Shown: positions 1 through 64,000, numbered from the stretch's first letter. The stretch is DNA of 64,000 nucleotides from Croceicoccus mobilis (GCF_001661965.1 NZ_LYWZ01000022.1:372001-436000), one strand, 5' to 3'. Program-made: numbers and translations. The notes: generated from the letters alone by a model not told the origin.

Positions 1-28
1 TGTCGACTTGCGGGTGATGATCGGCCAG

Positions 29-1024
29 TCAGCCCGCCTCTTGCAGCCCGCGCCTGAGCAGGCCCTGTCTGGCAAGATCGTCCCAGAGAGCGTCGGGAAT
101 GGTGACGGCCATGAGATCAATCGCGGCATCGACCTGACGGACGGAACCCATGCCCGGCACCACGGAAGAGATTTGCGAGTGCATGAGCGGGAACTGCAGC
201 GCCGCGGCGGCCAATGGAACGCCATGGGCTTCGCAAATGTCCTCTATCCGACCGACCCTTTCGACAATCGCAGGGGGCGCAGGCTCATAATTGAAGTTGG
301 GCGGCGTTCCACCTGCCCTGACGCCCTTGGCAAGGATCCCGGAATTATACGGCCCCGCGACCACCAGCTTAACTCCCTTTCGTGCGCATAGCGGAAGAAG
401 ATTGTCTGCAGGATCCTGTTCAAGCAGGGTGTAGCGTCCGGCCAGCATAATGATGTCGATATCGCCTGCGTGAATCATCTCTTCGCAGACGGCGATCTCG
501 TTCACGCCAATGCCGATCTGGGAAACATCGCCGGCATCGCGCAATTCACGCATGGCGCGATAGCCGCCCTCCATGAATTGGGCGAACAGGCGCGGGTGAT
601 CGTCGCCATGGGCAAAGCTGCCGATGTCATGGGCATAAAGAATATCGACCCGCTTTCGCCGCAGCCGTGCAAGACTGCCCTCATGCGATCGCATGACGGC
701 ATCATAGCTGTAGTCGAAGACGCTTTCGAACGGTTCCGGGGATACGAATGCCTGACGAAGCGAGTCCAGGTCGGCATCGGGCCTGGGATCCAGTCTCCGC
801 CCGACCTTCGTTGAAAGAATGGCTTCTTGCCCCGGGTCCAGCTCCGCCAGTGCCGACCCCAGCCTCTTCTCGCTGAGGCCAAAGCCGTAGTGAGGGGCGG
901 TATCGAAAAAACGAACACCGGCTTCCCAGGCCCTGCGGACTACGGCGCGGGCATCCTCATCCGCTACGGGACGATAGAGATTGCCGATCGACGCGGCACC
1001 GAAACCAAGGTCTAGCGGTCCCAT
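29..1024 (-). CDS. Aldo/keto reductase, probable NAD(P)-dependent aldose (L-fucose-type) 1-dehydrogenase
   Basis: A 331-residue TIM-barrel aldo/keto reductase, probably cytoplasmic. The catalytic tetrad region is visible: Asp and Tyr in FFDTAPHYGFG near residue 45, Lys in STKVGR, and His in ILYAHDIG. Relatives of this length and layout include the D-threo-aldose (L-fucose) 1-dehydrogenases, which oxidise the anomeric carbon to a lactone; that assignment is inference. The ATG at 1024 shares its A with the TGA of the upstream GH28-like gene (TGATG), so the two genes are probably translationally coupled. A longer GTG-started frame exists but would run well into the neighbour. It could be the first oxidative step for a deoxy-sugar released by the enzymes around it. 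Confidence 0.8.
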   Translation of the reverse strand: MGPLDLGFGAASIGNLYRPVADEDARAVVRRAWEAGVRFFDTAPHYGFGLSEKRLGSALAELDPGQEAILSTKVGRRLDPRPDADLDSLRQAFVSPEPFESVFDYSYDAVMRSHEGSLARLRRKRVDILYAHDIGSFAHGDDHPRLFAQFMEGGYRAMRELRDAGDVSQIGIGVNEIAVCEEMIHAGDIDIIMLAGRYTLLEQDPADNLLPLCARKGVKLVVAGPYNSGILAKGVRAGGTPPNFNYEPAPPAIVERVGRIEDICEAHGVPLAAAALQFPLMHSQISSVVPGMGSVRQVDAAIDLMAVTIPDALWDDLARQGLLRRGLQEAG

Positions 1025-2652
1025 CAGGCCAACCTCCCCATGTCTTCCACCGCGATATTGCGGCTGTCCCTGCACGACACCGCTTGCCCTGCTGGAGCGG
1101 AGGAATGAACATTGTCGATGATCGCGCCATCGACATGGCGCAAAGCGACAGCCGGTCGCGCATCCGGTTTTTCGGTCGTGAAGCGACAGTTGCGCACCGT
1201 CAACCGCCGCGCATGGCGAGCATACATGCCCTGCGCCGGCAATGTTGCAAGATAGCTGACTTCTAGGCTGGTCACCCGCCGATATTCCGGATCGCGCGCA
1301 GCGTCCTGCGAAGTGCCTCCCCCGGCAGAGGCCACATCGATCCCGCTGAAAGTCACATCCTCGACCGGACCGTCAGCGATACCTTCGACACCGCAGGGAA
1401 ACCGTGGATCGGCGCCCGATACCTGCACATCTTCGAAACGGACCCGCCTGATTGCGCCGACAGGATTCCCTTCGGGTGCACGCATCCGGGCGCCGTGATG
1501 CACGAACAGCGGATGATTCACCGGGTTGCGCAAGGTAATGCCCGAAACGGTCACATCCTCCATCACCCCGCCATCGACGATGCCGATCAGGATGCCGCGC
1601 GTGTTGGTGCAGATGCAGTCGCTGATCTGGACATTGCGGAAACCGCCCACGGTTTCCGTGCCCATCTTGATACGGCCCAGCACCCCGATATCGTCCGGCG
1701 CGCGATAGTCAGACGGTCGATAAGTGCCGTCGAGCAGCGAACCCATCAGATATCCGCTGGTCTTGCAGCCGCTGATCTGGATGTCCTCGCACAGCACCTT
1801 TTCGCCAAGCGCATAGCTGCTTTTAAGAACGATGGCATCGTCCTTGGGCGCATTGACGGTGCAATTCGTTATCCGCACATCGCGGCAGCAATCGATATCG
1901 ATGCCGTCACGATCGGTGTCGATCACGACCCCGTCTACCCGCATGTTTGAACAGCCATGCGCGATGATGCCGAAGTGGCCGGCCTGCAGGATCGTGAAAT
2001 CTTCAAAACGCACGCCACGGCATTTCATCAGGCCGAAAGTCTTGTTGGCGCGACCGACCTGAGCGGCTTCACCCTCGTTCCGAATCGCCAGTTCGCGTGG
2101 CGTGATGCCCAGCGCTTTTGCGGACTGGAAATGATCGCGCCGCCACCAGTGATCGCCCGGCCCCGCTCGATCAAGGCCAAGGCCATGGATCAGTCCACGC
2201 CCGACAACCGCGATGTTCTTCGCGCCATCGGCATAAATCAGGCTGTTGTGCACATGGGTAATGCCAAAATCCTGGAATTGCTGCTCCAGATAGTTTTCCG
2301 GTGGGTCGTAATTGGCACCGTGCACGTCGGGATTTGCCGCCTCGATCACGGCGCCTGGCGACAGGGCAAGCGTAATATTGTCCAGAAGGCGGATCGAAAA
2401 GGACAGGTAGCGGCCCGGCGGAACAGCAACGACACCGCCACCGCGGGACGCAGCGGCACGAATAGCCGCGTTGATCGCCTTGCTGTCTATCGACCGGCCA
2501 TCGCCTTTCGCGCCGTGATCTCGAATGTCTTCGACGACGCCGGTGGCAGTGGCCTGTGACGCAGCCGCCGGACTGGCCGCGAGGGCGGCCATCAGTCCGA
2601 TTGCGGATCGCCGGTTAAGGGAAAAGTCTGCGCTTGCACCATCATTAAACAT
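1024..2652 (-). CDS. GH28-like polygalacturonase-fold protein, Tat-exported
   Basis: A 542-residue right-handed beta-helix protein. A twin-arginine leader is visible (NRRSAIGLMAALAASPAAAS, about residues 13-32), followed by the pectate-lyase-superfamily opening DIRDHGAKGDG. GH28-type motifs are TDRDGIDID, a DD in APKDDAIVLKS, and GRIKMG, so the paired acidic residues and the RIK motif are present. The usual GHG histidine motif is not obvious; that stretch reads KTSGYLMGS. It would act in the periplasm or outside on galacturonic-acid-containing pectin. It is a close paralogue of the protein at 7661-9292, with the same motifs in the same order. The ATG lacks a clear Shine-Dalgarno and lies inside the putative GntR operator. 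Confidence 0.82.
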   Translation of the reverse strand: MFNDGASADFSLNRRSAIGLMAALAASPAAASQATATGVVEDIRDHGAKGDGRSIDSKAINAAIRAAASRGGGVVAVPPGRYLSFSIRLLDNITLALSPGAVIEAANPDVHGANYDPPENYLEQQFQDFGITHVHNSLIYADGAKNIAVVGRGLIHGLGLDRAGPGDHWWRRDHFQSAKALGITPRELAIRNEGEAAQVGRANKTFGLMKCRGVRFEDFTILQAGHFGIIAHGCSNMRVDGVVIDTDRDGIDIDCCRDVRITNCTVNAPKDDAIVLKSSYALGEKVLCEDIQISGCKTSGYLMGSLLDGTYRPSDYRAPDDIGVLGRIKMGTETVGGFRNVQISDCICTNTRGILIGIVDGGVMEDVTVSGITLRNPVNHPLFVHHGARMRAPEGNPVGAIRRVRFEDVQVSGADPRFPCGVEGIADGPVEDVTFSGIDVASAGGGTSQDAARDPEYRRVTSLEVSYLATLPAQGMYARHARRLTVRNCRFTTEKPDARPAVALRHVDGAIIDNVHSSAPAGQAVSCRDSRNIAVEDMGRLA

Positions 2653-2666
2653 ACGACATCATATGA
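2645..2666 (-). promoter_or_regulatory. Putative GntR-family operator between GH28-like gene and SDR
   Basis: On the minus strand it contains TCATATGATG followed by TCGTATGTTTAA, nearly the same 22-base element found at 9318 and 16184. The inverted half-sites TCATA and TATGt are 8 bases apart here. It sits in the divergent promoter region of the GH28-like gene (minus) and the SDR at 2739 (plus). Binding by the GntR protein encoded at 16636-17382 is inferred. Confidence 0.5.
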
Positions 2667-2738
2667 ATTCAGATCTGGCATGTCCATGCCGAAATTCGCC
2701 CGGAAATGCCGGGCCGATCCATTTGGGAGAAGAATTGA

Positions 2739-3467
2739 ATGTCGCGTCTTGAAGGCAAGGTCGCCCTCGTCACGGCCGCCGGGCAGGGAATTGGCCGCGC
2801 CACTGCAGAGGCTTTCCTGCGCGAAGGTGCGCGGGTCATCGCAACCGACGTGCGCGCAGAGGCACTGGAAGGGCTGGAAGGCGCCGATTGCCGCCAGCTC
2901 GACGTTACCGACCCGGACGCTGTCAAAGCCATTGCCGCCGGACTGCCCGACATCAACGTCCTTTATAACTGTGCCGGTTTCGTTCACGCCGGTACCATTC
3001 TCGACTGCAACGAAGATGCCTGGACCTTCTCCTGCAACCTTAACGTCACGGCGCAATATCGGATGATCCGCGCAGTTCTTCCCAACATGCTGGCGCTTGG
3101 CGGCGGATCGATCATCAACATGTCGTCGGTATGTTCCAGCATCAAGGCGGTGGACAACCGCTTTGCTTATGGCGCGACGAAGGCCGCCGTCATCGGGCTG
3201 ACGAAGTCGGTCGCCATTGATTTTGTCACCAAGGGGATCCGGTGCAACGCCATCTGCCCGGGCACGGTCGAAACGCCGTCGCTTATCCAGCGCCTGCACG
3301 ACACCGGCGATTTCGAGAAGGCCTATGCCGAGTTCACTGCCCGGCAGGCCATGGGCCGATTTGGCCGGGTAGAGGAACTGGCAGCACTCGCCATCTATCT
3401 CGCCTCGGATGAGAGCGCCTTTACCACCGGCACGGTGAATGTAATCGACGGCGGCTGGGTCAACTGA
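2739..3467 (+). CDS. SDR, 2-keto-3-deoxy-L-fuconate 4-dehydrogenase-like
   Basis: A 242-residue classical short-chain dehydrogenase. The Rossmann motif TAAGQGIG is at about residues 12-19, the NNAG equivalent reads NCAG, and the catalytic YxxxK is in FAYGATKAAVIGLTKSVA. The stretches GIRCNAICPGTVETPS and YLASDESAFTTG and the C-terminal DGGW closely resemble the DHRS6/BDH2 group, which includes the Xanthomonas 2-keto-3-deoxy-L-fuconate dehydrogenase. That enzyme oxidises C4 to give a 2,4-diketo-3-deoxy acid for a FAH-fold hydrolase (one is encoded at 27768). It has a good Shine-Dalgarno (GGGAGAAG) about 8 bases ahead of the ATG, is followed 38 bases later by the GH141-like gene, and is divergent from the GH28-like gene. 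Confidence 0.72.
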   Translation: MSRLEGKVALVTAAGQGIGRATAEAFLREGARVIATDVRAEALEGLEGADCRQLDVTDPDAVKAIAAGLPDINVLYNCAGFVHAGTILDCNEDAWTFSCNLNVTAQYRMIRAVLPNMLALGGGSIINMSSVCSSIKAVDNRFAYGATKAAVIGLTKSVAIDFVTKGIRCNAICPGTVETPSLIQRLHDTGDFEKAYAEFTARQAMGRFGRVEELAALAIYLASDESAFTTGTVNVIDGGWVN

Positions 3468-3505
3468 TCCCCACCGCGCAAAAGATAAAAAGAGGAGAGG
3501 ATGAT

Positions 3506-5500
3506 ATGATTGGCAAGGCCATAGGTGCCATCCCGTTCGCGGCTGGGCTGCTTTTCGCCACCTCTGCGCTGGCGCAGGTGACGATCCACGTCTCCCCCGG
3601 CGGGAATGACGGCAATCCCGGAACCGCGGAAAAGCCACTGAAATCGCTTGTAAAGGCGCAGGAGATCGTTCGCGCAAACAATGCATCCGATGATGTGACC
3701 GTCCTTCTGGCAGATGGCGCCTACCGCCTTACGGCCCCGCTGATCTTCCGCCAGGCCGATGGTGGACAGAATGGCCATTCCGTCGAATGGCGCGCAGCCC
3801 CGGGCGCAAATCCCATGATCACATCCGGCATGAAAATTACCGGTTTTCGCCCCTATGACGAAGACCGGCATCTTTACGTCGCAGAAACGCCAAAGGGGCT
3901 TGATACGCGGCAGATCTGGATCAATGGCACTCGCGGCGAAAGTCCGTTCGTGGAGATTCCGCTGGACGACCTGCAATTCAGCGCAACCGGCTTTGAAGTC
4001 ACGGACCCCGAATATGCCTGGCTTGGCGATATTTCGCGACCAGACAGGGTGGAGGCCGAGGCCACCGGGATTTTTACCGACCGGTATTCACCCGTGGAAT
4101 CCATTGATGGTACGCGTTTCACCATGTCGCAGCCCGCTTGGGACAACAACACTTGGGGCTATGACACGGCGAGCCAGCCCCTGTTCCCAGAAGAATCACG
4201 CTTCTTCCTGCGCGGTGCCCTGGAGTTCGTCGGGAAGGTCGGCCAATGGCATTCGCGCTGGCACCAATGGGTGATCGATCCCGATGAAGGCAGGCTTTAC
4301 CTGCGCACCGGACAGGACGAGGACATTGCCGAACTGGATGTCGTGGTGCCCACGCTGGAAGTGCTGGTGTCGATCAGCGGGACGCCCGAAGCGCCTGTCG
4401 AACGCTTGACCTTCCGCGGACTGCGTTTTTCGCACAGCTCATGGCTCGGGCCTTCGCGCGACACCGGCTACGCCAACCAGCAGAGCGGGGCCTACCTCAG
4501 CGACCCCTCCCCGCTTCATCCCGACGACGCTTGGGAAACGTGCGGCTGGGGCTGTGTGGAATTTGAATCGATGCGGTTGAAGTGGCACCAGATACCCGCC
4601 GCTGTCCAGGTTTCAGCGGCACGCGACATCACTTTCGAAGGAAATACGTTCAGCCAGCTTGGCCAGGTCGCGCTTGGCATCGGCAATGAACCGCTGGCGC
4701 ACGAAACCGGTATTGGCCTCGCCACCTCCAACATTCGGGTTGCGCGCAACCGCTTTGCTGTCATTGCGGGCGGCGCGATTATGGCAGGCGGTGTACGCAC
4801 CGATGCACATCACCCGTCCGATCAGGCGCTGATCAATCGCGACCTGACGATCGAGGACAATGTCATCCAGTCGGTCAGCCACGATTACAAGGACAATGCC
4901 GCGATCCTCACCACCTATTTCGATGGGGCGACGATCGCGCACAACGACATCAGCGAAGCGCCTTATGACGCGATCGCAACCGGCTGGGGCTGGGGCTATA
5001 ACGATGAAGGCGGCAACCCCAACTATGACCAGAACCAGCAGGGCTATGTCCATAATCCGCGCTTCGACACACCGACCACGCTGCGCGACACACTGGTCGA
5101 AGGCAACCGCATCCATGGGGTGAAGCAATGGTACATGGACGGCGGCGCCATCTATAACCTTTCGGCCAATCCCAACGCAGTCATCCGCCGCAATCATATC
5201 TTCGACATCAACGGAAAGATTGCCATCTATCTCGATGAAGGCAGCAAGCACTTCACCGTAAGCGAGAATGTCGTCGAAACGGACGGCGTCTGGCTGAACG
5301 TCAACACGGCCGGAAAAATGTACGACCAAGGCATTTCCACCGATAACCGGGCGATGGGCAACTGGCACAACTCGCTGAAAACGGGTGGACGCTGGCTGCC
5401 GAGGGTGGGCAATGATGCGCGCGGCAACAATCTTGTGGCCGACGCGAACTGGCCTGAAGAGGCCCTTCAGGTGATCGCGGAGGCCGGCCCCCGCGACTGA
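3506..5500 (+). CDS. Secreted right-handed beta-helix glycosidase, GH141-like
   Basis: 664 residues with a clear Sec signal peptide (cleavage after TSALA, about residue 23), so periplasmic or secreted. The opening after cleavage (VTIHVSPGGNDGNPGTAEKPLKSL) is the typical start of the large beta-helix family containing GH141. Later repeats such as NRDLTIEDNVIQ, TIAHNDISEAPYDAI and VIRRNHIFDINGK are successive helix turns. Characterised GH141 members include an alpha-L-fucosidase acting on RG-II, which suits this locus; substrate is inferred. AGAGGAGAGG precedes the ATG. It is followed by a strong bidirectional terminator shared with the convergent GH2 gene. Confidence 0.75.
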   Translation: MIGKAIGAIPFAAGLLFATSALAQVTIHVSPGGNDGNPGTAEKPLKSLVKAQEIVRANNASDDVTVLLADGAYRLTAPLIFRQADGGQNGHSVEWRAAPGANPMITSGMKITGFRPYDEDRHLYVAETPKGLDTRQIWINGTRGESPFVEIPLDDLQFSATGFEVTDPEYAWLGDISRPDRVEAEATGIFTDRYSPVESIDGTRFTMSQPAWDNNTWGYDTASQPLFPEESRFFLRGALEFVGKVGQWHSRWHQWVIDPDEGRLYLRTGQDEDIAELDVVVPTLEVLVSISGTPEAPVERLTFRGLRFSHSSWLGPSRDTGYANQQSGAYLSDPSPLHPDDAWETCGWGCVEFESMRLKWHQIPAAVQVSAARDITFEGNTFSQLGQVALGIGNEPLAHETGIGLATSNIRVARNRFAVIAGGAIMAGGVRTDAHHPSDQALINRDLTIEDNVIQSVSHDYKDNAAILTTYFDGATIAHNDISEAPYDAIATGWGWGYNDEGGNPNYDQNQQGYVHNPRFDTPTTLRDTLVEGNRIHGVKQWYMDGGAIYNLSANPNAVIRRNHIFDINGKIAIYLDEGSKHFTVSENVVETDGVWLNVNTAGKMYDQGISTDNRAMGNWHNSLKTGGRWLPRVGNDARGNNLVADANWPEEALQVIAEAGPRD

Positions 5501-5513
5501 CGATCAATCAGCC

Positions 5514-5553
5514 AAAAAAAGGGGCGCGTCCTTCGCAGGGCGCGCCCCTTTCT
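5514..5553. terminator. Bidirectional intrinsic terminator
   Basis: Stem GGGGCGCG (5521-5528) pairs with CGCGCCCC (5541-5548). It is flanked by seven A on the left and by TTTCTT on the right, so it can serve both convergent genes (GH141-like and GH2). Confidence 0.85.
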
Positions 5554-5573
5554 TGTGCGGGACTATCGAACGG

Positions 5574-7664
5574 TCAGGGCCGCAGATCATATCGCCAGCC
5601 AACCTTGTCGGTCAGCAGCCTCCCATCTTGGGTGCGGGCGCGGGCTTCGATCAGGTTAGCGCCCTCCTCCAACTCTATGGTCCATTTCGCCATGCGGTCC
5701 TCCACATCGATGCCGGTCCATTCGCCACCATTCAACCGCACCTCAACCCTTGGCAGGTTGGAAAAGGCCATGGCCTTCACCTGCTGGGTTCGCTTGTGCG
5801 TATCGCGGCTGCTTGCGATGTGCAGCATCGGCTCTTCGGCCCAGTTCGCCTGATACCAGTAATAGGCATCCTTGGGGATGCGGTCCTCGGTAATAAGCCC
5901 CTTGTCATTGATGGCGGGCCTGTCCCCCTCGTTCCGCTTGAAAGACGGGAAGTCGATCGCGACCCAGACAAAAGTCGACCACAGGAACGGACGTTTCTTG
6001 AGTTCAAGCCAGTGCTTGATGTGGAAGTCCGTCTGGTACTGCTCCGGATGCCAATAGCCGTTGGATTCAGGCCGCTTCACGACAGGGTCTTCCTGATGGC
6101 GGATCGACGCCCCGGCTCCATATTCGCTAACCCCGATCGGCCGGTTCGGCATTTTGGCGTGAAGCTCGTCCGCCCATGGGCCGATGTCTTCCGATTTGGT
6201 CCAGTACCAGCCGAAATAGCGGTTGTACGAAACCGTATCACTGTGCTGGGCGATCGGATCATCATCGTCCAGGCAGCAATGCGCGTAAGTCGTGGGCCTA
6301 TACGGGTCGAGCGTATGCGCAGTTTCGTTCAGCTCTGCCAGAAGCCGGTTCGAAGCGGCATCCGAAACGCGAATCTCGTTCCCGATACCCCAAAGCGCAA
6401 CCGATGGATTGTTGGTGTGCTGGGCGATCAACTCCTCCATTTGCTGGACAAGATTTTCGCGAAAAGCATCCGACTGGTCGTGATCATCGATAAGAGGCAC
6501 CTCGGTCAGGATCAGCATGCCAAGTTCATCCGCCCGCTCATAGACGCGCGGCGGATGCTGCATGTGGGCAAGCCGTATACCCGTGGCGCCCATCTCGTCG
6601 ATCAGGCGCATGTCCTCGTCGATCTCGCCATCGGTGACGATCGGCCCACGGCCGAAGCGCGTCGGCATCTGCATGTTCACTCCATAGAGCGGATACGCTT
6701 TGCCGTTCAGCAGGAAGGTGCCGTCCTTTTCAACCGCAACCGTCCGGATGCCCAGCGGCACCGACTGGCTGTCGACAAGCGCTCCGCTTTCGCGGATCTG
6801 GCTGCGGATCCGGTAAAGGTAAGGACCCTCCCTTCCCCGCCACAGCTTCGGGTTCGAAACGGTGAAATTGGATGCAACCGACCGGCTCTCACCCGCAGCA
6901 AGTTGCAATTGCTCGCGCTGCGTGGCGACCTGCTTGCCATCGGCATCGATGATCTGAGTATCGATTTCGAACTGCGCGGGGACGGAGCGAGTATTCACCA
7001 CCGCCACATTCGAACCAATTTTTGCGGTGTCATCGCCGATCGCCTCGGTCCAGGCGCGGATCGCCGGACCGGCATGGTTCATACGGTCCAGATGCAGTTC
7101 AGGCACCTCGATCAGGCGAACTTCGCGATAAAGGCCGCCAAACACGTTGAAGTCACCGTTAAGGGGGGAAATTTCAGGGTTCTTGGCGTTGTCCACCCGC
7201 ACGGCCAAAACATTACGCCCTGCCTGCAATTCATCGGTGACGTCGAAGCGAAAAGCGGCATAGCCGCCGCGATGCGTTCCGACCTTGCGGCCGTTCAGCC
7301 AAACATCGGCTTTCAGCGTCGCGCCGCCGAAGTGAAGGATCTGCCGCTTTCCCGGTGCAGGAACATGTTCGAACGACAAGCGATACCAGGCGGGCCCGCG
7401 ATAATACTCGCCTTCCGGCTCTCCACGCGCCTTGGCCCCCCCAATTCCAGAATCTTCGGCGTTATAGGTGTGAGGAACCGAAATCGAGGACCAGCCAGCG
7501 TCGTCATGGGACGGAGCGGAAGCCCCTTGCGGGTCGCCCTTGGTGAATTGCCACCCATCGTTAAGCGGCACGCCTTCCTGCGCGCTGGCAGGCTGAAGAA
7601 GCGCGACAGTCGCCAGTATGGCTAGCGCGAACAGGCCTGCGAATTCCGATAGCAAACGTGTCAT
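5574..7664 (-). CDS. GH2 family beta-glycosidase (beta-galactosidase/beta-glucuronidase type), exported
   Basis: 696 residues from the ATG at 7664, starting with a Sec signal peptide (hydrophobic core LFALAILATVALL, cleavage near ASAQ). It shows the GH2 order: an N-terminal sugar-binding domain (LNDGWQFTKGD...WYRLSF), an Ig-like domain, then a TIM barrel. The acid/base Glu is in GIGNEIRVS (about residue 425) and the nucleophile Glu is in IGVSEYGAG (about 520). Retaining GH2 enzymes of RG-II systems include a beta-glucuronidase; beta-galactosidase is the alternative and the sequence alone does not decide. The start overlaps the stop of the upstream GH28-like gene by four bases (ATGA), so they form one operon. 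Confidence 0.88.
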   Translation of the reverse strand: MTRLLSEFAGLFALAILATVALLQPASAQEGVPLNDGWQFTKGDPQGASAPSHDDAGWSSISVPHTYNAEDSGIGGAKARGEPEGEYYRGPAWYRLSFEHVPAPGKRQILHFGGATLKADVWLNGRKVGTHRGGYAAFRFDVTDELQAGRNVLAVRVDNAKNPEISPLNGDFNVFGGLYREVRLIEVPELHLDRMNHAGPAIRAWTEAIGDDTAKIGSNVAVVNTRSVPAQFEIDTQIIDADGKQVATQREQLQLAAGESRSVASNFTVSNPKLWRGREGPYLYRIRSQIRESGALVDSQSVPLGIRTVAVEKDGTFLLNGKAYPLYGVNMQMPTRFGRGPIVTDGEIDEDMRLIDEMGATGIRLAHMQHPPRVYERADELGMLILTEVPLIDDHDQSDAFRENLVQQMEELIAQHTNNPSVALWGIGNEIRVSDAASNRLLAELNETAHTLDPYRPTTYAHCCLDDDDPIAQHSDTVSYNRYFGWYWTKSEDIGPWADELHAKMPNRPIGVSEYGAGASIRHQEDPVVKRPESNGYWHPEQYQTDFHIKHWLELKKRPFLWSTFVWVAIDFPSFKRNEGDRPAINDKGLITEDRIPKDAYYWYQANWAEEPMLHIASSRDTHKRTQQVKAMAFSNLPRVEVRLNGGEWTGIDVEDRMAKWTIELEEGANLIEARARTQDGRLLTDKVGWRYDLRP

Positions 7665-9292
7665 GCCACTTCCTCCAGGACCGAAACCGAACGAACAGCG
7701 ATGTTCCTGCAATCGCTTGCTATACGCACGGCGCGGTCTTCCTCTTTCATGGAATACAATCCGTCGATCACTGCGCCCTGCACATCTTCCAGTGCGATTG
7801 TCGGACGCGCATCGGCGCTTTTCACTTCCACCCGCATGTCGTTGACGGCAAGGTTGCGAACATGCCGCGCATACAGCCCGTGCGCAGGCAGTGTTCCCAT
7901 GAAGCTCGGCTCAAGGCTGGAAGTCCGGCGTTCGGGAACGTCGCGCGCCGCATCGGACGCGCTACCGCCGCCTGCGGCCGTGACATGCACGCCGCTAAAG
8001 CTGACGTCCTCGATGATGCCATCCTTAATCCCGACCACGCCGCACGGATATTCCATCCGCGCGCCCGAAACCTGTATGTCGGAAAAGCGGACGCGCCGGA
8101 CCCGCGCAACGCCCGCCCCTCGCGGAGCGCGATTGCGCGCCGAAAGACGGACAAACAGCGGATGGTTCACGGGATTGCGAAGCGTGACATCGCGCACCGT
8201 CACGTCTTCCAGCACGCCGCCATCGATCGCCCCCATCTGCAGGCCGCGCGAATTTTCGCACAGGCAATCGGCGATGAGGATGTTGCGGAAACCGGCGACG
8301 GAGTCCGTCCCCAGCTTGATCCGGCCAAGTACGCCGACATCATCGGGCGCCATATAGGGCGACTTCTGATACGTCCCGTCCAGCAGCGTGCCCAGCAGGT
8401 AGCCGCTGGTCTTGCAACCGATGATCTGCACATCCTCGCAAAATCTGGCTTCCTGCAGCGCATAGCTGCTTTTCAGCACGATGGCATCGTCCTTGGGCGC
8501 GTTGACCGTGCAGTTGATCACCTTGGCATCGCGGCAGCAGTCAAGGTCGATCCCGTCTCGATCAGTGTCAACGGTCAGCCCCTCTATCCGCACATTGGTG
8601 CAGCCCAGCACGTAACAGGCAAAATGTCCGCCTTGCAGAATGCTGAAATCTTCCAGGACGATATTCCGGCACCGCGTCAGGCCGATCGCCTTGTTGCCGC
8701 GCCCTTCATATTTCATTTCCAGCGGTATGGCGCGACGGGCCTCGTCGGCGCTCATCCCCAGTTCCGCTGGAGACTTCCAGCCCTCTATTCCATGCCAACG
8801 CGGCGGCGGCCCTTCGCGATCAAGGCCCGGACCGAAGATCATGCCCTGCCCGACAATGGCGATATCGTTCACCCCGTCGCCATAGATGAGGCTGTTATGG
8901 AAATGGGCCAGGCCGTAATCGACCAGTTGCTCCTCGAACACGCCTTCGGGAAGGTCGTATTGCCCATCGTGCATATCGGGATCGGCAGCAACGATCATCG
9001 AACCCGGCATCAGCACGATAGTGATATGGCTTTTCAAGCGGATCGAAAAACACAGATATTCGCCCGGCGGAACGATGATAGTTCCGCCCCCTCGTGCACT
9101 GGCCGCTTCTATCGCGCGATTGATGGCGATGGAATCGATCGCCTTGCCGTCGCCGACCGCGCCATAATCGCGAATATCGTGAAAAGCGGACAGGCTGCCC
9201 GCTGCGCGGACCGGCATGGCACTGGACGCGAATGCGGCCCCCAGCCCATAAAGCGCAGCACGACGACTGAAATCGACAAATCCTTCAGGCAA
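7661..9292 (-). CDS. GH28-like polygalacturonase-fold protein, second paralogue, Tat-exported
   Basis: 543 residues, colinear with the protein at 1024-2652: Tat-type leader (SRRAALYGLGAAFASSAMP), then DIRDYGAVGDG, TDRDGIDLD, APKDDAIVLKS and GRIKLG. As in its paralogue, the GHG histidine motif is replaced (KTSGYLLGT). Action on pectic galacturonic acid linkages outside the cytoplasm is likely. The start is a TTG (9290-9292) with GGGAGAAGAG just upstream; no in-frame ATG lies between it and the operator. It is the first gene of a two-gene operon with the GH2 enzyme. Confidence 0.82.
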   Translation of the reverse strand: MPEGFVDFSRRAALYGLGAAFASSAMPVRAAGSLSAFHDIRDYGAVGDGKAIDSIAINRAIEAASARGGGTIIVPPGEYLCFSIRLKSHITIVLMPGSMIVAADPDMHDGQYDLPEGVFEEQLVDYGLAHFHNSLIYGDGVNDIAIVGQGMIFGPGLDREGPPPRWHGIEGWKSPAELGMSADEARRAIPLEMKYEGRGNKAIGLTRCRNIVLEDFSILQGGHFACYVLGCTNVRIEGLTVDTDRDGIDLDCCRDAKVINCTVNAPKDDAIVLKSSYALQEARFCEDVQIIGCKTSGYLLGTLLDGTYQKSPYMAPDDVGVLGRIKLGTDSVAGFRNILIADCLCENSRGLQMGAIDGGVLEDVTVRDVTLRNPVNHPLFVRLSARNRAPRGAGVARVRRVRFSDIQVSGARMEYPCGVVGIKDGIIEDVSFSGVHVTAAGGGSASDAARDVPERRTSSLEPSFMGTLPAHGLYARHVRNLAVNDMRVEVKSADARPTIALEDVQGAVIDGLYSMKEEDRAVRIASDCRNIAVRSVSVLEEVA

Positions 9293-9317
9293 AAGCTCTT
9301 CTCCCGGCTTATTTTTA

Positions 9318-9339
9318 TCATATGATGTATGATGTTTAA
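9318..9339 (-). promoter_or_regulatory. Putative GntR-family operator ahead of GH28-GH2 operon
   Basis: The plus strand reads TCATATGATGTATGATG and ends TTTAA. The inverted repeat TCATA-5-TATGA occupies 9318-9332. It is nearly identical to the element at 16184 and sits 26 bases upstream of the TTG start of the GH28-like gene, a normal operator position. Confidence 0.55.
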
Positions 9340-9363
9340 GCGGAAGACAACCCTGCTGTCGGA

Positions 9364-10170
9364 TCAGCCTTTTATACCGCGCGCCTTGTCCAGCTTGACG
9401 ACCAGATCGGCGCTGGACGGCATGGATTTCAGGATTGAGCGGGTGATGCGTTCATAATGGCTGATGAAGCGGGCAATTTCCGCCTCGCCCATGACCGCCC
9501 CCGGGTCGCGCCCCTCCTCAGCCAAGCGGCTGGCAAGATCGCGCTCTTGCTCGACACGCCATTCGTGGACGACTTCGAAACCGGGCGCAGCCAAAAGGAT
9601 CAAGCGGTCGATACGATTGAATAACGCCTGATAAGAGCCGGACAGAAAATCGTTCACCGCTTCTCGCCAGCGTCCTTCAGTGTCTTCCTCGGCTTCCAGC
9701 TTGTTGACCGGCTCTGTCAATTCGTTTCGATCTTCGGGGGTCGCACCAACACACCAGCCTTCGAAAAGGACCATGTCGACCCCGCCCTCGACAACCGGCC
9801 AAAGCTCCCCAGGCACGGGTTCATCACTGGCCTTGTCGAAACGCGGAAGAGCAACCGTCTTGCCTGCCCGCAGGTCATCGATCACTTCCAAACCAAGCGA
9901 TACATCGTGTGTTCCGGGGACGCCGCGTGTCACGAACAATGGATGGATTGCCTGCGCAAGCCTGCATCGCTCTTGCGTACCCAGGTAAAGATCGTCCAGC
10001 GACAGGACAGCGACCTTCAGTCCTTTGCGTGAAAGGCTCTTTTCAAGCTGGCCCGCCAGTGTCGATTTCCCGCTCCCCTGCGCTCCGCAGATTCCCAGCA
10101 CAAGGGGCCGTTTGCCGGTCGACAGCCAATCGTCGATGGCCTTGGCGACAATGTCAGGCAACGCGGTCAA
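9364..10170 (-). CDS. P-loop kinase, probable D-glycerate 3-kinase
   Basis: About 268 residues. The Walker A motif GICGAQGSGKST lies near the N-terminus, followed by LSLDDLYLG, PRFDKASDEP and VLFEGWCVG, the signature order of the plant GLYK/yeast-type glycerate kinase family. The reaction would be D-glycerate to 3-phosphoglycerate in the cytoplasm. The start is uncertain: a TTG at 10170 has AGGA six bases upstream, while another TTG at 10212 would extend it by 14 residues inside the upstream gene. Both overlap the 2-hydroxyacid dehydrogenase, whose product could be D-glycerate, which supports a linked pair. It is the last gene of the minus-strand operon starting at 16162. Confidence 0.8.
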   Translation of the reverse strand: MTALPDIVAKAIDDWLSTGKRPLVLGICGAQGSGKSTLAGQLEKSLSRKGLKVAVLSLDDLYLGTQERCRLAQAIHPLFVTRGVPGTHDVSLGLEVIDDLRAGKTVALPRFDKASDEPVPGELWPVVEGGVDMVLFEGWCVGATPEDRNELTEPVNKLEAEEDTEGRWREAVNDFLSGSYQALFNRIDRLILLAAPGFEVVHEWRVEQERDLASRLAEEGRDPGAVMGEAEIARFISHYERITRSILKSMPSSADLVVKLDKARGIKG

Positions 10171-11110
10171 GCGGTTCCTGCCCAGCAAAGAAGCGATCGA
10201 GATTGTCGGCAACCTTCATGCCCATCGCTTCACGCGTTTCCAGCGTGGCAGACCCCAGGTGCGGAAGCAGCACCGCATTGGGAAGATCGACGAGGCCGGG
10301 GTTTACGTTCGGCTCGTTTTCGAAAACGTCGAGGCCCGCAGCCGCAATCTTTCTATCACGCAGCGCGTCAACCAGCGCCGCTTCGTCGATCAGCGTCCCT
10401 CTCCCGGTGTTCAACAGGACAGCGCCTGGCTTCATGCGTTTCAGCATGGCCGCATCGATCATGTGATGGGTTTCCGCCCCGCCCGGCGCGTGAAGGGAAA
10501 CGACATCCGAAGCCGCCAGAAGACCAGCCAGCTCGGCATGATAGCTGCCTTCGGGCATGTCCGGCTTCGGCGTGCGGCTGTGATAGGCGATCCTCATGCC
10601 GAATGCCCTGGCCCTGTCCGCCATGGCCCGGGCAATTCGGCCAAAGCCGACCAGCCCCAGCACCTTTCCCGACAGGGACGATCCCAGCAGATGCGTCGGT
10701 CTCCAGCCAGTCCATTCCCCGGCACGCAGTTCGCGCTCGCCTTCGCCTGCGCGGCGCGTCGCCATCAACAGCAAGGTCATTGCGATATCGGCAGTCGCAT
10801 CGGTCAACACATCGGGCGTGTTGGTAACGGTTATGCCAGCGCGTCGCGCTGCTTCCAGATCGACATGTTCGATGCCCGCGCCGAAATTTCCGATGATCCG
10901 GGCGCGCACATCCGGCCCCTCTATCGCCGATGCTTCCAGACGATCGGTGACAGTGGGGCACACCGCATCAAATTGCCGCATGGCATCGGCCAGCGCGTCC
11001 GGTCCCAGCGGCACATCCTCTTCGTTCAATGTCACGTCATAGCGTTGCGCCAGCCGCCGCTCGACAGCTTCGGGCCAGCGGCGGGACAGCAGAATACGGG
11101 GTTTGGTCAT
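10154..11110 (-). CDS. D-isomer-specific 2-hydroxyacid dehydrogenase (glyoxylate/hydroxypyruvate reductase type)
   Basis: 318 residues. The nucleotide-binding GLVGFGRIAR is at about 150. The catalytic Arg is in NTGRGTLID, the Glu in DVFENEPNV and the His in LLPHLGSAT, the complete triad of this family. GAGIEHVDLEAARR is the usual substrate-loop region. It would interconvert a 2-keto acid (hydroxypyruvate, glyoxylate or another) with the D-hydroxy acid using NAD(P)H. It is followed with overlap by the glycerate kinase, which suggests hydroxypyruvate to D-glycerate to 3-phosphoglycerate as the outlet of the pathway encoded upstream. Confidence 0.85.
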   Translation of the reverse strand: MTKPRILLSRRWPEAVERRLAQRYDVTLNEEDVPLGPDALADAMRQFDAVCPTVTDRLEASAIEGPDVRARIIGNFGAGIEHVDLEAARRAGITVTNTPDVLTDATADIAMTLLLMATRRAGEGERELRAGEWTGWRPTHLLGSSLSGKVLGLVGFGRIARAMADRARAFGMRIAYHSRTPKPDMPEGSYHAELAGLLAASDVVSLHAPGGAETHHMIDAAMLKRMKPGAVLLNTGRGTLIDEAALVDALRDRKIAAAGLDVFENEPNVNPGLVDLPNAVLLPHLGSATLETREAMGMKVADNLDRFFAGQEPLDRVA

Positions 11111-11118
11111 GATTTCTC

Positions 11119-11889
11119 CTATCGCCGTAGGAACTGCGCGTCACGCCGTTCGGCAAAGGCGGCGCGCCCTTCAGCCGCGTCCTCTGTCGCAAAGCAGATT
11201 GCCTGCAGGTCGCGCTCATACTCGATCGCCTTGTCCCACGGCATGGTATGGGCGGCACGAAGGTTCAGCTTTGCAGTCTCTGCCGCGATCGGAGCACGGC
11301 TTGCGATAGTGGCGGCGATTTCCATGGCGCGCGGCATCAATGCCGAGGGTTCATGCACCTCGCTTACGATGCCCCATTCCCTGGCAAGGCCTGCATCGAT
11401 CATATCGCCCGTCAAGACCATCATCGCCGCATTGGACGATCCCGCGCAATAGGACAGGCCTGCCGCCATGCCGCCACCGCCGATCCATCCCAGCTTGATT
11501 TCCGGTGCGGCAAAACGGGCATTGGAAGATGCAATGCGGATATCGGCGGCCATGGCCGTTTCCAGCCCGCCGCCCAGCGCATAGCCGTTGATCGCTGCGA
11601 CCACCGGCTTCCGACAGGCGCGCAGCGCATCGCAGTAATCGTCGCGATTGCGAAAGTCCCACGGCGTCGCATAGCTGTCTAGCGTCGAGATGTCCGAACC
11701 TGCGGAAAATGCCTTTTCGCCAGCACCGGTCACTACCACGCAGCGCACGGCATTACTGACATTACATTCGGCCACGGCCTCTATCAGGGCCGCTGCCATT
11801 GCAGGGGTCAGCGCATTCAACTTTTCGGCCCGGTTGAAGGTAATGGTGGCCACGTGGTCCTGCACGTCGAAAATCAGGGCATCGGTCAT
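11119..11889 (-). CDS. Enoyl-CoA hydratase/isomerase (crotonase) family protein
   Basis: 256 residues of crotonase fold. The oxyanion-hole segments are visible: KAFSAGSDIS (about 60-69) and INGYALGGGLETAMAADIRIA. The Glu in the GGGLE segment is at the position usually catalytic in hydratases; the second acidic position lies in KLGWIGGGGMA, where the common ELGL/PEATLG Glu is not evident. That leaves isomerase, lyase or hydrolase chemistry open. Its ATG overlaps the upstream gene's stop by four bases, and a CoA-transferase lies one gene further upstream, so the substrate is probably a sugar-acid-derived CoA thioester. That substrate is inference. Confidence 0.82.
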   Translation of the reverse strand: MTDALIFDVQDHVATITFNRAEKLNALTPAMAAALIEAVAECNVSNAVRCVVVTGAGEKAFSAGSDISTLDSYATPWDFRNRDDYCDALRACRKPVVAAINGYALGGGLETAMAADIRIASSNARFAAPEIKLGWIGGGGMAAGLSYCAGSSNAAMMVLTGDMIDAGLAREWGIVSEVHEPSALMPRAMEIAATIASRAPIAAETAKLNLRAAHTMPWDKAIEYERDLQAICFATEDAAEGRAAFAERRDAQFLRR

Positions 11890-13022
11890 GTTTCGGCTCC
11901 GGCCGGATGGTTCAGTTCGTAAAGCCGCTCGATCGCGTCCAGCGTGGGCTCGGCCCTCTCGCCTGCCAGCAGTGCGCTACGTAGCAGGGTGGAGGCGGAT
12001 GTCTGGAAGGCAATCGCGCCATCGTGGCGAGGGCGCAGCGTTGCCTGCTCCAATGTCTGGAGCGTGGCGGCGAAGAAATTGCCGGTTGCCTGATTGACCA
12101 CCGGATCGATCCAGGCGGACCGGAAGGCAGGCTGCCCGTCATGGCCGGGAATGAAGCCGCGCTGCACCCTGTCGGACATCAGCCAGCGAATATGGTCGAG
12201 CAAAGCGGGCGTAATCTTGCAGCGGCGCGAAACACCAATGCCGGTCCCGCCAAGGATCGATCCGATGCGCCCGTCCGGTCCGGACGGCGCATCGCCAAAC
12301 TCCACTCCGCGCGTTGCATAGTTCACATAACCATAGATGAGCGGGCACAGGTCCGGCCCGTCGCCCGATGACATGGCATCCAGAATGGCTATCGGGTTCA
12401 TGTCCGCCGTGGTCCGCGTGGCATCCCCGGTTAACGCCGTCATGATGGCGAATGCCTCTCTGCCAAACGCGCGGTCGACAAAGCCTTCCCGCAAGGGCTG
12501 TGCGTCAAACCCCAGCGCAGCGCAGATGGACTGAAAGCTGAGAATGGCATGCGGACCCGCCAGATTGAGCGCGACCTTGCACGTTTCGGCCAAGTCGGGA
12601 AGCTGCTCCCAGCTCGTCGGAATCGTGTCTACGCTTCCGCTTCGCCACGCCATGACCTGTGTTGCGGCATCCAGCGGCAGGGCCCAATGCTGTCCGGCAT
12701 AGTGATAGCTGGCAAGCGATGGCCCCGCGATCGCATCGCGCCAGCCGGCAATCTCGCCCTCGGCAAAAAGCGTTTCGACCGGCACAAGGCAGTTCGAGGC
12801 GACCGCCTCGCCCACATGGGGATGGTCCAGAACGACAAGGTCATATCGGTCGCACAATTCGGCGATCGGGTGGGATTCGAACCCTTCAAGAGGATGACGG
12901 TCCCATTCCAGCGTCAGGCCAGTCGCTCCGCCAGCCGCACGTGCCAGCGCATTATATCCGCGGGGATGATCCCAGGTCAGCCCACGATAGCCAGGCACAG
13001 TCAAGTCGGCAGGAGCTGTCAT
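11886..13022 (-). CDS. Solute-binding-protein-fold protein without signal peptide, unknown function
   Basis: 378 residues resembling family 1 extracellular solute-binding proteins: an N-terminal RGLTWDHPRGYNALARAA, a mid-region YAGQHWALPLDAATQVMAWR, then SWEQLPDLAETC. The N-terminus (MTAPADLTVPGYRG) has neither a hydrophobic signal nor a lipobox, so the protein should stay in the cytoplasm. No ABC permease or ATPase is encoded nearby. It overlaps by four bases both the CoA-transferase before it and the crotonase after it, implying equal production and perhaps a complex. It may be a cytoplasmic substrate-binding or enzymatic derivative of the fold; no function is recognised. Confidence 0.7.
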   Translation of the reverse strand: MTAPADLTVPGYRGLTWDHPRGYNALARAAGGATGLTLEWDRHPLEGFESHPIAELCDRYDLVVLDHPHVGEAVASNCLVPVETLFAEGEIAGWRDAIAGPSLASYHYAGQHWALPLDAATQVMAWRSGSVDTIPTSWEQLPDLAETCKVALNLAGPHAILSFQSICAALGFDAQPLREGFVDRAFGREAFAIMTALTGDATRTTADMNPIAILDAMSSGDGPDLCPLIYGYVNYATRGVEFGDAPSGPDGRIGSILGGTGIGVSRRCKITPALLDHIRWLMSDRVQRGFIPGHDGQPAFRSAWIDPVVNQATGNFFAATLQTLEQATLRPRHDGAIAFQTSASTLLRSALLAGERAEPTLDAIERLYELNHPAGAET

Positions 13023-14209
13023 GCGTGTTGCCGCACCACGCCGGATTCGATCAGCGCATCGATCGCGTCATCGGCCAGGCCGGCCTCCTTCATGATCTGG
13101 CGGCTGTGTTCACCCACCAACGGCGCGCCGCGTTCTACCCCGCAGGGTGTGCGCGAGAAGCGGATGGGGAAGCCGGGCACTTTCAGGCGACCCTCGGTCG
13201 GGTGATCATATTCGATGAATGTGCCGTTGTGCTTGATCTGCGGATCATTGACGAGATCCGCGTAGCCATAGACCGGCCCAGCCCAGATATCGCGCGCCCG
13301 CATTTCCGCCAGCCATTCCTCGCTACCTTTGTTCAGGAGGTGCTTCTTGACCCGTGCGAATATCTCGTCGCGCATGGTCCAGCTGTCGCGTTCGTCTTCG
13401 AGTCCTGCGAAGAAATCGTCTTCGAACAGTTCTCCCAGCTTGCCAAGCGATGCCATGGCCACGGTGATATAGCCGTCTGCGGTCGCGAACACGCCGTATG
13501 GCGCGCGAATATAGGAATGGGCATGCGGCTCGGCCGAGCGGGCCTGCGGCTTGCCGCCCACGGTGAACACCGAAAGCTCCTGCATCTGGATCGTGGCGAT
13601 CGCGTCCAGCATGTTGACCTGCACCAGTTGCCCTTCGCCAGTGCGCTCGCGGTGGAACAGCGCGGCCAGCGCGCCTTCGAAGGCGGAATAGGCAGCAATT
13701 GCATCGACGAGGTACTGCCCGGCAGCAGAGGGAGGTGCCCCCTCCGACCCGGTGGACATCATCGCGCCCGACATGCCCTGCAGCAGCAGGTCCTGTCCGG
13801 GAAAATCGCGATAGGGTCCGTCTTCGCCGTAGCCCGACATCGAAATATAGATGAGGCGCGGATTGATGGCGGAAAGCGTTTCGTAATCGACTCCCAGCCG
13901 CTCGGCGACACCGGGCCGATAGTTCTGCAGGAACACGTCGGCTTCACGCACCATGTCGATCAGCAGCGCCTTGCCTTCAGGTGATTTCAGATCAACGGCG
14001 AGCGAGCGCTTGTTCCGGTTGAGCGAGAGAAACGAGACATTTATCTTGTTGCCTGTCGCGCCGCCGGCAGAGGCGTGGCGCTGCCATTCGCCGCTGGGCG
14101 GCTCCACCTTGATCACATCGGCGCCCATGTCGCCCATGCGCTGCGCCGCGAACGGCCCGGCCATTGCAATAGAGCAATCGAGGACGCGTATACCTTCGAG
14201 GATTTTCAT
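13019..14209 (-). CDS. CaiB/BaiF (class III) CoA-transferase
   Basis: 396 residues, the usual length. The opening GIRVLDCSIAMAGPFAAQRMGDMGADVIKVE and NRNKRSLAVDLKSPEG are the family N-terminal signatures. The catalytic Asp is expected in FPGQDLLLQGMSG (about residue 168). It would move CoA between an acyl-CoA donor and a carboxylic acid. It is coupled by ATGA overlap to the solute-binding-fold gene and follows an SDR by about 19 bases. A CoA-transferase in a sugar operon is unusual; the acceptor is probably an acid made from a pectin sugar, but which one cannot be read from the sequence. Confidence 0.88.
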   Translation of the reverse strand: MKILEGIRVLDCSIAMAGPFAAQRMGDMGADVIKVEPPSGEWQRHASAGGATGNKINVSFLSLNRNKRSLAVDLKSPEGKALLIDMVREADVFLQNYRPGVAERLGVDYETLSAINPRLIYISMSGYGEDGPYRDFPGQDLLLQGMSGAMMSTGSEGAPPSAAGQYLVDAIAAYSAFEGALAALFHRERTGEGQLVQVNMLDAIATIQMQELSVFTVGGKPQARSAEPHAHSYIRAPYGVFATADGYITVAMASLGKLGELFEDDFFAGLEDERDSWTMRDEIFARVKKHLLNKGSEEWLAEMRARDIWAGPVYGYADLVNDPQIKHNGTFIEYDHPTEGRLKVPGFPIRFSRTPCGVERGAPLVGEHSRQIMKEAGLADDAIDALIESGVVRQHA

Positions 14210-14228
14210 CGGTCTGCTTTCCAGTAAA

Positions 14229-14975
14229 TCAGTTCATGGTCCATCCGCCGTTCACGTGCAGCGTCTGGCCGGTGATGAAACCGGCTTCGTCGCTGGTGAA
14301 AAAGGCGATGGTATTGGCAATGTCCCCCGCGTGCCCGCGGCGCTTGATCGCCTGCGCGTCCAGCACCATGCGTTCATAGCCTTCGGGGTCGGGATGGATT
14401 TTTTCGGCATCGGTCGGGAATGCGCCCGGCGCGATGGCATTGACGGTCACGCCGGCAGGACCGAATTCGCGCGCCCACGCCCGGGTCAGCCCGATCAGGG
14501 TCATCTTGGATGCAACATAGGGCGAAAGGTTCTCCCAACCGCCCGAAACCGTGATGCTTGAGATATTGACGATCCGGCCAAAGCCGCGCGACTTCATGCC
14601 CGGCAGGCCGATCTGGACGGCCAGAACACCCGCATCGACATTGACGCGCTGGACGGCCTGATATTCCTCGAGCGTGAAGTCCTCGAACGGTTTCGACGGG
14701 TAGATCCCGGCATTGTTGATCACGATGTCAAAGCCGCCGGTTTCGGCCAGAAGCCGCTCCAGCACGGCGCGATAGGCGGCAAGGTCGCCCAGGTCGGCAT
14801 CGGAGACGACGAGCCGACCCGGTCCGCGCCCCAGTGCGGCCTGCTCCAGCGCTGCCAGCTTGTCGCGGTTGTAATCGATGGCGATGACGGTTGCCCCGCG
14901 ATCGATCATCAGCAGAGTCGTTTCGAACCCCAGCCCGCCTGCGGCACCTGTGTAGAGAACGGTCCGCCCCTTCAT
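14229..14975 (-). CDS. Short-chain dehydrogenase/reductase
   Basis: 248 residues. The nucleotide motif TGAAGGLG is at about 9-16, followed by NNAGIY, Ser in ISSITVSGG, YVASK for the catalytic Tyr/Lys, and the C-terminal FFTSDEAGFITGQTLHVNGGW. This is the generic 3-oxoacyl reductase/sugar dehydrogenase layout, and the substrate cannot be assigned. The start at 14975 is chosen because it overlaps the DUF4432 gene's stop by four bases; an upstream extension to 15053 would lie inside that gene. It probably oxidises the sugar or sugar acid that is later passed to the CoA-transferase. Confidence 0.85.
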   Translation of the reverse strand: MKGRTVLYTGAAGGLGFETTLLMIDRGATVIAIDYNRDKLAALEQAALGRGPGRLVVSDADLGDLAAYRAVLERLLAETGGFDIVINNAGIYPSKPFEDFTLEEYQAVQRVNVDAGVLAVQIGLPGMKSRGFGRIVNISSITVSGGWENLSPYVASKMTLIGLTRAWAREFGPAGVTVNAIAPGAFPTDAEKIHPDPEGYERMVLDAQAIKRRGHAGDIANTIAFFTSDEAGFITGQTLHVNGGWTMN

Positions 14976-16162
14976 GCCACATGCTCCGCACCAGAAGTGA
15001 TCTGCGGATAATGGCCCGAAGGTTTCGGGTAGTCTTCGTCCGGCTGGTGGCACACGCCCTCGATCCGGCGAACGGCGTCCTGCACGGTGCCATCGTCAGG
15101 CAGAATGCGAAAGATACTGTCGTAGCGCCGCTCGTCACCATGTTCGAGCCAGATCAGCTCGCCGCGCTCGCGCGCGAAATCCTTGCCCAGCACGTGATTG
15201 GTGGAAGGCTCTATCCCCATGGCATAATGACCGGCGTGCAGGTTTTGCCATTCATACATGGCCGGAAACTGGCTTTTCAGCGTCTCCACCTCGAAGCCGA
15301 AGCCCAGTGCTTCGTTCACGATGGCAACATTGACGCGCCCATCGGCACTGGCGGCCATGTCATGCTGCCAGACCTGTTCGTGGAAATTGGGGATGGGTGC
15401 CGGAAGGGTGCGATAGCCAGTGCCCTGCCCCTGATAGTCACCCTCATGCGCTGCCCAGATCACATCACGCACCGGCGCGACATAGCGCGACCCTTCGGCG
15501 ACGACCGGGTGGCTCACATTGATGTGATAGCAATACATGTGCGGCGTGCGATAGAAACCGTGATTGACCACGCGGTCATGCAGCCTGATCTCGTTCCCGC
15601 CGACATCGGCCTCGATGCGACGGATCAGGTGAAGATCCTCTCCGAACACGGTGGATTGCTGCACCACGCCCTCGGCCCACAGAACGCATTCGTCACCGCG
15701 CCATTCCTCACCATAGCCTGTCAAACGGGCCGGGATTGTCCCGATCCTGCCGTGCAGCGAGGACGATACCTTCTCCCGCGGACCATAATGGTAATGGTCG
15801 GCCTGATCGTCGTGCATGAACAGAACGTGGTCGAGGCCGCAGGTTATCAGCAGCCCCGACATCGAACGGAACCAGCCAAGGCCGCCCTCGCCTTCGTATT
15901 CGTGGAGAGCGGGATGGCGAAAACCCGAAGGCGAATGCCAGCCGACCGCGCGTCCATTATGTTCGCATTCGGCGATATCCATTGCGCGATCGACCAGCAC
16001 GGTGAAACGAAGGCCGCTTCCTGTGCGGAATTCGAGCTGGCGGTTGCCCCGCTCTACCCCGTCTCCCAATGTTGAAAGGCGCACCCCCGCAAACTGCGAC
16101 AGCGCCCCCGACCGACTGGCCAGTTCGCGTCGGCTTATCGCTTCGCCGAAAAGCTGTGGCAC
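14972..16162 (-). CDS. DUF4432/aldose-1-epimerase-like protein
   Basis: 396 residues from a GTG at 16162. This start is preferred over the ATG at 16183 because AGGAGAGG lies just before it, whereas the ATG has no ribosome site and abuts the operator. Galactose-mutarotase-like features include RFTVLVDRAMDIAEC, GLLITCGLDHV, HGRIGTIPA, VVNHGFYRTPHMYCYHINVSHP and YEWQNLHAGHYAMGIEPSTN. Family members are beta-sandwich carbohydrate-active proteins of the DUF4432 group with no fixed reaction; mutarotation or epimerisation is inferred. It is the first gene of the operon 16162-9364. Confidence 0.72.
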   Translation of the reverse strand: MPQLFGEAISRRELASRSGALSQFAGVRLSTLGDGVERGNRQLEFRTGSGLRFTVLVDRAMDIAECEHNGRAVGWHSPSGFRHPALHEYEGEGGLGWFRSMSGLLITCGLDHVLFMHDDQADHYHYGPREKVSSSLHGRIGTIPARLTGYGEEWRGDECVLWAEGVVQQSTVFGEDLHLIRRIEADVGGNEIRLHDRVVNHGFYRTPHMYCYHINVSHPVVAEGSRYVAPVRDVIWAAHEGDYQGQGTGYRTLPAPIPNFHEQVWQHDMAASADGRVNVAIVNEALGFGFEVETLKSQFPAMYEWQNLHAGHYAMGIEPSTNHVLGKDFARERGELIWLEHGDERRYDSIFRILPDDGTVQDAVRRIEGVCHQPDEDYPKPSGHYPQITSGAEHVA

Positions 16163-16183
16163 AATCCTCTCCTGCTTTTTCAT

Positions 16184-16205
16184 TCATAAGATGTATGATG
16201 TTTAA
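16184..16205 (-). promoter_or_regulatory. Putative GntR-family operator ahead of CoA-transferase operon
   Basis: The plus strand reads TCATAAGATGTATGATG and ends TTTAA. The TCATA-5-TATGA inverted repeat occupies 16184-16198. It differs from the 9318 element by one base over 22. It lies between the start of the DUF4432 gene (minus) and the mutarotase gene (plus). Confidence 0.55.
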
Positions 16206-16288
16206 AGCAGGATGCGCGTGTGCGTCAATCGCTCTTGATGGATGAACGGGATCAAGGCGGCACGGCAGACAGAAAATCGGAGTAGAAT

Positions 16289-16645
16289 ATGGCTATCGAA
16301 CGACGTTGTTTCGCAGTCGATCTCAACGACGATGCTGAAATGATCGCAGCCTATCGCCGCTGGCACGAACCGGGCGGACCACCAGCCGCCGTCACGGCTG
16401 CGATTCGCGCCGACGGCGTCGTGTCACTACAGATATGGCAGGTCGCGGACCGAATGTTCATGATCATGGAGCAGGACAGCGAGCGCGCGCCCGATCCCGA
16501 AGCCAAGAAGGCCCGCGACGCCGACAACCCCGAAGTGGCGGAGTGGGACCGGATGATGGCCGGCTTCCAGAAGTCGCTGCCATCCGTACCCGATCAGACC
16601 TGGGTCGAGATGGAGCGCATCTATGACCTGGCCGATCAGCCCTGA
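16289..16645 (+). CDS. L-rhamnose/L-fucose mutarotase family protein (DUF718)
   Basis: 118 residues, dimeric alpha-beta barrel family. It has RRCFAVDLNDD at the start, the conserved His in AYRRWHEPGG (about residue 31), and a Trp-rich end (PDQTWVEMERIYDL). Such enzymes interconvert alpha and beta anomers of L-rhamnose or L-fucose so that the right anomer feeds the 1-dehydrogenase. GGAG lies seven bases before the ATG. Its last ten bases overlap convergently with the GntR gene. Which deoxy-sugar it serves is unclear; RhaM-like enzymes are usually shorter. Confidence 0.78.
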   Translation: MAIERRCFAVDLNDDAEMIAAYRRWHEPGGPPAAVTAAIRADGVVSLQIWQVADRMFMIMEQDSERAPDPEAKKARDADNPEVAEWDRMMAGFQKSLPSVPDQTWVEMERIYDLADQP

Positions 16646-17382
16646 ATTTTCCGAACCGAATCGGTCCGCCGCTTCGTCCACGAACCCGAGATATGTTCGC
16701 GCATCGCCGCGCCTGCGGCATCGGGGTCGCGCGCCATGATGGCATCGAAAACCTTGCGATGCGCGGCTTGCGTGGATTTGACGTGGTCGACGCTGAGCTT
16801 GCCGGAATAGGCATGCGTGCGAAGCGCCTCTGACTGAATGCCATCGATGATGGCCTTGCTCAGTCGGTCACCAGACATGCGCATGATGATATCGTGGAAG
16901 CGCAGATCCTCGTGCACATAGGCGGATGGAATGGTGACCAGTTCCTCCAGCTTCTCGATCTGGCTGGCCAGTTCCGCGCGCTGTTCATCAGTGCCCTCTC
17001 GCGCCGCATTGGCCGCCATTTCCGATTCGAGCAGAACGCGGACCTGCGAAAGATTGTCGAGATAACGTAAGCCGTCCTCACCCTTGAACAGGGCAGAGAG
17101 GATCACGGGGTCAAGCATGTTCCAGGCCTGGTTTTCCCGGACGATCGTGCCGCGCCCCTGCTGAGTCACGACAAGCCCTTTCTCGATCAGGGCAGTCGTC
17201 GCTTCACGCACGACCGTGCGGCTTACCTCGTACATCTCGCAAAGCATGTTCTCGGGCGGCAAGGCCGTGCCGACGGGATAGGTACCAGCCACGATCAAAT
17301 TCACAAGGTCTTCGACCACAGCGGTCGAAAGCCGTGGCCGACGTCTTGCTCGCGCAGGAGTTGCGGCAGTTTCCTTGCTCAT
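16636..17382 (-). CDS. FadR-subfamily GntR transcriptional regulator
   Basis: 248 residues. An N-terminal winged helix (GTALPPENMLCEMYEVSRTVVREATTALIEKG split around residues 38-70) is followed by an all-helical FCD ligand domain. Metal-binding candidates are the Asp/His in LRFHDIIM and the His residues in TQAAHRKVF and AMREHISGS. Such proteins are usually repressors released by a sugar acid. It is divergent from the enolase-superfamily gene, with a TCATA...TATG repeat between them. Similar repeats precede at least four other units in the left half of the locus, which makes it the likely local regulator. Confidence 0.9.
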   Translation of the reverse strand: MSKETAATPARARRRPRLSTAVVEDLVNLIVAGTYPVGTALPPENMLCEMYEVSRTVVREATTALIEKGLVVTQQGRGTIVRENQAWNMLDPVILSALFKGEDGLRYLDNLSQVRVLLESEMAANAAREGTDEQRAELASQIEKLEELVTIPSAYVHEDLRFHDIIMRMSGDRLSKAIIDGIQSEALRTHAYSGKLSVDHVKSTQAAHRKVFDAIMARDPDAAGAAMREHISGSWTKRRTDSVRKIQG

Positions 17383-17470
17383 ATTCTTGCCCCCTGATGG
17401 GAAATAAATGTGTCCCTTTCCGCTTGGCTTTCGCGCAAATTCACGTCAAGGGCTTGCGTACCGCGAAAGA

Positions 17471-17487
17471 TCATACATACTATGTTT
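17471..17487 (+). promoter_or_regulatory. Putative GntR operator between regulator and enolase-superfamily gene
   Basis: TCATACATACTATGTTT: half-sites TCATA and TATGt are separated by five bases. It lies in the 149-base divergent region 17383-17531, where it could control both the regulator itself and the dehydratase-like gene. Confidence 0.45.
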
Positions 17488-17531
17488 CCAAACAGAGGGG
17501 TCGGTCAGGCCTGCTACGGGGTGCGAAAGGC

Positions 17532-18680
17532 ATGAGAGTCACGGGTTATCGTTCGCTGGTCACGACTCATGATTGGGGTCGTCCGGTTGGCGATGTAAAC
17601 GGAATTATACAGGACGGTATTACCGAGGTTCCCGTCCTTCTTCTGGAAACGGACGTCGGACTGACAGGCGTCGGCGTTGGCCAGCACGCCGATATTGCGC
17701 GTATCTTCCGGGCCGTCGAAGGCAAGGATCCGCGCGCCGTTACGACCATCTACGACTCGATGTTGTCGCAGGTGTTCAAGAGCGGACACGCCGGCGCGAC
17801 GTTCGGCGCGATTGCCGCAGTCGATATGGCGCTGTGGGACCTGAAGGCGAAAATGGCGGACGAACCGCTTTGGCGCACCTTGGGTGCCATGGACTGTTTC
17901 GTGTCCGGCTATGCGTCTGGGCTATGCCACGGACTGTCGGACGATCAATTCGCGGCGCATTACGAAATCTGGTCCGAACGCGGTTTCTCGTCCGTCAAGG
18001 TTAAAGGCGGTGCCGATCTGGGCCGCGACATCGACCGCCTGAAAACGGTTCGCGGCATCATGTCGAAGAACACTTCCCGTCCAGGCCTCATGCTTGACGT
18101 GAATGAATCCTGGAACGCCAAGCAGGCGATCCGTCATCTTCACGAAATTGAACAGCAACTGGATCTGACATGGATTGAAGAGCCCGTACGGCGATGGGAT
18201 GCTGCCGGGTTGGCCAGCGTATCGAAAGCCTGTCGCGCGGCAGTGGCATCGGGTGAGAACCTGACCGGGCTAGAGCAATATTCACCGCTGTTCGAAGCAG
18301 GCGCACTGGATGTCGTTCAGGCAGGCAGCGTCTGGGGCATCACCCACTTCCTGCGCGTAGCGATTGCCGCCCATTCGCGCAATCTGCCCGTATCGCCTGT
18401 AGCTTACGATGCGAATCCTCTCGCCCATGCGGCAGCAGCCGTCCCCAATCTGATCGGCATCGAAGTTCAGGACTGGAAATGGCCTGCAGGGCTGTCGGTC
18501 GATCAATCGATCGAAGACGGCGGTATCAGGCTGGGCAATAGCCCGGGCCTTGGCATCGAAGTGAACGAGGATGCGCTGATCCCCAGATCCAGCGAAGGCT
18601 GGGCCGCCAGCAGCGGCCCCCACTGCAGGCCAAGACATGCCGGTCTTCAACTAGCGCCGGCAACCGCTAAACGAAAATAA
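17532..18680 (+). CDS. Enolase-superfamily (mandelate racemase subgroup-like) protein, probable sugar-acid dehydratase
   Basis: 382 residues from the ATG at 17532; a longer frame overlaps the regulator. It has the capping domain, then barrel motifs: KxK in SSVKVKGG (about 160), and metal ligands Asp in LMLDVNES, Glu in TWIEEPV and Glu in VASGENL. The His-Asp pair usual in the mandelate racemase subgroup seems absent: the sixth strand reads VVQAGSVWG instead of a QPD motif, and the seventh reads VSPVAYD where PH is expected. It may dehydrate a sugar acid using the Lys only. The last 30 residues (from SSEGWAAS) do not look like the family's C-terminus. An MFS porter gene follows. Confidence 0.8.
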   Translation: MRVTGYRSLVTTHDWGRPVGDVNGIIQDGITEVPVLLLETDVGLTGVGVGQHADIARIFRAVEGKDPRAVTTIYDSMLSQVFKSGHAGATFGAIAAVDMALWDLKAKMADEPLWRTLGAMDCFVSGYASGLCHGLSDDQFAAHYEIWSERGFSSVKVKGGADLGRDIDRLKTVRGIMSKNTSRPGLMLDVNESWNAKQAIRHLHEIEQQLDLTWIEEPVRRWDAAGLASVSKACRAAVASGENLTGLEQYSPLFEAGALDVVQAGSVWGITHFLRVAIAAHSRNLPVSPVAYDANPLAHAAAAVPNLIGIEVQDWKWPAGLSVDQSIEDGGIRLGNSPGLGIEVNEDALIPRSSEGWAASSGPHCRPRHAGLQLAPATAKRK

Positions 18681-18715
18681 GATGCTGGCTCAGAATAACG
18701 AAATGGGAGAGATAA

Positions 18716-19975
18716 ATGGCAACCGCGACGGCACCGGCTGACAATTACCTGTTGGGCCCGCAGCGAATGAAGCTGCAGCTTTCGCTGATGGTGAACTTCT
18801 TCCTGCTGATGGCGCTCTACAGCGGCGTCCTTGGCGTCCTGCTGCCAAACCAGATCGCGGAACTGGACGAGGGATCAAAAGCGAACAATCTGGCGCTGCT
18901 GTTCGCTGTAACCTCGATCTTCTCGACCCTGGCCACTCCGATTGCGGGCGCCTTGTCCGATCGTACGCGCAGCCGCTGGGGCAAACGCTCGCCATGGATT
19001 GCCATTGGATCGCTTTTCGGATCGCTGGCGCTCTTCGGCGTTTCGTGGATGACGAGCTTCTGGTCGTTGATGGTGCTGTGGGTGATGGCCGCAATCGCGT
19101 ACAACTCAATGCAACCTGCCATGACAACGCTTATTGCCGATCGCTTCGCTCCTGAAGCCCGGGGCGGTGTCTCAGGCATGGTCGGCGCGGGAATGACCGG
19201 AGGCCTGACGGCAGGCACGGTCGTGGCCGGATATCTGGCGGGTGAGCGGGTGCTGGCCTATGGCCTGTTCGCTAGCGCGATATTGGTGTCCTGCCTTGCC
19301 TTCGTCGCCATCAACCGAGAGCCTGCCAGCGAAGCCATACCCCGCCGTCCGATTATTTGGGGCGAATTTTTCAAGGGCTTCTGGATCTCTCCCAAGAAGC
19401 ATCCCGATTTCGCCTGGGCCTTTGCCAGTCGCTTCCTGATCTACATGGGATATCAGGCCGTTGCCGCATATCTCCTTTATATCCTGCGCGACTACATTGG
19501 GCTGGAAAACGAAGCGTCGAATATCGCCATCGCCAATCTGGCGATGGTCACGCTTGTCTGTCTTGTCACGTCTTCGCTGATATCCGGATGGCTGTCCGAC
19601 AGGTTCCAGCGGCGGAAACCCTTCGTGATCCTGGGCAGCCTGATCATGGGCTGCGCCATGGTTGCACCGCTGATATCGCCCGACATGGACGGTATGTGGA
19701 CCTATGCCGCGATAATCGGCGTGGGATACGGAATGTTCATGTCCATCGACATGGCACTGATGACGCAGGTCCTGCCGAAAAGCGCACTGGGCGATGAAGG
19801 CAAGGATCTGGGCATCCTGACGACCGCCGTGAACATTCCCCAGATCCTGAGCCCCATCATGGCCGCTATCCTGCTGAATCTATTCGCTGACGACTACAGC
19901 GTGATTTTCTGGGCCGCAGTGGTGTTTGTCTTCGCATCAGCCTTTTGCGTGATGCCGATCCGGTCGGTGCGATAA
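18716..19975 (+). CDS. MFS transporter
   Basis: 419 residues, about 12 transmembrane helices in two halves. The loop between helices 2 and 3 carries the MFS signature SDRTRSRWGKRSP, and the second half carries SDRFQRRKP. This inner-membrane proton- or cation-coupled porter resembles sugar/glycoside porters; the substrate is inferred to be a saccharide or sugar acid from the neighbours. GGGAGAGATA precedes the ATG, 35 bases after the enolase-superfamily gene, so the two are probably cotranscribed. Confidence 0.88.
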   Translation: MATATAPADNYLLGPQRMKLQLSLMVNFFLLMALYSGVLGVLLPNQIAELDEGSKANNLALLFAVTSIFSTLATPIAGALSDRTRSRWGKRSPWIAIGSLFGSLALFGVSWMTSFWSLMVLWVMAAIAYNSMQPAMTTLIADRFAPEARGGVSGMVGAGMTGGLTAGTVVAGYLAGERVLAYGLFASAILVSCLAFVAINREPASEAIPRRPIIWGEFFKGFWISPKKHPDFAWAFASRFLIYMGYQAVAAYLLYILRDYIGLENEASNIAIANLAMVTLVCLVTSSLISGWLSDRFQRRKPFVILGSLIMGCAMVAPLISPDMDGMWTYAAIIGVGYGMFMSIDMALMTQVLPKSALGDEGKDLGILTTAVNIPQILSPIMAAILLNLFADDYSVIFWAAVVFVFASAFCVMPIRSVR

Positions 19976-19985
19976 AAATTATTCG

Positions 19986-19997
19986 TCATACGTATGA
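19986..19997. promoter_or_regulatory. Palindromic putative GntR operator ahead of TonB-dependent receptor
   Basis: TCATACGTATGA is a perfect 12-base palindrome, with the same half-sites as the other elements but two bases apart. It is 72 bases upstream of the receptor's ATG in an AT-rich intergenic region that would hold its promoter. Confidence 0.5.
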
Positions 19998-20069
19998 TGT
20001 CATTTGACACCGGTGTAATTTCGACGCATTAAGATCGAAATCAATAATAAAACTTGGAGAGGGAGTTAC

Positions 20070-22817
20070 ATGGCGTTCAAGACCATTATCCGTCGCTCGG
20101 CCTTGTTGGGTGCCGCAAGTACGGCAGCCATGATCATGGCGAGCCCTTCGATGGCGCAGGACAGCGTTGCACAGAACGAGCTGCCGCAAGATCAGAACGA
20201 GCCTGAAGCTGGCGATGCAATCATCGTTACGGGCATCCGCGCGTCACAACAGGCTGCAATCGATATCAAGCGAAATTCGGTTTCCGTCGTCGACTCGATC
20301 GTCGCCGAAGACCTGGGCAAGCTGCCCGATCAGAACGTTGCCGAATCGCTACAGCGCATCCCCGGCGTCACCATCGAACGGAACCGCGGCGAAGGCCGTT
20401 TCGTGACCGTTCGCGGCTTCGGTCCGAAGTTCAACGCGGTTACAGTCAACGGTCGCACACTTGCCACTGACAATAATGGCCGCGAATTCTCATTCGACGT
20501 GCTGCCGTCCGAAATCATTTCGGGCGCCGATGTCTACAAGTCGCCGCAGGCCAACCTCAACGGTTCCTCAATCGGCGCGACAGTAGACGTGAAGACCCTC
20601 CACCCGCTGGATCAAAGCGAAGACTTCACGATTGCAGCCAGCGGAAACGCAATGTGGTCGGAAATTCGTGATACTATCAATCCGGAATTTTCAGCCGTTG
20701 CCAGCTGGCAGAACGAGCCTGGTACGTTCGGTCTTGCCCTGTCGGGTGTCTATTCGGAACAGAAAAACCGGAACGACGAATTTACGATTGGCGCAGGTCA
20801 CGTCCGGCGCTCCAGCACTGACGGCTATTACAGCTCCGGCGGTGTCGCGGGTGCACGCATCGGCCCGGATGTCGAGCCATTCACGAATGTCTCGATGCCG
20901 TCTAACCTTTCACCGTTCTTTTTCGAACGCGACCTGACCCGCTGGGCCGTCAACGGTTCAGCGCAGATGCGGCCAAACGAAACGATGACCGTCACCATCG
21001 ATGCCCTGCACGCCAAGGCGCAGTTCATCGAACAGCAGATCGGCCTTGCCTATGACTTTTCGGGCGGCACGCTGGTCGAACAAGTCGTCGAAGGCGGCGA
21101 AGCCGTCTACCAGCGCTATGAAGGCGGTTTCGTCGACCAGATCATCCAGTATGGCGATCGGGACGTGACCACCGACCAGTTAGGTCTGAACTTCGACTGG
21201 ACACCGACGGAAACCTTCCGCCTGCGCTTTGACGGATCCTATTCAAAGGCCGAGCGTCGCGGCAAGGAAAACAACGACTTCACCACGATCCGTCGCAAAG
21301 GCATCAATCATTACTTCGATCGCCGGACCGGCAGCCCGATCTATGACTATGGCTTTTCCAGCCCCAATTACGGCAATGCCGCGACGAATCCCCAGGGCAT
21401 CACAGCGCATTACTACATCTGGGGCGGCGGATCAGACATCGATGATGAGATCATGGAGTACAAGGTCGACAGCGAATGGAACCCCGGTTTCGGTTCGCTG
21501 ACCTTCTCGGGCGGGATGTTCAAGAACAACCGCACCAAGACGATCACCGCCAACGAAATGCCGTTCGGCCAGCAATGCGCCTATTGCGGATCGGACCAGC
21601 TTCTTCCCGAAACCCTGTTCTCCTCCACCGACCGGGGCTTCTTCTCGGGCTATGGCGGCGACATCGTTCGCGACTGGGTTTATTATGATCCTCGCTCGCT
21701 GATCCTGCAGGTGGACCAATACGCAGAGCAGGACGGCCGCACTTTCGACCCGGCCGTGTTCTCCCCTTCTGCATCTTCGGAAGTGGATGAGGATGTCTGG
21801 GGCGGCTATCTCATGGCCGACTGGGAGACTGAGCTTGGCGGAATGGACCTCGCCATCAATGCGGGCCTGCGGTACGAAAACACCGAGTACACCTCATCCG
21901 GCGCATCGCGCACGGTGTTGAGCGCGATGCCTAATGGCCAGGGCCAGAACATTATCGTGGTATCCGATGTCATCCCGGTCAGCTTCCGCGGTAAATACGA
22001 CGATTGGCTGCCTTCAATCAACGTCAAGCTGGGCGTGACGCCCGACTTCATCCTACGCATTGCTGCTTCAAAGGTGATGACGCGTCCAACGCTGTCGGAC
22101 CTCTCGCCCCGCCAGTCGATCCAGACGAATCCGGGTAATGAGACGATCCGCCGCGGCAACCCCGATCTCCAGCCGTTCCGGGCAAAGCAGGTTGAACTAG
22201 GGGCAGAATGGTACTTCGCCAGCAACTCGCTGCTTTCGGGTGCCGTGTTCTACAAGGACATCCAATCCTTCGTGACGCTTGTCACCACGCCGCAGCTGGT
22301 CGACCAAGTCACCTTCCAGGTCACTGTACCCGACAATGGCGAAGGCGCGACCGTGAAGGGTTTCGAAATCGGCTATCGCCAGTCCTTTGCTGATTGGCTG
22401 CCGGCGCCGTTCGATGGCCTGGGGGTCCAGACCAGCTTCAACTACACCGACTCAAACGCCGAATACACCAATGCGGTGGCAAACGTGAACTTCGGCCTCG
22501 AAGGTCTGTCCAAGTACTCATACAGCCTGGTCGGCTATTACGAGAAGTACGGCTTTCAGGCCCGTCTCGCCTACACCTATCGTGACAATTTCCTTCAGGT
22601 CGCGTCGGGCCGCAACGGTGAGCCGGAGTATTTCGATGCCTATGGCCAGCTGGATGCCAGCCTGTCCTATGACATCACCGACAATTTCACGATCTATGGC
22701 GATGTCATCAACCTGAACAACGCGAAGGAGTTCATCTACTCCGTCTCGGAAGACAGGACCAAGGAATACCGCCAGACCGGCCGCCGTGTTTCCGCAGGTG
22801 TTCGCGTCCGTTTCTAA
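20070..22817 (+). CDS. TonB-dependent outer-membrane receptor
   Basis: 915 residues with a signal peptide (ending about PSMAQ, residue 30). The TonB-box-like segment is DAIIVTGIRAS, and a plug domain follows (VAEDLGKLPDQNVAESLQRIPGVTIERN, broken by the family's GEGRFVTVRGFGP). A 22-strand barrel ends in the aromatic residue of SAGVRVRF. It belongs to the sphingomonad/Caulobacter/Xanthomonas group of receptors for plant-cell-wall saccharides. It would import oligosaccharides of the pectin attacked by the exported glycosidases here. It is the only outer-membrane importer in the locus and no SusD-like partner is present. GGAGAGGGAG precedes the ATG. Confidence 0.93.
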   Translation: MAFKTIIRRSALLGAASTAAMIMASPSMAQDSVAQNELPQDQNEPEAGDAIIVTGIRASQQAAIDIKRNSVSVVDSIVAEDLGKLPDQNVAESLQRIPGVTIERNRGEGRFVTVRGFGPKFNAVTVNGRTLATDNNGREFSFDVLPSEIISGADVYKSPQANLNGSSIGATVDVKTLHPLDQSEDFTIAASGNAMWSEIRDTINPEFSAVASWQNEPGTFGLALSGVYSEQKNRNDEFTIGAGHVRRSSTDGYYSSGGVAGARIGPDVEPFTNVSMPSNLSPFFFERDLTRWAVNGSAQMRPNETMTVTIDALHAKAQFIEQQIGLAYDFSGGTLVEQVVEGGEAVYQRYEGGFVDQIIQYGDRDVTTDQLGLNFDWTPTETFRLRFDGSYSKAERRGKENNDFTTIRRKGINHYFDRRTGSPIYDYGFSSPNYGNAATNPQGITAHYYIWGGGSDIDDEIMEYKVDSEWNPGFGSLTFSGGMFKNNRTKTITANEMPFGQQCAYCGSDQLLPETLFSSTDRGFFSGYGGDIVRDWVYYDPRSLILQVDQYAEQDGRTFDPAVFSPSASSEVDEDVWGGYLMADWETELGGMDLAINAGLRYENTEYTSSGASRTVLSAMPNGQGQNIIVVSDVIPVSFRGKYDDWLPSINVKLGVTPDFILRIAASKVMTRPTLSDLSPRQSIQTNPGNETIRRGNPDLQPFRAKQVELGAEWYFASNSLLSGAVFYKDIQSFVTLVTTPQLVDQVTFQVTVPDNGEGATVKGFEIGYRQSFADWLPAPFDGLGVQTSFNYTDSNAEYTNAVANVNFGLEGLSKYSYSLVGYYEKYGFQARLAYTYRDNFLQVASGRNGEPEYFDAYGQLDASLSYDITDNFTIYGDVINLNNAKEFIYSVSEDRTKEYRQTGRRVSAGVRVRF

Positions 22818-22846
22818 CCGGTAGTCACTCCCCGGACGCGAGACTT

Positions 22847-22876
22847 CGCCCCGGCTTGCCAAGGCAGGCCGGGGCG
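22847..22876. terminator. Intrinsic terminator hairpin between convergent genes
   Basis: A 14-base stem (22847-22860 with 22863-22876, one G-T pair) around an AA turn, very GC-rich. No long T-run follows (CGTTCGTC), so efficiency is uncertain. It separates the receptor gene from the convergent GH78 gene. Nothing else is seen in 22877-22962. Confidence 0.6.
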
Positions 22877-22962
22877 TTCGTCATCTGACGACAGGCGCTA
22901 AAACTTGGCCATGGGTGCCGTCAGCGCAAGCCGCCCCTCTGTCCTGTCCAGGGCCCTTTCGA

Positions 22963-25900
22963 TCAGCGGATGAAATGGTGACGACCACCAGCAAGCTGGA
23001 AGCGGATAATTCCGCCTGAAAGCGAGAGACCTGAAATACGCGGATCGTCTCCGATATGATGGCCATCGATCTTCCAATCGCCTTCAGGCAACTCCACTTC
23101 TGCCGTCGCATTTGCGGGCACTGACAACAGCAAGCTGCGTAAGCCGTTCGCATCGCCGTCAGTCGCTGTCTCTATCCGGCCCATAACGGAATCATAGCTG
23201 GCCGAAACGCGCCCCACTTCCGGCAGCCATAAGGGCTTCACCGCGATCCGCCGAAACCCCGGCGCAGCAGGTGCGATCCCTGCCAGCCTGCGATAGAAGA
23301 ACCCAACAACCGCGCCGAACGCATAATGGTTGTAGCTGTTCATCGACAGGTCGCCAGTATCGCCGTTCCAGCGCTCCCATACAGTGGTCGCGCCTTGTGT
23401 CGGCATATAGCCCCAGCTGGGATAGCCGGTCTGCAACAACAGGCCCGCAATCTCCTCAAGACAGTCTTCGTCGCACAGCACGTCGAGCAGGTAGGGCGTC
23501 CCCAGAAAACCTGTCGAAAGTTTCATGCCGCGACGGCGCAGATCGGCAGACAGGATAGCCGCTGCCTTGTGCCGAAGCTCGTCAGGTATCAGCCCGAAAG
23601 CAAGCGAGAGCACCTGGCTGGTCTGGCTACCGTTTCCACACGTGCCATCGTCTGCCACGAATTCCTCGGCATAAGCGGCACCGATCGCAATGCGTAACGA
23701 GGCAAAACGTGCCGCTGCATCGTGGCGACCGGTTACGCTGGCCATCTGCGCCATCAGACCGGCGGACCAAGCCCAATAGGCCGTTGCGCACAATGCGCGC
23801 GGCGTGGTCTCATCATCGGGCTTGATCGCATCGACCGAAAGCCAGTCGCCAAGGTCCAGTCCGCGTTCGTGGCGCCAGACCAGATCGGGATTGTGATGCT
23901 CCAGGTGGTCCATCCAGCGCAGCATCGCATCCCAGTTCTCGTCGATAACGGCGGTGTCGCCATATCGCTGCCACAACTGCCAGGGCAGGATGATACCTGC
24001 CTCGCTCCAACCTGCTGTCGCAACATTGGGGAAGGACTGGGGCTGCGGGACAACGATGGGATAGGCCCCGTCTTTACGCTGCGCCGCTCTCGCCTCCAAC
24101 AGGAAGCGGCGTATGAAAGGGTCGACGTCCATGTTGAAGGCTGCGGCATCCAGAAAGACCTGGATGTCTCCCATCCACCCCATGCGTTCGTCCCGCTGCG
24201 GACAATCCGTAGGTACAGAGAAAAAATTGCTGCGCTGGCTCCACCGCGCGTTGTCCCAGATCCGCTGCAGCAATGGTGCATCATGGAATGCCATCCGACC
24301 GGTTTCGCGGCAGGCGCTATAGACCACGATCCCTGCGACATCGTCTGACGTCAGAACGCCCGGATAGCCTTGGATCTCGACATAGCGAAAGCCGTGATAA
24401 GTAAAGCTCGGCTCAAAGCACTCGTCGCCGTGACCGGCCAGTATGAAACGATCAGTCGCCCGCGCCAGGCGCAGGTTGGACTGATCGGCCGTGCCATCGG
24501 CATTAAGCAATTCGGCGAAACGCATCGTGATTTGCGTGCCTGCCGGACCGCTGGCAGACAGGCGCACCCAGCCCGAAAAGTTCTGCCCGAAATCAATAAC
24601 ATGGTGCCCGCGCATAGGCTCGCTGATAGAAACCGGACGTAGCTCCTCCATTCGCTTGAGCGCGGGTGCAGTTTGCGCCTCCAATCGCACCTGTGGCGCT
24701 ACGCCAACCGGTGCATATGTCCAGGAGGCATCGTCGAAACCGGGGCGGTCCCATCCAGGCTGCTCCAGCCGCGCATCGCGGGTTTCCCCGTCATAGATTT
24801 CCGACTTCAGGATCGCGGAGACCGATGATTTCCACCCCGGACCAGTCGTCAGCATCTGCCTGCGACCGTCGGCAAGATCGACCTGCAGGATCGCCGAAAA
24901 ACGCCGCGGCGGTGGACCGAAACCATAGCGTTCGATCCGCCAGCCGAATGGCGATGCGTACCAGCCATCGCCGACAACCACGCCGATTGCGTTCCTGCCC
25001 TTATGCAGCAGACCGGTCACGTCGTGGCATTGGTAAAGAAGATGGTTCGACGCCACTGTCATCTCGGGCGTAAGGATCGCCTCTTCGGCGGCACGACCGT
25101 TGATCGAGATATCATAGGCCCCAAGGGCCGTTGCATATAGCCGGGCCGACACGACCGGCGCATCAAGGTCGAACTCTTGCCGCAACAGCATCGCCGGCTC
25201 GCTTGGACGGGGATAGCCTTGTGCCCACGATCCGCTGGGCTGCGGAACCTGCCAATCGTCCATATCGAATTCGGCATCGCGCCAGCCGCATGGCGGGTCG
25301 GGCACGACGCGCCACGCATGGCCAGTAATCCGGTCGGTGGTGCCATCGGCGCGATGCACGCGGACCAGCGCTGCAAAGGCACCGCCATCCACCGGGAAAA
25401 AGCCTTCGGTATCAGCTTCGACCAGTGCGCAAACGACATTGCGACCGGGCCGGATATCGCCGTGATATTCGCCAAGCACACCCCAGAACGGCAATTCGCT
25501 GTCCCAGCCGAACGGCCATTCCGTTTCACACGCCCCGCCATTGATCCAGACGCCGCGAAGGTGATCCTTGCCAGACACCAGTATATCGCAGCCCACCATG
25601 TCATCAGGCGCATCGAATTCCAGACGGAAACCATGCGGGCGTGGGTCCATTGATGTCCCGGTCCACAACCAGGGAATCCCGACAGCGCGATCGGCAGCCG
25701 CGTCTTCGTCTTCGGCAATGATCCAGTCAGCCTGCCAGTCCGAACGGGACATCAGCCCGGCTTCGAACCAGACCGGCTCGGAAATGGCGCTGCGACCCTT
25801 GTCATCACCGATTTCTACCTGCCACCAGACACGCTGGCCGGTCTCAAGCGGTGGGCCTGCATGCTCGATATCCAGGCTATTGCCGGATTGCACGCTGCCG

Positions 25901-26079
25901 CTGTCCCATAGCCATGGGCCCGACTTCAGCGCCTCTCTGCTGGGAGCAGATCGTATCCGGTATCGGGTCTGGAACGCTCCGTCACGCTCGGCATACATGC
26001 GCCACGACAGCCGCGGATGGGCAGACTGCGTACCCAGAAGTTCGACGATTTGCTCGGCACGAAGATCGACGGGTTTCAT
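22963..26079 (-). CDS. GH78 alpha-L-rhamnosidase, apparently cytoplasmic
   Basis: 1038 residues. The order matches GH78: N-terminal beta domains (LSWRMYAERDGAFQT...), a carbohydrate-binding stretch (WINGGACETEWPFG), and an alpha/alpha-barrel catalytic domain with the acid cluster in TDCPQRDERMGWMGD (about 630). Further motifs are WSEAGIILPWQLW and GYPSWGYMP...TVWERWNGDT. There is no signal peptide (MKPVDLRAEQIVEL), so it should hydrolyse imported rhamnosides in the cytoplasm and deliver L-rhamnose to the pathway upstream. It is the last gene of the long minus operon, overlapping the lactonase gene by four bases. Confidence 0.93.
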   Translation of the reverse strand: MKPVDLRAEQIVELLGTQSAHPRLSWRMYAERDGAFQTRYRIRSAPSREALKSGPWLWDSGSVQSGNSLDIEHAGPPLETGQRVWWQVEIGDDKGRSAISEPVWFEAGLMSRSDWQADWIIAEDEDAAADRAVGIPWLWTGTSMDPRPHGFRLEFDAPDDMVGCDILVSGKDHLRGVWINGGACETEWPFGWDSELPFWGVLGEYHGDIRPGRNVVCALVEADTEGFFPVDGGAFAALVRVHRADGTTDRITGHAWRVVPDPPCGWRDAEFDMDDWQVPQPSGSWAQGYPRPSEPAMLLRQEFDLDAPVVSARLYATALGAYDISINGRAAEEAILTPEMTVASNHLLYQCHDVTGLLHKGRNAIGVVVGDGWYASPFGWRIERYGFGPPPRRFSAILQVDLADGRRQMLTTGPGWKSSVSAILKSEIYDGETRDARLEQPGWDRPGFDDASWTYAPVGVAPQVRLEAQTAPALKRMEELRPVSISEPMRGHHVIDFGQNFSGWVRLSASGPAGTQITMRFAELLNADGTADQSNLRLARATDRFILAGHGDECFEPSFTYHGFRYVEIQGYPGVLTSDDVAGIVVYSACRETGRMAFHDAPLLQRIWDNARWSQRSNFFSVPTDCPQRDERMGWMGDIQVFLDAAAFNMDVDPFIRRFLLEARAAQRKDGAYPIVVPQPQSFPNVATAGWSEAGIILPWQLWQRYGDTAVIDENWDAMLRWMDHLEHHNPDLVWRHERGLDLGDWLSVDAIKPDDETTPRALCATAYWAWSAGLMAQMASVTGRHDAAARFASLRIAIGAAYAEEFVADDGTCGNGSQTSQVLSLAFGLIPDELRHKAAAILSADLRRRGMKLSTGFLGTPYLLDVLCDEDCLEEIAGLLLQTGYPSWGYMPTQGATTVWERWNGDTGDLSMNSYNHYAFGAVVGFFYRRLAGIAPAAPGFRRIAVKPLWLPEVGRVSASYDSVMGRIETATDGDANGLRSLLLSVPANATAEVELPEGDWKIDGHHIGDDPRISGLSLSGGIIRFQLAGGRHHFIR

Positions 26080-26993
26080 GCCTGAAGGTTCAGACCCAGC
26101 CGATAAATGCGATTGGCATTGCCGCCGAACAGGGCGGACCGTTCTTCATCGCTGAATGCGGAGGTGATGGAATCGTAGGCGTCGAAATATTTGTCGAACC
26201 GATCGAACAGCTTGTCGGTCGGAAAATTGCTGGCGAACATTGATCTGTCCTTGCCGAACATCTCGATCGTATCGAGCACGTAGGGCCTCGCTTGCTCCTC
26301 GTCCCACGGGTTCCAGGTGAACCCCATGCCGGAAATCTTGACGGCAACGTTGGGCAATGCGGCAAGCGCACGCATACCGCTGCGCCACACATTCCAGCCA
26401 TCCCTGTCTTCGGGAATGGCCATCCCAGTATGGTTCAGTATGACCTGCGTATCCGGATGCCGACCGATCAGCTTTGCAAGATGGTCCATCTGCCCCGGAT
26501 AAGCCTGCAGATCGAAGCTGAGGCCGTATTTGCCGAGAAGCCCGAACCCACGTTCCCATTCTTCGGAAAGAGTGCTGTCCTCTGGCCCATAGCTGCGTGC
26601 AGGATCAGGGTGCCAGCTGACGATCTGCCGGATGCCGCGTACGTTGGCATGGCTTGCCTGCACTTCCAGAACGGCTTCTACGCCCTTGTCCTCCAGCATC
26701 GCGAACGCAACGATGCCGTTCGGCATTCCGCGCTGGTCCGCCATCTGCTGCAGCCAACGGGTTTCCTTGATGGCATCCCCGGCATGCGCACCGGCATCGA
26801 TATGGACGATGCCTTGCACATCCCATGTCGACGCGTCGGCAAGATAGGCGTCCAGCGGATAATCGACGGCGATCGATTCCACACTGCCGTTCGGATTATC
26901 GGTATCGAACGGCGGGGACAGCCACGGATAGCGGATATGCGACAGGTCCCACAGATGAACATGCGGATCGACCAGCGGTGGACGTTTTGGCAT
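26076..26993 (-). CDS. lra2: Amidohydrolase-family L-rhamnono-lactonase (LRA2-like)
   Basis: 305 residues of the COG3618 sugar-lactonase group. The barrel opens with LVDPHVHLWDLS; QVILNHTGMAIP and SMFASNFPTDKL carry the later His/Asp positions. It would open L-rhamnono-gamma-lactone to L-rhamnonate. The ATG at 26993 is preferred over an upstream TTG because GAGGAGA precedes it at normal distance. It sits between the 4-dehydrogenase and GH78 genes in an operon that has every other step of the L-rhamnose diketo-hydrolase route. Confidence 0.85.
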   Translation of the reverse strand: MPKRPPLVDPHVHLWDLSHIRYPWLSPPFDTDNPNGSVESIAVDYPLDAYLADASTWDVQGIVHIDAGAHAGDAIKETRWLQQMADQRGMPNGIVAFAMLEDKGVEAVLEVQASHANVRGIRQIVSWHPDPARSYGPEDSTLSEEWERGFGLLGKYGLSFDLQAYPGQMDHLAKLIGRHPDTQVILNHTGMAIPEDRDGWNVWRSGMRALAALPNVAVKISGMGFTWNPWDEEQARPYVLDTIEMFGKDRSMFASNFPTDKLFDRFDKYFDAYDSITSAFSDEERSALFGGNANRIYRLGLNLQA

Positions 26994-27021
26994 GACTCTC
27001 CTCAATTACTATTCGTTTTTT

Positions 27022-27771
27022 CTAGAACGTCGTCCGGCCACCCGAAGTGTCGAAAGTCGAAGCGGTGGTGAAGCTGCATTCCTCGCTGGCCATGAAGCAG
27101 ATCATGGCGGCGCTTTCGTCCACTTCGCCCAGACGACCCATCGGGATCTTCGACCGCATGTAGTCGACCTGGCTTGGCGGAAGCTGCGACAGGATCGGGC
27201 TTTCGAAAGTGGCCGGGGTCAGTGCATTGGCGATAACACCCCTTCCCGCCAGCTCCTTGCCAAGCGACTTGGTCAGCCCGATCACTGCGGCTTTCGATGC
27301 GGAATAGGCGCTGGCATTGGGATTGCCTTCCTTGCCTGCGACCGACGCCACGTTGACGATGCGGCCATAGCCGCCGTCCAGCATATAGGGCACCACAGCA
27401 CGGTTGCAGTAGAACAGCCCGTGGACGTTGATCTCGAAGACGCGCTGCCAGCTGTCGATCGGAAACTCATGAACCGGTGCGGTTGCGCCGGTGATGCCTG
27501 CTGAACAGATCAGCACGCCGACCGTGCCCAGCGCTTTGGCACTGGCAGACGCGGCGGAGGCAACCTGCTGCGCATCCGAAACATCCAGCGCCTGGACGTC
27601 ACACGCGCCTGTCTCTGCCTGAGCCGCGGCCAGTGTCCCGCTATCGAGATCCCAGAGCGAGACCCTTGCGCCCTCTGCCACCAAGCGCGCCGCGACGGCC
27701 TTGCCCAGCCCCGAGGCGCCACCGGTCACGATGGCACCCCGTTCGGCGAAGCGTCCTTCGAAGACGCTCAT
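27022..27771 (-). CDS. lra5: SDR, L-2-keto-3-deoxyrhamnonate 4-dehydrogenase (LRA5-like)
   Basis: 249 residues. TGGASGLG is at about 16-23, CSAGITG stands in the NNAG position, and YSASKAAVIGLTKSLGKELAG holds the catalytic Tyr/Lys. The segments GKEGNPNASAYSASKA, NALTPATFESPIL and the C-terminal SFTTASTFDTSGGRTTF match what I recall of the characterised Sphingomonas LRA5. It would oxidise C4 of 2-keto-3-deoxy-L-rhamnonate with NAD. Its start overlaps the hydrolase stop by four bases, so the two consecutive pathway enzymes are coupled. Confidence 0.85.
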   Translation of the reverse strand: MSVFEGRFAERGAIVTGGASGLGKAVAARLVAEGARVSLWDLDSGTLAAAQAETGACDVQALDVSDAQQVASAASASAKALGTVGVLICSAGITGATAPVHEFPIDSWQRVFEINVHGLFYCNRAVVPYMLDGGYGRIVNVASVAGKEGNPNASAYSASKAAVIGLTKSLGKELAGRGVIANALTPATFESPILSQLPPSQVDYMRSKIPMGRLGEVDESAAMICFMASEECSFTTASTFDTSGGRTTF

Positions 27772-28622
27772 GCCGGCTGCCAGGCGACGAAGTCCTGTCG
27801 CTGACGACCAAGCTTGTCGATGCCGAGTTCCACGACATCGCCCGCTTTCAGGTACCAGGGTTCGGGCTTCTGCCCCAGGCCCACGCCCGGAGGCGTCCCG
27901 GTGGTGATAATGTCGCCGGGCTCAAGCGTCATGAACTGCGAGAGATAGGAGACGATTTCGGTCACGCCGAAAATCATGGTGGAGGTGGATCCGTCCTGTA
28001 CACGCTTGCCGTTGACCTCCAGCCACATGGAAAGCTGCTGCGGGTCGCCGACCTCATCCGCCGTGACCATCCAGGGTCCGACCGGACCGAAGGTGGGAAA
28101 GCCCTTGCCCTTGTCCCAAGTCGCGCCGCGCTCGGTCTGCCAGTGGCGTTCGGACACATCGTTCACTACGCAATAGCCGGCTACGTGGTTCAGGGCATCG
28201 GCTTCGCTGACATAGGACGCGCGGGTGCCGATCACGATACCCAGTTCAACTTCCCAGTCGGTCTTTTGCGAATCCTTCGGGATGGTAACGGGATCGTTGG
28301 GGCCCTGGATGCAACCGACCCATTTGTTGAAGACAACCGGCTCCTCCGGAATGGGCAGGTTCGATTCCGCAGCATGGTCTGCATAGTTGAGCCCGATGGC
28401 AACGAAATGGCGCGTACCGGTCACGCACGGTCCATATCGCGGGTCGCCCTCTACCAGCGGCAGCGAAGCAGGGTCGATGGCCGCAAGTTTCGCAAGACCT
28501 TCGGGGCCAAGCACCTCGGGGCCGATATCGTCGACATGGGCGGAAAGGTCGCGGATCTTTCCATCGGCATCGACCAAGCCGGGCTTTTCGGCACCCGGCG
28601 CGCCAAATCTGCAAAGTTTCAT
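27768..28622 (-). CDS. lra6: FAH-family 2,4-diketo-3-deoxy-L-rhamnonate hydrolase (LRA6-like)
   Basis: 284 residues of the fumarylacetoacetate hydrolase fold. Motifs are GLNYADHAAES, the metal-binding acidic set in DWEVELGIVIG and GYCVVNDVSER, and the C-terminal GDIITTGTPPGVG. The likely reaction is cleavage of 2,4-diketo-3-deoxy-L-rhamnonate to pyruvate and L-lactate. The assignment rests on placement between the L-rhamnonate dehydratase (20 bases upstream) and the 4-dehydrogenase (overlapping). It could also serve the equivalent L-fucose intermediate made by the SDR at 2739, because the two diketo acids share their C4-C6 part. Confidence 0.87.
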   Translation of the reverse strand: MKLCRFGAPGAEKPGLVDADGKIRDLSAHVDDIGPEVLGPEGLAKLAAIDPASLPLVEGDPRYGPCVTGTRHFVAIGLNYADHAAESNLPIPEEPVVFNKWVGCIQGPNDPVTIPKDSQKTDWEVELGIVIGTRASYVSEADALNHVAGYCVVNDVSERHWQTERGATWDKGKGFPTFGPVGPWMVTADEVGDPQQLSMWLEVNGKRVQDGSTSTMIFGVTEIVSYLSQFMTLEPGDIITTGTPPGVGLGQKPEPWYLKAGDVVELGIDKLGRQRQDFVAWQPA

Positions 28623-28642
28623 CGTAAATCCTCGTTTCGATT

Positions 28643-29863
28643 TCAGGAATTGGAATAGGGGCGCTGAAGCGCGATCTCGCGGTTCAGTTCCACGCCAAAG
28701 CCGGCGCGGTCGAGTTCGCTTGCGCGGATGTGGCCGTTTACGGGCACCGGTTCGCCCAGAAGCTGGGGCGCGAACATCGGCACGACCTCGGTCGGCCCCG
28801 GGTGCATCATCAAAAATTCGGCAAACGGCGAATTATGGCGCGTAATGACGAAGTGATAGCTGTAGACCGATGACCCGTGGGGGACCATCATCACCCCGCG
28901 GCTGTCGGCGTAATTGGCGATCTTGATCAGTTCGGTCACGCCGCCGCACCAGCCCACGTCGGGCTGGATGATGTCGCAGCACTCCATGTCCATCAGCATG
29001 CGAAAGCCCCAACGGGTCGCCTCATGCTCTCCGGTAGTGACAAGCAGCCCTGGCGGCGCTGCCTTTTTCAGCGCTGCATACCCCCAGTAATCGTCAGGGG
29101 AGAGCGCCTCTTCAATCCATTTCAGGCCGCATTCGTCCCAAGCGCGATGTGCCAGCCGTGTCGCGTAGTCGAGGTCGAGAGACATCCAGCAATCGTACAT
29201 CAGCCAGAAATCATCGCCGCATTTTGCCCGCATGTCGGAAAGGAGAGCGATGTTCTTCTCCATCCCCTCCAGTCCTTCGGCCGGGCCATGATGCAGCGGC
29301 AGCTTGCCCCCGATGAAGCCCATTTCCTTCGCAAGGTCGGGCCGCGCGCCCGTGGCATAGAACTGCAGCTCATCGCGCACCGCGCCGCCAAGCATGTGAT
29401 AGACAGGTTCGTCACGAAGCTTGCCCAGCAAATCCCAGATGGCGAGATCGACGCCCGAGATCGCATTAAGGACCACGCCCTTGCGCCCGTAATACTGGGT
29501 CGAGAAATACATCTGGTCCCAGATCTTCTCATATTCCGCGGGGCTGCGGCCGACGAGGAAGCGGGACAGATGCTTTTCAACGATATAGCAGGCAGGCTCT
29601 CCGCCGGTGGTGACAGCAAAACCGATGGTGCCGTCGTCGGCCTCGAGCTCTACGACGAGAGTGCCCAGCACATTGATGCCAAAGCTCTGTCGCGACTGCC
29701 GGTATTCGGGATAGCGAGACATGGGCGTGGCGATATGGTCGTCGATCCAGTGCCCATCGCCCTGGTCGTGATAATCCGCGCCGCCGCCCCGCACCGTGAA
29801 CGCCCGGACATGAGCAATGCGCGGAAGGCTGCGAGTCCGCTCGATTGCGCCTGAAACGCTCAT
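28643..29863 (-). CDS. rhmD: L-rhamnonate dehydratase
   Basis: 406 residues of the enolase superfamily, strongly like E. coli RhmD. Near-identical blocks include [68 protein letters not shown] and VPHGSSVYS. Metal ligands are in YDCWMS, IEEAL and TGEHE; the His of VPHGSS and the Asp of QPDVGW form the expected dyad. It dehydrates L-rhamnonate to 2-keto-3-deoxy-L-rhamnonate. The start overlaps the GH140-like gene by four bases. Confidence 0.95.
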
Positions 29864-31263
29864 TGCCCTGCGCTCCCCATGTCTTTTGAAGCATTGTCGA
29901 TCACCAGCACCCAGTCATTGCCCTCCTGCGTTTCGCCGGGCGGGTCGAACCAATGCACGCCATCGTTCTGGATTGTGCCGATGGCTTGCCAGCTGCCGTC
30001 CCGCGGCGAATACCAGCGGGCGCGGACGGCACTGCCTGCAGTGCTGCCCATTCGCATCTTAAAGGGGCGTCCGGTGTAGCTATAAGCGAATGCGTAGCCT
30101 TCTCCGCGGCTTGCCAGCACGCGATCATACCGCACGCCATTATCGGCGATCAGTGACTGGTCGGGCACGCGCTGTGCCATCGGATAGGCTTCGATAAGCT
30201 GTCGCAAGAAACGCATCTGGCGCGCGCCGGGTGCCTGCAGCGCCATGTCCCAGCGGGTATCGGCCTCGAAATTCGCTGTTGGCGCACCTGCGACGAACAT
30301 CTGCATGACATTGTTTTCGCCATAGGTGTGGCCGAAGGCCCCGGCCATCACCGACCACCAGCCGTATCGACGCGCATCGCGCGCCTGCCAGCGGGGCTGG
30401 TTTTCTTCGTGCAGGCCATGAGGGATATTCTCGTAAGACGGTTCGCCGTCGATGGTTGGCTTCACCGGCGTGCGCGCCCAGTCCTCAGCTGCATAGCGCC
30501 AGTTGTCTTCCGCGCGCGCGTGCGGGCCTTCCTGCGCATAGGAACGGTGGCCGGACTGGAACATGTTGAAGTCCAGCCAAGGCGCCTCGTGATATTGCCA
30601 TGACGAAGCGGTGCGACCGATGGGGTGGAAGGTCATCAGCTGACCAGGTGCGATCGCCTTTATCGTCATTCCCAGCCGTTCCCACACGCGGGTGTTCCTT
30701 TCGCCCCGAGTGTCGCCGCCGTTCAGCCAGATCACATTCGCCTTGTCGCCATAGCGTTCTGCAAGGAAACGACCGTAATCGCCCGCGTTCTCGAAATCGA
30801 GAACACCTTCGTCGGCAAGGGCACCCCAGGCGGGCACCATCGCGACCCGCATGTCGCGAGCCGCCGCACGTTGGACCACCCAGTCCAGATGATCCCAGAA
30901 GTCGTATTCCCCGGGCTTCGCCGGATCGTTCCCCTTGGTGACATGCGGCTTCCCCGGGTCACCATTCTGAAGCGCGGGAACGCCCGACTTCGTTGCCATC
31001 TGCGGCGTGTGCAGGACCATTACCTGAACAACGTTGAAGCCCTGCTGCTCACGGACGGTGAGGTAGTGTTCGGTCTCCTCCCGTCCCAGCCGGCTAAGCA
31101 AAAGCCAGGCAGTATCGCCTAGCCAGAAGAATGGCTTTTCCGCCGTTTCCAGATAGCGGCCGTTATCGGTGACGCGCAGTGATGCCGGCCCTTCGTCGGC
31201 AAGGACAGGTGCGGGCGACACGAAGGCCGCGAACATTGCCGCGGCAAGGATGTAACCGCGCAT
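29860..31263 (-). CDS. Exported GH140-like glycosidase (apiosidase family, DUF4038 type)
   Basis: 467 residues with a signal peptide (ends PAPVLADE, about residue 24). The DUF4038/GH140 barrel shows [46 protein letters not shown], an acidic [12 protein letters not shown] and a C-terminal beta domain ([13 protein letters not shown]). The founding GH140 enzyme cleaves the apiose-galacturonate linkage that anchors RG-II side chains A and B. Placement between L-rhamnose genes and a D-apiose isomerase gene fits that role well. The ATG at 31263 overlaps the preceding TGA by one base. Confidence 0.82.
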
Positions 31264-32027
31264 CACTGGAGGTTCACGAACATGCCGCCATCCACAAGCA
31301 GCGCAGCGCCAGTGACATAGGCAGCCATTTCCGAGGCAAGAAAAACGATCGGGCCAACCATGTCTTCAGGCTCGCCCAGACGACCGAGTGGCGTGCGGCT
31401 TTCCATGGAGCGGCGTTTCTCCTCGTTGGCGAGGTCGGCCTTGTTGATCTCGGTAAGGATCGTGCCCGGCAACACCGAATTGCAGCGGATATTATGCTTG
31501 CCCAGAGCGATTGCCGCAGATTGCATCAACGAATGCACGCCCGCCTTGGTGGGTGTGTAATGGGTCTGGAACTCTCCACCGACCAATGCCGAGATCGACG
31601 ACACCGCGACGATCGCACCGCCTTCGCCCTGCTCCACCATTTGCCGCGTGGCGGCCTGCACCATGTAATAGGCACCATGCAGATTGACCTTGAAGGTCCG
31701 GTCCACGGTCTCGACCGGCATGTCGAGGAATGCGTGGAACGGGCAGATGCCCGCATTCGACACCATCACGTCGATGCGGCCGAATTCCGCCACGGCGTGT
31801 TTCACGAAATCGCCGGCCGTAGTCGGGTCAGCGACATCGCCCTTGATGGCAATGGCCTTCTGTCCAAGCGCCTCGATCTCGGCAACGCAGCTGGTAGCCT
31901 TGTCATCGCTCGAGGCATAGTTGATCGCGACATTTGCACCATGGCGCGCAGCCCCGATCGCAGCAGCCCGACCGATACCGGTCGACCCACCGGTGACGAG
32001 AACGGTTTTTCCTTCCAGCAGCCGCAT
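31263..32027 (-). CDS. lra1: SDR, L-rhamnose 1-dehydrogenase (LRA1-like)
   Basis: 254 residues from the ATG at 32027, which shares a base with the upstream TGA. TGGSTGIG is near residue 12 and SNAGICPFHAFLDMP near 88. The active-site stretch AVSSISALVGGEFQTHYTPTKAG and the end VTGAALLVDGGMFVNLQ match what I recall of the Azotobacter L-rhamnose dehydrogenase. It oxidises L-rhamnose to L-rhamnono-lactone with NAD(P). An apparent 49-residue extension upstream lies inside the lactate dehydrogenase gene and is rejected. Confidence 0.9.
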   Translation of the reverse strand: MRLLEGKTVLVTGGSTGIGRAAAIGAARHGANVAINYASSDDKATSCVAEIEALGQKAIAIKGDVADPTTAGDFVKHAVAEFGRIDVMVSNAGICPFHAFLDMPVETVDRTFKVNLHGAYYMVQAATRQMVEQGEGGAIVAVSSISALVGGEFQTHYTPTKAGVHSLMQSAAIALGKHNIRCNSVLPGTILTEINKADLANEEKRRSMESRTPLGRLGEPEDMVGPIVFLASEMAAYVTGAALLVDGGMFVNLQ

Positions 32028-33163
32028 CACACGCTCTCGGCAAGAATGGAGCGGTCGATGGCATCGATCCGGTTCACCCCCGTCAGCGTCATGGCGACAT
32101 GCATCTCGGCGGCGATCAGCTCCAGCAGCTTCGCAACGCCCGCCTCGCCCTGCGCGGCAAGCGCATAAAGCCATGCGCGGCCAAGCAGAACGCCATGCGC
32201 GCCCAGTGCAAGCATGCGCAACACGTCTAGGCCATTTCGCACACCGCCATCGGCCAGAACCGTAACCCTGTCGGCCACCGCATCGGCAATCGCCGGCAGC
32301 GCCCGTGCACTGGACCAGACACCGTCAAGCTGACGCCCGCCATGGTTGGAAACCACGATGCCATCGGCACCGATCGCGGCCGCTTCACGCGCGTCTTCCG
32401 GATCCAGGATGCCCTTGATGATAAGCGGCCCATCCCATTCCTGCCTGATCCAGTCGAGGTCCTTCCACTGGATCGACGGATCGAAATTGCGCCCCAGCCA
32501 GCCCATGTAATCGTTGAGGCCGCTATCCTTGCCCAGCACCGGCATGAGATTGCCCAGCATATGAGGCCGTCCCCAAAGCCCGACATCCCAGGCCCAGCGC
32601 GGTTTGCCGACCGCCTGCAGGAACCGGCGGAGCGGCGCATTGGGCCCGGACATGCCCGAATGCGCATCGCGGTAGCGCGCGCCGGGGACGGGCATGTCGA
32701 CAGTGAAGATCAACGCCTCCGCCCCGGCCGCTTTTGCGCGTGCGATCAGGTCCTTCATGAAATCGCGGTCGCGGATTACGTAAAGCTGGAACCAGAACGG
32801 ATCGGCGCATTTCGACACCTCTTCGATCGAACAGATCGAAACGGTCGAAAGACACATGGGAACACCTGCGCCCCTTGCAGCGCGAGCAGCCTGCAGTTCA
32901 CCCCGCCGTGCAAACATGCCCGATATCCCGACCGGTCCCAACGCTACCGGCAAGTCGATCTGCCGCCCGAAAAGCGTGGTTGTCAGGTCAATGCTGGCAA
33001 CATCCTTCAACACCCGCTGCCGCAGGGCGATATCGGCCAGATCGGCGCTGTTACGATAAAGCGTCTGCTCGGCATAAGCGCCGCCATCGGCATAATCGAA
33101 CAGGAACCGCGGCACGCGCCTTCGCGCGGCTTCGCGGAAATCATTGGCGGAAGAGATGATCAC
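32027..33163 (-). CDS. lldD: FMN-dependent L-lactate dehydrogenase
   Basis: 378 residues of the alpha-hydroxy-acid oxidase family. It opens with [24 protein letters not shown]; the substrate Tyr and FMN contacts are in FQLYV, and the catalytic His in [12 protein letters not shown] (about 275). [19 protein letters not shown] is the flavin-phosphate site. It is a quinone-linked inner-face enzyme that turns L-lactate into pyruvate, the natural partner of the diketo-acid hydrolase, whose products are pyruvate and L-lactate. The start is a GTG with AAGGGG upstream, 13 bases after the apiose isomerase gene. Confidence 0.9.
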
Positions 33164-33176
33164 GCTGTTCGCCCCT

Positions 33177-34157
33177 TCAGAAACTTGAGAACAGGGCTTG
33201 GCGAGCTAGGTTCAGCGCCGTCACCGCGTCGTGGCGGGACTGCGCCTCTCGCATCGCTTCGAGATCCAGCTTGTCGAGCGCGCGTTCGACCCCTTTCAGG
33301 AAGTCGATCGCCGAATTCGCGGCCGCAACGCTATCTTCGCGGAACGGAAACTGGTCGAGCTGCCATACCCCTTCCCAATCGTTTTTGCGCAGTGTGTAGA
33401 AGAATTCGAACAGTTCGATCGGGTGGACCGATCCAGCGATCAGATCGTCATCCCAGCTGCGGAAATTGTCGTTCACGTCCATGCCGAACAGCCGCCCATG
33501 ATCAATGGCAAGCTGGGCGGCATCCGCGGGGCTCTCCCCACCATAAAGCGAGTGGCCGAAATCGAGCAGAATACCGATATTCGGAAGGCCGATCTTTTCG
33601 ATGCCCAGCAGGGTGCGGGAGACGCTGTCATAGCTCATGTGCACGCGCGGCTCGCGCGGTTTGTATTCGATCACGAACTGGAGGTCGGGGTTCTGTTCGG
33701 CCAGTTCGCCAATGCCGTCCATACTGGCCTGCCACAGCGCGCGATGATCGACCTGAAAAGGATAGTCCCAACCATCCTGCCCCGGCCATAGTTTGACATA
33801 TTTCGCACCGAAGTGGCGGACGGCATCGGCAGCGTCGTTGCACATCTCGTTCGCAAGACGGCGAATGCCTGCATCCGGATTTGTGAAAGCCCCCTTGGCG
33901 AATTGTCGTGTATAGATCTCGGGCGTGATGCCGATCACCGACAGGCCATTCCGGTCCAGCGCCTTGCCGACCGCGTCGAACGACAGGGCGGGATCTGCAA
34001 ACGGGAAGTTGATATCGACAACCGACAGGTCATCGACCTGCCCTGCCAGGTCGATCATTTCTATCAGGGTACGCGGCGGACCATATCCGTCCGTCGCATA
34101 GCGATCCACATAGGTGGCGAAGTGCCAGATGCCCGCGCCGAATTTCTGATTTGCCAC
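33177..34157 (-). CDS. apsI: Xylose-isomerase-like TIM-barrel protein, probable D-apiose isomerase
   Basis: 326 residues of the sugar phosphate isomerase/epimerase (AP endonuclease 2) family. Metal-ligand positions are in [12 protein letters not shown] (Glu), [11 protein letters not shown] (Asp, His), [10 protein letters not shown] and [12 protein letters not shown]. The family name alone does not give a substrate. The call rests on the set: this isomerase, an FGGY kinase and a split transketolase around one regulator match the described D-apiose route (apiose to apulose, apulose 4-phosphate, then transketolase), and a GH140-like apiosidase gene lies in the same operon. Alternatives are L-rhamnose or other ketose isomerisation, but rhamnose is oxidised here. 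Confidence 0.7.
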
Positions 34158-34225
34158 TCTGCAATCCTCGTCCCGATTGTTTTCTTGTCGGTCTGATGGC
34201 GGCCCTTGCGAGAGCCGTTGCCTGG

Positions 34226-35014
34226 TCAGGCCACGATGATTTTCACTTCCGCCGCCTCAATCGCGGCACGATCTCCATCTGAAATGCCCTTGTCAGTCAC
34301 CAGCACGTCAATCAGGTCGAGCCCGCCCAGAGCGGTGAAGGACCGCGCGCCGATCTTGCTGGAATCGGCCACGAGGACGACTTCGTTCGCCGCCTCGATC
34401 ATGGCGCGTTTCACGGGCAGATCGGACAATGCGGGATAGGTCAGACCCGCCGCGACATCGATCGCCGCCGTCGCCAGAAACAGCCGGTCGACGTACAGGC
34501 CGCGCAGATATTCGGCCGAACGCTCTCCCGACAGGGACAGGGTCGGGGCCTTGAAATGGCCGCCGGTCATGTGAACATCGAAGCCCGGCTGCCCACCCAG
34601 CATGAGCGCGATGTTGAGCGCGTTCGTTATCAGCGTGATGTCACGGCGACCGCCAAGGTTGGCAGCGACCTCGGTCGTGGTGGACCCGGCGTCGAGAATG
34701 ATCGAGGAACCATCGGTGACGAGTGCGGCCGCTGCGACACCGATCTGACGCTTGGCATCCATCTGCCCTGCATTCTGAAGGGCCATCGACCGCACCTGTT
34801 GCGGCACGGACTTCAGAAAGGCGCCGCCATGTTCACGCACGACATGGCCTTGTGTTTCAAGTGTCTCCAGGTCCTGCCGGACGGTCACTTCGGACACGTC
34901 GAAAACGTCGGCCAGTTCGCGGACACGCGCGCTGCCCTCTTCCTGAAGCCAGGCAAGCATCCGCGCACGGCGCGTCTCGCCCAGCATTCTCGATCGTGAT
35001 CCCATCCCGCTCAT
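34226..35014 (-). CDS. DeoR-family transcriptional regulator
   Basis: 262 residues from the ATG at 35014; ATGs at 35005 and 34987 are equally possible because no strong ribosome site marks any of them. The N-terminal DeoR helix-turn-helix reads [38 protein letters not shown]; the sugar-phosphate-binding (DeoRC) domain has [23 protein letters not shown] and VADSSKIG. It is divergent from the transketolase operon and upstream of the apiose-rhamnose operon, so it probably controls both. A phosphorylated sugar such as apulose 4-phosphate would be a reasonable effector; that is inference. Confidence 0.88.
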
Positions 35015-35249
35015 CGCTTGCACGCGATAAAACCGGACGGAGGAATCGGTCGAAAAGTCATCTCTGGCAAGGCCTTCATCAACATCAAACGCAGCCTGCC
35101 GCCGGAAAACGGCGGCGCTCATGAAATTCGTATGATGACTGGAAATTGATGTCAATTTCTTACGACTTCTGACCTGATCGAAAATTTTCGAAAGCAAATG
35201 CTTGCGACTGGTTTGCATTGTCGCTATCCAGCGGTCAGGAGAGCGATTC
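35015..35249. promoter_or_regulatory. Divergent control region between DeoR gene and transketolase operon
   Basis: 235 bases without a convincing gene, AT-richer than the flanks (for example 35120-35200). It contains TTCGTATGATG at 35127-35137, which resembles one half of the GntR-type elements of the left half, and TCATGATATG at 35248-35257 over the start codon. No clear DeoR operator repeat was identified by eye. Confidence 0.4.
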
Positions 35250-36122
35250 ATGATATGTATTATGCCTGAGCCTGACGGAAGGTCAACCGCCACCATCGAA
35301 CAGCGCGCCGAACATGTGCGCGAACGCGCGAACTGGATGCGCCGCCGGTTCCTCAGGATGATTGTCGATGCGGGACAGGGGCATCCCGGCGGAGACCTTT
35401 CCGCAACCGACATCCTTGCAACGCTCTATTTCGATGTGCTTAGGATTGACGCTGCCAACCCCATGGCACCGGACCGGGACCGGTTCGTCATGTCCAAAGG
35501 GCACTGCACCGGCGCGCTTTACACCGCGATGGCAGGGCGCGGTCTGTTTCCGGAAGAGGATCTGAACAGCTACCTCCAGCCGCGTTCCCGACTGAATGGC
35601 CACCCCAACCGCACCTATCTACCAGGCGTCGAGACGAACACCGGCCCCCTTGGGCACGGCTTTCCCGTTGGCGTGGGGATCGCAGTCGCCGGACAGATAG
35701 ACGAAGCTGATTTCCGCACCTTCGTGCTGACCGGCGATGGCGAACTGCAGGAAGGCAGCATGTGGGAAGCCGCCATGTTCGCGGGACACCGCGGCCTTGG
35801 AAAGCTGACCGTGATCGTCGATCGCAACCGGCTTCAGCAAGGTGCGAAAACCGAAGATACCAACGGACTGGAACCGCTTGGCGACAAGTGGCGCGCTTTC
35901 GGCTGGGAAGTGGTGGGCGTCGACGGACACGATCACGCCGCGCTTCTCAACGCTTTCGATGATGCCTGCGAACCGCGTGAGAAACCGCGCGTGATCATTG
36001 CCGATACCTGCAAGGGCAAGGGCGTAAGCTTCATGGAAAACCAGGCTGGCTGGCACCACGGCGTCCCCAATCCGGAACAATACGCACAGGCGCTTGCCGA
36101 ACTCGAAGCGGAGATGGCGTGA
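35250..36122 (+). CDS. aptA: Transketolase N-terminal (TPP-binding) subunit, probable apulose-4-phosphate transketolase
   Basis: 290 residues covering only the pyrophosphate half of transketolase. DAGQGHPGGDLSATDIL, MSKGHCTGALYTAM and TGPLGHGFPVGVG are present, and the TPP motif runs from GDGELQEGSMWEAAMF to IVDRNRLQ. It needs the subunit encoded next. The start at 35250 has AGGAGAG six bases upstream. Split transketolases are common, but with the isomerase and FGGY kinase the best fit is the apulose-4-phosphate enzyme, which yields DHAP and xylulose 5-phosphate from apulose 4-phosphate and glyceraldehyde 3-phosphate. Confidence 0.75.
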   Translation: MICIMPEPDGRSTATIEQRAEHVRERANWMRRRFLRMIVDAGQGHPGGDLSATDILATLYFDVLRIDAANPMAPDRDRFVMSKGHCTGALYTAMAGRGLFPEEDLNSYLQPRSRLNGHPNRTYLPGVETNTGPLGHGFPVGVGIAVAGQIDEADFRTFVLTGDGELQEGSMWEAAMFAGHRGLGKLTVIVDRNRLQQGAKTEDTNGLEPLGDKWRAFGWEVVGVDGHDHAALLNAFDDACEPREKPRVIIADTCKGKGVSFMENQAGWHHGVPNPEQYAQALAELEAEMA

Positions 36123-37078
36123 TGGGAGCCGTGACGAAACCCGACACGGCGATGTTCGATTGCCGCGAGGCCTATGTCCGCACGGTCGAGGAAATGGCAG
36201 CCACGGACGAACGGATCGTCGCGGTCGTGAACGATTCCGTCGGCTCGTCCAAGCTGGGCAAGTTCCGCGACCGGTTCCCCCACCGCCTTATCAATGTCGG
36301 CATTGCCGAACAGAACATGGTCGGCGTCGGCGCTGGCCTCGCCAACGGCGGCAAGGTTCCCTTCGTGAGCGGCGCCTCCTGCTTCCTGACGGCCCGAGCG
36401 ATGGAGCAGATCAAGGCCGATTGCGCCTACAGCAGGGCCAATGTGAAGCTGTGCGGCATTTCGTCGGGCGTTGCCTATGGCGAATTGGGCGCGACCCATC
36501 ACAGCATCGAGGATGTGGCCTGGCTGCGCGCCATCGACGGCATGACCGTCATCGTTCCGTCCGACCCATGGGAGACGGAGCAGGCGATCCGCGCCGCGAC
36601 TGCCCATGAGGGGCCCGTCTACATCCGCCTCAGCCGAATGCCTGTTCCTGCACTGGAACGGTCCAACCCGCACTTTGAGATCGGCAAGAGTGAGATCCTG
36701 CATGAAGGCGGCGACGTTGCGATCATCGCCAATGGCACGATGGTCCATCGCGCGATCAAGGCGGCGAAAGCCCTCGCGTCAGAGGGGGTTGGTGCCCGCG
36801 TGATCAACATGGCCACCGTTTCGCCCATCGACACGGCCATGCTGGCAGACGCCGCCAAGACGGGCGCCATCGTGACCGTGGAAGAAGGGTTGAAACAAGG
36901 TGGTCTGGGCGGGGCAGTAGCGGAATTCTGCGCAGAGAACGCGCCTGTGCCGATGCGTGTGCTGGGCTTTCCGGGCTTCGTTCCGACAGGCTCGGCATCC
37001 TGGCTCATGGACGAATTCGGCCTTAACGCCGCCGGCATCGCTACTGCCGCGCGCGAACTGCTGGGCAAAAGGGCCTGA
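36122..37078 (+). CDS. aptB: Transketolase C-terminal subunit, probable apulose-4-phosphate transketolase
   Basis: 318 residues holding the pyrimidine-binding domain (INVGIAEQNMVGVGAGLANGGKVPFV, with the catalytic Glu in GIAEQN) and the C-terminal domain (ALASEGVGARVINMATVSPID, VTVEEGLKQGGLGGAVAE). The ATG overlaps the TGA of the other subunit by one base, so the two should be made in equal amounts. A GTG three bases earlier is the alternative start. The kinase gene begins on the base after its stop. Confidence 0.78.
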   Translation: MGAVTKPDTAMFDCREAYVRTVEEMAATDERIVAVVNDSVGSSKLGKFRDRFPHRLINVGIAEQNMVGVGAGLANGGKVPFVSGASCFLTARAMEQIKADCAYSRANVKLCGISSGVAYGELGATHHSIEDVAWLRAIDGMTVIVPSDPWETEQAIRAATAHEGPVYIRLSRMPVPALERSNPHFEIGKSEILHEGGDVAIIANGTMVHRAIKAAKALASEGVGARVINMATVSPIDTAMLADAAKTGAIVTVEEGLKQGGLGGAVAEFCAENAPVPMRVLGFPGFVPTGSASWLMDEFGLNAAGIATAARELLGKRA

Positions 37079-38599
37079 ATGTCGGCGGCCGCGAACACGG
37101 CGCCATGCATACTGGCGATCGACCAGGGGACCACGAACACAAAGGTTCTGCTGGTCGACGGCAAAGGCGACATTCGCCTTTGCCGGTCCCGATGCGTGCC
37201 GCTTTCCTACCCGCGCCCCGGGTGGGTGGAACAATCCGCTGACGCTATCTGGCTTACCGTCAAGGAACTGATCCTCGAGGTGCTGAGCGAGGCATCAGGT
37301 GCGGACATCGCGGCAATTGCCATATCGAACCAGCGGGAAACCGTTATCCTCTGGAACCGCCACACCGGAGAACCCATCGCTCCTGCCGTGACATGGCAAT
37401 GCACCCGCTCGGCAGGACGGTGCGACAGGCTGCGCAAGGCCGGAAAAGGCCCCTTCATCGCACAGCGCAGCGGGCTTGGCATCGACCCCCTCTTTCCCGC
37501 AGCCAAGATCGCCGGAATGCTGGATGCGGAGCCCGAGCTGCGGAAGCGCGCCGATAAAGGCGAAATCCTGTTCGGAACGGTTGATAGCTGGCTGGTCTGG
37601 AACCTGACCGGCGGAGCCGTCCACGCGACCGACCACAGCAATGCATCGCGCACGCAGCTCTTCAATATCGGCACCGCACAATGGGACGAGGAACTGGCCG
37701 ACGTGTTCGACGTTCCTCTTGCCATTCTGCCCCAAGCCATGCCCTCCGACAGCTATTTCGGCGCGACAGGAGAAGGCTTGGCTCCTCTGCGGCAAGGCAC
37801 GCCCATCCATTCGGTTCTTGGCGATAGCCACGCAGCCCTGTTTGCGCATGACTGCCTGGCGACAGGCGTAGTCAAGGTGACGATTGGCACCGGCAGTTCG
37901 CTGATGGCAGCGGTGCCCGCGCGCCTGAATTCACACCATGGCCTATCAGACACGATTGCTTGGAGCCGCGAAAATAGCGGCATCCAGCATGCGCTCGAAG
38001 GCAATATCAGCGTCTCGGGCCATGCAGCGGCCTTTGCCGCAAAATTGATGGGCCTGCCCGATGCCAAGGCCCTTAGCGACCTGGCCGGACAGGTTTCAGA
38101 CAGCGAGGGGGTTATCTTCGTGCCCGCTCTCGCTGGGCTTGGCGCACCCCATTGGCGGACCGATGCCCGCGGCACTATCGCCGGCATGAGCTTGGCAACG
38201 CGTCCCGCCCATCTGGCGCGCGCCACGCTGGAAGCGATAGCACATCAGATCTGCGACGTGATCGAAGCGATGGAGGGTGATCTGGGTCACCCATTCCCAT
38301 CCGTCACCATTGACGGCGGCGGAGCACAGAACTCTCTCTTGGCGCAGATATTGGCGGACTTGAGCGGCAAAATAATCGTCCAGCCGCAGCAGGCCGAAAG
38401 CAGTGCGCTTGGCGTGGCGCTCATGGCGGCCCAGGCGATCGGCATTGTTCAATCGGTCAACCCGCCACCAGCACAACAATTCACGCCGCAAATCGACGGA
38501 TGCGACCGCGAGCATGCGCGCCGCAGATGGAAAGAGGCGATCGCGCAAGTAACCGAAGCCGCATCACAGAACGGGCCCCTTGGGTCGGTCGCGGCATGA
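37079..38599 (+). CDS. aptK: FGGY-family carbohydrate kinase, probable D-apulose kinase
   Basis: 506 residues, glycerol-kinase-like. The ATPase phosphate loops are ILAIDQGTTNTKVLLVD (about 11-27) and VTIGTGSSLMAA, with the catalytic Asp in VLGDSHAALF and the FGGY-type signature around GMSLATRPAHLARATLEAIAHQ and IDGGGAQN. Glycerol or another ketose is possible. Position between the split transketolase and an MFS porter supports phosphorylation of D-apulose to apulose 4-phosphate. Confidence 0.75.
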   Translation: MSAAANTAPCILAIDQGTTNTKVLLVDGKGDIRLCRSRCVPLSYPRPGWVEQSADAIWLTVKELILEVLSEASGADIAAIAISNQRETVILWNRHTGEPIAPAVTWQCTRSAGRCDRLRKAGKGPFIAQRSGLGIDPLFPAAKIAGMLDAEPELRKRADKGEILFGTVDSWLVWNLTGGAVHATDHSNASRTQLFNIGTAQWDEELADVFDVPLAILPQAMPSDSYFGATGEGLAPLRQGTPIHSVLGDSHAALFAHDCLATGVVKVTIGTGSSLMAAVPARLNSHHGLSDTIAWSRENSGIQHALEGNISVSGHAAAFAAKLMGLPDAKALSDLAGQVSDSEGVIFVPALAGLGAPHWRTDARGTIAGMSLATRPAHLARATLEAIAHQICDVIEAMEGDLGHPFPSVTIDGGGAQNSLLAQILADLSGKIIVQPQQAESSALGVALMAAQAIGIVQSVNPPPAQQFTPQIDGCDREHARRRWKEAIAQVTEAASQNGPLGSVAA

Positions 38600-38666
38600 A
38601 CTTTTGCACGAAAAAAGACGCTGGACAGCATCGAGCCGGCGCGTCGCAAGGGATTGGAAAAGAACA

Positions 38667-39962
38667 ATGAAAGCCGATGGCGAATTGGCCTCTGGCCCGG
38701 AACGCAGTCCTTCCGACAGAGAGGATTGGAAGAACACCATCCTTGCCGGGTTGGCCAACTATATCGACGCAGGTTCGATCGTTGCCGGATCGGCGGCACT
38801 GGCTCTTTGGGTAGAAACCTACAGGCTTTCCACCAACCTGGTCGGTCTGATCGGGGCGTTCGGGCCCAATGCCATTGCCGCCGGTATCGGCGCCCTGATC
38901 GGCGGACGGCTGTGCGACAAGCTGGGACGCAAGAAGATCTACCAGTACGACATGCTGTTCTATGCATTCGGCATGATGTGGCTGGTGTTCGCGATGAACG
39001 CCTGGATGATCGTGCTGGGCTTCTTTCTGGTCGGGCTGGCGGTCGGCGCGGATATTCCCGCATCATGGTCGCTTATCGCCGAAATGGCTCCCGACAAGAA
39101 GCGCGGGCAGCACAGCGGGGTTGCGCAGGTGCTCTGGTATCTTGGGCCAGTTGTCGTGCTCTTGATGTTCCTGGTGCTCGAACCGCTGGGCTTGCTGGCC
39201 GCCAGACTGGTTTTTGCCCATCTTGCCGTTTTGGCGCTTGCGCTGACATTCCTGCGGTCCCGCATGAAGGAATCGAAACGCTGGCTTCAAGCGCAGACGT
39301 CCAAGCCGGATGAAAACGCACCATTCAAGCTGGGACGCTGGCGCGATCTGTTCACGCGTCAGCATATCGGTTCGATGGCGTTTCTGGCCGGCATGTATCT
39401 GTTCTGGAACCTGTGGGCCGGAACGAACGGGTTCTTCTTTCCCTACATATTGCGCACCGTCGGCAACCAGTCGCAGGCGATGTCGGTCGCGATTCAGGCG
39501 CTCAGCTTCCTGATCGGGATGGCGTCGATCTATTTTGTTTTCATGAAATACGCGGACAAGCTGAACCAGCGCATGCTCTTCGGATTTTCCGCGCTTTTGC
39601 AGGTCATCGGCATGTCGCTGCTGGCGATCTTTCCGCTGACATTGCCGGTGGCGCTGGCGCATGTTTTCCTGATGGCATTCGGCCAGGGCTTCGGGGCGCA
39701 ATGCTTCTTCCAGCTCTGGAGTTCGGAGATGTTCCCCACCCTGCTGAGAAGCACGGCACAGGGCGTGATGTTCGCCGTGGTGCGTGTCGCTCTTGGCGTC
39801 TTCAGCTTCTTCGTTCCCTTCCTGACCGCAACCGGTTTCACCGCGCTGGCCTGGATCCTTGTGGGCTTCCTCTCGATCAGCGGCGTCATCGGTTTCATTT
39901 GGGCCCCGCGCAACGAAGGCAAGTCTCTTGAACAGCTTGATGCCGAGCGGGTCGCCGCATGA
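38667..39962 (+). CDS. MFS sugar transporter
   Basis: 431 residues, 12 predicted membrane helices, sugar-porter/metabolite-H+ symporter layout: IDAGSIVAGSAALALW, GGRLCDKLGRKKIYQYD in the first signature loop, VGLAVGADIPASWSLIAE in helix 4-5, and a C-terminal EGKSLEQLD. The ATG at 38667 (weak GGAAAAG upstream) is chosen over a frame that would overlap the kinase gene. Being in the apiose operon, it probably imports D-apiose across the inner membrane; inference only. Confidence 0.82.
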   Translation: MKADGELASGPERSPSDREDWKNTILAGLANYIDAGSIVAGSAALALWVETYRLSTNLVGLIGAFGPNAIAAGIGALIGGRLCDKLGRKKIYQYDMLFYAFGMMWLVFAMNAWMIVLGFFLVGLAVGADIPASWSLIAEMAPDKKRGQHSGVAQVLWYLGPVVVLLMFLVLEPLGLLAARLVFAHLAVLALALTFLRSRMKESKRWLQAQTSKPDENAPFKLGRWRDLFTRQHIGSMAFLAGMYLFWNLWAGTNGFFFPYILRTVGNQSQAMSVAIQALSFLIGMASIYFVFMKYADKLNQRMLFGFSALLQVIGMSLLAIFPLTLPVALAHVFLMAFGQGFGAQCFFQLWSSEMFPTLLRSTAQGVMFAVVRVALGVFSFFVPFLTATGFTALAWILVGFLSISGVIGFIWAPRNEGKSLEQLDAERVAA

Positions 39963-39993
39963 CGCCCCCCGCAGGCCATAAGGAGAGAATGCA

Positions 39994-41133
39994 ATGGTAA
40001 AGCGTTTTACGCCGTCGGCGCTGCCTGCCGACCATGAATACGCCCTGCTGGCAGGTCGCGTCATGTTTGAAGGCGATCCGCGCCCCGTGATCGTGCGCGG
40101 CGGCCGGGTCCTTGATGTATCGCGGGCCGTGGATACGGTCGCCGATCTGCTGGACCTGAACGATCCCGCCAGTGTCCAAGGCGACGACATCTGCGGCGTC
40201 GACGAACTGACCGTCGGCGAAGGTGATTACGCATTATTGTCGCCGATAGACCTGCAATGCGTGAAAGCATGCGGCGTGACCTTCGCGGTCTCGGCCATCG
40301 AACGCGTGATTGAGGAGCGCGCGCGGGGCAGTGCCGACCATGCGGCAGCCATTCGGGCAGAACTCGAACACCGGGTCGGCAGCGGCATTCGCAACGTGGT
40401 CCCGGGCAGCGACAATGCAGCCGAATTGAAGGCCGCTTTGATCGATGCAGGCATGTGGTCCCAATATCTCGAAGTCGCGATCGGCCCCGATGCCGAAGTG
40501 TTTACCAAGGCGCCGGTTCTCTCCACTGTCGGTTGGGGCGCGGCCGTGGGCATCCGCTCGGATTCCACCTGGAACAACCCGGAACCCGAAGTGGTGCTGG
40601 CCATCAACGCGTCGGGCGCTGTTGTTGGCGCGATGCTGGGCAATGATGTGAACCTGCGCGATTTCGAAGGGCGCAGCGCGCTGCTCTTGGGCAAGGCAAA
40701 GGACAATAACGCCGCCTGCGCGCTTGGCCCCTTCATCCGCCTTTTCGACAGCAGCTTCGGCATCGAAGACGTGCGGTCGGCAGAACTCGACCTGCGGATC
40801 GAAGGGCCTGAAGGCTATCTGCTTGAAGGCCATAGCTCGATGAATCAGATCAGCCGCGATCCGCTGGAACTGGTGCAGCAGACCCTGTCCGAACACCATT
40901 ACCCCGATGGCTTCGCCCTGATGCTGGGTACGCTGTTTGCACCAGTTCAGGATCGAGACGAGCCAGGGCGCGGCTTCACCCACAAGGTCGGCGACAAAGT
41001 CCACATTCATAGCCCGAAACTGGGCACCTTGACGAACGAGGTCGTCCATTCCTGCGATGCCCCCGCATGGGAATTCGGCATTCGCGAACTCTATCGGTCA
41101 ATTCGCAAGCGGCACGCAGTCGCCGCCGCATGA
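39994..41133 (+). CDS. FAH-family protein, probable 2-keto-3-deoxy-pentonate dehydratase
   Basis: 379 residues. Acidic metal ligands appear in EPEVVLAINASG and GNDVNLRDFEG; SLL-type spacing and KACGVTFAVSAIERVIEERARG near residue 90 recall the long FAH-fold dehydratases (Caulobacter XylX type), which convert 2-keto-3-deoxy-D-xylonate or L-arabinonate to alpha-ketoglutarate semialdehyde. The next gene encodes the dehydrogenase for exactly that product, which is the main support. No xylonate/arabinonate dehydratase of the IlvD type is in the window. AAGGAGAG lies seven bases before the ATG. Confidence 0.75.
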   Translation: MVKRFTPSALPADHEYALLAGRVMFEGDPRPVIVRGGRVLDVSRAVDTVADLLDLNDPASVQGDDICGVDELTVGEGDYALLSPIDLQCVKACGVTFAVSAIERVIEERARGSADHAAAIRAELEHRVGSGIRNVVPGSDNAAELKAALIDAGMWSQYLEVAIGPDAEVFTKAPVLSTVGWGAAVGIRSDSTWNNPEPEVVLAINASGAVVGAMLGNDVNLRDFEGRSALLLGKAKDNNAACALGPFIRLFDSSFGIEDVRSAELDLRIEGPEGYLLEGHSSMNQISRDPLELVQQTLSEHHYPDGFALMLGTLFAPVQDRDEPGRGFTHKVGDKVHIHSPKLGTLTNEVVHSCDAPAWEFGIRELYRSIRKRHAVAAA

Positions 41134-41162
41134 CCGGCAACCATTCAAACGGAAAGACAATC

Positions 41163-42737
41163 ATGACACTCACCGGAAACCTGTTCATCGCCGGACAGCG
41201 TCGCAGTTCCGACGAACGTTTCCAGGCGCTCGATCCCTCGACGGACAAGGCCATCCCGGAACCCGGCTTCGCCATTGCAGAACCTGCTGACGTGGATGCG
41301 GCATGCGAAGCAGCCGAGGCCGCTTACGCAATCTATTCGAACCTGCCCCTGGAGAAGCGCGCCCGGTTCCTGGAAGCGATGGCCGATGAAATCGACTCGC
41401 TGGGCGACACGCTGACGGAGCGGGCCTGCGCGGAAACCGGCCTGCCGGAAGCAAGGCTGACAGGAGAGCGCGGACGCACCGTTGGCCAGCTTCGCCTTTT
41501 CGCACAGGTGGTACGCGATGGCGCATGGCAAGGCGTGCGGATCGACAATGCCGATCCAGATCGTACGCCGCCAAAGCCCGATCTGCGCCTGCGAAAGGTG
41601 CCGCTGGGTCCTGTCGCCGTGTTCGGCGCTTCGAACTTTCCCCTCGCCTTCTCGATCGCGGGCGGAGATACGGCATCCGCACTTGCAGCAGGTTGCCCGG
41701 TGGTCGCGAAAGGGCACCCTGCCCACCCGGGCACATCGGAACTTGTCGCTGGCGCGATAATGCGCGCGGCAGAAAAGACCGGCGTTCCGACAGGAATGTT
41801 CAGCCTTTTGAACGGAACGTCGCACGAACTGGGCACGGCGCTTGTCAGCGATCCTCGGATACAGGCCGTGGGGTTCACCGGATCGCGCAAGGGCGGAGAG
41901 GCATTGATGAAAGTCGCCGCGGCGCGAAAGCAGCCCATACCCGTCTATGCGGAAATGTCAGCGATCAATCCCGTCATCCTGCTGCCATCCGCGCTGGAAT
42001 CGCGCGGCGATGCCCTTGCACAGGCCTATGTCGGAAGCGTGACGATGGGCGCCGGCCAGTTCTGCACCAACCCCGGCCTGGTCCTTGCCATGCAGGGTGA
42101 GGCATTGGAGAATTTTGCCGAGGCAGTCGGTGACGCGATTCACAAGGCCGCGCCCCAGGTCATGCTGACACACGGAATTCGCCAGCAATTTGGCGCGGGC
42201 AAGGCTGAGCTGTCCGCCGAAACGAACGTCACCCTTCTTGGCGAGGGTGTAGCGCCTTCCAATGAATGCCAATCCAGCGCTGCCATTTTCCGCACAAGCG
42301 CTGCCGAGTTCATGAAGAACCCATCGCTGGGAGAGGAAAACTTCGGCGCCTCGTCGATCATCGTCGAATGCGACGACCTCGACCAATTGCAAAGCCTTCT
42401 TGCAGGCCTGGAAGGCCAGTTGACGGCAGCTTTGCACATGGACGAAGCCGATTACGGCATGGCGGGCAAATTGCTGCCCGTCCTTGAGAAAAAGGCAGGG
42501 CGCGTCATAGCCAATGGATGGCCGACAGGTGTCGAAGTATCCCATTCGATGGTTCATGGCGGCCCTTATCCGGCGACTTCCGACCCGAAATCCACATCGG
42601 TCGGCACGCTGGCCATCGAACGTTTCCTGCGTCCGGTCTGCTATCAGGATCTGCCGCCTGAACTTCTACCCGCGTGTTTGGCGGGCCAAGGGCCAGACGG
42701 TGCAATCAGGCTGATCGACGGCGTCTGGAAAATCTGA
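41163..42737 (+). CDS. Alpha-ketoglutarate semialdehyde (2,5-dioxovalerate) dehydrogenase
   Basis: 524 residues of the aldehyde dehydrogenase superfamily. GPVAVFGASNFPLAFSIAGGDT, AAGCPVVAKGHPAHPGTSEL, VGFTGSRKGGEALM, the catalytic Glu in PVYAEMSAINP and the Cys in GAGQFCTNPG are the markers of the KGSADH group. It oxidises alpha-ketoglutarate semialdehyde to alpha-ketoglutarate, completing a Weimberg-type route with the gene before it. The start at 41163 is chosen to avoid a 32-residue overlap with that gene. It is the last gene before the mobile-element scar. Confidence 0.88.
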   Translation: MTLTGNLFIAGQRRSSDERFQALDPSTDKAIPEPGFAIAEPADVDAACEAAEAAYAIYSNLPLEKRARFLEAMADEIDSLGDTLTERACAETGLPEARLTGERGRTVGQLRLFAQVVRDGAWQGVRIDNADPDRTPPKPDLRLRKVPLGPVAVFGASNFPLAFSIAGGDTASALAAGCPVVAKGHPAHPGTSELVAGAIMRAAEKTGVPTGMFSLLNGTSHELGTALVSDPRIQAVGFTGSRKGGEALMKVAAARKQPIPVYAEMSAINPVILLPSALESRGDALAQAYVGSVTMGAGQFCTNPGLVLAMQGEALENFAEAVGDAIHKAAPQVMLTHGIRQQFGAGKAELSAETNVTLLGEGVAPSNECQSSAAIFRTSAAEFMKNPSLGEENFGASSIIVECDDLDQLQSLLAGLEGQLTAALHMDEADYGMAGKLLPVLEKKAGRVIANGWPTGVEVSHSMVHGGPYPATSDPKSTSVGTLAIERFLRPVCYQDLPPELLPACLAGQGPDGAIRLIDGVWKI

Positions 42738-42925
42738 ACCGGCCAAACGGACAACCGCTCTGGTCGATCCGATCAAGCGGACGTTCGAAATAGATTACAT
42801 GTCCCGGCACGAAGCTGGTGCAGATCGATGGAAATCCGGCAATTGACGAAGGTTAAGCCCTATGCGCGGAAGCCGAAACGGAGGCGCGTTTCGCGCCGTT
42901 TCGGCTTCCGCATAAAGGTTTGGAA
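42738..42925. other. Intergenic region with a large perfect hairpin (42866-42911)
   Basis: No gene seen. The arms 42866-42879 and 42898-42911 are exactly complementary. Inside, GGCGCG (42883-42888) pairs with CGCGCC (42892-42897) around a TTT loop, leaving a three-base bulge. No T-run follows on either strand, so it is not a classical intrinsic terminator. It marks the boundary between the catabolic operon and the element remnant. Confidence 0.6.
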
Positions 42926-43715
42926 TCAGCTTTGGATATGGGCGGCATCGAGCCGGCGGTGGATGAGCGATACGATTGTGAGAAGGTCTTCGGCATCTTC
43001 TTTGAACATCGCCCAATGGATGCGCGCCCCATGCGCAGTGGGATTTCGGAACATGCCGAAGGTGCCGCGGACGAGATTTGCGAACCCGCGTTGCTCGCTT
43101 CGCTGGCTTGCGGTGGATAGCGGGTTGATCGCAAGCATTGGCGGACTGCCGGCCAGGGTCCGATCGACGAACGTCGCGCCGATGTCGGAAAGCCCCGTCT
43201 GCGACCGCATCTTGTCAGCGACGCTTCTGACCGCTTCTTGCACCGCATGGAAGTAATTGTCGGCGAGAAGCTCGGCGCGGCAGAACTTCAGGACGTCAGG
43301 ATGCACACCGCGACCTTCAAGGTCCGCTCGCAAATTGCGAGCGCGCCGTTGAGCATCGGGCAAGGTCTGAGCGACATCCGCAGATTTCAACTCGCCGGAC
43401 TCATCGACCACAAGTCCTGCGAATGCCAACGCCAGGTTTAGGCGAGCCCGAATAGGCTCATAGCGGTGCGGCTCGCGGCCGTAACGCGCCAGCTTCATGG
43501 CGAGCCGGATGAACTCAAGGATGTTTGTGCGGTTGCGTTTGGTGTTCTGGCATTCCGCGAAGGCGTTAGATACGGACGCGCTTCGTCATCGGCCCCGGAT
43601 CGGCAATCTTGCATGACGCAAGCAGGTGCTCGATCTCTGGCCCGGTCAGGCCTTCTGCAGTGTCGCCAAGCGCGCCGGCGATCGCTTCCAACTGATCTTG
43701 TGAAAAGAACGCCAT
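42926..43715 (-). pseudogene. TIGR02391 (Ymh-type) family gene, frameshifted
   Basis: The N-terminal 49 codons run from an ATG at 43715 (MAFFSQDQLEAIAGALGD...) to a TAA at 43566-43568. The same protein then continues in another frame as NAFAECQNTKRNRTNILEF and on to the end at 42926, with the family C-terminus (GLSDIGATFVDRTL, RNPTAHG). Reading CGTATCTAACGCC as CGTATCTACAACGCC would restore it, so about two bases seem lost. The family is of unknown function and often found on mobile elements near integrases, as here. A sequencing error is the alternative to real decay. Confidence 0.72.
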
Positions 43716-43743
43716 ATATGCGGGTTGTGCGTATCACGGTGCT

Positions 43744-44227
43744 CGCCAACTGACGTGGCAGGAGTCCGATATCAAACAATTTGAGAGTGTTCACACGGTA
43801 GGAACACGAGCTCGACTTGCGTTCGACCTAGCGATATACACCTCTCCGCGAAGAGGTGATTTAATAAAGCTCGGACCTAACGTAACCCGCCAAGGATCTA
43901 TTTGGTTTCGCCAAAAAAAAACAGATAAACCTCTACTAATACCGATGCACACTAAATTAGCCGAGTCCATAGCATCCACCTATAGCGGCAACGGACCTTT
44001 CATTAAGTCGACCAGAGGCTTTGGATACACAACTGAGAGCTTTGGCAACTGGTTTGCAGATCAGTCCAAAAAAGCAGGTGTTTAGGCCCGGCCTGTCCTT
44101 GCATGGCTTGCGAAAGGCCGCGGTCCGCAGAATGGCCGAAACCGGTCTGACAAACGCTCAAATGAAAGCAATCACTGGGCATGAAAGTGATGCTGAAGTG
44201 GCGCGATATGCGCGAGAGGCCAATTAG
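43744..44227 (+). pseudogene. Tyrosine recombinase/integrase remnant, 5'-truncated and frameshifted
   Basis: The first reading segment (about 43744-44082) gives QLTWQESDIKQFESVH, then LAIYTSPRRGDLIKLG with the first catalytic Arg, and RQKKTDKPLLIPMH, ending at a TAG (44083-44085). The second, one frame over, gives SLHGLRKAAVRRMAETG (catalytic HxxR), AITGHESDAEVARYARE (His and the Tyr nucleophile) and stops at 44227. The N-terminal half that binds the arm sites is missing, so the protein cannot be functional. The region is clearly AT-richer than its surroundings. It points at the 3' end of tRNA-Lys, about 110 bases away, the usual integration target. Confidence 0.85.
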
Positions 44228-44337
44228 GCGAAAATTGCAAAATCCTCGATGGATATCTTGAATTTGGCTAACTTTGCCGACAATGCTTGCCTAACCATCC
44301 CAGAAGATCATGAAAATGCATGATTTTCTTCAAAATA

Positions 44338-44413
44338 TGGTGAGCCCTGCTGGGTTCGAACCAGCGACCTACTGATTAAAAGTCAGTTGCTCTACCGACT
44401 GAGCTAAGGGCCC
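44338..44413 (-). tRNA. tRNA-Lys (anticodon TTT)
   Basis: A cloverleaf read on the minus strand: acceptor GGGCCCT pairs with AGGGCTC (one G-U), D-arm AGCTCAGTCGGTAGAGC, anticodon loop with TTT in ACTTTTAAT, T-loop GGTTCGAACCC, and an encoded CCA at 44338-44340. Its 3' end faces the integrase remnant. Confidence 0.97.
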
Positions 44414-44435
44414 TTGGCGTGTGCCTTGGATGCGG

Positions 44436-44945
44436 TCACCTAGGCAGGGGGCGGCGGATGGTCAAGCGGGCATGTGCCTGTCTTATGGAAAGTCCACCGA
44501 TTGGATCGCGCCAATCGCCCGCGATCTGCATTGCGGGACGCAGGACGAAATCGCGTGTCTCATATTCCGGATGCGGGATCAAAAGCGCTTTATCGGCATA
44601 AGCGCCGCCGCTCCACAGGATGATGTCGAGATCCAGCACCCTTGCACGCCAGCGTTGGCCACCGGATTTGCGACCAAATTCGCTCTCGATGGATTTCAAC
44701 TCGCGGAGAAGGGCGCGCGGCTCAAGCTGCGTCAGATAAAGGCATGCGCCATTGGCATATTGCCTGAGTGATGGCCCGATCGGCGCAGAGCGCAGGGTAC
44801 GCGAACGCGCGACCACCTGCCCGGGCGCGCCATCCAGCCGTGCATAAGCGGTATCGATTATCTGCCTCGGCGACCCCATCTGCACATGACGCATGTTGGA
44901 TCCAAGTGCGAGCAGATAGAGATGGTCGCTGCCGGGATCGTCCAA
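44436..44945 (-). CDS. folK: 2-amino-4-hydroxy-6-hydroxymethyldihydropteridine pyrophosphokinase
   Basis: 169 residues. HPPK markers: YLLALGSNMRHVQMGSP at the N-terminus, the ATP/magnesium segment RARVLDLDIILW, and IPHPEYETRDFVLRPAMQIAG. It transfers pyrophosphate to the pterin in folate synthesis, cytoplasmic. The start is a TTG with GAGGATATC upstream, immediately after the stop of the amidase gene, so the two are cotranscribed. Confidence 0.93.
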   Translation of the reverse strand: MDDPGSDHLYLLALGSNMRHVQMGSPRQIIDTAYARLDGAPGQVVARSRTLRSAPIGPSLRQYANGACLYLTQLEPRALLRELKSIESEFGRKSGGQRWRARVLDLDIILWSGGAYADKALLIPHPEYETRDFVLRPAMQIAGDWRDPIGGLSIRQAHARLTIRRPLPR

Positions 44946-45800
44946 TCAGATATCCTCGGCCAGGCGGCCGTAAAGCTGCGGACGGCGATCGCGGAAAAAG
45001 CCCATGCCGGCCCGGTGCGTGGCAGCACGGGAAAGATCGAGCGATTCGACCAGCACGCCCGTTTCCTCACGCCCGTATTCGGCGACCAGATCGCCCCATT
45101 CGTCGGAAATGAAGCTGTGCCCGTAAAAGGTCTGGTGCTCGCCTTCCTTGCCGATACGGTTCGACGCGATCACCGGCATGCAGTTCGATACCGAATGCCC
45201 GATCATCGCGCGCCGCCACATGCGGCTGGTATCGAGATCGGCATCATATGGCTCCGACCCGATGGCCGTGGGGTAAAACAGCATTTCCGCGCCCATCAGC
45301 GCCATGGCGCGCGCGCATTCAGGGTACCACTGGTCCCAGCACACCCCGACGCCAATGCGGGTGCCGAAGACATCCCACACCTTGAAACCGGTATTGCCGG
45401 GGCGGAAATAGTATTTTTCCTCGTATCCCGGTCCGTCGGGTATGTGGCTCTTGCGATAGGTGCCCATGATATCGCCATCGGCGCCGATCATGGCCAGCGT
45501 GTTGTAATAATGGTGCCCGTCACGCTCGAAATAGCTCGTCGGGATCGCGACCTTCAGCTTTGCCGCCAGCGCCTGCATGGCGATGACCGAGGGGTGCTCA
45601 TGCGTCGGGCGCGCCAATGCGAACAGGGCCTCGTCCTCCTCGCGGCAGAAATAGGGGCCGGAGAAAAGTTCGGGCGGCAGGATGATCTGCGCGCCCTTTC
45701 CGGCGGCCTCTTCCACCAGTCCGGTGATCTTGGCGATATTCTCCTGCTCATCCTCTGATCCAAGGGCGCATTGCAGGGCGGCGACGGTGATTGTGCTCAT
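44946..45800 (-). CDS. aguB: N-carbamoylputrescine amidase (nitrilase superfamily)
   Basis: 284 residues. The Glu-Lys-Cys triad is in [22 protein letters not shown] and [27 protein letters not shown] and the C-terminal RRPQLYG are typical of AguB. It hydrolyses N-carbamoylputrescine to putrescine, CO2 and ammonia. No agmatine deiminase gene is in view. It is divergent from msrA with a 78-base gap. Confidence 0.9.
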
Positions 45801-45878
45801 GACCCATCAGTTATGACCCGGCGCGGGCACTGGCAAGGGCAGGCATGCGTTCCTATCTGGAGCCCCAAGGAGATTTGC

Positions 45879-46421
45879 ATGAGTGAAGAACAGGCGATCA
45901 TCGCAGGCGGATGCTTCTGGTGCACCGAAGCGGTGTTCCGCGATGTCATCGGCGTGAGCGAGGTTGAAAGCGGCTATATCGGCGGCACGGTCGAAAACCC
46001 GACCTATAAGCAGGTGTGCAGCGGCGAAACCGGCCATGCCGAGGCGATCCGCGTAACATTCGATACCGATGTCATCAGCTATGCCGACGTGCTCGACGTG
46101 TTCATGGGGACGCATGATCCGACCCAGCTGAACCGTCAGGGCAATGACATCGGCACCCAGTATCGCAGCGCGATCTTTCCGCTGAACGAAGCGCAGCTGG
46201 CAGGGGCCGAGGCCGCCATCCGCCGTGCCAAGGACGAGCGCGACCTGCCGGTGGTGACGACCATCGAGGAACCGACCCAGTGGTATCCGGCAGAGGACTA
46301 CCACCAGGAATATTGGGAAGGCGACGGGCAGCGTAACCCCTACTGCCTTGCCGTCATTCCACCCAAGCTGGCGAAACTCCGCAAGAGCTTTGCCAATCGG
46401 TCAAAGACACCGGCCGAATAG
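45879..46421 (+). CDS. msrA: Peptide methionine sulfoxide reductase MsrA
   Basis: 180 residues. The catalytic GGCFWC is at about residues 10-15, followed by [39 protein letters not shown] and the end EDYHQEYW. It reduces methionine-S-sulfoxide in proteins. The ATG at 45879 has AAGGAG seven bases upstream. It ends seven bases before the convergent rsmB. Confidence 0.96.
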
Positions 46422-46427
46422 ACAGGA

Positions 46428-47684
46428 TCAGCGGCGGGTAAAACGGGCGGCGAAAAAGCCGTCCATCCCGCCGCTGTCTGCCAGCATGCCGGGATCGGTA
46501 CGCAGCCAGCCTTCTGCGGTGGGGCTCACGCTCTCGGGCAATTCCTCGGCCTTCACCGGGACAAGCTCCAGATCGAGCGACTGCGTGGCCCAGAGTGCCT
46601 GCTCTTCGCCTTCCTCGGACTCCAGCGAACAGACAGCATAGACCAGCTGGCCATTGGGCTTCAGCCATGTGGCGGCGCGTTCAATCAGCGCTCGCTGCAA
46701 TTCAGCCAGTTCGCCAATCTGGGCCGGAAAGATGCGATGCAGTACATCAGGGTGGCGGCGGCAGGTCCCGGTTGCCGTGCATGGCGCATCCAGCAGAATT
46801 GCATCGAATTTCTGGTCCGGCTCCCATTTGAGCGCATCGGCGGTAACACTGCGGGCCTTCAGCCCGGTCCGCTTCAGATTCTCCTTCAGCAGCTTCAGCC
46901 GCCGGTCCGAAATATCGAGAGCGGTGACATCCCAGCCCGCAGCGGCAAGCTGCAACGTCTTGCCTCCGGGCGCGGCACACAGGTCCAGCGCCTCGCGCCC
47001 CTGCCCCTCGCCCAGCAAAGACGCTGGGAGCGAGGCGGCGAGATCTTGCACCCACCATGCTCCCTCTTCGAAACCGTCCAGCCCTTCAACCGCGTGACCG
47101 CGCGGGAGGCGCAAGGTTGCAGGACCGGCCTTGGCGGCATCGAGACGCTGCGCCCAATTCTCGATCTCCGCCGGCTCGCGCAGCGACAGGTCCAGCGGCG
47201 GCGGCGACGCGAGGGCTGCGGCGATCGCGTCCACCCGATCGGGCCAGGCGGCCTGCCAGCGGCTGGCCACGTTTTCAGGCAGGGTAGGAGCCTCGGGCAG
47301 CTTGGCATTCTTCCGCATCAGCGCCGAGAACACGCCATGCGCCAGCCGACGCGGACCGCCCGCCAGCAAGGGCAGGCCGGTCGCGACCACGGCATGGCCC
47401 GGAGTTTCCAGCCGCAATGCCTGCACCAGCATGATGCGCAGGACCATACGCGCCTTGGCATCATCGGGCAGCCGCTGGCGCGTGGCGCTGTCGATCAGCG
47501 TATCGAGATCGACCATCCAGCGCAGCACCTCAGCCGAGATGGCGCGCGCCAGCGCCGCATCGGCACCGCGCATGCGGCCCACCGCACGCGGCATCGCAAT
47601 ATCGAGCGTTTCACCCCGGCGCGTCACCGCGTCGAGGATCTGGAGCGCGGCCTTGCGCGCGGGGAGACCGGAAATGTCGCTCAC
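46428..47684 (-). CDS. rsmB: 16S rRNA (cytosine-967-C5)-methyltransferase
   Basis: 418 residues. An N-terminal NusB-like RNA-binding domain (RKAALQILDAVTRRGE) precedes the SAM domain: DLCAAPGGKTLQLAA, VTALDISDRRL, ILLDAPCTATGTCRRHPD (first Cys) and LVYAVCSLESEEGE (catalytic Cys). The GTG at 47684 with CAGGAA upstream is a better start than the GTG at 47717. Confidence 0.92.
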   Translation of the reverse strand: MSDISGLPARKAALQILDAVTRRGETLDIAMPRAVGRMRGADAALARAISAEVLRWMVDLDTLIDSATRQRLPDDAKARMVLRIMLVQALRLETPGHAVVATGLPLLAGGPRRLAHGVFSALMRKNAKLPEAPTLPENVASRWQAAWPDRVDAIAAALASPPPLDLSLREPAEIENWAQRLDAAKAGPATLRLPRGHAVEGLDGFEEGAWWVQDLAASLPASLLGEGQGREALDLCAAPGGKTLQLAAAGWDVTALDISDRRLKLLKENLKRTGLKARSVTADALKWEPDQKFDAILLDAPCTATGTCRRHPDVLHRIFPAQIGELAELQRALIERAATWLKPNGQLVYAVCSLESEEGEEQALWATQSLDLELVPVKAEELPESVSPTAEGWLRTDPGMLADSGGMDGFFAARFTRR

Positions 47685-47765
47685 TGGGGTTCCTGAAGTG
47701 CGGAAGTTGAGGCGCACCGCCTAGCCAAACTTGAACAGCGGCGCCAGTCGCGCCATCTTGCATCC

Positions 47766-47933
47766 ATGATCAAACGCGCAACGCAACGCCCCGAAGAGTT
47801 CAAGAAGCCCGCTCACTGGACCAGCGAACCCGCGCCCAAGCCGGGTCAGGGATCCCGGCATGAGGACGCCGAACGCCCCGACCCCACCCGCTATGGCGAC
47901 TGGGAAAAGGACGGGATCGCGATCGATTTCTGA
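47766..47933 (+). CDS. DUF1674 / succinate dehydrogenase assembly factor 4-like small protein
   Basis: 55 residues (MIKRATQRPEEFKKP ... then PTRYGDWEKDGIAIDF). The C-terminal RYGDWEKDGIAIDF is the conserved core of DUF1674, homologous to the mitochondrial SDH assembly factor SDHAF4, which binds flavinylated SdhA. It is typically a single small gene near rsmB in alphaproteobacteria, as here. Confidence 0.88.
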   Translation: MIKRATQRPEEFKKPAHWTSEPAPKPGQGSRHEDAERPDPTRYGDWEKDGIAIDF

Positions 47934-47950
47934 ACGCTGGCGACCTTTGA

Positions 47951-48379
47951 TTACTGGTCGATGACCCGCGTTTCCGGGTGATGCTTGTCGAGATGCTTGC
48001 GAATGATGCGCAGGTTTTTCGTATTTGACCGGAACAGCAGGTCGAAGGCATCGCCCACAACCGGCACTGCGCCAATGGCCGTATCGACAGCGACATTCGC
48101 GCCCATGCGCCAGAGCTGCCATTTCGGCAGGCCCAGATTGCGCGCTTCCCATACGATATAGGCGCCCATGGCCGCCGTCATGATATCGCCAAGGACCGGG
48201 ATCAGACCCGCGACGGCATCAAGGCCCACGGCATAATTGATACCGGGAATGCGGAAGCTGCGCTCCAGCACCTGTTCCAGCATTTCGACCCGCTGACGGA
48301 TCGACCGGGGGTCGGTGCCAAGCCCGACCATCTGACTGTCGAAACGCGCCTGTTCGCGCATCCTGTCCTCATCCATCAT
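47951..48379 (-). CDS. DUF4112 domain protein
   Basis: 142 residues. Two hydrophobic segments, YAVGLDAVAGLIPVLGDIMTAAMGAYIVW and VAVDTAIGAVPVVGDAFDLLF (each partly shown), carry the paired GL-P-GD motifs of DUF4112. It is probably an inner-membrane protein of unknown function. Several in-frame ATGs lie near the start; AGGGGG lies directly before the first. Confidence 0.88.
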   Translation of the reverse strand: MMDEDRMREQARFDSQMVGLGTDPRSIRQRVEMLEQVLERSFRIPGINYAVGLDAVAGLIPVLGDIMTAAMGAYIVWEARNLGLPKWQLWRMGANVAVDTAIGAVPVVGDAFDLLFRSNTKNLRIIRKHLDKHHPETRVIDQ

Positions 48380-48384
48380 GCCCC

Positions 48385-49842
48385 CTAGGTGGGGTCAAGA
48401 GCGAGCTGAGACAAGGGATGCACGCCCAGCGGGTTCACCGCGAAGCGATCGATGGAGCCGCGCACGAGCGAAAAACGGATCGGCGGACCCAGCGGAATAT
48501 AACCTCCTGCCTCCTCGATCAGCCTTTCGGCCTGCGCCATCAATGCGCGGCGCCGTGCATCGTCGGCTTCGGTATTGGCCGCGCGTACGAAGGCATCACC
48601 TTCCTCGCTGCAGGCAGCACGCGTGACAGAGCAGTTGAGCCGATTGAGATACCAGCGCGCCATGCGATAGCGCGCAACCTCGTCGATCAGCCAGAAATCC
48701 GATTCATCGGCTTCGCCAGCCCTTTCGAGCGAAAGGCCGATCGCCGCAAGGTCACGCTGCAGCTGAGCCAGCAGGACATCCCCGCCCCGCCCCGGCGGAA
48801 GGTCGATTGTCAGCGCAGGAATGGCGTCATTGGCAGATATCCACGCCTGTACCCGCGCCCTTGCCACGTTTTGCCGCTCCTCCATCGATAGCCCGCTCCA
48901 GCGCCTGTCGGTCGGCGCCCGGCTATCGGGCAGTGCGGTCGGGACGATATGGGTCGTGGGCACCCAGCCGCCGACATTGAAGGGTTCGATCAGCTCCCCG
49001 CGATTGATCGCCATGGCAACCGCCTCGCGGTTTTCGGGGTTCGACAGGAAACCGACCTCGTGCCGCGCCACGCCCAGTCCGAAAAGGCCCAGCACCGGAT
49101 CGAGCCGGATTGCACCGCGCAAAAGGCCGCCCTTCTGCACATGCGGCAGCGCGTCTATACCGCCGCCGAGCAGGATCTGGGCACCGCCCGACTGAAACAG
49201 ATCGACGGCCTGTTTCGGCGGATCGATCCTGATTTCGAGCGCTTCTGCCCCGAGCCAAGGGCTGGTCATATTGTCGGCCGCGACCATCGGCGGCAGCAGC
49301 GAGAAGGCATCGCCATCGGCCTCTATCCGCATGGCATCGGGCTGGCCCTCCGTGTCGAGCGCGAGTTCGGGCCCTGCAAGCAGGTTGAGAAATTCGGGGA
49401 CCGGCTGGGTCAGGCGCACCTCTATCACGCGGCGGGTCCGGGCATGGATCGCTTCGATGAGGCCAAGGTCGAGGCCCAGCGCCTGTCCGTCCTGCCGGGC
49501 AATGCGTTCGTCCAGCGCCTTGCGCACGTCGGACGCCAGAATCGCCTCCCCTTCTGCGTCGCCCATCTCGCGCAGGCGGAAAATATAGCTCAGGCCGTCG
49601 TCCGTCACGATCCAGCTTTCCGCCAAGCCGGGAGAGATGCGCCCCTCGGCGTCGAACGAGACGAGCCCTTCGTGCGTGGCTGCGCGCAGGATAGCGGCCG
49701 CCTGCTCCAGCGGCATGTCATCGGATTGCGCCTTTCCGGCATCACCGATCAGCACGACATCGACGGCTGCGCCATTGTCGCTGCCGCAACCCGAGACAGC
49801 GAGGCCGGCACATGCGGCAAGCAGGGTAAGGAGAGTCCTCAT
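48385..49842 (-). CDS. Family 5 solute-binding lipoprotein (peptide/nickel ABC type)
   Basis: 485 residues with a lipoprotein signal (lipobox AVSGC, Cys at about 19). The SBP_bac_5 pattern is visible: ATHEGLVSFDAEGRISPGLAESWIVTDDGLSYIFRLRE, then NREAVAMAINRGELIEPF and a C-terminal GGYIPLGPPIRFSLVR. Expected to be periplasmic or membrane-anchored and to bind peptides or similar ligands; no permease genes adjoin it. It is shorter than typical 520-540-residue members. Confidence 0.82.
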   Translation of the reverse strand: MRTLLTLLAACAGLAVSGCGSDNGAAVDVVLIGDAGKAQSDDMPLEQAAAILRAATHEGLVSFDAEGRISPGLAESWIVTDDGLSYIFRLREMGDAEGEAILASDVRKALDERIARQDGQALGLDLGLIEAIHARTRRVIEVRLTQPVPEFLNLLAGPELALDTEGQPDAMRIEADGDAFSLLPPMVAADNMTSPWLGAEALEIRIDPPKQAVDLFQSGGAQILLGGGIDALPHVQKGGLLRGAIRLDPVLGLFGLGVARHEVGFLSNPENREAVAMAINRGELIEPFNVGGWVPTTHIVPTALPDSRAPTDRRWSGLSMEERQNVARARVQAWISANDAIPALTIDLPPGRGGDVLLAQLQRDLAAIGLSLERAGEADESDFWLIDEVARYRMARWYLNRLNCSVTRAACSEEGDAFVRAANTEADDARRRALMAQAERLIEEAGGYIPLGPPIRFSLVRGSIDRFAVNPLGVHPLSQLALDPT

Positions 49843-49901
49843 ACCGCCTGTCTAGCAAGCGGCAGAGACAAGGTCAGCATGGGTTTGAAGGTTGTGAAAC
49901 T

Positions 49902-50261
49902 TCAGTCTTCGCTGTCGCGGGACGATGCGGAGACGTCGTTTTTTTCGTCCTCGCTTTCGGGAAGATCGACATCGGCGACCGGAAACTGGACGTTGGCTGC
50001 GCGAATCGGTTCGTCGAAAGCGATGCCGCAACGGTCACCAGCCGCCCAGGCGACCTGGCCACCGACCAGGCCGACATTGCGCAGGTCGACATAGACCCGC
50101 GTGCCACGCGAAACGCGCATGGCCCCTTCGGCCATGACACCCGAATCCGAGATATTACGGAGCTTTACCTCAAAAGGAGCGCCATCGCGCTCCAGTCGCA
50201 TCTCTGCGACGAGGAACAGCGAGTCGCGGCCATGCCTGCGGTTTTCGTGGCGGTCGATCAT
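49902..50261 (-). CDS. PilZ-domain protein
   Basis: 119 residues. It starts with NRRHGRDSLFLVAEMRL, whose arginines match the RxxxR c-di-GMP motif, and has LRNISDSGVMAEG, the D/NxSxxG element, then GGQVAWAAGDRCGIAFDEPI. It is probably a c-di-GMP-responsive or derived small cytoplasmic protein. The acidic tail (PESEDEKNDV) is low complexity. Confidence 0.8.
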   Translation of the reverse strand: MIDRHENRRHGRDSLFLVAEMRLERDGAPFEVKLRNISDSGVMAEGAMRVSRGTRVYVDLRNVGLVGGQVAWAAGDRCGIAFDEPIRAANVQFPVADVDLPESEDEKNDVSASSRDSED

Positions 50262-50485
50262 CGCGCGTTTCCCTGGGGACAGCGTATCCGTTCACGAACA
50301 GAGATGCTCTTCTGTCCGCGGCGATATGACCTCACTAAAGAAAGAGAGCTAAGAAAGTCTAAAGCGCATTCGGACTATCCCCAACGGCAACTTGCTGTGC
50401 CGCATCGGGACATAAGGGGATATGGTTAACGCATGAGGGTGCCGGACCCGAAAAGGCCCGGCGCCATCGCTTTCGAAAAAAGACG
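50262..50485. other. Intergenic region between PilZ gene and dksA
   Basis: 224 bases, no gene supported. A GC-rich hairpin at 50441-50462 (GCCGGACC with GGCCCGGC around CGAAAA) lies just past the dksA stop and could end that transcript, but lacks a T-run. Confidence 0.45.
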
Positions 50486-50953
50486 TCAGTCGTCGCGCGA
50501 AATCTTCTCGCGACGCTCGTGGGCCTCCTGGGCCTCCACGGTCATGGTCGCGATCGGACGGGCAATCAGGCGGCCAAGGCCGATCGGTTCGCCGGTGACT
50601 TCGCAATAGCCGTATTCGCCCTCGTCGATGCGGCGCAGCGCCGAATCGATCTTCGAGATCAGCTTGCGCTGACGGTCACGGGTGCGAAGTTCGATGCCCC
50701 AGTCGGTTTCGCTCGATGCGCGATCGTTGAGATCGGGCTCACGGATCGGGCCATCCTGCAGGTTCTGCAGCGTGCCTGCCGAGATATCGAGTATCGATTG
50801 CTTCCATTCGACCAGAAGGTTGCGAAAGAATTCCAGCTGCTCCGGGCCCATGTAAGGCTCGTCCGCACTTGGAACGTAATCCCCCGTCATTGCGTTGCGG
50901 GCTGCCGCAAGATCGTCGAAGTTACCCGCCGAAACGCTCAAGCTTGTCGCCAT
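50486..50953 (-). CDS. dksA: DksA/TraR-family RNA polymerase-binding regulator
   Basis: 155 residues. A coiled-coil region (PEQLEFFRNLLVEWKQSILDI) is followed by the C-terminal globular domain. The zinc-finger region reads GYCEVTGEPIGLGRL, with only one Cys where four are usual, as in other alphaproteobacterial zinc-independent DksA proteins. It works with ppGpp at RNA polymerase. It is divergent from the gene at 51236. Confidence 0.93.
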   Translation of the reverse strand: MATSLSVSAGNFDDLAAARNAMTGDYVPSADEPYMGPEQLEFFRNLLVEWKQSILDISAGTLQNLQDGPIREPDLNDRASSETDWGIELRTRDRQRKLISKIDSALRRIDEGEYGYCEVTGEPIGLGRLIARPIATMTVEAQEAHERREKISRDD

Positions 50954-51235
50954 CCATTTTCTCCGTGAGGGAGCCGATGATCCGACCGGCGACCCCCAAA
51001 TTCGATCCCCACACGCGCGGCCCTATAGATCGGTGGCGATTCGGGCACAAGCGCATCTCTCGAATTTCAGTAATACCATGCACAGATTAAGCTATGCCGA
51101 ACAAAGTGATCGTTCCAGGTTTGTCGCTTCGCATTGACTTTGCGCAACTATCATTAACGGCTTGTTGACCATTGTGAGCGAGGCTTTCCCTCGCGCCGCC
51201 AAAGGGGGAAGGCGCTTCACAGGGGGTTTAGAGTG
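50954..51235. other. Divergent intergenic region dksA / Sel1-like gene
   Basis: 282 bases with no gene. An AT-richer stretch around 51058-51170 (TTGACTTTGCGC at 51134, TTGACC at 51164) looks promoter-like for the plus-strand gene. Nothing more specific is seen. Confidence 0.4.
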
Positions 51236-51571
51236 ATGGGTTACCTCGATCATGATGCGCTGGACCGGGCGATGGCATTTGCCCGCACGCAGGCAAAGAA
51301 CACCGATTTCTTAAATACTTACGGAGATCTGGCTGCACGTGGTGACGACGACGCGCTCTTTTCGCTCGGCTGCGCCTTCTCGACCGGCAGCCATGGCATC
51401 GGCTGCGACATGATCGAAGCGCATAAATGGTTCAACCTCGCCGCCGCACGCGGCCATGAGGATGCATCGAACTGCCGCGCCGAGGTCGCCGAGGAGATGA
51501 GCGCGCGCGAAATCGCCGAAGCGCAGCGCCGTGCCCGCGCATGGCTAAAGGAAGCGCGCGCTCGTCATTGA
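51236..51571 (+). CDS. Small Sel1-repeat-like protein
   Basis: 111 residues. LFSLGCAFSTGSHGIGCDMIEAHKWFNLAAARGHEDASNCRA is one Sel1/TPR-like repeat (about 39-80), followed by a basic helical tail. A partner-binding helical protein is the best description; the function is unknown. AAGGGGGAAGG and AGGGGG precede the start; a GTG one codon earlier is an alternative. Confidence 0.8.
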   Translation: MGYLDHDALDRAMAFARTQAKNTDFLNTYGDLAARGDDDALFSLGCAFSTGSHGIGCDMIEAHKWFNLAAARGHEDASNCRAEVAEEMSAREIAEAQRRARAWLKEARARH

Positions 51572-51574
51572 ACG

Positions 51575-52726
51575 CTAACTCCGCCTGAACGGGGCAAGCG
51601 AGCGCAAGGTCTCGCGCTCTGCCCCCATCGCGTGGCGTTCGTGCACGAGATAATCGGCCACGGCGGCGCGGAAACCATCATGCGGGATGAAATGGGCCGA
51701 ATGGGTGGCGACCGGCTCATATCCGCGCGCCAGCTTGTGCGAGCCTTGCGCGCCAGCCTCCACCCGTTTCAGACCGCGCTCGATGGCGACATCGATGGCC
51801 TGATAATAACACAGCTCGAAATGCAGGAACGGCTTGTCGATCACGGTACCCCAATAGCGGCCGTACAGAGCTTCCGGTCCAGCAAAATTCAGGGCGCCTG
51901 CCACCGGCATGTCGTCTTCGTAGGCGTCATCTTCGTAGGCTAGGATCAGCACGATCTCTTCTGCCATGCGCTGACCCATAAGGTCGAAAGCTTCACGGGT
52001 GAGATATGGCTGGCCCCATTTGCGCGCGCCCGTATCCTGATAGAACATCCAGAACGCATCCCAATGTTCAGGTCGCAAGCCATCGCCGGAAAGCTTTTCG
52101 ATCCGCAGGCCTTCGACGGCGCGGGCGCGTTCCTTGCGGATCGCCTTGCGCTTGCGGGAGGCGAGCGTGGCGAGGAAGGCGTCGAAATCCTGAAAACCAT
52201 CGTTCGACCAGTGAAACTGGATATCCTCACGGATCAGCCAGCCCGCCTCTTCGAACAGGTGCAATTGTTCTGGCGCGATAAAGGTCGCATGGGCGCTAGA
52301 GAGGTCCTCGCTCGTCACCAGCGCCTCGGCTCCGCGTAGCATCAGCCGGGCATCGTCCTCGCAGGCCGCCAGGACACGCGGGCCGGTCGCCGGGGTGAAG
52401 GGAACCGAGATCTGCAGCTTGGGGTAATAGCTGCCCCCCGCCCTATGCCAAGCATCGGCCCAGGCGTGATCGAAAACATATTCGCCCTGGCTATGCGATT
52501 TCAGATAGGCAGGCAGTGCCGCCCGGATCGGCGTGACGCCATCACCCAGCACCAGTGGCGCGGGCGCCCAGCCCGTGCCGGGACCGACGCTGCCCGATTC
52601 TTCGAGCAGTTGCAGGAAACGGTGGCTTGTAAACGGATTGCCGCCGGGCTCGAGCGCGTCCCACTCGCTTTCATCGATGGCGCCGACGGCACCCGCCAGC
52701 CGGATGGCGAGATCGCCTTCGCTCAC
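51575..52726 (-). CDS. GNAT/FemAB-like acyltransferase (COG3146)
   Basis: 383 residues. GNPFTSHRFLQLLEESGSVG near the start, RKRKAIRKERARA and the C-terminal GAQGSHKLARGYEPV are conserved in the COG3146 (DUF482) group, a duplicated acyltransferase fold of uncertain substrate. The GTG start overlaps the GDPD stop by four bases (GTGA). Confidence 0.82.
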   Translation of the reverse strand: MSEGDLAIRLAGAVGAIDESEWDALEPGGNPFTSHRFLQLLEESGSVGPGTGWAPAPLVLGDGVTPIRAALPAYLKSHSQGEYVFDHAWADAWHRAGGSYYPKLQISVPFTPATGPRVLAACEDDARLMLRGAEALVTSEDLSSAHATFIAPEQLHLFEEAGWLIREDIQFHWSNDGFQDFDAFLATLASRKRKAIRKERARAVEGLRIEKLSGDGLRPEHWDAFWMFYQDTGARKWGQPYLTREAFDLMGQRMAEEIVLILAYEDDAYEDDMPVAGALNFAGPEALYGRYWGTVIDKPFLHFELCYYQAIDVAIERGLKRVEAGAQGSHKLARGYEPVATHSAHFIPHDGFRAAVADYLVHERHAMGAERETLRSLAPFRRS

Positions 52727-53463
52727 CTCAGCCCTTCTCCTTCGGCGATGGGCGCATCGCAGAAGCGCGCCGCACGGGCGGCAAGACGCGTGCTACGCGC
52801 GGTCCAGCCCAGCACGGCAAGCCCTTCGCGCCGGTAACGGGCGACAAGCGGATCGGGGAGGTCATTGAGATCACAGGCCAGAAAATCGGGATCCAGCCGC
52901 GAAATCGCAAGGGCCCGCTGCGCGCCGAATTGCCCGGCCAAGCCAGATGCCCGAAATTCGCGGCGACCGTTCACGAGGCCGATAGGCGAATGCGGCACGC
53001 GGGCCTGCAGCCAGCGCATCGGGCGCGGGTCGAAGCTCATCAAAGCGACCGGTCCGCGATAGCTGCGAACCGCGCGCGCCGTGGCGCGTGCCAGCGGTAG
53101 CCAGTCGACATCAGGGCGCGACTTCACCTCGACCAGCAGGGGCACGCGACCCGCGATCAGGTTTAGCAATTCATCCAGCCGCGCGATGGCACCGCTGTCA
53201 CGGTTCAGGGCGATCTGGCCCAGTTCCTTCGCACTGCGCTTGCGTACCGGACCGTCTTCGCCGGTCAGGCGGTCCAGCGTCCAGTCATGGAAGACCATCG
53301 CCTCGCCATCGCGGCTAAGTTGCACATCGCATTCGACGCCAAGGCCCCGCGCCATTGCGGCCTGAGCCGCGGGCAGCGAGTTTTCAAGCCAGCCATCGGG
53401 CGCATGCAGGCCGCGATGAGCATAGACCCAATCGCTCAGCCAAGCGGAGGACGCCGGCCGCAA
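52723..53463 (-). CDS. Glycerophosphodiester phosphodiesterase
   Basis: 246 residues. The GDPD signature: AHRGLHAP (first His), ENSLPAAQAAMARGLGVECDVQLSRDG split around the Glu/Asp metal ligands, FHDWTLDRLT (second His) and LVEVKSR. It hydrolyses glycerophosphodiesters to glycerol 3-phosphate and an alcohol. No signal peptide, so cytoplasmic. The start is a TTG with GGAG upstream, three bases after the ridA stop. Confidence 0.9.
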   Translation of the reverse strand: MRPASSAWLSDWVYAHRGLHAPDGWLENSLPAAQAAMARGLGVECDVQLSRDGEAMVFHDWTLDRLTGEDGPVRKRSAKELGQIALNRDSGAIARLDELLNLIAGRVPLLVEVKSRPDVDWLPLARATARAVRSYRGPVALMSFDPRPMRWLQARVPHSPIGLVNGRREFRASGLAGQFGAQRALAISRLDPDFLACDLNDLPDPLVARYRREGLAVLGWTARSTRLAARAARFCDAPIAEGEGLR

Positions 53464-53466
53464 GGC

Positions 53467-53937
53467 TTACTCCGGCTTCACCGCGATGATGGCGTCGACC
53501 TCGACCGGAACGCCCAGCGGCAGGATCGGCACGCCGACCGCGCTGCGGGCATGGCGGCCCATGTCGCCGAAGACTTCCATCATCAGGTCGGATGCGCCGT
53601 TCACGACCTTGGGCTGGTCAATGAAATCGCCGGTTGAATTGACGAAACCGCCCAGCTTCAGCACCCGCTCCACCCGGTCGAGCGAACCGAGCGCCGCTTT
53701 CGCCTGGGCCAGGATCATGATGCCGCATGCGCGCGCAGCGGCAACGCCTTCATCCAATGTCACGCTTTCGCCCAGCCGCCCCTTGACCAGCTGGCCATCG
53801 ATGAAGGGAAGCTGGCCCGAAACATGCAGCAGCCCGCCATGTTCAACCGCCGCGACATAGCTGGCCACGGGCGCCGCCGGTTCGGGAAGCTTGATTCCCA
53901 GCTCCGCCAGCCGCTTGTCGATGCTCTTCGCTCTCAT
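53467..53937 (-). CDS. RidA family (YjgF/UK114) protein
   Basis: 156 residues. GLLHVSGQLPFIDGQLVKGRLG and the C-terminal VPILPLGVPVEVDAIIAV are characteristic, but the usual catalytic Arg of canonical RidA (in the NVR/CRV motif) is not seen in GGFVNSTGDF. It may belong to a divergent YjgF subgroup. It overlaps the HAD gene stop/start by four bases. Confidence 0.87.
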   Translation of the reverse strand: MRAKSIDKRLAELGIKLPEPAAPVASYVAAVEHGGLLHVSGQLPFIDGQLVKGRLGESVTLDEGVAAARACGIMILAQAKAALGSLDRVERVLKLGGFVNSTGDFIDQPKVVNGASDLMMEVFGDMGRHARSAVGVPILPLGVPVEVDAIIAVKPE

Positions 53938-54608
53938 GAAAACTCCTTGATCCTATCCAGCAGCCACGGGAGGGCCTGCTGCCAATCGTCGATGCGGGCA
54001 TGTGCGTCGCCCGCCTTGAACGCGCAATCGACATGCGGTGCGACCGCCGGTTCACCCACCAGATGCAGGCGGATGACATCGGGCGCGCATTGCGCGACCG
54101 AGGCGTGATGCACGGCGAGATCGTCGATAAAAAAGGCAGGGCGCGGATTGCCCGCCGCATCGCTGCCGCGCTCATCGAGGATACGGCGCAGGGCCGGACC
54201 CTTGGGCCCCTGGTTCGTATAGACCGGAATGTCGATGCCGAACTGCGCGAGCTGGCGCATGCGGTCTTCGCGCCGGAAATCCATGAGATTGGTCAGCACG
54301 ACAACCTCGGCATGTCCGGCCAGCGTGCGGATCGCGTCAATGGCGCCGGGCACTTCGTCCTGCCGGTGCATCTCGTCGTCAAAGAAGGCGCCCAGCTTCT
54401 CCCACACCTCATCGGGTTCTAGGACCGTGCCGTCGCGGTGGCGCAGCGCTTCGGCGAAACCATGCTCGACGCTCATGTCGATCGCATGGTCCTCGGCCAG
54501 CCATTCGCGGAAATGGACCACCATGCGCAACAGCACTTCGTCGCAATCGGTGATGACCAGCGGACGGGTGGTGGAAACAGGGGCGGAATCGGAAATCGTG
54601 TCAGCCAT
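53934..54608 (-). CDS. HAD-superfamily hydrolase
   Basis: 224 residues. Motif I is VITDCDEVLL (nucleophile Asp), motif II VVVLTNL, and motif III/IV lies around QGPKGPALRRIL and AFFIDDLAVH. A phosphatase of unknown substrate. It belongs to the HAD-ridA-GDPD-GNAT operon. Confidence 0.88.
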   Translation of the reverse strand: MADTISDSAPVSTTRPLVITDCDEVLLRMVVHFREWLAEDHAIDMSVEHGFAEALRHRDGTVLEPDEVWEKLGAFFDDEMHRQDEVPGAIDAIRTLAGHAEVVVLTNLMDFRREDRMRQLAQFGIDIPVYTNQGPKGPALRRILDERGSDAAGNPRPAFFIDDLAVHHASVAQCAPDVIRLHLVGEPAVAPHVDCAFKAGDAHARIDDWQQALPWLLDRIKEFS

Positions 54609-54618
54609 TGGCGCCCCC

Positions 54619-54897
54619 TTACATCTCGTAGTCGGGCGGGGCCAGCACGTTGCGCGCCGCGATGATCGATTCGGGCGATAGGCTGAGCGCTTCGGATGCC
54701 GCCATCAGATCGCCCTCGTGATTCGCGAGGAAATCGAGAACCGATCCGAGAACGGACGGATCGCTGAGAGCGAAGCGCAGATGATCGGGATCCATCCCCG
54801 TAAGCGAGAGCAGGCGCTGCGCCCTGTCGTCGTCGCTCAGCACCCATGAAAGTGCCATGAGCGCAACAGTCGCTGCATCGGGCCGTTCAGAATCCAT
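54619..54897 (-). CDS. DUF3572 family protein
   Basis: 92 residues, helical. It contains AATVALMALSWVLSDDDRAQRLLSLTGM and DFLANHEGDLMAASEALSLSPE (each partly shown), matching DUF3572. Function unknown. It is divergent from divK, as in other sphingomonads. No clear ribosome site is visible. Confidence 0.82.
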   Translation of the reverse strand: MDSERPDAATVALMALSWVLSDDDRAQRLLSLTGMDPDHLRFALSDPSVLGSVLDFLANHEGDLMAASEALSLSPESIIAARNVLAPPDYEM

Positions 54898-54982
54898 AAA
54901 CACTGTTGTCGAGCGCGGCTCGACCTCCTACACGTTTGGTCGCGCATCGCACTCATTTCGTCGATCCGCTAGGGGGTTAGCC

Positions 54983-55363
54983 GTGGAATTACGGGTTCTC
55001 GTTGTCGAAGACAACGATCTGAATAGGAAGCTCTTCTGCGACCTCCTCAAGGCGCATGGCTTTGCCGTGCAGCCCGTTGCCGACGGACTTGCCGCCATCG
55101 AAGAGGCGCTGGCCTTTGAACCGCACCTCATCATCATGGATATCCAGCTTCCCAATATCTCGGGCATCTCGCTAATCGAATCGCTAAAACTCGATGAGCG
55201 GCTCGCCTCGGTTCCGGTACTGGCGGTGACCGCCTATGCCGGCAAGGGAGATGAGGAACGCATCCGTGCGGCGGGTGCCCATGGCTATCTGTCAAAGCCC
55301 GTTTCGATCAACGGCTTCATGAACGCGGTGAATTCGCTGGTGGACAAACGCGCTGCGGCCTGA
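54983..55363 (+). CDS. divK: Single-domain response regulator DivK
   Basis: 126 residues from a GTG preceded by AGGGGG. Receiver domain: LVVEDNDLNRKLF, phospho-acceptor Asp in IIMDIQLPNISG, Thr in VLAVTAYAGKGDEERI and Lys in GYLSKPVSI. The sequence after the Thr closely follows Caulobacter DivK, a cell-cycle regulator that acts on CckA/DivL signalling. It has no output domain. Confidence 0.9.
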   Translation: MELRVLVVEDNDLNRKLFCDLLKAHGFAVQPVADGLAAIEEALAFEPHLIIMDIQLPNISGISLIESLKLDERLASVPVLAVTAYAGKGDEERIRAAGAHGYLSKPVSINGFMNAVNSLVDKRAAA

Positions 55364-55495
55364 CCGCCAAATCGCTGCGATCCGGCGATTTTCCGCCTCC
55401 TGATACCAGGCACGACCTGCGGCAGTGCTTGACACGGGCCTTCGCTACGTCTTTGCCACGTGGCCAATAGAAACTCACGCCACTGGCAGGACCAC

Positions 55496-55735
55496 ATGGA
55501 CCGCGAAGAAACCAAAAGCCGCATCGATGCGCTGATCGAACCCTTCAACAAGAAGGGCGTCACCGTCACCGAGGACACGACCTTTGCAGGCGATCTCGAA
55601 TGGGACAGCCTGACGGTGATGGATTTCGTCGCCGCGATCGAGGACGAGTTCGACATCATCATCACGATGAACCAGCAGGCCGAGATCGAGAATTACGGCC
55701 AGCTGATCGATGCCGTGACGAAACTGCGCGGCTGA
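55496..55735 (+). CDS. Acyl carrier protein paired with serine palmitoyltransferase
   Basis: 79 residues. The phosphopantetheine Ser is in DLEWDSLTVMDF (about residue 37), followed by EDEFDIIITMNQQAEIENYGQL. The ATG at 55496 has GCAGGA upstream. It lies five bases before spt, and the pair matches the dedicated sphingolipid ACP (acpR-type) that delivers acyl groups for sphingolipid synthesis in Caulobacter and sphingomonads. Confidence 0.9.
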   Translation: MDREETKSRIDALIEPFNKKGVTVTEDTTFAGDLEWDSLTVMDFVAAIEDEFDIIITMNQQAEIENYGQLIDAVTKLRG

Positions 55736-55740
55736 AACAG

Positions 55741-57000
55741 ATGAGCGACGCGATCAGCCAGCCCGACAAGCCCGAGAGCCTGCCCGAGACCGCCGAAGGT
55801 TCGAAGGACCTGTTCTCCAAATTCGATCCCCTGATCAAGCAGCGCGAGGATCTCTTGGGCTCCGGGTTCGAGGACCCGTTCGGCCTCGTCATGGAGAGGG
55901 TGCTCTCCCCCGTTACCGCGATCTGCAACGGTCGCGAGACGATCCTGCTGGGCACCTACAATTACATGGGCATGACCTTCGACCCCGACGTGATCGCCTC
56001 GGGTCAGGCCGCGCTCGCTGATTTCGGGTCGGGCACCACCGGCAGCCGCGTGCTGAACGGCACCTATGTCGGTCACAAGGAAACCGAAAAGGCGCTGTGC
56101 GAATTCTACGGCATGGATCATGCCATGGTCTTCTCGACCGGCTACCAGGCCAATCTCGGCATCATCTCCACCATCGCGGGCAAGGGCGATTACATCGTCC
56201 TCGACATCGACAGCCACGCCTCCATCTGGGATGGCTGCGCGCTGGGCAATGCGGAGGTCGTGCCGTTCAAGCACAATGATCTCGAGGCGATGGAAAAGCG
56301 TCTGCGCCGCATTCCCGAAGGCGCGGGCAAGCTTGTCGTGCTGGAAGGCGTCTATTCCATGCTGGGCGATATCGCCCCGCTGAAGGAAATGATCGCCATC
56401 GCCAAGAAATACGACGCGATGATCCTGGTCGACGAAGCGCATTCGATGGGATTCATCGGTCCCAACGGCCGCGGCGTGGCCGAGGATCAGGGCGTGCTCG
56501 ACGATGTCGATTTCGTGATCGGCACTTTCTCCAAGTCGGTCGGCACGGTTGGCGGCTTCTGCGTTTCGAACCACCCGAAGTTCGAGATCATGCGCCTCGT
56601 TTGCCGGCCCTATGTGTTCACCGCCTCGCTTCCCCCCAGCGTGGTGGCGACGGCGACGACTTCGATCCGCAAGCTGATGGATGCTGGCGACAAGCGCGAG
56701 CATCTGTGGGCGAACTCCAAGCGCCTTCACAAGGGGCTCAAGGACCTGGGCTTCACGCTTGGCACCGAGGAGCCGGAAAGCGCGATCATCGCCGTCATCA
56801 TGCCCGACCTGGAGCGTGGTGCGGGAATGTGGGAAGCGCTTTTGAAGGAAGGGCTGTACGTCAATCTCGCGCGGCCGCCGGCAACGCCTGCAGGCATGAC
56901 GCTGCTGCGCTGTTCGCTGTGCGCAGAGCATAGCGAGGAACAGGTCGGCCAGATCCTGACCATGTTCGAGGCAGCAGGCAAGAAAACCGGCATCATCTGA
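55741..57000 (+). CDS. spt: Serine palmitoyltransferase
   Basis: 419 residues of the alpha-oxoamine synthase family. NYMGMTFDPDVIASGQAALADFG, GTTGSRVLNGTYVGHKETEKAL, LVDEAHSMGFIGPNGRG, and the PLP Lys in GTFSKSVGTVGGF. It condenses L-serine with an acyl thioester to 3-ketosphinganine, the first step of sphingolipid synthesis. This soluble bacterial enzyme is a hallmark of Sphingomonadaceae. The start directly after the ACP gene avoids a long overlap. Confidence 0.96.
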   Translation: MSDAISQPDKPESLPETAEGSKDLFSKFDPLIKQREDLLGSGFEDPFGLVMERVLSPVTAICNGRETILLGTYNYMGMTFDPDVIASGQAALADFGSGTTGSRVLNGTYVGHKETEKALCEFYGMDHAMVFSTGYQANLGIISTIAGKGDYIVLDIDSHASIWDGCALGNAEVVPFKHNDLEAMEKRLRRIPEGAGKLVVLEGVYSMLGDIAPLKEMIAIAKKYDAMILVDEAHSMGFIGPNGRGVAEDQGVLDDVDFVIGTFSKSVGTVGGFCVSNHPKFEIMRLVCRPYVFTASLPPSVVATATTSIRKLMDAGDKREHLWANSKRLHKGLKDLGFTLGTEEPESAIIAVIMPDLERGAGMWEALLKEGLYVNLARPPATPAGMTLLRCSLCAEHSEEQVGQILTMFEAAGKKTGII

Positions 57001-57005
57001 TCTTT

Positions 57006-57035
57006 GGCGGGGCCCGTTGCGGCCCCGCCTTTGTT
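57006..57035 (+). terminator. Intrinsic terminator after spt
   Basis: GGCGGGGCC (57006-57014) pairs with GGCCCCGCC (57021-57029) around CGTTGC, followed by TTTGTT, six bases after the spt stop. Confidence 0.9.
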
Positions 57036-57078
57036 ATGAGACAACTTCCGCCACGACGGGTGGCAGGGGGTATGTTTC

Positions 57079-58623
57079 ATGGATCGTCACGTCTTTATTT
57101 CGGCAAGCCTGCTGGCGATCAGTCTTGCCGGGCCAGCTCATGCGCAGGATGCGACGACAAGCGGCGGCCATAGTGAGACTGCCGTCAGTGCGGCCAGCGA
57201 TGATGAAAGCGCAGGCGCGTCTGCCGGGGCGGGCCACGATACGGCGGAGCATGATTTGGCTGCGCCACCGGCCATCCTTGAAAACTATGGCAATGGCGGC
57301 TTCCCCATCACCACCTCTGTTCCAGAGGCGCAGGCCTATTTCGACAATGGCATCGCGCTGGCGGGTGCCTTCGCGCATAAGCAGGCGATCGAAGCCATGG
57401 CCGAGGCGGTTCGACTGGACCCCGCATGCGCCATGTGCCTTTGGGGCCATGCCTATACGCTGGGCCCCACGCTGAACTACGGCGTCGATGAAGAGAAGCG
57501 CGCCGAACCGCGCGCATTGCTGAAGAAGGCAGCAATGCTGGCACGAGCGAACGGCAGCCAATTCGAGCGCGACCTGATTGCCGCAATCACGCCGCGCTAC
57601 CGCTCCGGCGATACGGATAAGAGCGACAAGGCCTATGACAAGGCCATGCGCAGCTTTGCCGCCAAATATCCGGCATCGGACATGGCGCAGGTGCTCGCGG
57701 CCGATGCCTCGATGCTGGCGCTCGACTGGCCTGATTTCGCAGGACTTGAATATGCGATCGGCCTGCTTGAGCCGGTGCTGGCACGCAATCCCGATCATAC
57801 GCCCGCGATCCATTTCTACATTCACGCGACGGAAATCCATGGCACCCCGGAAAAGGCCGAGGTGGCTGCGGACAGGCTCGACGCCATGGAACTGTCGGCA
57901 AGCCATCTCGTCCATATGCCTTCGCACACCTGGTATTGGGTCGGGCGTTATCAGGATGCTGCCAATGCCAATGTGAGGGCGGTGGGCCTGGGCCAGCACG
58001 AAGTGGCGCATATGGGTGACAAGGCCGCCGACGAGGTCTGGACCGTGCCCTATCACGCGCACAACGTGATCTTTGGTCTTGGCGGGGCATTGATGGCCGG
58101 GGATTCGCGCAGTGCATTGATGCTGGCCCGCCCGCTGGTGGCAATGGTCGAAAAGGCTGAGGACATGCACCCCATCCGCCAGCTTCTGACCGCTGCGGGC
58201 TACTTCGCCCTCGCCCGGTTCGAAGATCCCAATGTCGTGCTGGCGTTGGAAGAGCCCAAGCCCGATTATTCGAAGGCGGCCTGGCATTACGCCCGGGGCG
58301 AGGCATTTGCCTTCCTGGGCAATACGGCAGGGGTGAAGAGCGAGGCCGAGGCAATCCCGGTTTCGATCAACACCATCGATGGCAAAAGCTCTCCCGCACC
58401 CGAACACATGCTTTCGATCTCACGCCTCGTGCTGCAAGGGCGCGCCGCAATGATGGCAGGCGAATATCGCAATGCAGCCGCACGCTTTGCCGAGGCTGCA
58501 GCGATCGAGGAAACCGAGGATTTCAGCCGCTTCTCCGATCCGCCAGCGTTCTGGTATCCGGTGCGGCGCGATCTTGCCAGCGCACTGCTGAAAGCCGGCG
58601 ACCGGGATGCTGCCCTGCGTTAG
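57079..58623 (+). CDS. Exported TPR-repeat protein, apparently shortened by an in-frame TAG
   Basis: 514 residues with a signal peptide (cleavage near PAHAQ, residue 23). The body has TPR-like helices: PEAQAYFDNGIALAGAFAHKQAIEAMAEAVRLDPACAMC (partly shown), HIHATEIH-type spacing and AEEA repeats; HIHATE-like HAYTLGPTLNYGV and HMPSHTWYWVG are distinctive. Function unknown. The frame stays open after the TAG at 58621-58623, giving AKATLEVRPKDPVATGL and ending NPALARAQ at 58713, which looks like the natural C-terminus. A GAG-to-TAG change is the simplest cause. Confidence 0.8.
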   Translation: MDRHVFISASLLAISLAGPAHAQDATTSGGHSETAVSAASDDESAGASAGAGHDTAEHDLAAPPAILENYGNGGFPITTSVPEAQAYFDNGIALAGAFAHKQAIEAMAEAVRLDPACAMCLWGHAYTLGPTLNYGVDEEKRAEPRALLKKAAMLARANGSQFERDLIAAITPRYRSGDTDKSDKAYDKAMRSFAAKYPASDMAQVLAADASMLALDWPDFAGLEYAIGLLEPVLARNPDHTPAIHFYIHATEIHGTPEKAEVAADRLDAMELSASHLVHMPSHTWYWVGRYQDAANANVRAVGLGQHEVAHMGDKAADEVWTVPYHAHNVIFGLGGALMAGDSRSALMLARPLVAMVEKAEDMHPIRQLLTAAGYFALARFEDPNVVLALEEPKPDYSKAAWHYARGEAFAFLGNTAGVKSEAEAIPVSINTIDGKSSPAPEHMLSISRLVLQGRAAMMAGEYRNAAARFAEAAAIEETEDFSRFSDPPAFWYPVRRDLASALLKAGDRDAALR

Positions 58624-58723
58624 GCAAAGGCGACGCTGGAGGTCAGACCAAAGGACCCGGTTGCCACCGGGCTGATCAATGCGCTGTCAAATCCGGCACT
58701 GGCACGCGCGCAATAGCGCGGCA

Positions 58724-58993
58724 TCAGTTGATCGTGATTACTCCGTCGACGGCTTGCCACTCGGTCGGGCCGATCAACTGCGCATGGGCGATCTGAACGG
58801 AGTGAAGCACGGCTTCGATATCGGTCCGCCAGAAGTCGAGGAACTGCTCCAGCCGCGGAAAGCGCGGGGCAAGGTCATATTGCTGGAAAGTAAGCTGGTT
58901 CAGAAGGGATCTGTGATCCGGCATCCAGTAGTGGACGTTCACGGTCGTAAGACCGTATCCGGCTAGCTGACGCTCGAAATCCCTGTCCGACAT
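58724..58993 (-). CDS. usg: Usg family protein
   Basis: 89 residues. QLAGYGLTTVNVHYWMPDHRSLLNQLTFQQYDLAPRFPRL (partly shown) is the conserved Usg core found in many alphaproteobacteria. Function unknown. Convergent with the TPR gene. Confidence 0.93.
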   Translation of the reverse strand: MSDRDFERQLAGYGLTTVNVHYWMPDHRSLLNQLTFQQYDLAPRFPRLEQFLDFWRTDIEAVLHSVQIAHAQLIGPTEWQAVDGVITIN

Positions 58994-59082
58994 CGCTCCT
59001 CCGCAGTGCTGCTGCGCCTGTAACTAGGAGGATGCTCCCTTATTCTTGCGAAATCGTCAACGGGTTTTGTGCGATGCAGCAA

Positions 59083-59733
59083 TCACGGATTCGCAGGTGC
59101 CTCGACACTCTGAGCGAGATCGCAGCGCTGCTTTGCGCCTTCTCCATCACCATGGCCGAAGTAGGAAAGAGCGATGAAGCCGCCAACGACAAGCACGACG
59201 AACAGGGTGGTCAGCATACCGAGATAGCGGTCGATGAATGCCTTGATCGGCGCGCCGAACAACCGAAACAGCACGCCCACCGTCATGAAGATCAAACCGC
59301 GCCCGACAATGGATGCCAGAATGAAGGTCACCAGGTTCATCGCGATGAAACCCGAAGTGATCGTAAGCAGCTTGAACGGTACCGGCGTGGCACCAGCAAT
59401 GACGATGACCTCCCAGTCCTTTTCCCTCAGATAGCAGGCGGCGACCGGGAAACTGTCGGCGAGGCCCAGCGCATTGATCAGCGCCTGCCCAATGGCCTCA
59501 TAAAGGAAATAGCCGATCGCATAGCCGAGGAGCGCACCAAGCACGGATGCAGCAGTGCAGATGAAAGCAAAGCGAAGCGCCTTTTTCGGAGCGGCGAGGC
59601 ACATAAGGCCGAGCAGCGGGTGCGGGGGAATCGGAAAGAAGCTCGATTCCATGAAGGCGAAAGCGGCCAGCCACCATTCGGCATGCCGATGCTGCGCCTT
59701 TTCCATCGTCCAGTCATACAGCTTGCGAAGCAT
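59083..59733 (-). CDS. YqaA-type VTT/DedA-related membrane protein
   Basis: 216 residues. ESSFFPIPPHPLLGLMCLAAP, LLGYAIGYFLYEAIGQ, VIVIAGATPVPFKLLTITSGF and ASIVGRGLIFM mark the VTT (DedA/YqaA) fold: re-entrant loops and about five membrane helices. Such inner-membrane proteins are linked to lipid transport. Here MLRKLYDW (59733) is taken as the start by family similarity; an ATG at 59790 would add 19 residues. Confidence 0.88.
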   Translation of the reverse strand: MLRKLYDWTMEKAQHRHAEWWLAAFAFMESSFFPIPPHPLLGLMCLAAPKKALRFAFICTAASVLGALLGYAIGYFLYEAIGQALINALGLADSFPVAACYLREKDWEVIVIAGATPVPFKLLTITSGFIAMNLVTFILASIVGRGLIFMTVGVLFRLFGAPIKAFIDRYLGMLTTLFVVLVVGGFIALSYFGHGDGEGAKQRCDLAQSVEAPANP

Positions 59734-60015
59734 TGCGACCCGTGTGTCCCCTGTAAGACGCTGCACCTTTGCGCCGTTTAGCATCGCCATGCGCTTTGAC
59801 CAGCCAAATGGTAAAATAACCTATTTGGCACTTTTATATTGACATCGTCACGCTCTTTGGTTAGGTAAGAAGAACATCGCGATAGACCGAGTCGGACGGA
59901 CGGAAACTTCCGACGGTCGTCCTTGATGACCGACGGCAGGACAGGGCCTAGCCGTCACCACATACCGCCAATCTTCATCACCCCCATTTTCGTCTCGCAC
60001 GGGAGGAGCCCAGCC

Positions 60016-60504
60016 ATGGCCAAGGCTCAGCAGGGTCGCACGCGCCGTCCACGCAACTGGCGCGAATTGTTTCTTGAACAGCTGGCGCAAAGTTCGAACG
60101 TCGCCGCATCGGCCCGTGCGGCCGGAGTGGACGTCAGCACCGTCTACAAGGCGCGCCGCAACGAAAAGGAATTTCAGGCTGCATGGCACGATGCGCTTTG
60201 CGAAGGTTATGACGCGCTGGAAATGGACCTGCTGTGCCGCCTGCGCGAAGGTCAGGGCAAGGATCAGGAAGACCGCAAGCATGACAATGCCACGGCCTTC
60301 CGCCTGCTCACCATCCACCGCGAGGCGGTGAGCAAGACCAAGGCCAGCCGCACTAGCAATGACGAGAAAGCGATCATCGCCGCGATCAACGCGAAGCTCG
60401 ACATGATGCGCGACCGGATGCGCGAAAAGGATGCGAAGGTGGTCGATCATGCGCCGAATGCCGCCGGTGCCATCACCGACAAGTCCAATGACGATAACGA
60501 ATAG
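60016..60504 (+). CDS. Gene-transfer-agent/phage terminase small-subunit-like protein
   Basis: 162 residues. NVAASARAAGVDVSTVYKARRNEKEFQAAW is a helix-turn-helix of the small-terminase type, followed by a helical middle and a charged tail. It sits ten bases before a terminase large-subunit fragment, the order seen at the head of alphaproteobacterial gene transfer agent clusters. GGAGGAG precedes the ATG. Probably a relic, because the rest of the cluster is gone. Confidence 0.75.
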   Translation: MAKAQQGRTRRPRNWRELFLEQLAQSSNVAASARAAGVDVSTVYKARRNEKEFQAAWHDALCEGYDALEMDLLCRLREGQGKDQEDRKHDNATAFRLLTIHREAVSKTKASRTSNDEKAIIAAINAKLDMMRDRMREKDAKVVDHAPNAAGAITDKSNDDNE

Positions 60505-60514
60505 GCACTGATAC

Positions 60515-60970
60515 ATGGCCGGCCTTGACCGGATCGTCTGGCTTACATCGCTCGACCCCGCCGATCGCGAAGCGATCCTGTCCCTTTTTTCTGAAGAGGA
60601 ACGCGAAGAATTACGATGGTACTGGCCGCTGTGGGCCAGGCCCGAACAATTGCCGCCGGGCGGGGACTGGAGCAGCTGGCTCATCTGTGCCGGGCGCGGC
60701 TTTGGCAAAACCCGCGCCGGTGCGGAGTGGGTTCGCGAGATCGCGCGTGACAATCCCGATGCGCGCATTGCGCTGATCGGCGCCTCTTTGCCCGAAACGC
60801 GTTCGATCATGGTTGAGGGAGAGAGCGGCATTCTTGCGGTCTCACCGCCCTATCGCCGCCCCACGTTCGAACCATCGCTGCGGCGGATCACATGGCCGAA
60901 CGGCGCGCAGGCGTTTCTTTACTCCGCTGCCGAAGCGGAAAGCCTGCGCGGTCCGCAGCATAGCCACGCC
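60515..60970 (+). pseudogene. Terminase large subunit, N-terminal fragment (GTA type)
   Basis: About 150 residues. The Walker A region is WLICAGRGFGKTRAGAEWV, followed by RIALIGASLPETRSIMVEGESGIL and the Walker B approach AEAESLRGPQHSHA. After about 60968 the frame enters unrelated coding DNA (a DUF2793 gene in another frame) and reads nonsense to 61396. The nuclease domain and half the ATPase are lost, so it is not functional. Confidence 0.88.
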
Positions 60971-61370
60971 TTCGGCGCAGGCGCAGAAAGAACTCTTCGT
61001 CAACGAGGCCCATGCCTTGGCCGATGCATTGCTCCATCCCGTGGTGAAGGGCATCGTTACCGCGCCACCGGTCGAAGCCTCGGATGGCGAGGCATTCATT
61101 ATTGCGGACAATGCGACCGAGGCCTTTGCGGGGCGGACGGGGCAGATTGCCCTTCGGCAACAAGAGCAGTGGCTTTTCGTCACACCGGCTGCAGGGATGC
61201 GGGTTTTCGACTCCATTCTCGGAGCGGAACGGCATTACCGCGACGGGTGGAGTACACCTGTATCCTTAAGCACGCCGGGCAGCGGAGACACCATCGATGT
61301 CGAAGCAAGGGCCGTAATCGACCAAATCCTGAATTTGATGCAGGGTGCCGGTTTGCTCCCCTCCGGCTGA
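60971..61370 (+). pseudogene. DUF2793 protein, C-terminal fragment (GTA tail end)
   Basis: About 130 residues in the frame ending at 61370: AQKELFVNEAHALADALL, TAPPVEASDGEAFIIA, ATEAFAGRTGQIALRQQEQW and AAGMRVFDSILG. DUF2793 proteins stand at the far end of sphingomonad GTA clusters. It has no start codon of its own and begins at the junction with the terminase fragment. Confidence 0.82.
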
Positions 61371-61606
61371 CCGAGCATAAAGCTGATTGTTTTTAGTCGT
61401 AACATGCCGGGAACTTTTTCCCGCCATAGCGATTTTGGCCATAACGTGAGGGTAAGACTATCAGCAGATATGCCACGTCGGGCAACAAGAGTGATGCACG
61501 AATGCAACATTTCGTCGCGTTACCAAGCTTGCGTGAAATTTCAACAAAGGATAGAACTCGCCCCCGTGGCTTCAATCAACAAAATGGAAAATAAGGGGAA
61601 ACGCTG

Positions 61607-62680
<1,074 letters not shown>

Positions 62681-62710
62681 TCAGTCGATCGCGAGATCGC
62701 GCAAACAGGA

Positions 62711-62740
62711 AAGGGGCCGGAGAAATCCGGCCCCTTTTCT
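62711..62740 (+). terminator. Intrinsic terminator after ompA
   Basis: AAGGGGCCGG (62711-62720) pairs exactly with CCGGCCCCTT (62727-62736) around AGAAAT, then TTCT. The flanking A and T bases would also let it act on the opposite strand for queC. Confidence 0.92.
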
Positions 62741-62792
62741 TTGGCATCGGTCTGCGAGACGCTTCATTCTACAATCGGGGCCTTCCCCCAAA

Positions 62793-63491
62793 TTACAGGC
62801 GCACAGCATATTCCAGCGGATCTGTGCGGCCTGTCTGCGCAAAACCCTGCTGCCGCAAACGGCAACTGTCGCACAGCCCGCATGCCAGTCCCTCAGGCGT
62901 GGGGTCATAGCAGGACCAACTCATAGCCGGGTCGATATTGAGCTCGTAGGACTTGGCCACAATCTCCGCTTTCGAGAGAAACTGCAGCGGGGCATGGACC
63001 GTAAACCGATCCCCCTCGCTCCCCGCCTTGGTCGCGAGTTCTGCCAGATCCTGAAATGCAGAAATGAATTCGGGTCGGCAATCAGGATAGCCTGAATAAT
63101 CCAACGCATTGACCCCGATAAAGATGTCACGCGCGCCGATGGCTTCGCACCATGCCAGCGTCAATGACAGGAAAACGAGATTGCGAGCCGGAACATAGGT
63201 GACCGGAATATCTTGTCCGACGCCTTCCTTGGGCACATCGATGTCGCTCGTCAGTGCCGAGCCGCCAAATTGCCGCAGATCGAGGGGTAGTACCACATGC
63301 CGCTGGGCGCCGAGCGTCCTGGCGATCAGGCCTGCGCTTTCCAGTTCGCGTGAATGGCGCTGGTTGTAGTCAATCGTAAGGGCATTAACTGCGTAGCCCT
63401 GTGATTTGGCGATGCCGGCGGACACCATGGAATCGAGTCCTCCGGACAGTAGGACCACCGCCGGTTTGGCTGCTGCTGCTTCTTTAGTCAT
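62793..63491 (-). CDS. queC: 7-cyano-7-deazaguanine synthase
   Basis: 232 residues. The PP-loop is AVVLLSGGLDSMVSAGIA, followed by TIDYNQRH, YVPARNLVFLSL, and the zinc-binding Cys set in SCYDPTPEGLACGLCDSCRLR. It makes preQ0 for queuosine in tRNA, using ATP and ammonia. It stands alone between ompA (convergent) and the next minus-strand gene. Confidence 0.96.
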   Translation of the reverse strand: MTKEAAAAKPAVVLLSGGLDSMVSAGIAKSQGYAVNALTIDYNQRHSRELESAGLIARTLGAQRHVVLPLDLRQFGGSALTSDIDVPKEGVGQDIPVTYVPARNLVFLSLTLAWCEAIGARDIFIGVNALDYSGYPDCRPEFISAFQDLAELATKAGSEGDRFTVHAPLQFLSKAEIVAKSYELNIDPAMSWSCYDPTPEGLACGLCDSCRLRQQGFAQTGRTDPLEYAVRL

Positions 63492-63533
63492 GGAGCGGCG
63501 CTAAACTGTGACTTCAGCCCTTGCAAGCAGCTG

Positions 63534-63941
63534 CTAACAGGGCTCTCGATACCTCAGTTCGACTTGCACGGAAAAAGGAGAGCCTTGCTCCATGCCCTGG
63601 CTTTCCGCCTGGGCAAGAACGCGGCCTTCCGACCTCACCCGTGTCAGGCCCCAGTCTCCCCCCGGACAGCTGTAGCGGACACCCAGCGCACTAGCCGTGT
63701 CTTCGATGACATAGTGTTTGCAAGTTTTACCCACGTGACGCAGCTGCACGAGATCGGACTGGCTGCGAATGCAGATACGCCGCGCGTCACCTGTTTCGAG
63801 ATCCCGTGCCTCATATAAACCGGGGCGCAAGCCAGCCATGGCCGAGCGGATATCTGCGTGAGCTGTCGCCACGCCGACCGCAAAAACCGAAGCGGCAGCG
63901 GCCAAAAGGCTCAGAGCACGTCTGTTCAGATACGCCAGCAC
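63534..63941 (-). CDS. Exported small protein of unknown function
   Basis: 135 residues with a signal peptide (LLAAAASVFAVGVATAHAD, cleavage about residue 29). The mature part has three Cys (RRICI, KTCKH, RYSCPGG) plus a C-terminal Cys, allowing two disulfides. GLRPGLYEARDL resembles the start of DUF3617-type periplasmic proteins, but I am not sure of membership. The start is a GTG at 63941. It lies 42 bases upstream of queC, same strand. Confidence 0.72.
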   Translation of the reverse strand: MLAYLNRRALSLLAAAASVFAVGVATAHADIRSAMAGLRPGLYEARDLETGDARRICIRSQSDLVQLRHVGKTCKHYVIEDTASALGVRYSCPGGDWGLTRVRSEGRVLAQAESQGMEQGSPFSVQVELRYREPC

Positions 63942-64000
63942 TCAACCCGCTCCATTGCATCGCAGCATGATTATAGCGCATTCGGACCCGAATGGGAAAA

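What the first reader, a model, noticed from the sequence alone, without database searches (positions are those of the whole stretch)
9364..16162. Candidate undescribed CoA-thioester route for a pectin sugar acid
Seen: a tightly overlapping operon of DUF4432 epimerase-like protein, SDR, CaiB/BaiF CoA-transferase, solute-binding-fold protein, crotonase, 2-hydroxyacid dehydrogenase and glycerate kinase, preceded by the same operator as the pectinase genes. Known sugar-acid routes (Entner-Doudoroff-like, Weimberg, diketo-hydrolase) do not use CoA-transferase plus crotonase. Inference: a sugar-derived acid is oxidised, activated to a CoA ester and then split or dehydrated by the crotonase, with a C3 product leaving through hydroxypyruvate and D-glycerate to 3-phosphoglycerate. 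Unusual RG-II acids such as aceric acid, for which I know no catabolic pathway, would be attractive substrates.
Basis: inference. Interest (0 to 1): 0.85.

Follow-up and report, generated by a model that had tools for sequence, protein, structure and literature searches.

The report
CoA-dependent sugar-acid gene module
A set of neighbouring genes in a plant-cell-wall-eating bacterium looks like an undescribed way of breaking down a sugar acid by first attaching it to coenzyme A; the same gene trio recurs in distant soil bacteria, so it is real, but which sugar it eats is still unknown.

Summary
The operon is real: seven tightly packed minus-strand genes (DUF4432, SDR, CaiB-type CoA-transferase, a sugar-binding-protein fold without signal peptide, crotonase, D-2-hydroxyacid dehydrogenase, D-glycerate-3-kinase-like protein), with an operator-like site shared with GH28, GntR/enolase and TonB genes. 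In the 80 best of at least 522 relatives, CaiB lies within 3 kb of the binding-fold gene in 76 and crotonase in 77, across Alphaproteobacteria, Burkholderiales, Actinomycetota and Verrucomicrobiota. A divergent group has MaoC instead of crotonase in 7 of 12 loci; 3 of those 12 have neither CaiB nor hydratase but an enolase-family neighbour. I infer a CoA-ester elimination/hydration step inside a non-phosphorylative sugar-acid pathway, often beside a FAH protein related to 2-keto-3-deoxypentonate dehydratases. Exit through glycerate is not general (27-29 of 80 loci), and aceric acid is a weak guess: many carriers have sugar ABC importers and no linked pectin enzymes. A CoA-linked sugar-acid route was proposed before (deoxyribonate, Klebsiella). 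My literature searches found no description of this trio. Substrate, reactions and their order are unproven.

The parts
14972..16183 (-). DUF4432 aldose-epimerase-like protein (sugar mutarotase/isomerase candidate)
   Evidence: PF14486 E 1.5e-95; only solved relative at E 0.01 is 3ty1 'hypothetical aldose 1-epimerase', E 7.1e-32; homologue in 60 of 80 binding-fold loci
14229..14975 (-). Classical SDR dehydrogenase (ATG at about 14975; longest ORF starts at 15053)
   Evidence: PF13561/PF00106; N138, S166, Y179, K183 (numbering from 15053) kept in at least 97% of 39 sequences (catalytic roles recalled); homologue in 68 of 80 loci
13019..14209 (-). CaiB/BaiF family III CoA-transferase
   Evidence: PF02515 E 8.7e-107; D169 kept in at least 97% of 57 sequences (that it is the catalytic Asp is recalled from formyl-CoA transferase)
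11886..13022 (-). Solute-binding-protein fold without room for a usual signal peptide, role unknown
   Evidence: AlphaFold model pLDDT 93.3, first strand at residue 11; best chains are sugar-binding proteins, 5iai Z 34.8, rmsd 3.4, 360 aligned; 62 columns invariant in 41 sequences; start codons
11119..11889 (-). Crotonase / enoyl-CoA hydratase
   Evidence: PF00378 E 2.6e-55; E110 and E130 kept in at least 97% of 44 sequences (equivalence to rat crotonase Glu144/Glu164 is recalled)
10154..11110 (-). D-2-hydroxyacid dehydrogenase (glyoxylate/hydroxypyruvate-reductase-like)
   Evidence: PF02826 E 3.3e-58; best NCBIfam NF009714 glyoxylate reductase 296.5 bits, cut-off 455, not reached
9364..10212 (-). 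D-glycerate 3-kinase-like P-loop kinase
   Evidence: 7xpc GLYK E 2.5e-21, 6ckg E 2.1e-17
16185..16201 (.). Operator-like site directly upstream of DUF4432
   Evidence: 0 mismatches to the pattern; at the same place in 9 of 12 related loci
9319..9335 (.). Operator-like site upstream of GH28-like gene 7661-9292
   Evidence: 0 mismatches; gene: PF00295 27.2 bits, cut-off 22.9
17468..17484 (.). Operator-like site between GntR and enolase genes
   Evidence: 1 mismatch
19984..20000 (.). Operator-like site upstream of TonB receptor gene 20070-22817
   Evidence: 1 mismatch to the palindromic pattern at 19984-19999; gene: PF00593 E 1.2e-39
16636..17382 (-). FadR-type GntR regulator, candidate owner of the operator
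   Evidence: PF07729 and PF00392; binding not tested
17514..18680 (+). Enolase-superfamily protein, conserved with the trio in some Sphingomonadales and Actinomycetota
   Evidence: PF13378 E 5.2e-42; homologue at 50% identity or more in 11 of 80 loci; K162-x-K164 kept in 8 sequences, PVAY at 295
18716..19975 (+). MFS transporter
   Evidence: PF07690; homologue in 25 of 80 loci
16289..16645 (+). L-rhamnose-mutarotase family protein (rhaM)
   Evidence: PF05336 E 4.7e-20; homologue in 24 of 80 loci
39994..41133 (+). FAH-family protein, 2-keto-3-deoxypentonate dehydratase candidate; only copy found in the genome
   Evidence: [quoted passage not shown] single hit in G000; homologue in 42 of 80 loci
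41067..42737 (+). Aldehyde dehydrogenase (2-oxoglutarate-semialdehyde dehydrogenase candidate)
   Evidence: PF00171 E 7.3e-47; homologue at 40% or more in 8 of 80 loci; no NCBIfam cut-off reached
3506..5500 (+). GH141-like beta-helix glycosidase; homologues lie beside the operon in other genomes
   Evidence: 5mqp BT_1002 E 1.9e-34; homologue in 27 of 80 loci

Best explanation
A CoA-thioester module built into a non-phosphorylative monosaccharide pathway. A sugar is set in the right ring form by the mutarotase-like proteins (DUF4432, rhaM) and oxidised by the SDR (perhaps by Gfo-type dehydrogenases in rhizobia) to an aldonic or keto-aldonic acid. The CaiB-type transferase puts CoA on that acid, and the crotonase (MaoC in a divergent group) removes the beta-substituent by elimination, giving a 2-hydroxy-enoyl-CoA that becomes a 2-keto-3-deoxyacyl-CoA. 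The transferase then passes the CoA to the next acid, as CaiB and CaiD do with carnitine (recalled). The FAH protein and an aldehyde dehydrogenase take the 2-keto-3-deoxy acid to 2-oxoglutarate semialdehyde and 2-oxoglutarate. In Sphingomonadales, Caulobacterales and some Azospirillaceae a glycerate branch (2-hydroxyacid dehydrogenase, D-glycerate 3-kinase, in 9 loci also an FMN 2-hydroxyacid dehydrogenase) disposes of a C3 product. The binding-fold protein either holds the sugar acid for the transferase/hydratase or is itself catalytic. Shown: gene content, conservation, retained catalytic residues, fold, co-regulation signal. Inferred: every reaction, their order, the substrate.
For: Trio: among the 80 best loci of at least 522 found with the binding-fold profile, CaiB lies within 200 bp of the binding-fold gene in 73 and within 3 kb in 76; crotonase within 3 kb in 77. 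Of the seven loci without CaiB within 200 bp, L077, L082 and L086 have it within 3 kb; the genomes of the other four were searched: three have a 63-75% CaiB elsewhere, the fourth (L072) only pieces of one (76, 76, 64%). Residues kept in at least 97% of aligned sequences: CaiB D169 (57), crotonase E110/E130 (44), SDR tetrad (39). Distance correlations in the 58 loci with five core genes: binding fold/crotonase 0.90, binding fold/CaiB 0.82 (no species-tree control). Of 12 divergent loci examined, 7 carry MaoC together with CaiB and binding fold (L006, L007, L008, L009, L093, L106, L108), so a hydratase at CoA level is shared by two unrelated folds. Azospirillum L046 has SDR, CaiB, binding fold, crotonase, FAH, aldehyde dehydrogenase and an importer binding protein together; Pseudoclavibacter L086 has enolase, Gfo, AP_endonuc_2, SDR, DUF4432, CaiB, binding fold, crotonase, FAH in a row. 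A related FAH protein (COG3970) is a D-2-keto-3-deoxypentonate dehydratase (PMC6336799 section 9). The window genome has the FAH gene once, and its only two IlvD/EDD proteins are IlvD and Edd.
Against: The enolase-superfamily protein conserved with the trio in 11 of 80 loci could itself be the aldonate dehydratase, making a CoA-level dehydratase redundant. L093, L106 and L108 also hold an MR/MLE enzyme, and L106 a diketo-hydrolase-like FAH gene, so there the CoA step must do something else. In 3 of 12 divergent loci (L107, L109, L110; L107 is cut by the contig end) the binding-fold gene has no CaiB, crotonase or MaoC from my query set in the fetched stretch but an MR/MLE neighbour; L092 and L096 have CaiB without a MaoC hit. 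So the binding-fold protein is not tied to CoA enzymes everywhere. The FAH gene is not found within about 10 kb in 38 of 80 loci and this type of aldehyde dehydrogenase in 72 of 80. The glycerate branch does not follow from this chemistry. Elimination from a sugar acid does not normally need CoA.
Confidence: 0.36

Rival explanations
1. One reading: the CoA ester is split by the crotonase (retro-aldol or retro-Claisen), and a C3 piece leaves through hydroxypyruvate and D-glycerate to 3-phosphoglycerate.
For: Dehydrogenase and D-glycerate 3-kinase are in the operon here; relatives are near 27 and 29 of 80 loci. An FMN 2-hydroxyacid dehydrogenase gene follows the kinase within 120 bp in 9 of the 13 loci that have both; together these could turn L-glycerate into D-glycerate and 3-phosphoglycerate. 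Glyceryl-CoA and glycerate kinase occur in the proposed deoxyribonate routes (PMC6365646 passages).
Against: No such genes within about 10 kb in the remaining 51-53 of 80 loci, including every sampled Hyphomicrobiales, Rhodobacter/Acetobacter-type, Beta/Gamma, Actinomycetota and Verrucomicrobiota locus (homologues below threshold or elsewhere in those genomes were not sought). MaoC stands with CaiB in 7 of 12 divergent loci; I know MaoC proteins as hydratases.
Confidence: 0.2
2. The module removes an O-methyl group: 2-O-methyl-D-xylose (crotonase group, ending in the 2-keto-3-deoxypentonate dehydratase) and 2-O-methyl-L-fucose (MaoC group). Elimination of the 3-hydroxyl from the CoA ester gives a 2-methoxyenoyl-CoA whose hydration at C2 frees methanol.
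For: GH141 homologues lie within 170 bp of the crotonase or kinase gene in 15 of the 27 loci that have one, and the founding GH141 enzyme BT1002 frees 2-O-methyl-D-xylosyl-L-fucose from RG-II (PMC10154630 passages). The FAH type fits a pentonate skeleton.
Against: Wrong regiochemistry for a normal crotonase, which adds water at C3 (recalled). GH141 homologues are near no Hyphomicrobiales, Rhodobacter/Acetobacter-type, Actinomycetota or Verrucomicrobiota locus. No demethylation evidence.
Confidence: 0.1
3. The module handles an RG-II sugar acid proper, such as aceric acid.
For: The window holds an Apiosidase-family gene (PF13204) and a GH141-like gene, so RG-II is a plausible diet.
Against: No GH28-like, GH2-like or GH141-like homologue near any Hyphomicrobiales or Actinomycetota locus, while importer-type genes are common in Hyphomicrobiales (annotated examples). 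An Apiosidase-type homologue is within about 10 kb of 0 of 80 loci.
Confidence: 0.04
4. The binding-fold protein serves the sugar acid itself (sensor, carrier or enzyme) independently of CoA, and CaiB plus crotonase serve a short acid side product rather than the sugar skeleton.
For: The fold is that of sugar-binding proteins. In L107, L109 and L110 it stands with an MR/MLE enolase and without CoA enzymes from my query set.
Against: In the 80 best loci it sits beside CaiB in 73 and its distances follow crotonase best (0.90). 62 columns are invariant in 41 sequences, 49 in 47 including six divergent rows.
Confidence: 0.18

Closest known systems
CoA-bound deoxyribonate route of Klebsiella michiganensis (PMC6365646; passages read)
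   Same: Sugar-derived acid carried as CoA thioester, CoA-transferase and glycerate kinase in the gene cluster
   Different: Uses a CoA-synthetase, a hydroxyacyl-CoA dehydrogenase and a thiolase; no crotonase or binding-fold protein appears in the passages read
Carnitine CaiB/CaiD system (recalled)
   Same: Family III CoA-transferase paired with a crotonase that dehydrates or hydrates a CoA ester, CoA recycled between product and substrate
   Different: Not sugars; no binding-fold partner known to me; the L-carnitine CoA-transferase model NF002914 scores the window CaiB 142.9 bits, cut-off 413
Weimberg / non-phosphorylative pentose routes (PMC6336799: section 9 and passages; PMC9795676: passages)
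   Same: FAH-type 2-keto-3-deoxypentonate dehydratase; aldehyde dehydrogenase end and sugar dehydrogenase start (recalled)
   Different: The aldonate is dehydrated as free acid by IlvD/EDD or enolase-type enzymes (recalled); the term CoA has 0 occurrences in PMC6336799
Diketo-hydrolase route for L-rhamnose (also in this window, 26-29.9 kb)
   Same: Enolase-type dehydratase, SDR and FAH proteins
   Different: No CoA-transferase or crotonase among the genes scanned there
3,3'-thiodipropionate catabolism in Variovorax (PMC6370202; abstract and passages read)
   Same: Enoyl-CoA hydratases proposed to act on a CoA-activated acid with a beta-heteroatom
   Different: Sulfur compound; pathway not settled by the authors; no binding-fold protein in the passages read

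Membership tests
Family III (CaiB/BaiF) CoA-transferases | CoA_transf_3 domain over full length | tested here: met
   PF02515 residues 4-369, 357.8 bits, cut-off 23.3
Family III (CaiB/BaiF) CoA-transferases | Catalytic aspartate | tested here: met
   D169 kept in at least 97% of 57 sequences; its catalytic identity is recalled
Family III (CaiB/BaiF) CoA-transferases | CoA transfer activity and acid specificity | not testable with these tools
   None of the seven NCBIfam models matched reaches its cut-off
Crotonase hydratases | ECH domain and two catalytic glutamates | tested here: met
   PF00378 E 2.6e-55; E110 and E130 kept in at least 97% of 44; equivalence recalled
ABC-importer solute-binding proteins | Sugar-binding-protein fold | tested here: met
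   5iai Z 34.8, rmsd 3.4, 360 aligned
ABC-importer solute-binding proteins | Export signal before the mature domain | tested here: not met
   Window: first strand at residue 11, start overlaps the CaiB stop. Relatives: motif found in 69 of 80 loci; nearest start codon 2-22 residues before it in all 69; in 56 no start lies more than 25 residues before, in 13 one does
Weimberg pathway | 2-keto-3-deoxypentonate dehydratase and semialdehyde dehydrogenase genes | tested here: inconclusive
   FAH candidate in the window and near 42 of 80 loci, aldehyde dehydrogenase near 8 of 80; functions not shown
Weimberg pathway | IlvD/EDD-type pentonate dehydratase | tested here: not met
   Only IlvD and Edd in G000; an enolase-type dehydratase is not excluded
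Carnitine CaiB/CaiD system | Match to carnitine-specific CoA-transferase family | tested here: not met
   NF002914 142.9 bits, cut-off 413
RG-II utilisation locus | RG-II-type glycosidase relatives nearby | tested here: met
   Apiosidase family PF13204 E 4.7e-103 at 29863-31266; BT_1002-like gene at 3506-5500; activities not shown
RG-II utilisation locus | Trio restricted to polymer-degrading loci | tested here: not met
   No GH28-, GH2- or GH141-like homologue near any of 29 Hyphomicrobiales or 6 Actinomycetota loci

The most novel reading that the evidence does not exclude
A sugar-binding-protein fold has become a cytoplasmic subunit or enzyme of a CoA-thioester machine that opens sugar acids ordinary dehydratases cannot, with O-methylated sugars (2-O-methyl-D-xylose for the crotonase group, 2-O-methyl-L-fucose for the MaoC group) as the substrates that explain why CoA is needed.
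Probability: 0.08. Interest if true: 0.87.

Novelty: new variant of a known kind. Interest (0 to 1): 0.63.

Why it matters
Sugar-acid catabolism is usually described as free-acid or phosphorylated chemistry. A trio kept together across Alphaproteobacteria, Burkholderiales, Actinomycetota and Verrucomicrobiota, with a second hydratase fold in a divergent group, points to a general CoA-based step that annotation hides: annotated records call the binding-fold protein an extracellular or ABC-transporter substrate-binding protein. Finding the substrate would assign function in many plant-associated bacteria and could close a gap in the use of pectin-derived sugars. A non-transport role for a sugar-binding-protein fold inside the cell would itself be unusual.

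Tried and rejected
Galacturonate as the default substrate: the genome has a UxaC-family gene and an altronate/galactarate-dehydratase-family gene next to each other on contig C16, so a standard route probably exists; galacturonate is not excluded as a substrate of a second route.

Substrate from linked proteins: the nearest solved relatives of one rhizobial importer binding protein are generic sugar-binding proteins. The Gfo model matches many Gfo/Idh/MocA enzymes within about one Z unit (5uhw 38.8, 2glx 38.6, levoglucosan dehydrogenase 6a3g 38.3), so it says nothing specific; the best hit in the window genome is a partial match at 29%. One AP_endonuc_2 partner has no solved relative at E 1e-6.

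Family III transferases as such: four in G000, so domain presence alone is no evidence.

Co-occurrence in drawn genomes: the binding-fold protein has full-length matches in 6 of 289 class genomes, window included (10 at E 0.001, four of them partial); CaiB at E 1e-100 is in 1 of 289, the window's own. The order sample gave 5 of 196. This shows rarity and gives little power. The five other class genomes were looked at as L106-L110: two with CaiB and MaoC, three without.

Literature: searches for DUF4432; CoA-transferase with sugar-acid terms; aceric acid with CoA; FAH dehydratases; 9KKT; apiose; apionate; RG-II with GH141; aldonate/crotonase; 2-O-methyl sugars. In the listings and passages I saw, no paper on this trio; the library holds open-licence papers only, and supplements could not be read.

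Apiose as the trio's substrate: the window has a separate candidate apiose set (AP_endonuc_2, split transketolase, FGGY kinase); that this is the apulose-4-phosphate route is recalled, not tested.

Limits: presence counts are, distances; searches use different thresholds and differ slightly (crotonase 77 or 79 of 80). The 80 loci are the best-scoring ones, so the picture leans to close relatives. Taxon groups were assigned by me from record titles. Importer and regulator labels without a call (clusters) were given by looking at the sequence; mechanical ORFs there include spurious ones.

Full report
Observation. Seven minus-strand genes from 16183 down to 9364 encode DUF4432, SDR, CaiB-type CoA-transferase, a solute-binding-fold protein, crotonase, D-2-hydroxyacid dehydrogenase and a kinase whose solved relatives include two D-glycerate 3-kinases. 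Three junctions overlap by four bases.

Distribution. CaiB lies within 200 bp of the binding-fold gene in 73 of 80 and crotonase within 3 kb in 77 of 80. Homologues within about 10 kb: DUF4432 60, SDR 68, FAH 42, dehydrogenase 27, kinase 29, Gfo 26, AP_endonuc_2 26, GH141-like 27, GH28-like 21, rhaM 24, enolase at 50% or more 11. Groups by record title: Sphingomonadales 20, Caulobacterales 5, Azospirillaceae 11, Hyphomicrobiales 29, Rhodobacter/Acetobacter-type 3, Beta/Gamma 5, Actinomycetota 6, Verrucomicrobiota 1. Of seven loci without CaiB within 200 bp, three have it within 3 kb; for the other four the genomes were searched: three have a 63-75% CaiB elsewhere, the fourth (L072) only pieces of one.

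Two settings. Sphingomonadales, Caulobacterales and part of Azospirillaceae join the core to GH141-like, rhaM, MFS, in the first two also GH28- and GH2-like genes, and to the glycerate branch; GH141 is within 170 bp of crotonase or kinase in 15 of 27 loci that have it, and an FMN dehydrogenase follows the kinase within 120 bp in 9 of 13 that have both. Hyphomicrobiales, Burkholderiales and others often have Gfo, AP_endonuc_2, LacI-type and sugar-importer genes (annotated examples L090, L091, L094, L095; Pfam support). Pseudoclavibacter L086 has enolase, Gfo, AP_endonuc_2, SDR, DUF4432, CaiB, binding fold, crotonase and FAH in a row.

Divergent relatives. Twelve loci with binding-fold relatives at 34-41% identity were examined. 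Seven (L006-L009, L093, L106, L108) have CaiB and MaoC, among Gfo and, in most, SDR genes and, in L093, L106 and L108, MR/MLE and rhamnose-mutarotase genes; L092 and L096 (Sinorhizobium pSymB) have CaiB without a MaoC hit. Three (L107, cut by a contig end, L109, L110) have neither CaiB nor crotonase nor MaoC from my query set, but an MR/MLE neighbour. The pairing of CaiB with either crotonase or MaoC is the strongest argument that the shared chemistry is at an enoyl-CoA/hydroxyacyl-CoA pair. The last three loci show that the binding-fold protein can serve without it, perhaps with an enolase-type enzyme on the sugar acid; they weaken the claim that it is a fixed part of the CoA machine.

The binding-fold protein. 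The model (pLDDT 93.3) is a sugar-binding-protein fold. In the window the first strand starts at residue 11. In 69 of 80 loci where the N-terminal motif was found, a start codon lies 2-22 residues before it; in 56 no start lies more than 25 residues before, in 13 one does, so there the start is not settled. 62 columns are invariant in 41 sequences and 49 in 47 including six divergent rows, with H19, R21, D66, H67, H69, D118, H158, R330 and R332 in both sets. This suggests a precise binding or catalytic site; which is unknown.

Chemistry. Residues that I recall as catalytic in CaiB, crotonase and SDR are kept. [quoted passage not shown] a COG3970 protein from Herbaspirillum (strain name recalled) prefers D-2-keto-3-deoxypentonate (PMC6336799 section 9). 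That the window protein has this function is inference. The genome has one such FAH gene and no IlvD/EDD-type pentonate dehydratase. This fits a pathway where the CoA trio, or the enolase-type protein, makes the 2-keto-3-deoxy acid. The enolase protein keeps K-x-K but has PVAY where I recall a histidine in dehydratases of this group; not tested further.

Against. FAH and aldehyde dehydrogenase genes are far from universal near the trio, the enolase could do the dehydration, L093, L106 and L108 have their own MR/MLE enzyme, three divergent loci lack the CoA enzymes, and the glycerate branch needs another explanation.

RG-II context. The window has an Apiosidase-family gene (29863-31266), a BT_1002-like GH141 gene (3506-5500), two GH28-like genes, a GH2 gene, an alpha-L-rhamnosidase (22963-26079), and an L-rhamnose route (L-rhamnonate dehydratase model 740.1 bits, cut-off 393; hydrolase model 468.2 bits, just below its cut-off of 500). 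BT1002 frees 2-O-methyl-D-xylosyl-L-fucose from RG-II (PMC10154630 passages). So RG-II is a plausible diet here, but not a property of the trio.

Precedent. A CoA-bound route for deoxyribonate was proposed in Klebsiella on genetic evidence (PMC6365646 passages). The kind, CoA-thioester sugar-acid catabolism, is therefore known as a proposal; the variant with crotonase or MaoC and a binding-fold protein was not found in my searches.

Noticed in passing
window 26076-33163: L-rhamnose diketo-hydrolase set: amidohydrolase, SDRs, 2,4-diketo-3-deoxy-rhamnonate-hydrolase-like FAH, L-rhamnonate dehydratase, FMN L-lactate dehydrogenase.
   Followed up: partly
window 33177-39962: AP_endonuc_2 isomerase, DeoR regulator, split transketolase, FGGY kinase and MFS near an Apiosidase-family gene (29863-31266); looks like the recalled apulose-4-phosphate transketolase route for apiose.
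   Followed up: partly
window 17514-18680: Enolase-superfamily protein with K-x-K kept but PVAY where I recall a histidine in dehydratases of this group.
   Followed up: partly
L093, L106, L108: CaiB, binding-fold protein and MaoC with MR/MLE and rhamnose-mutarotase genes; a second, perhaps 6-deoxysugar, version of the module.
   Followed up: partly
L107, L109, L110: Binding-fold relatives beside an MR/MLE enolase and transporter-type genes, with no CaiB or hydratase from my query set; a third, CoA-free setting of this cytoplasmic-looking fold.
   Followed up: partly
L019, L022-L027, L029, L032: FMN 2-hydroxyacid dehydrogenase gene directly after the glycerate kinase; with the 2-hydroxyacid dehydrogenase this could turn L-glycerate into 3-phosphoglycerate.
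   Followed up: partly
L072 and its genome: CaiB relative present only as separate pieces (76, 76 and 64% identity) while binding fold and crotonase are together; described only.
   Followed up: no
window 35249-35265: Weak copy of the operator-like site between the DeoR and transketolase genes.
   Followed up: no
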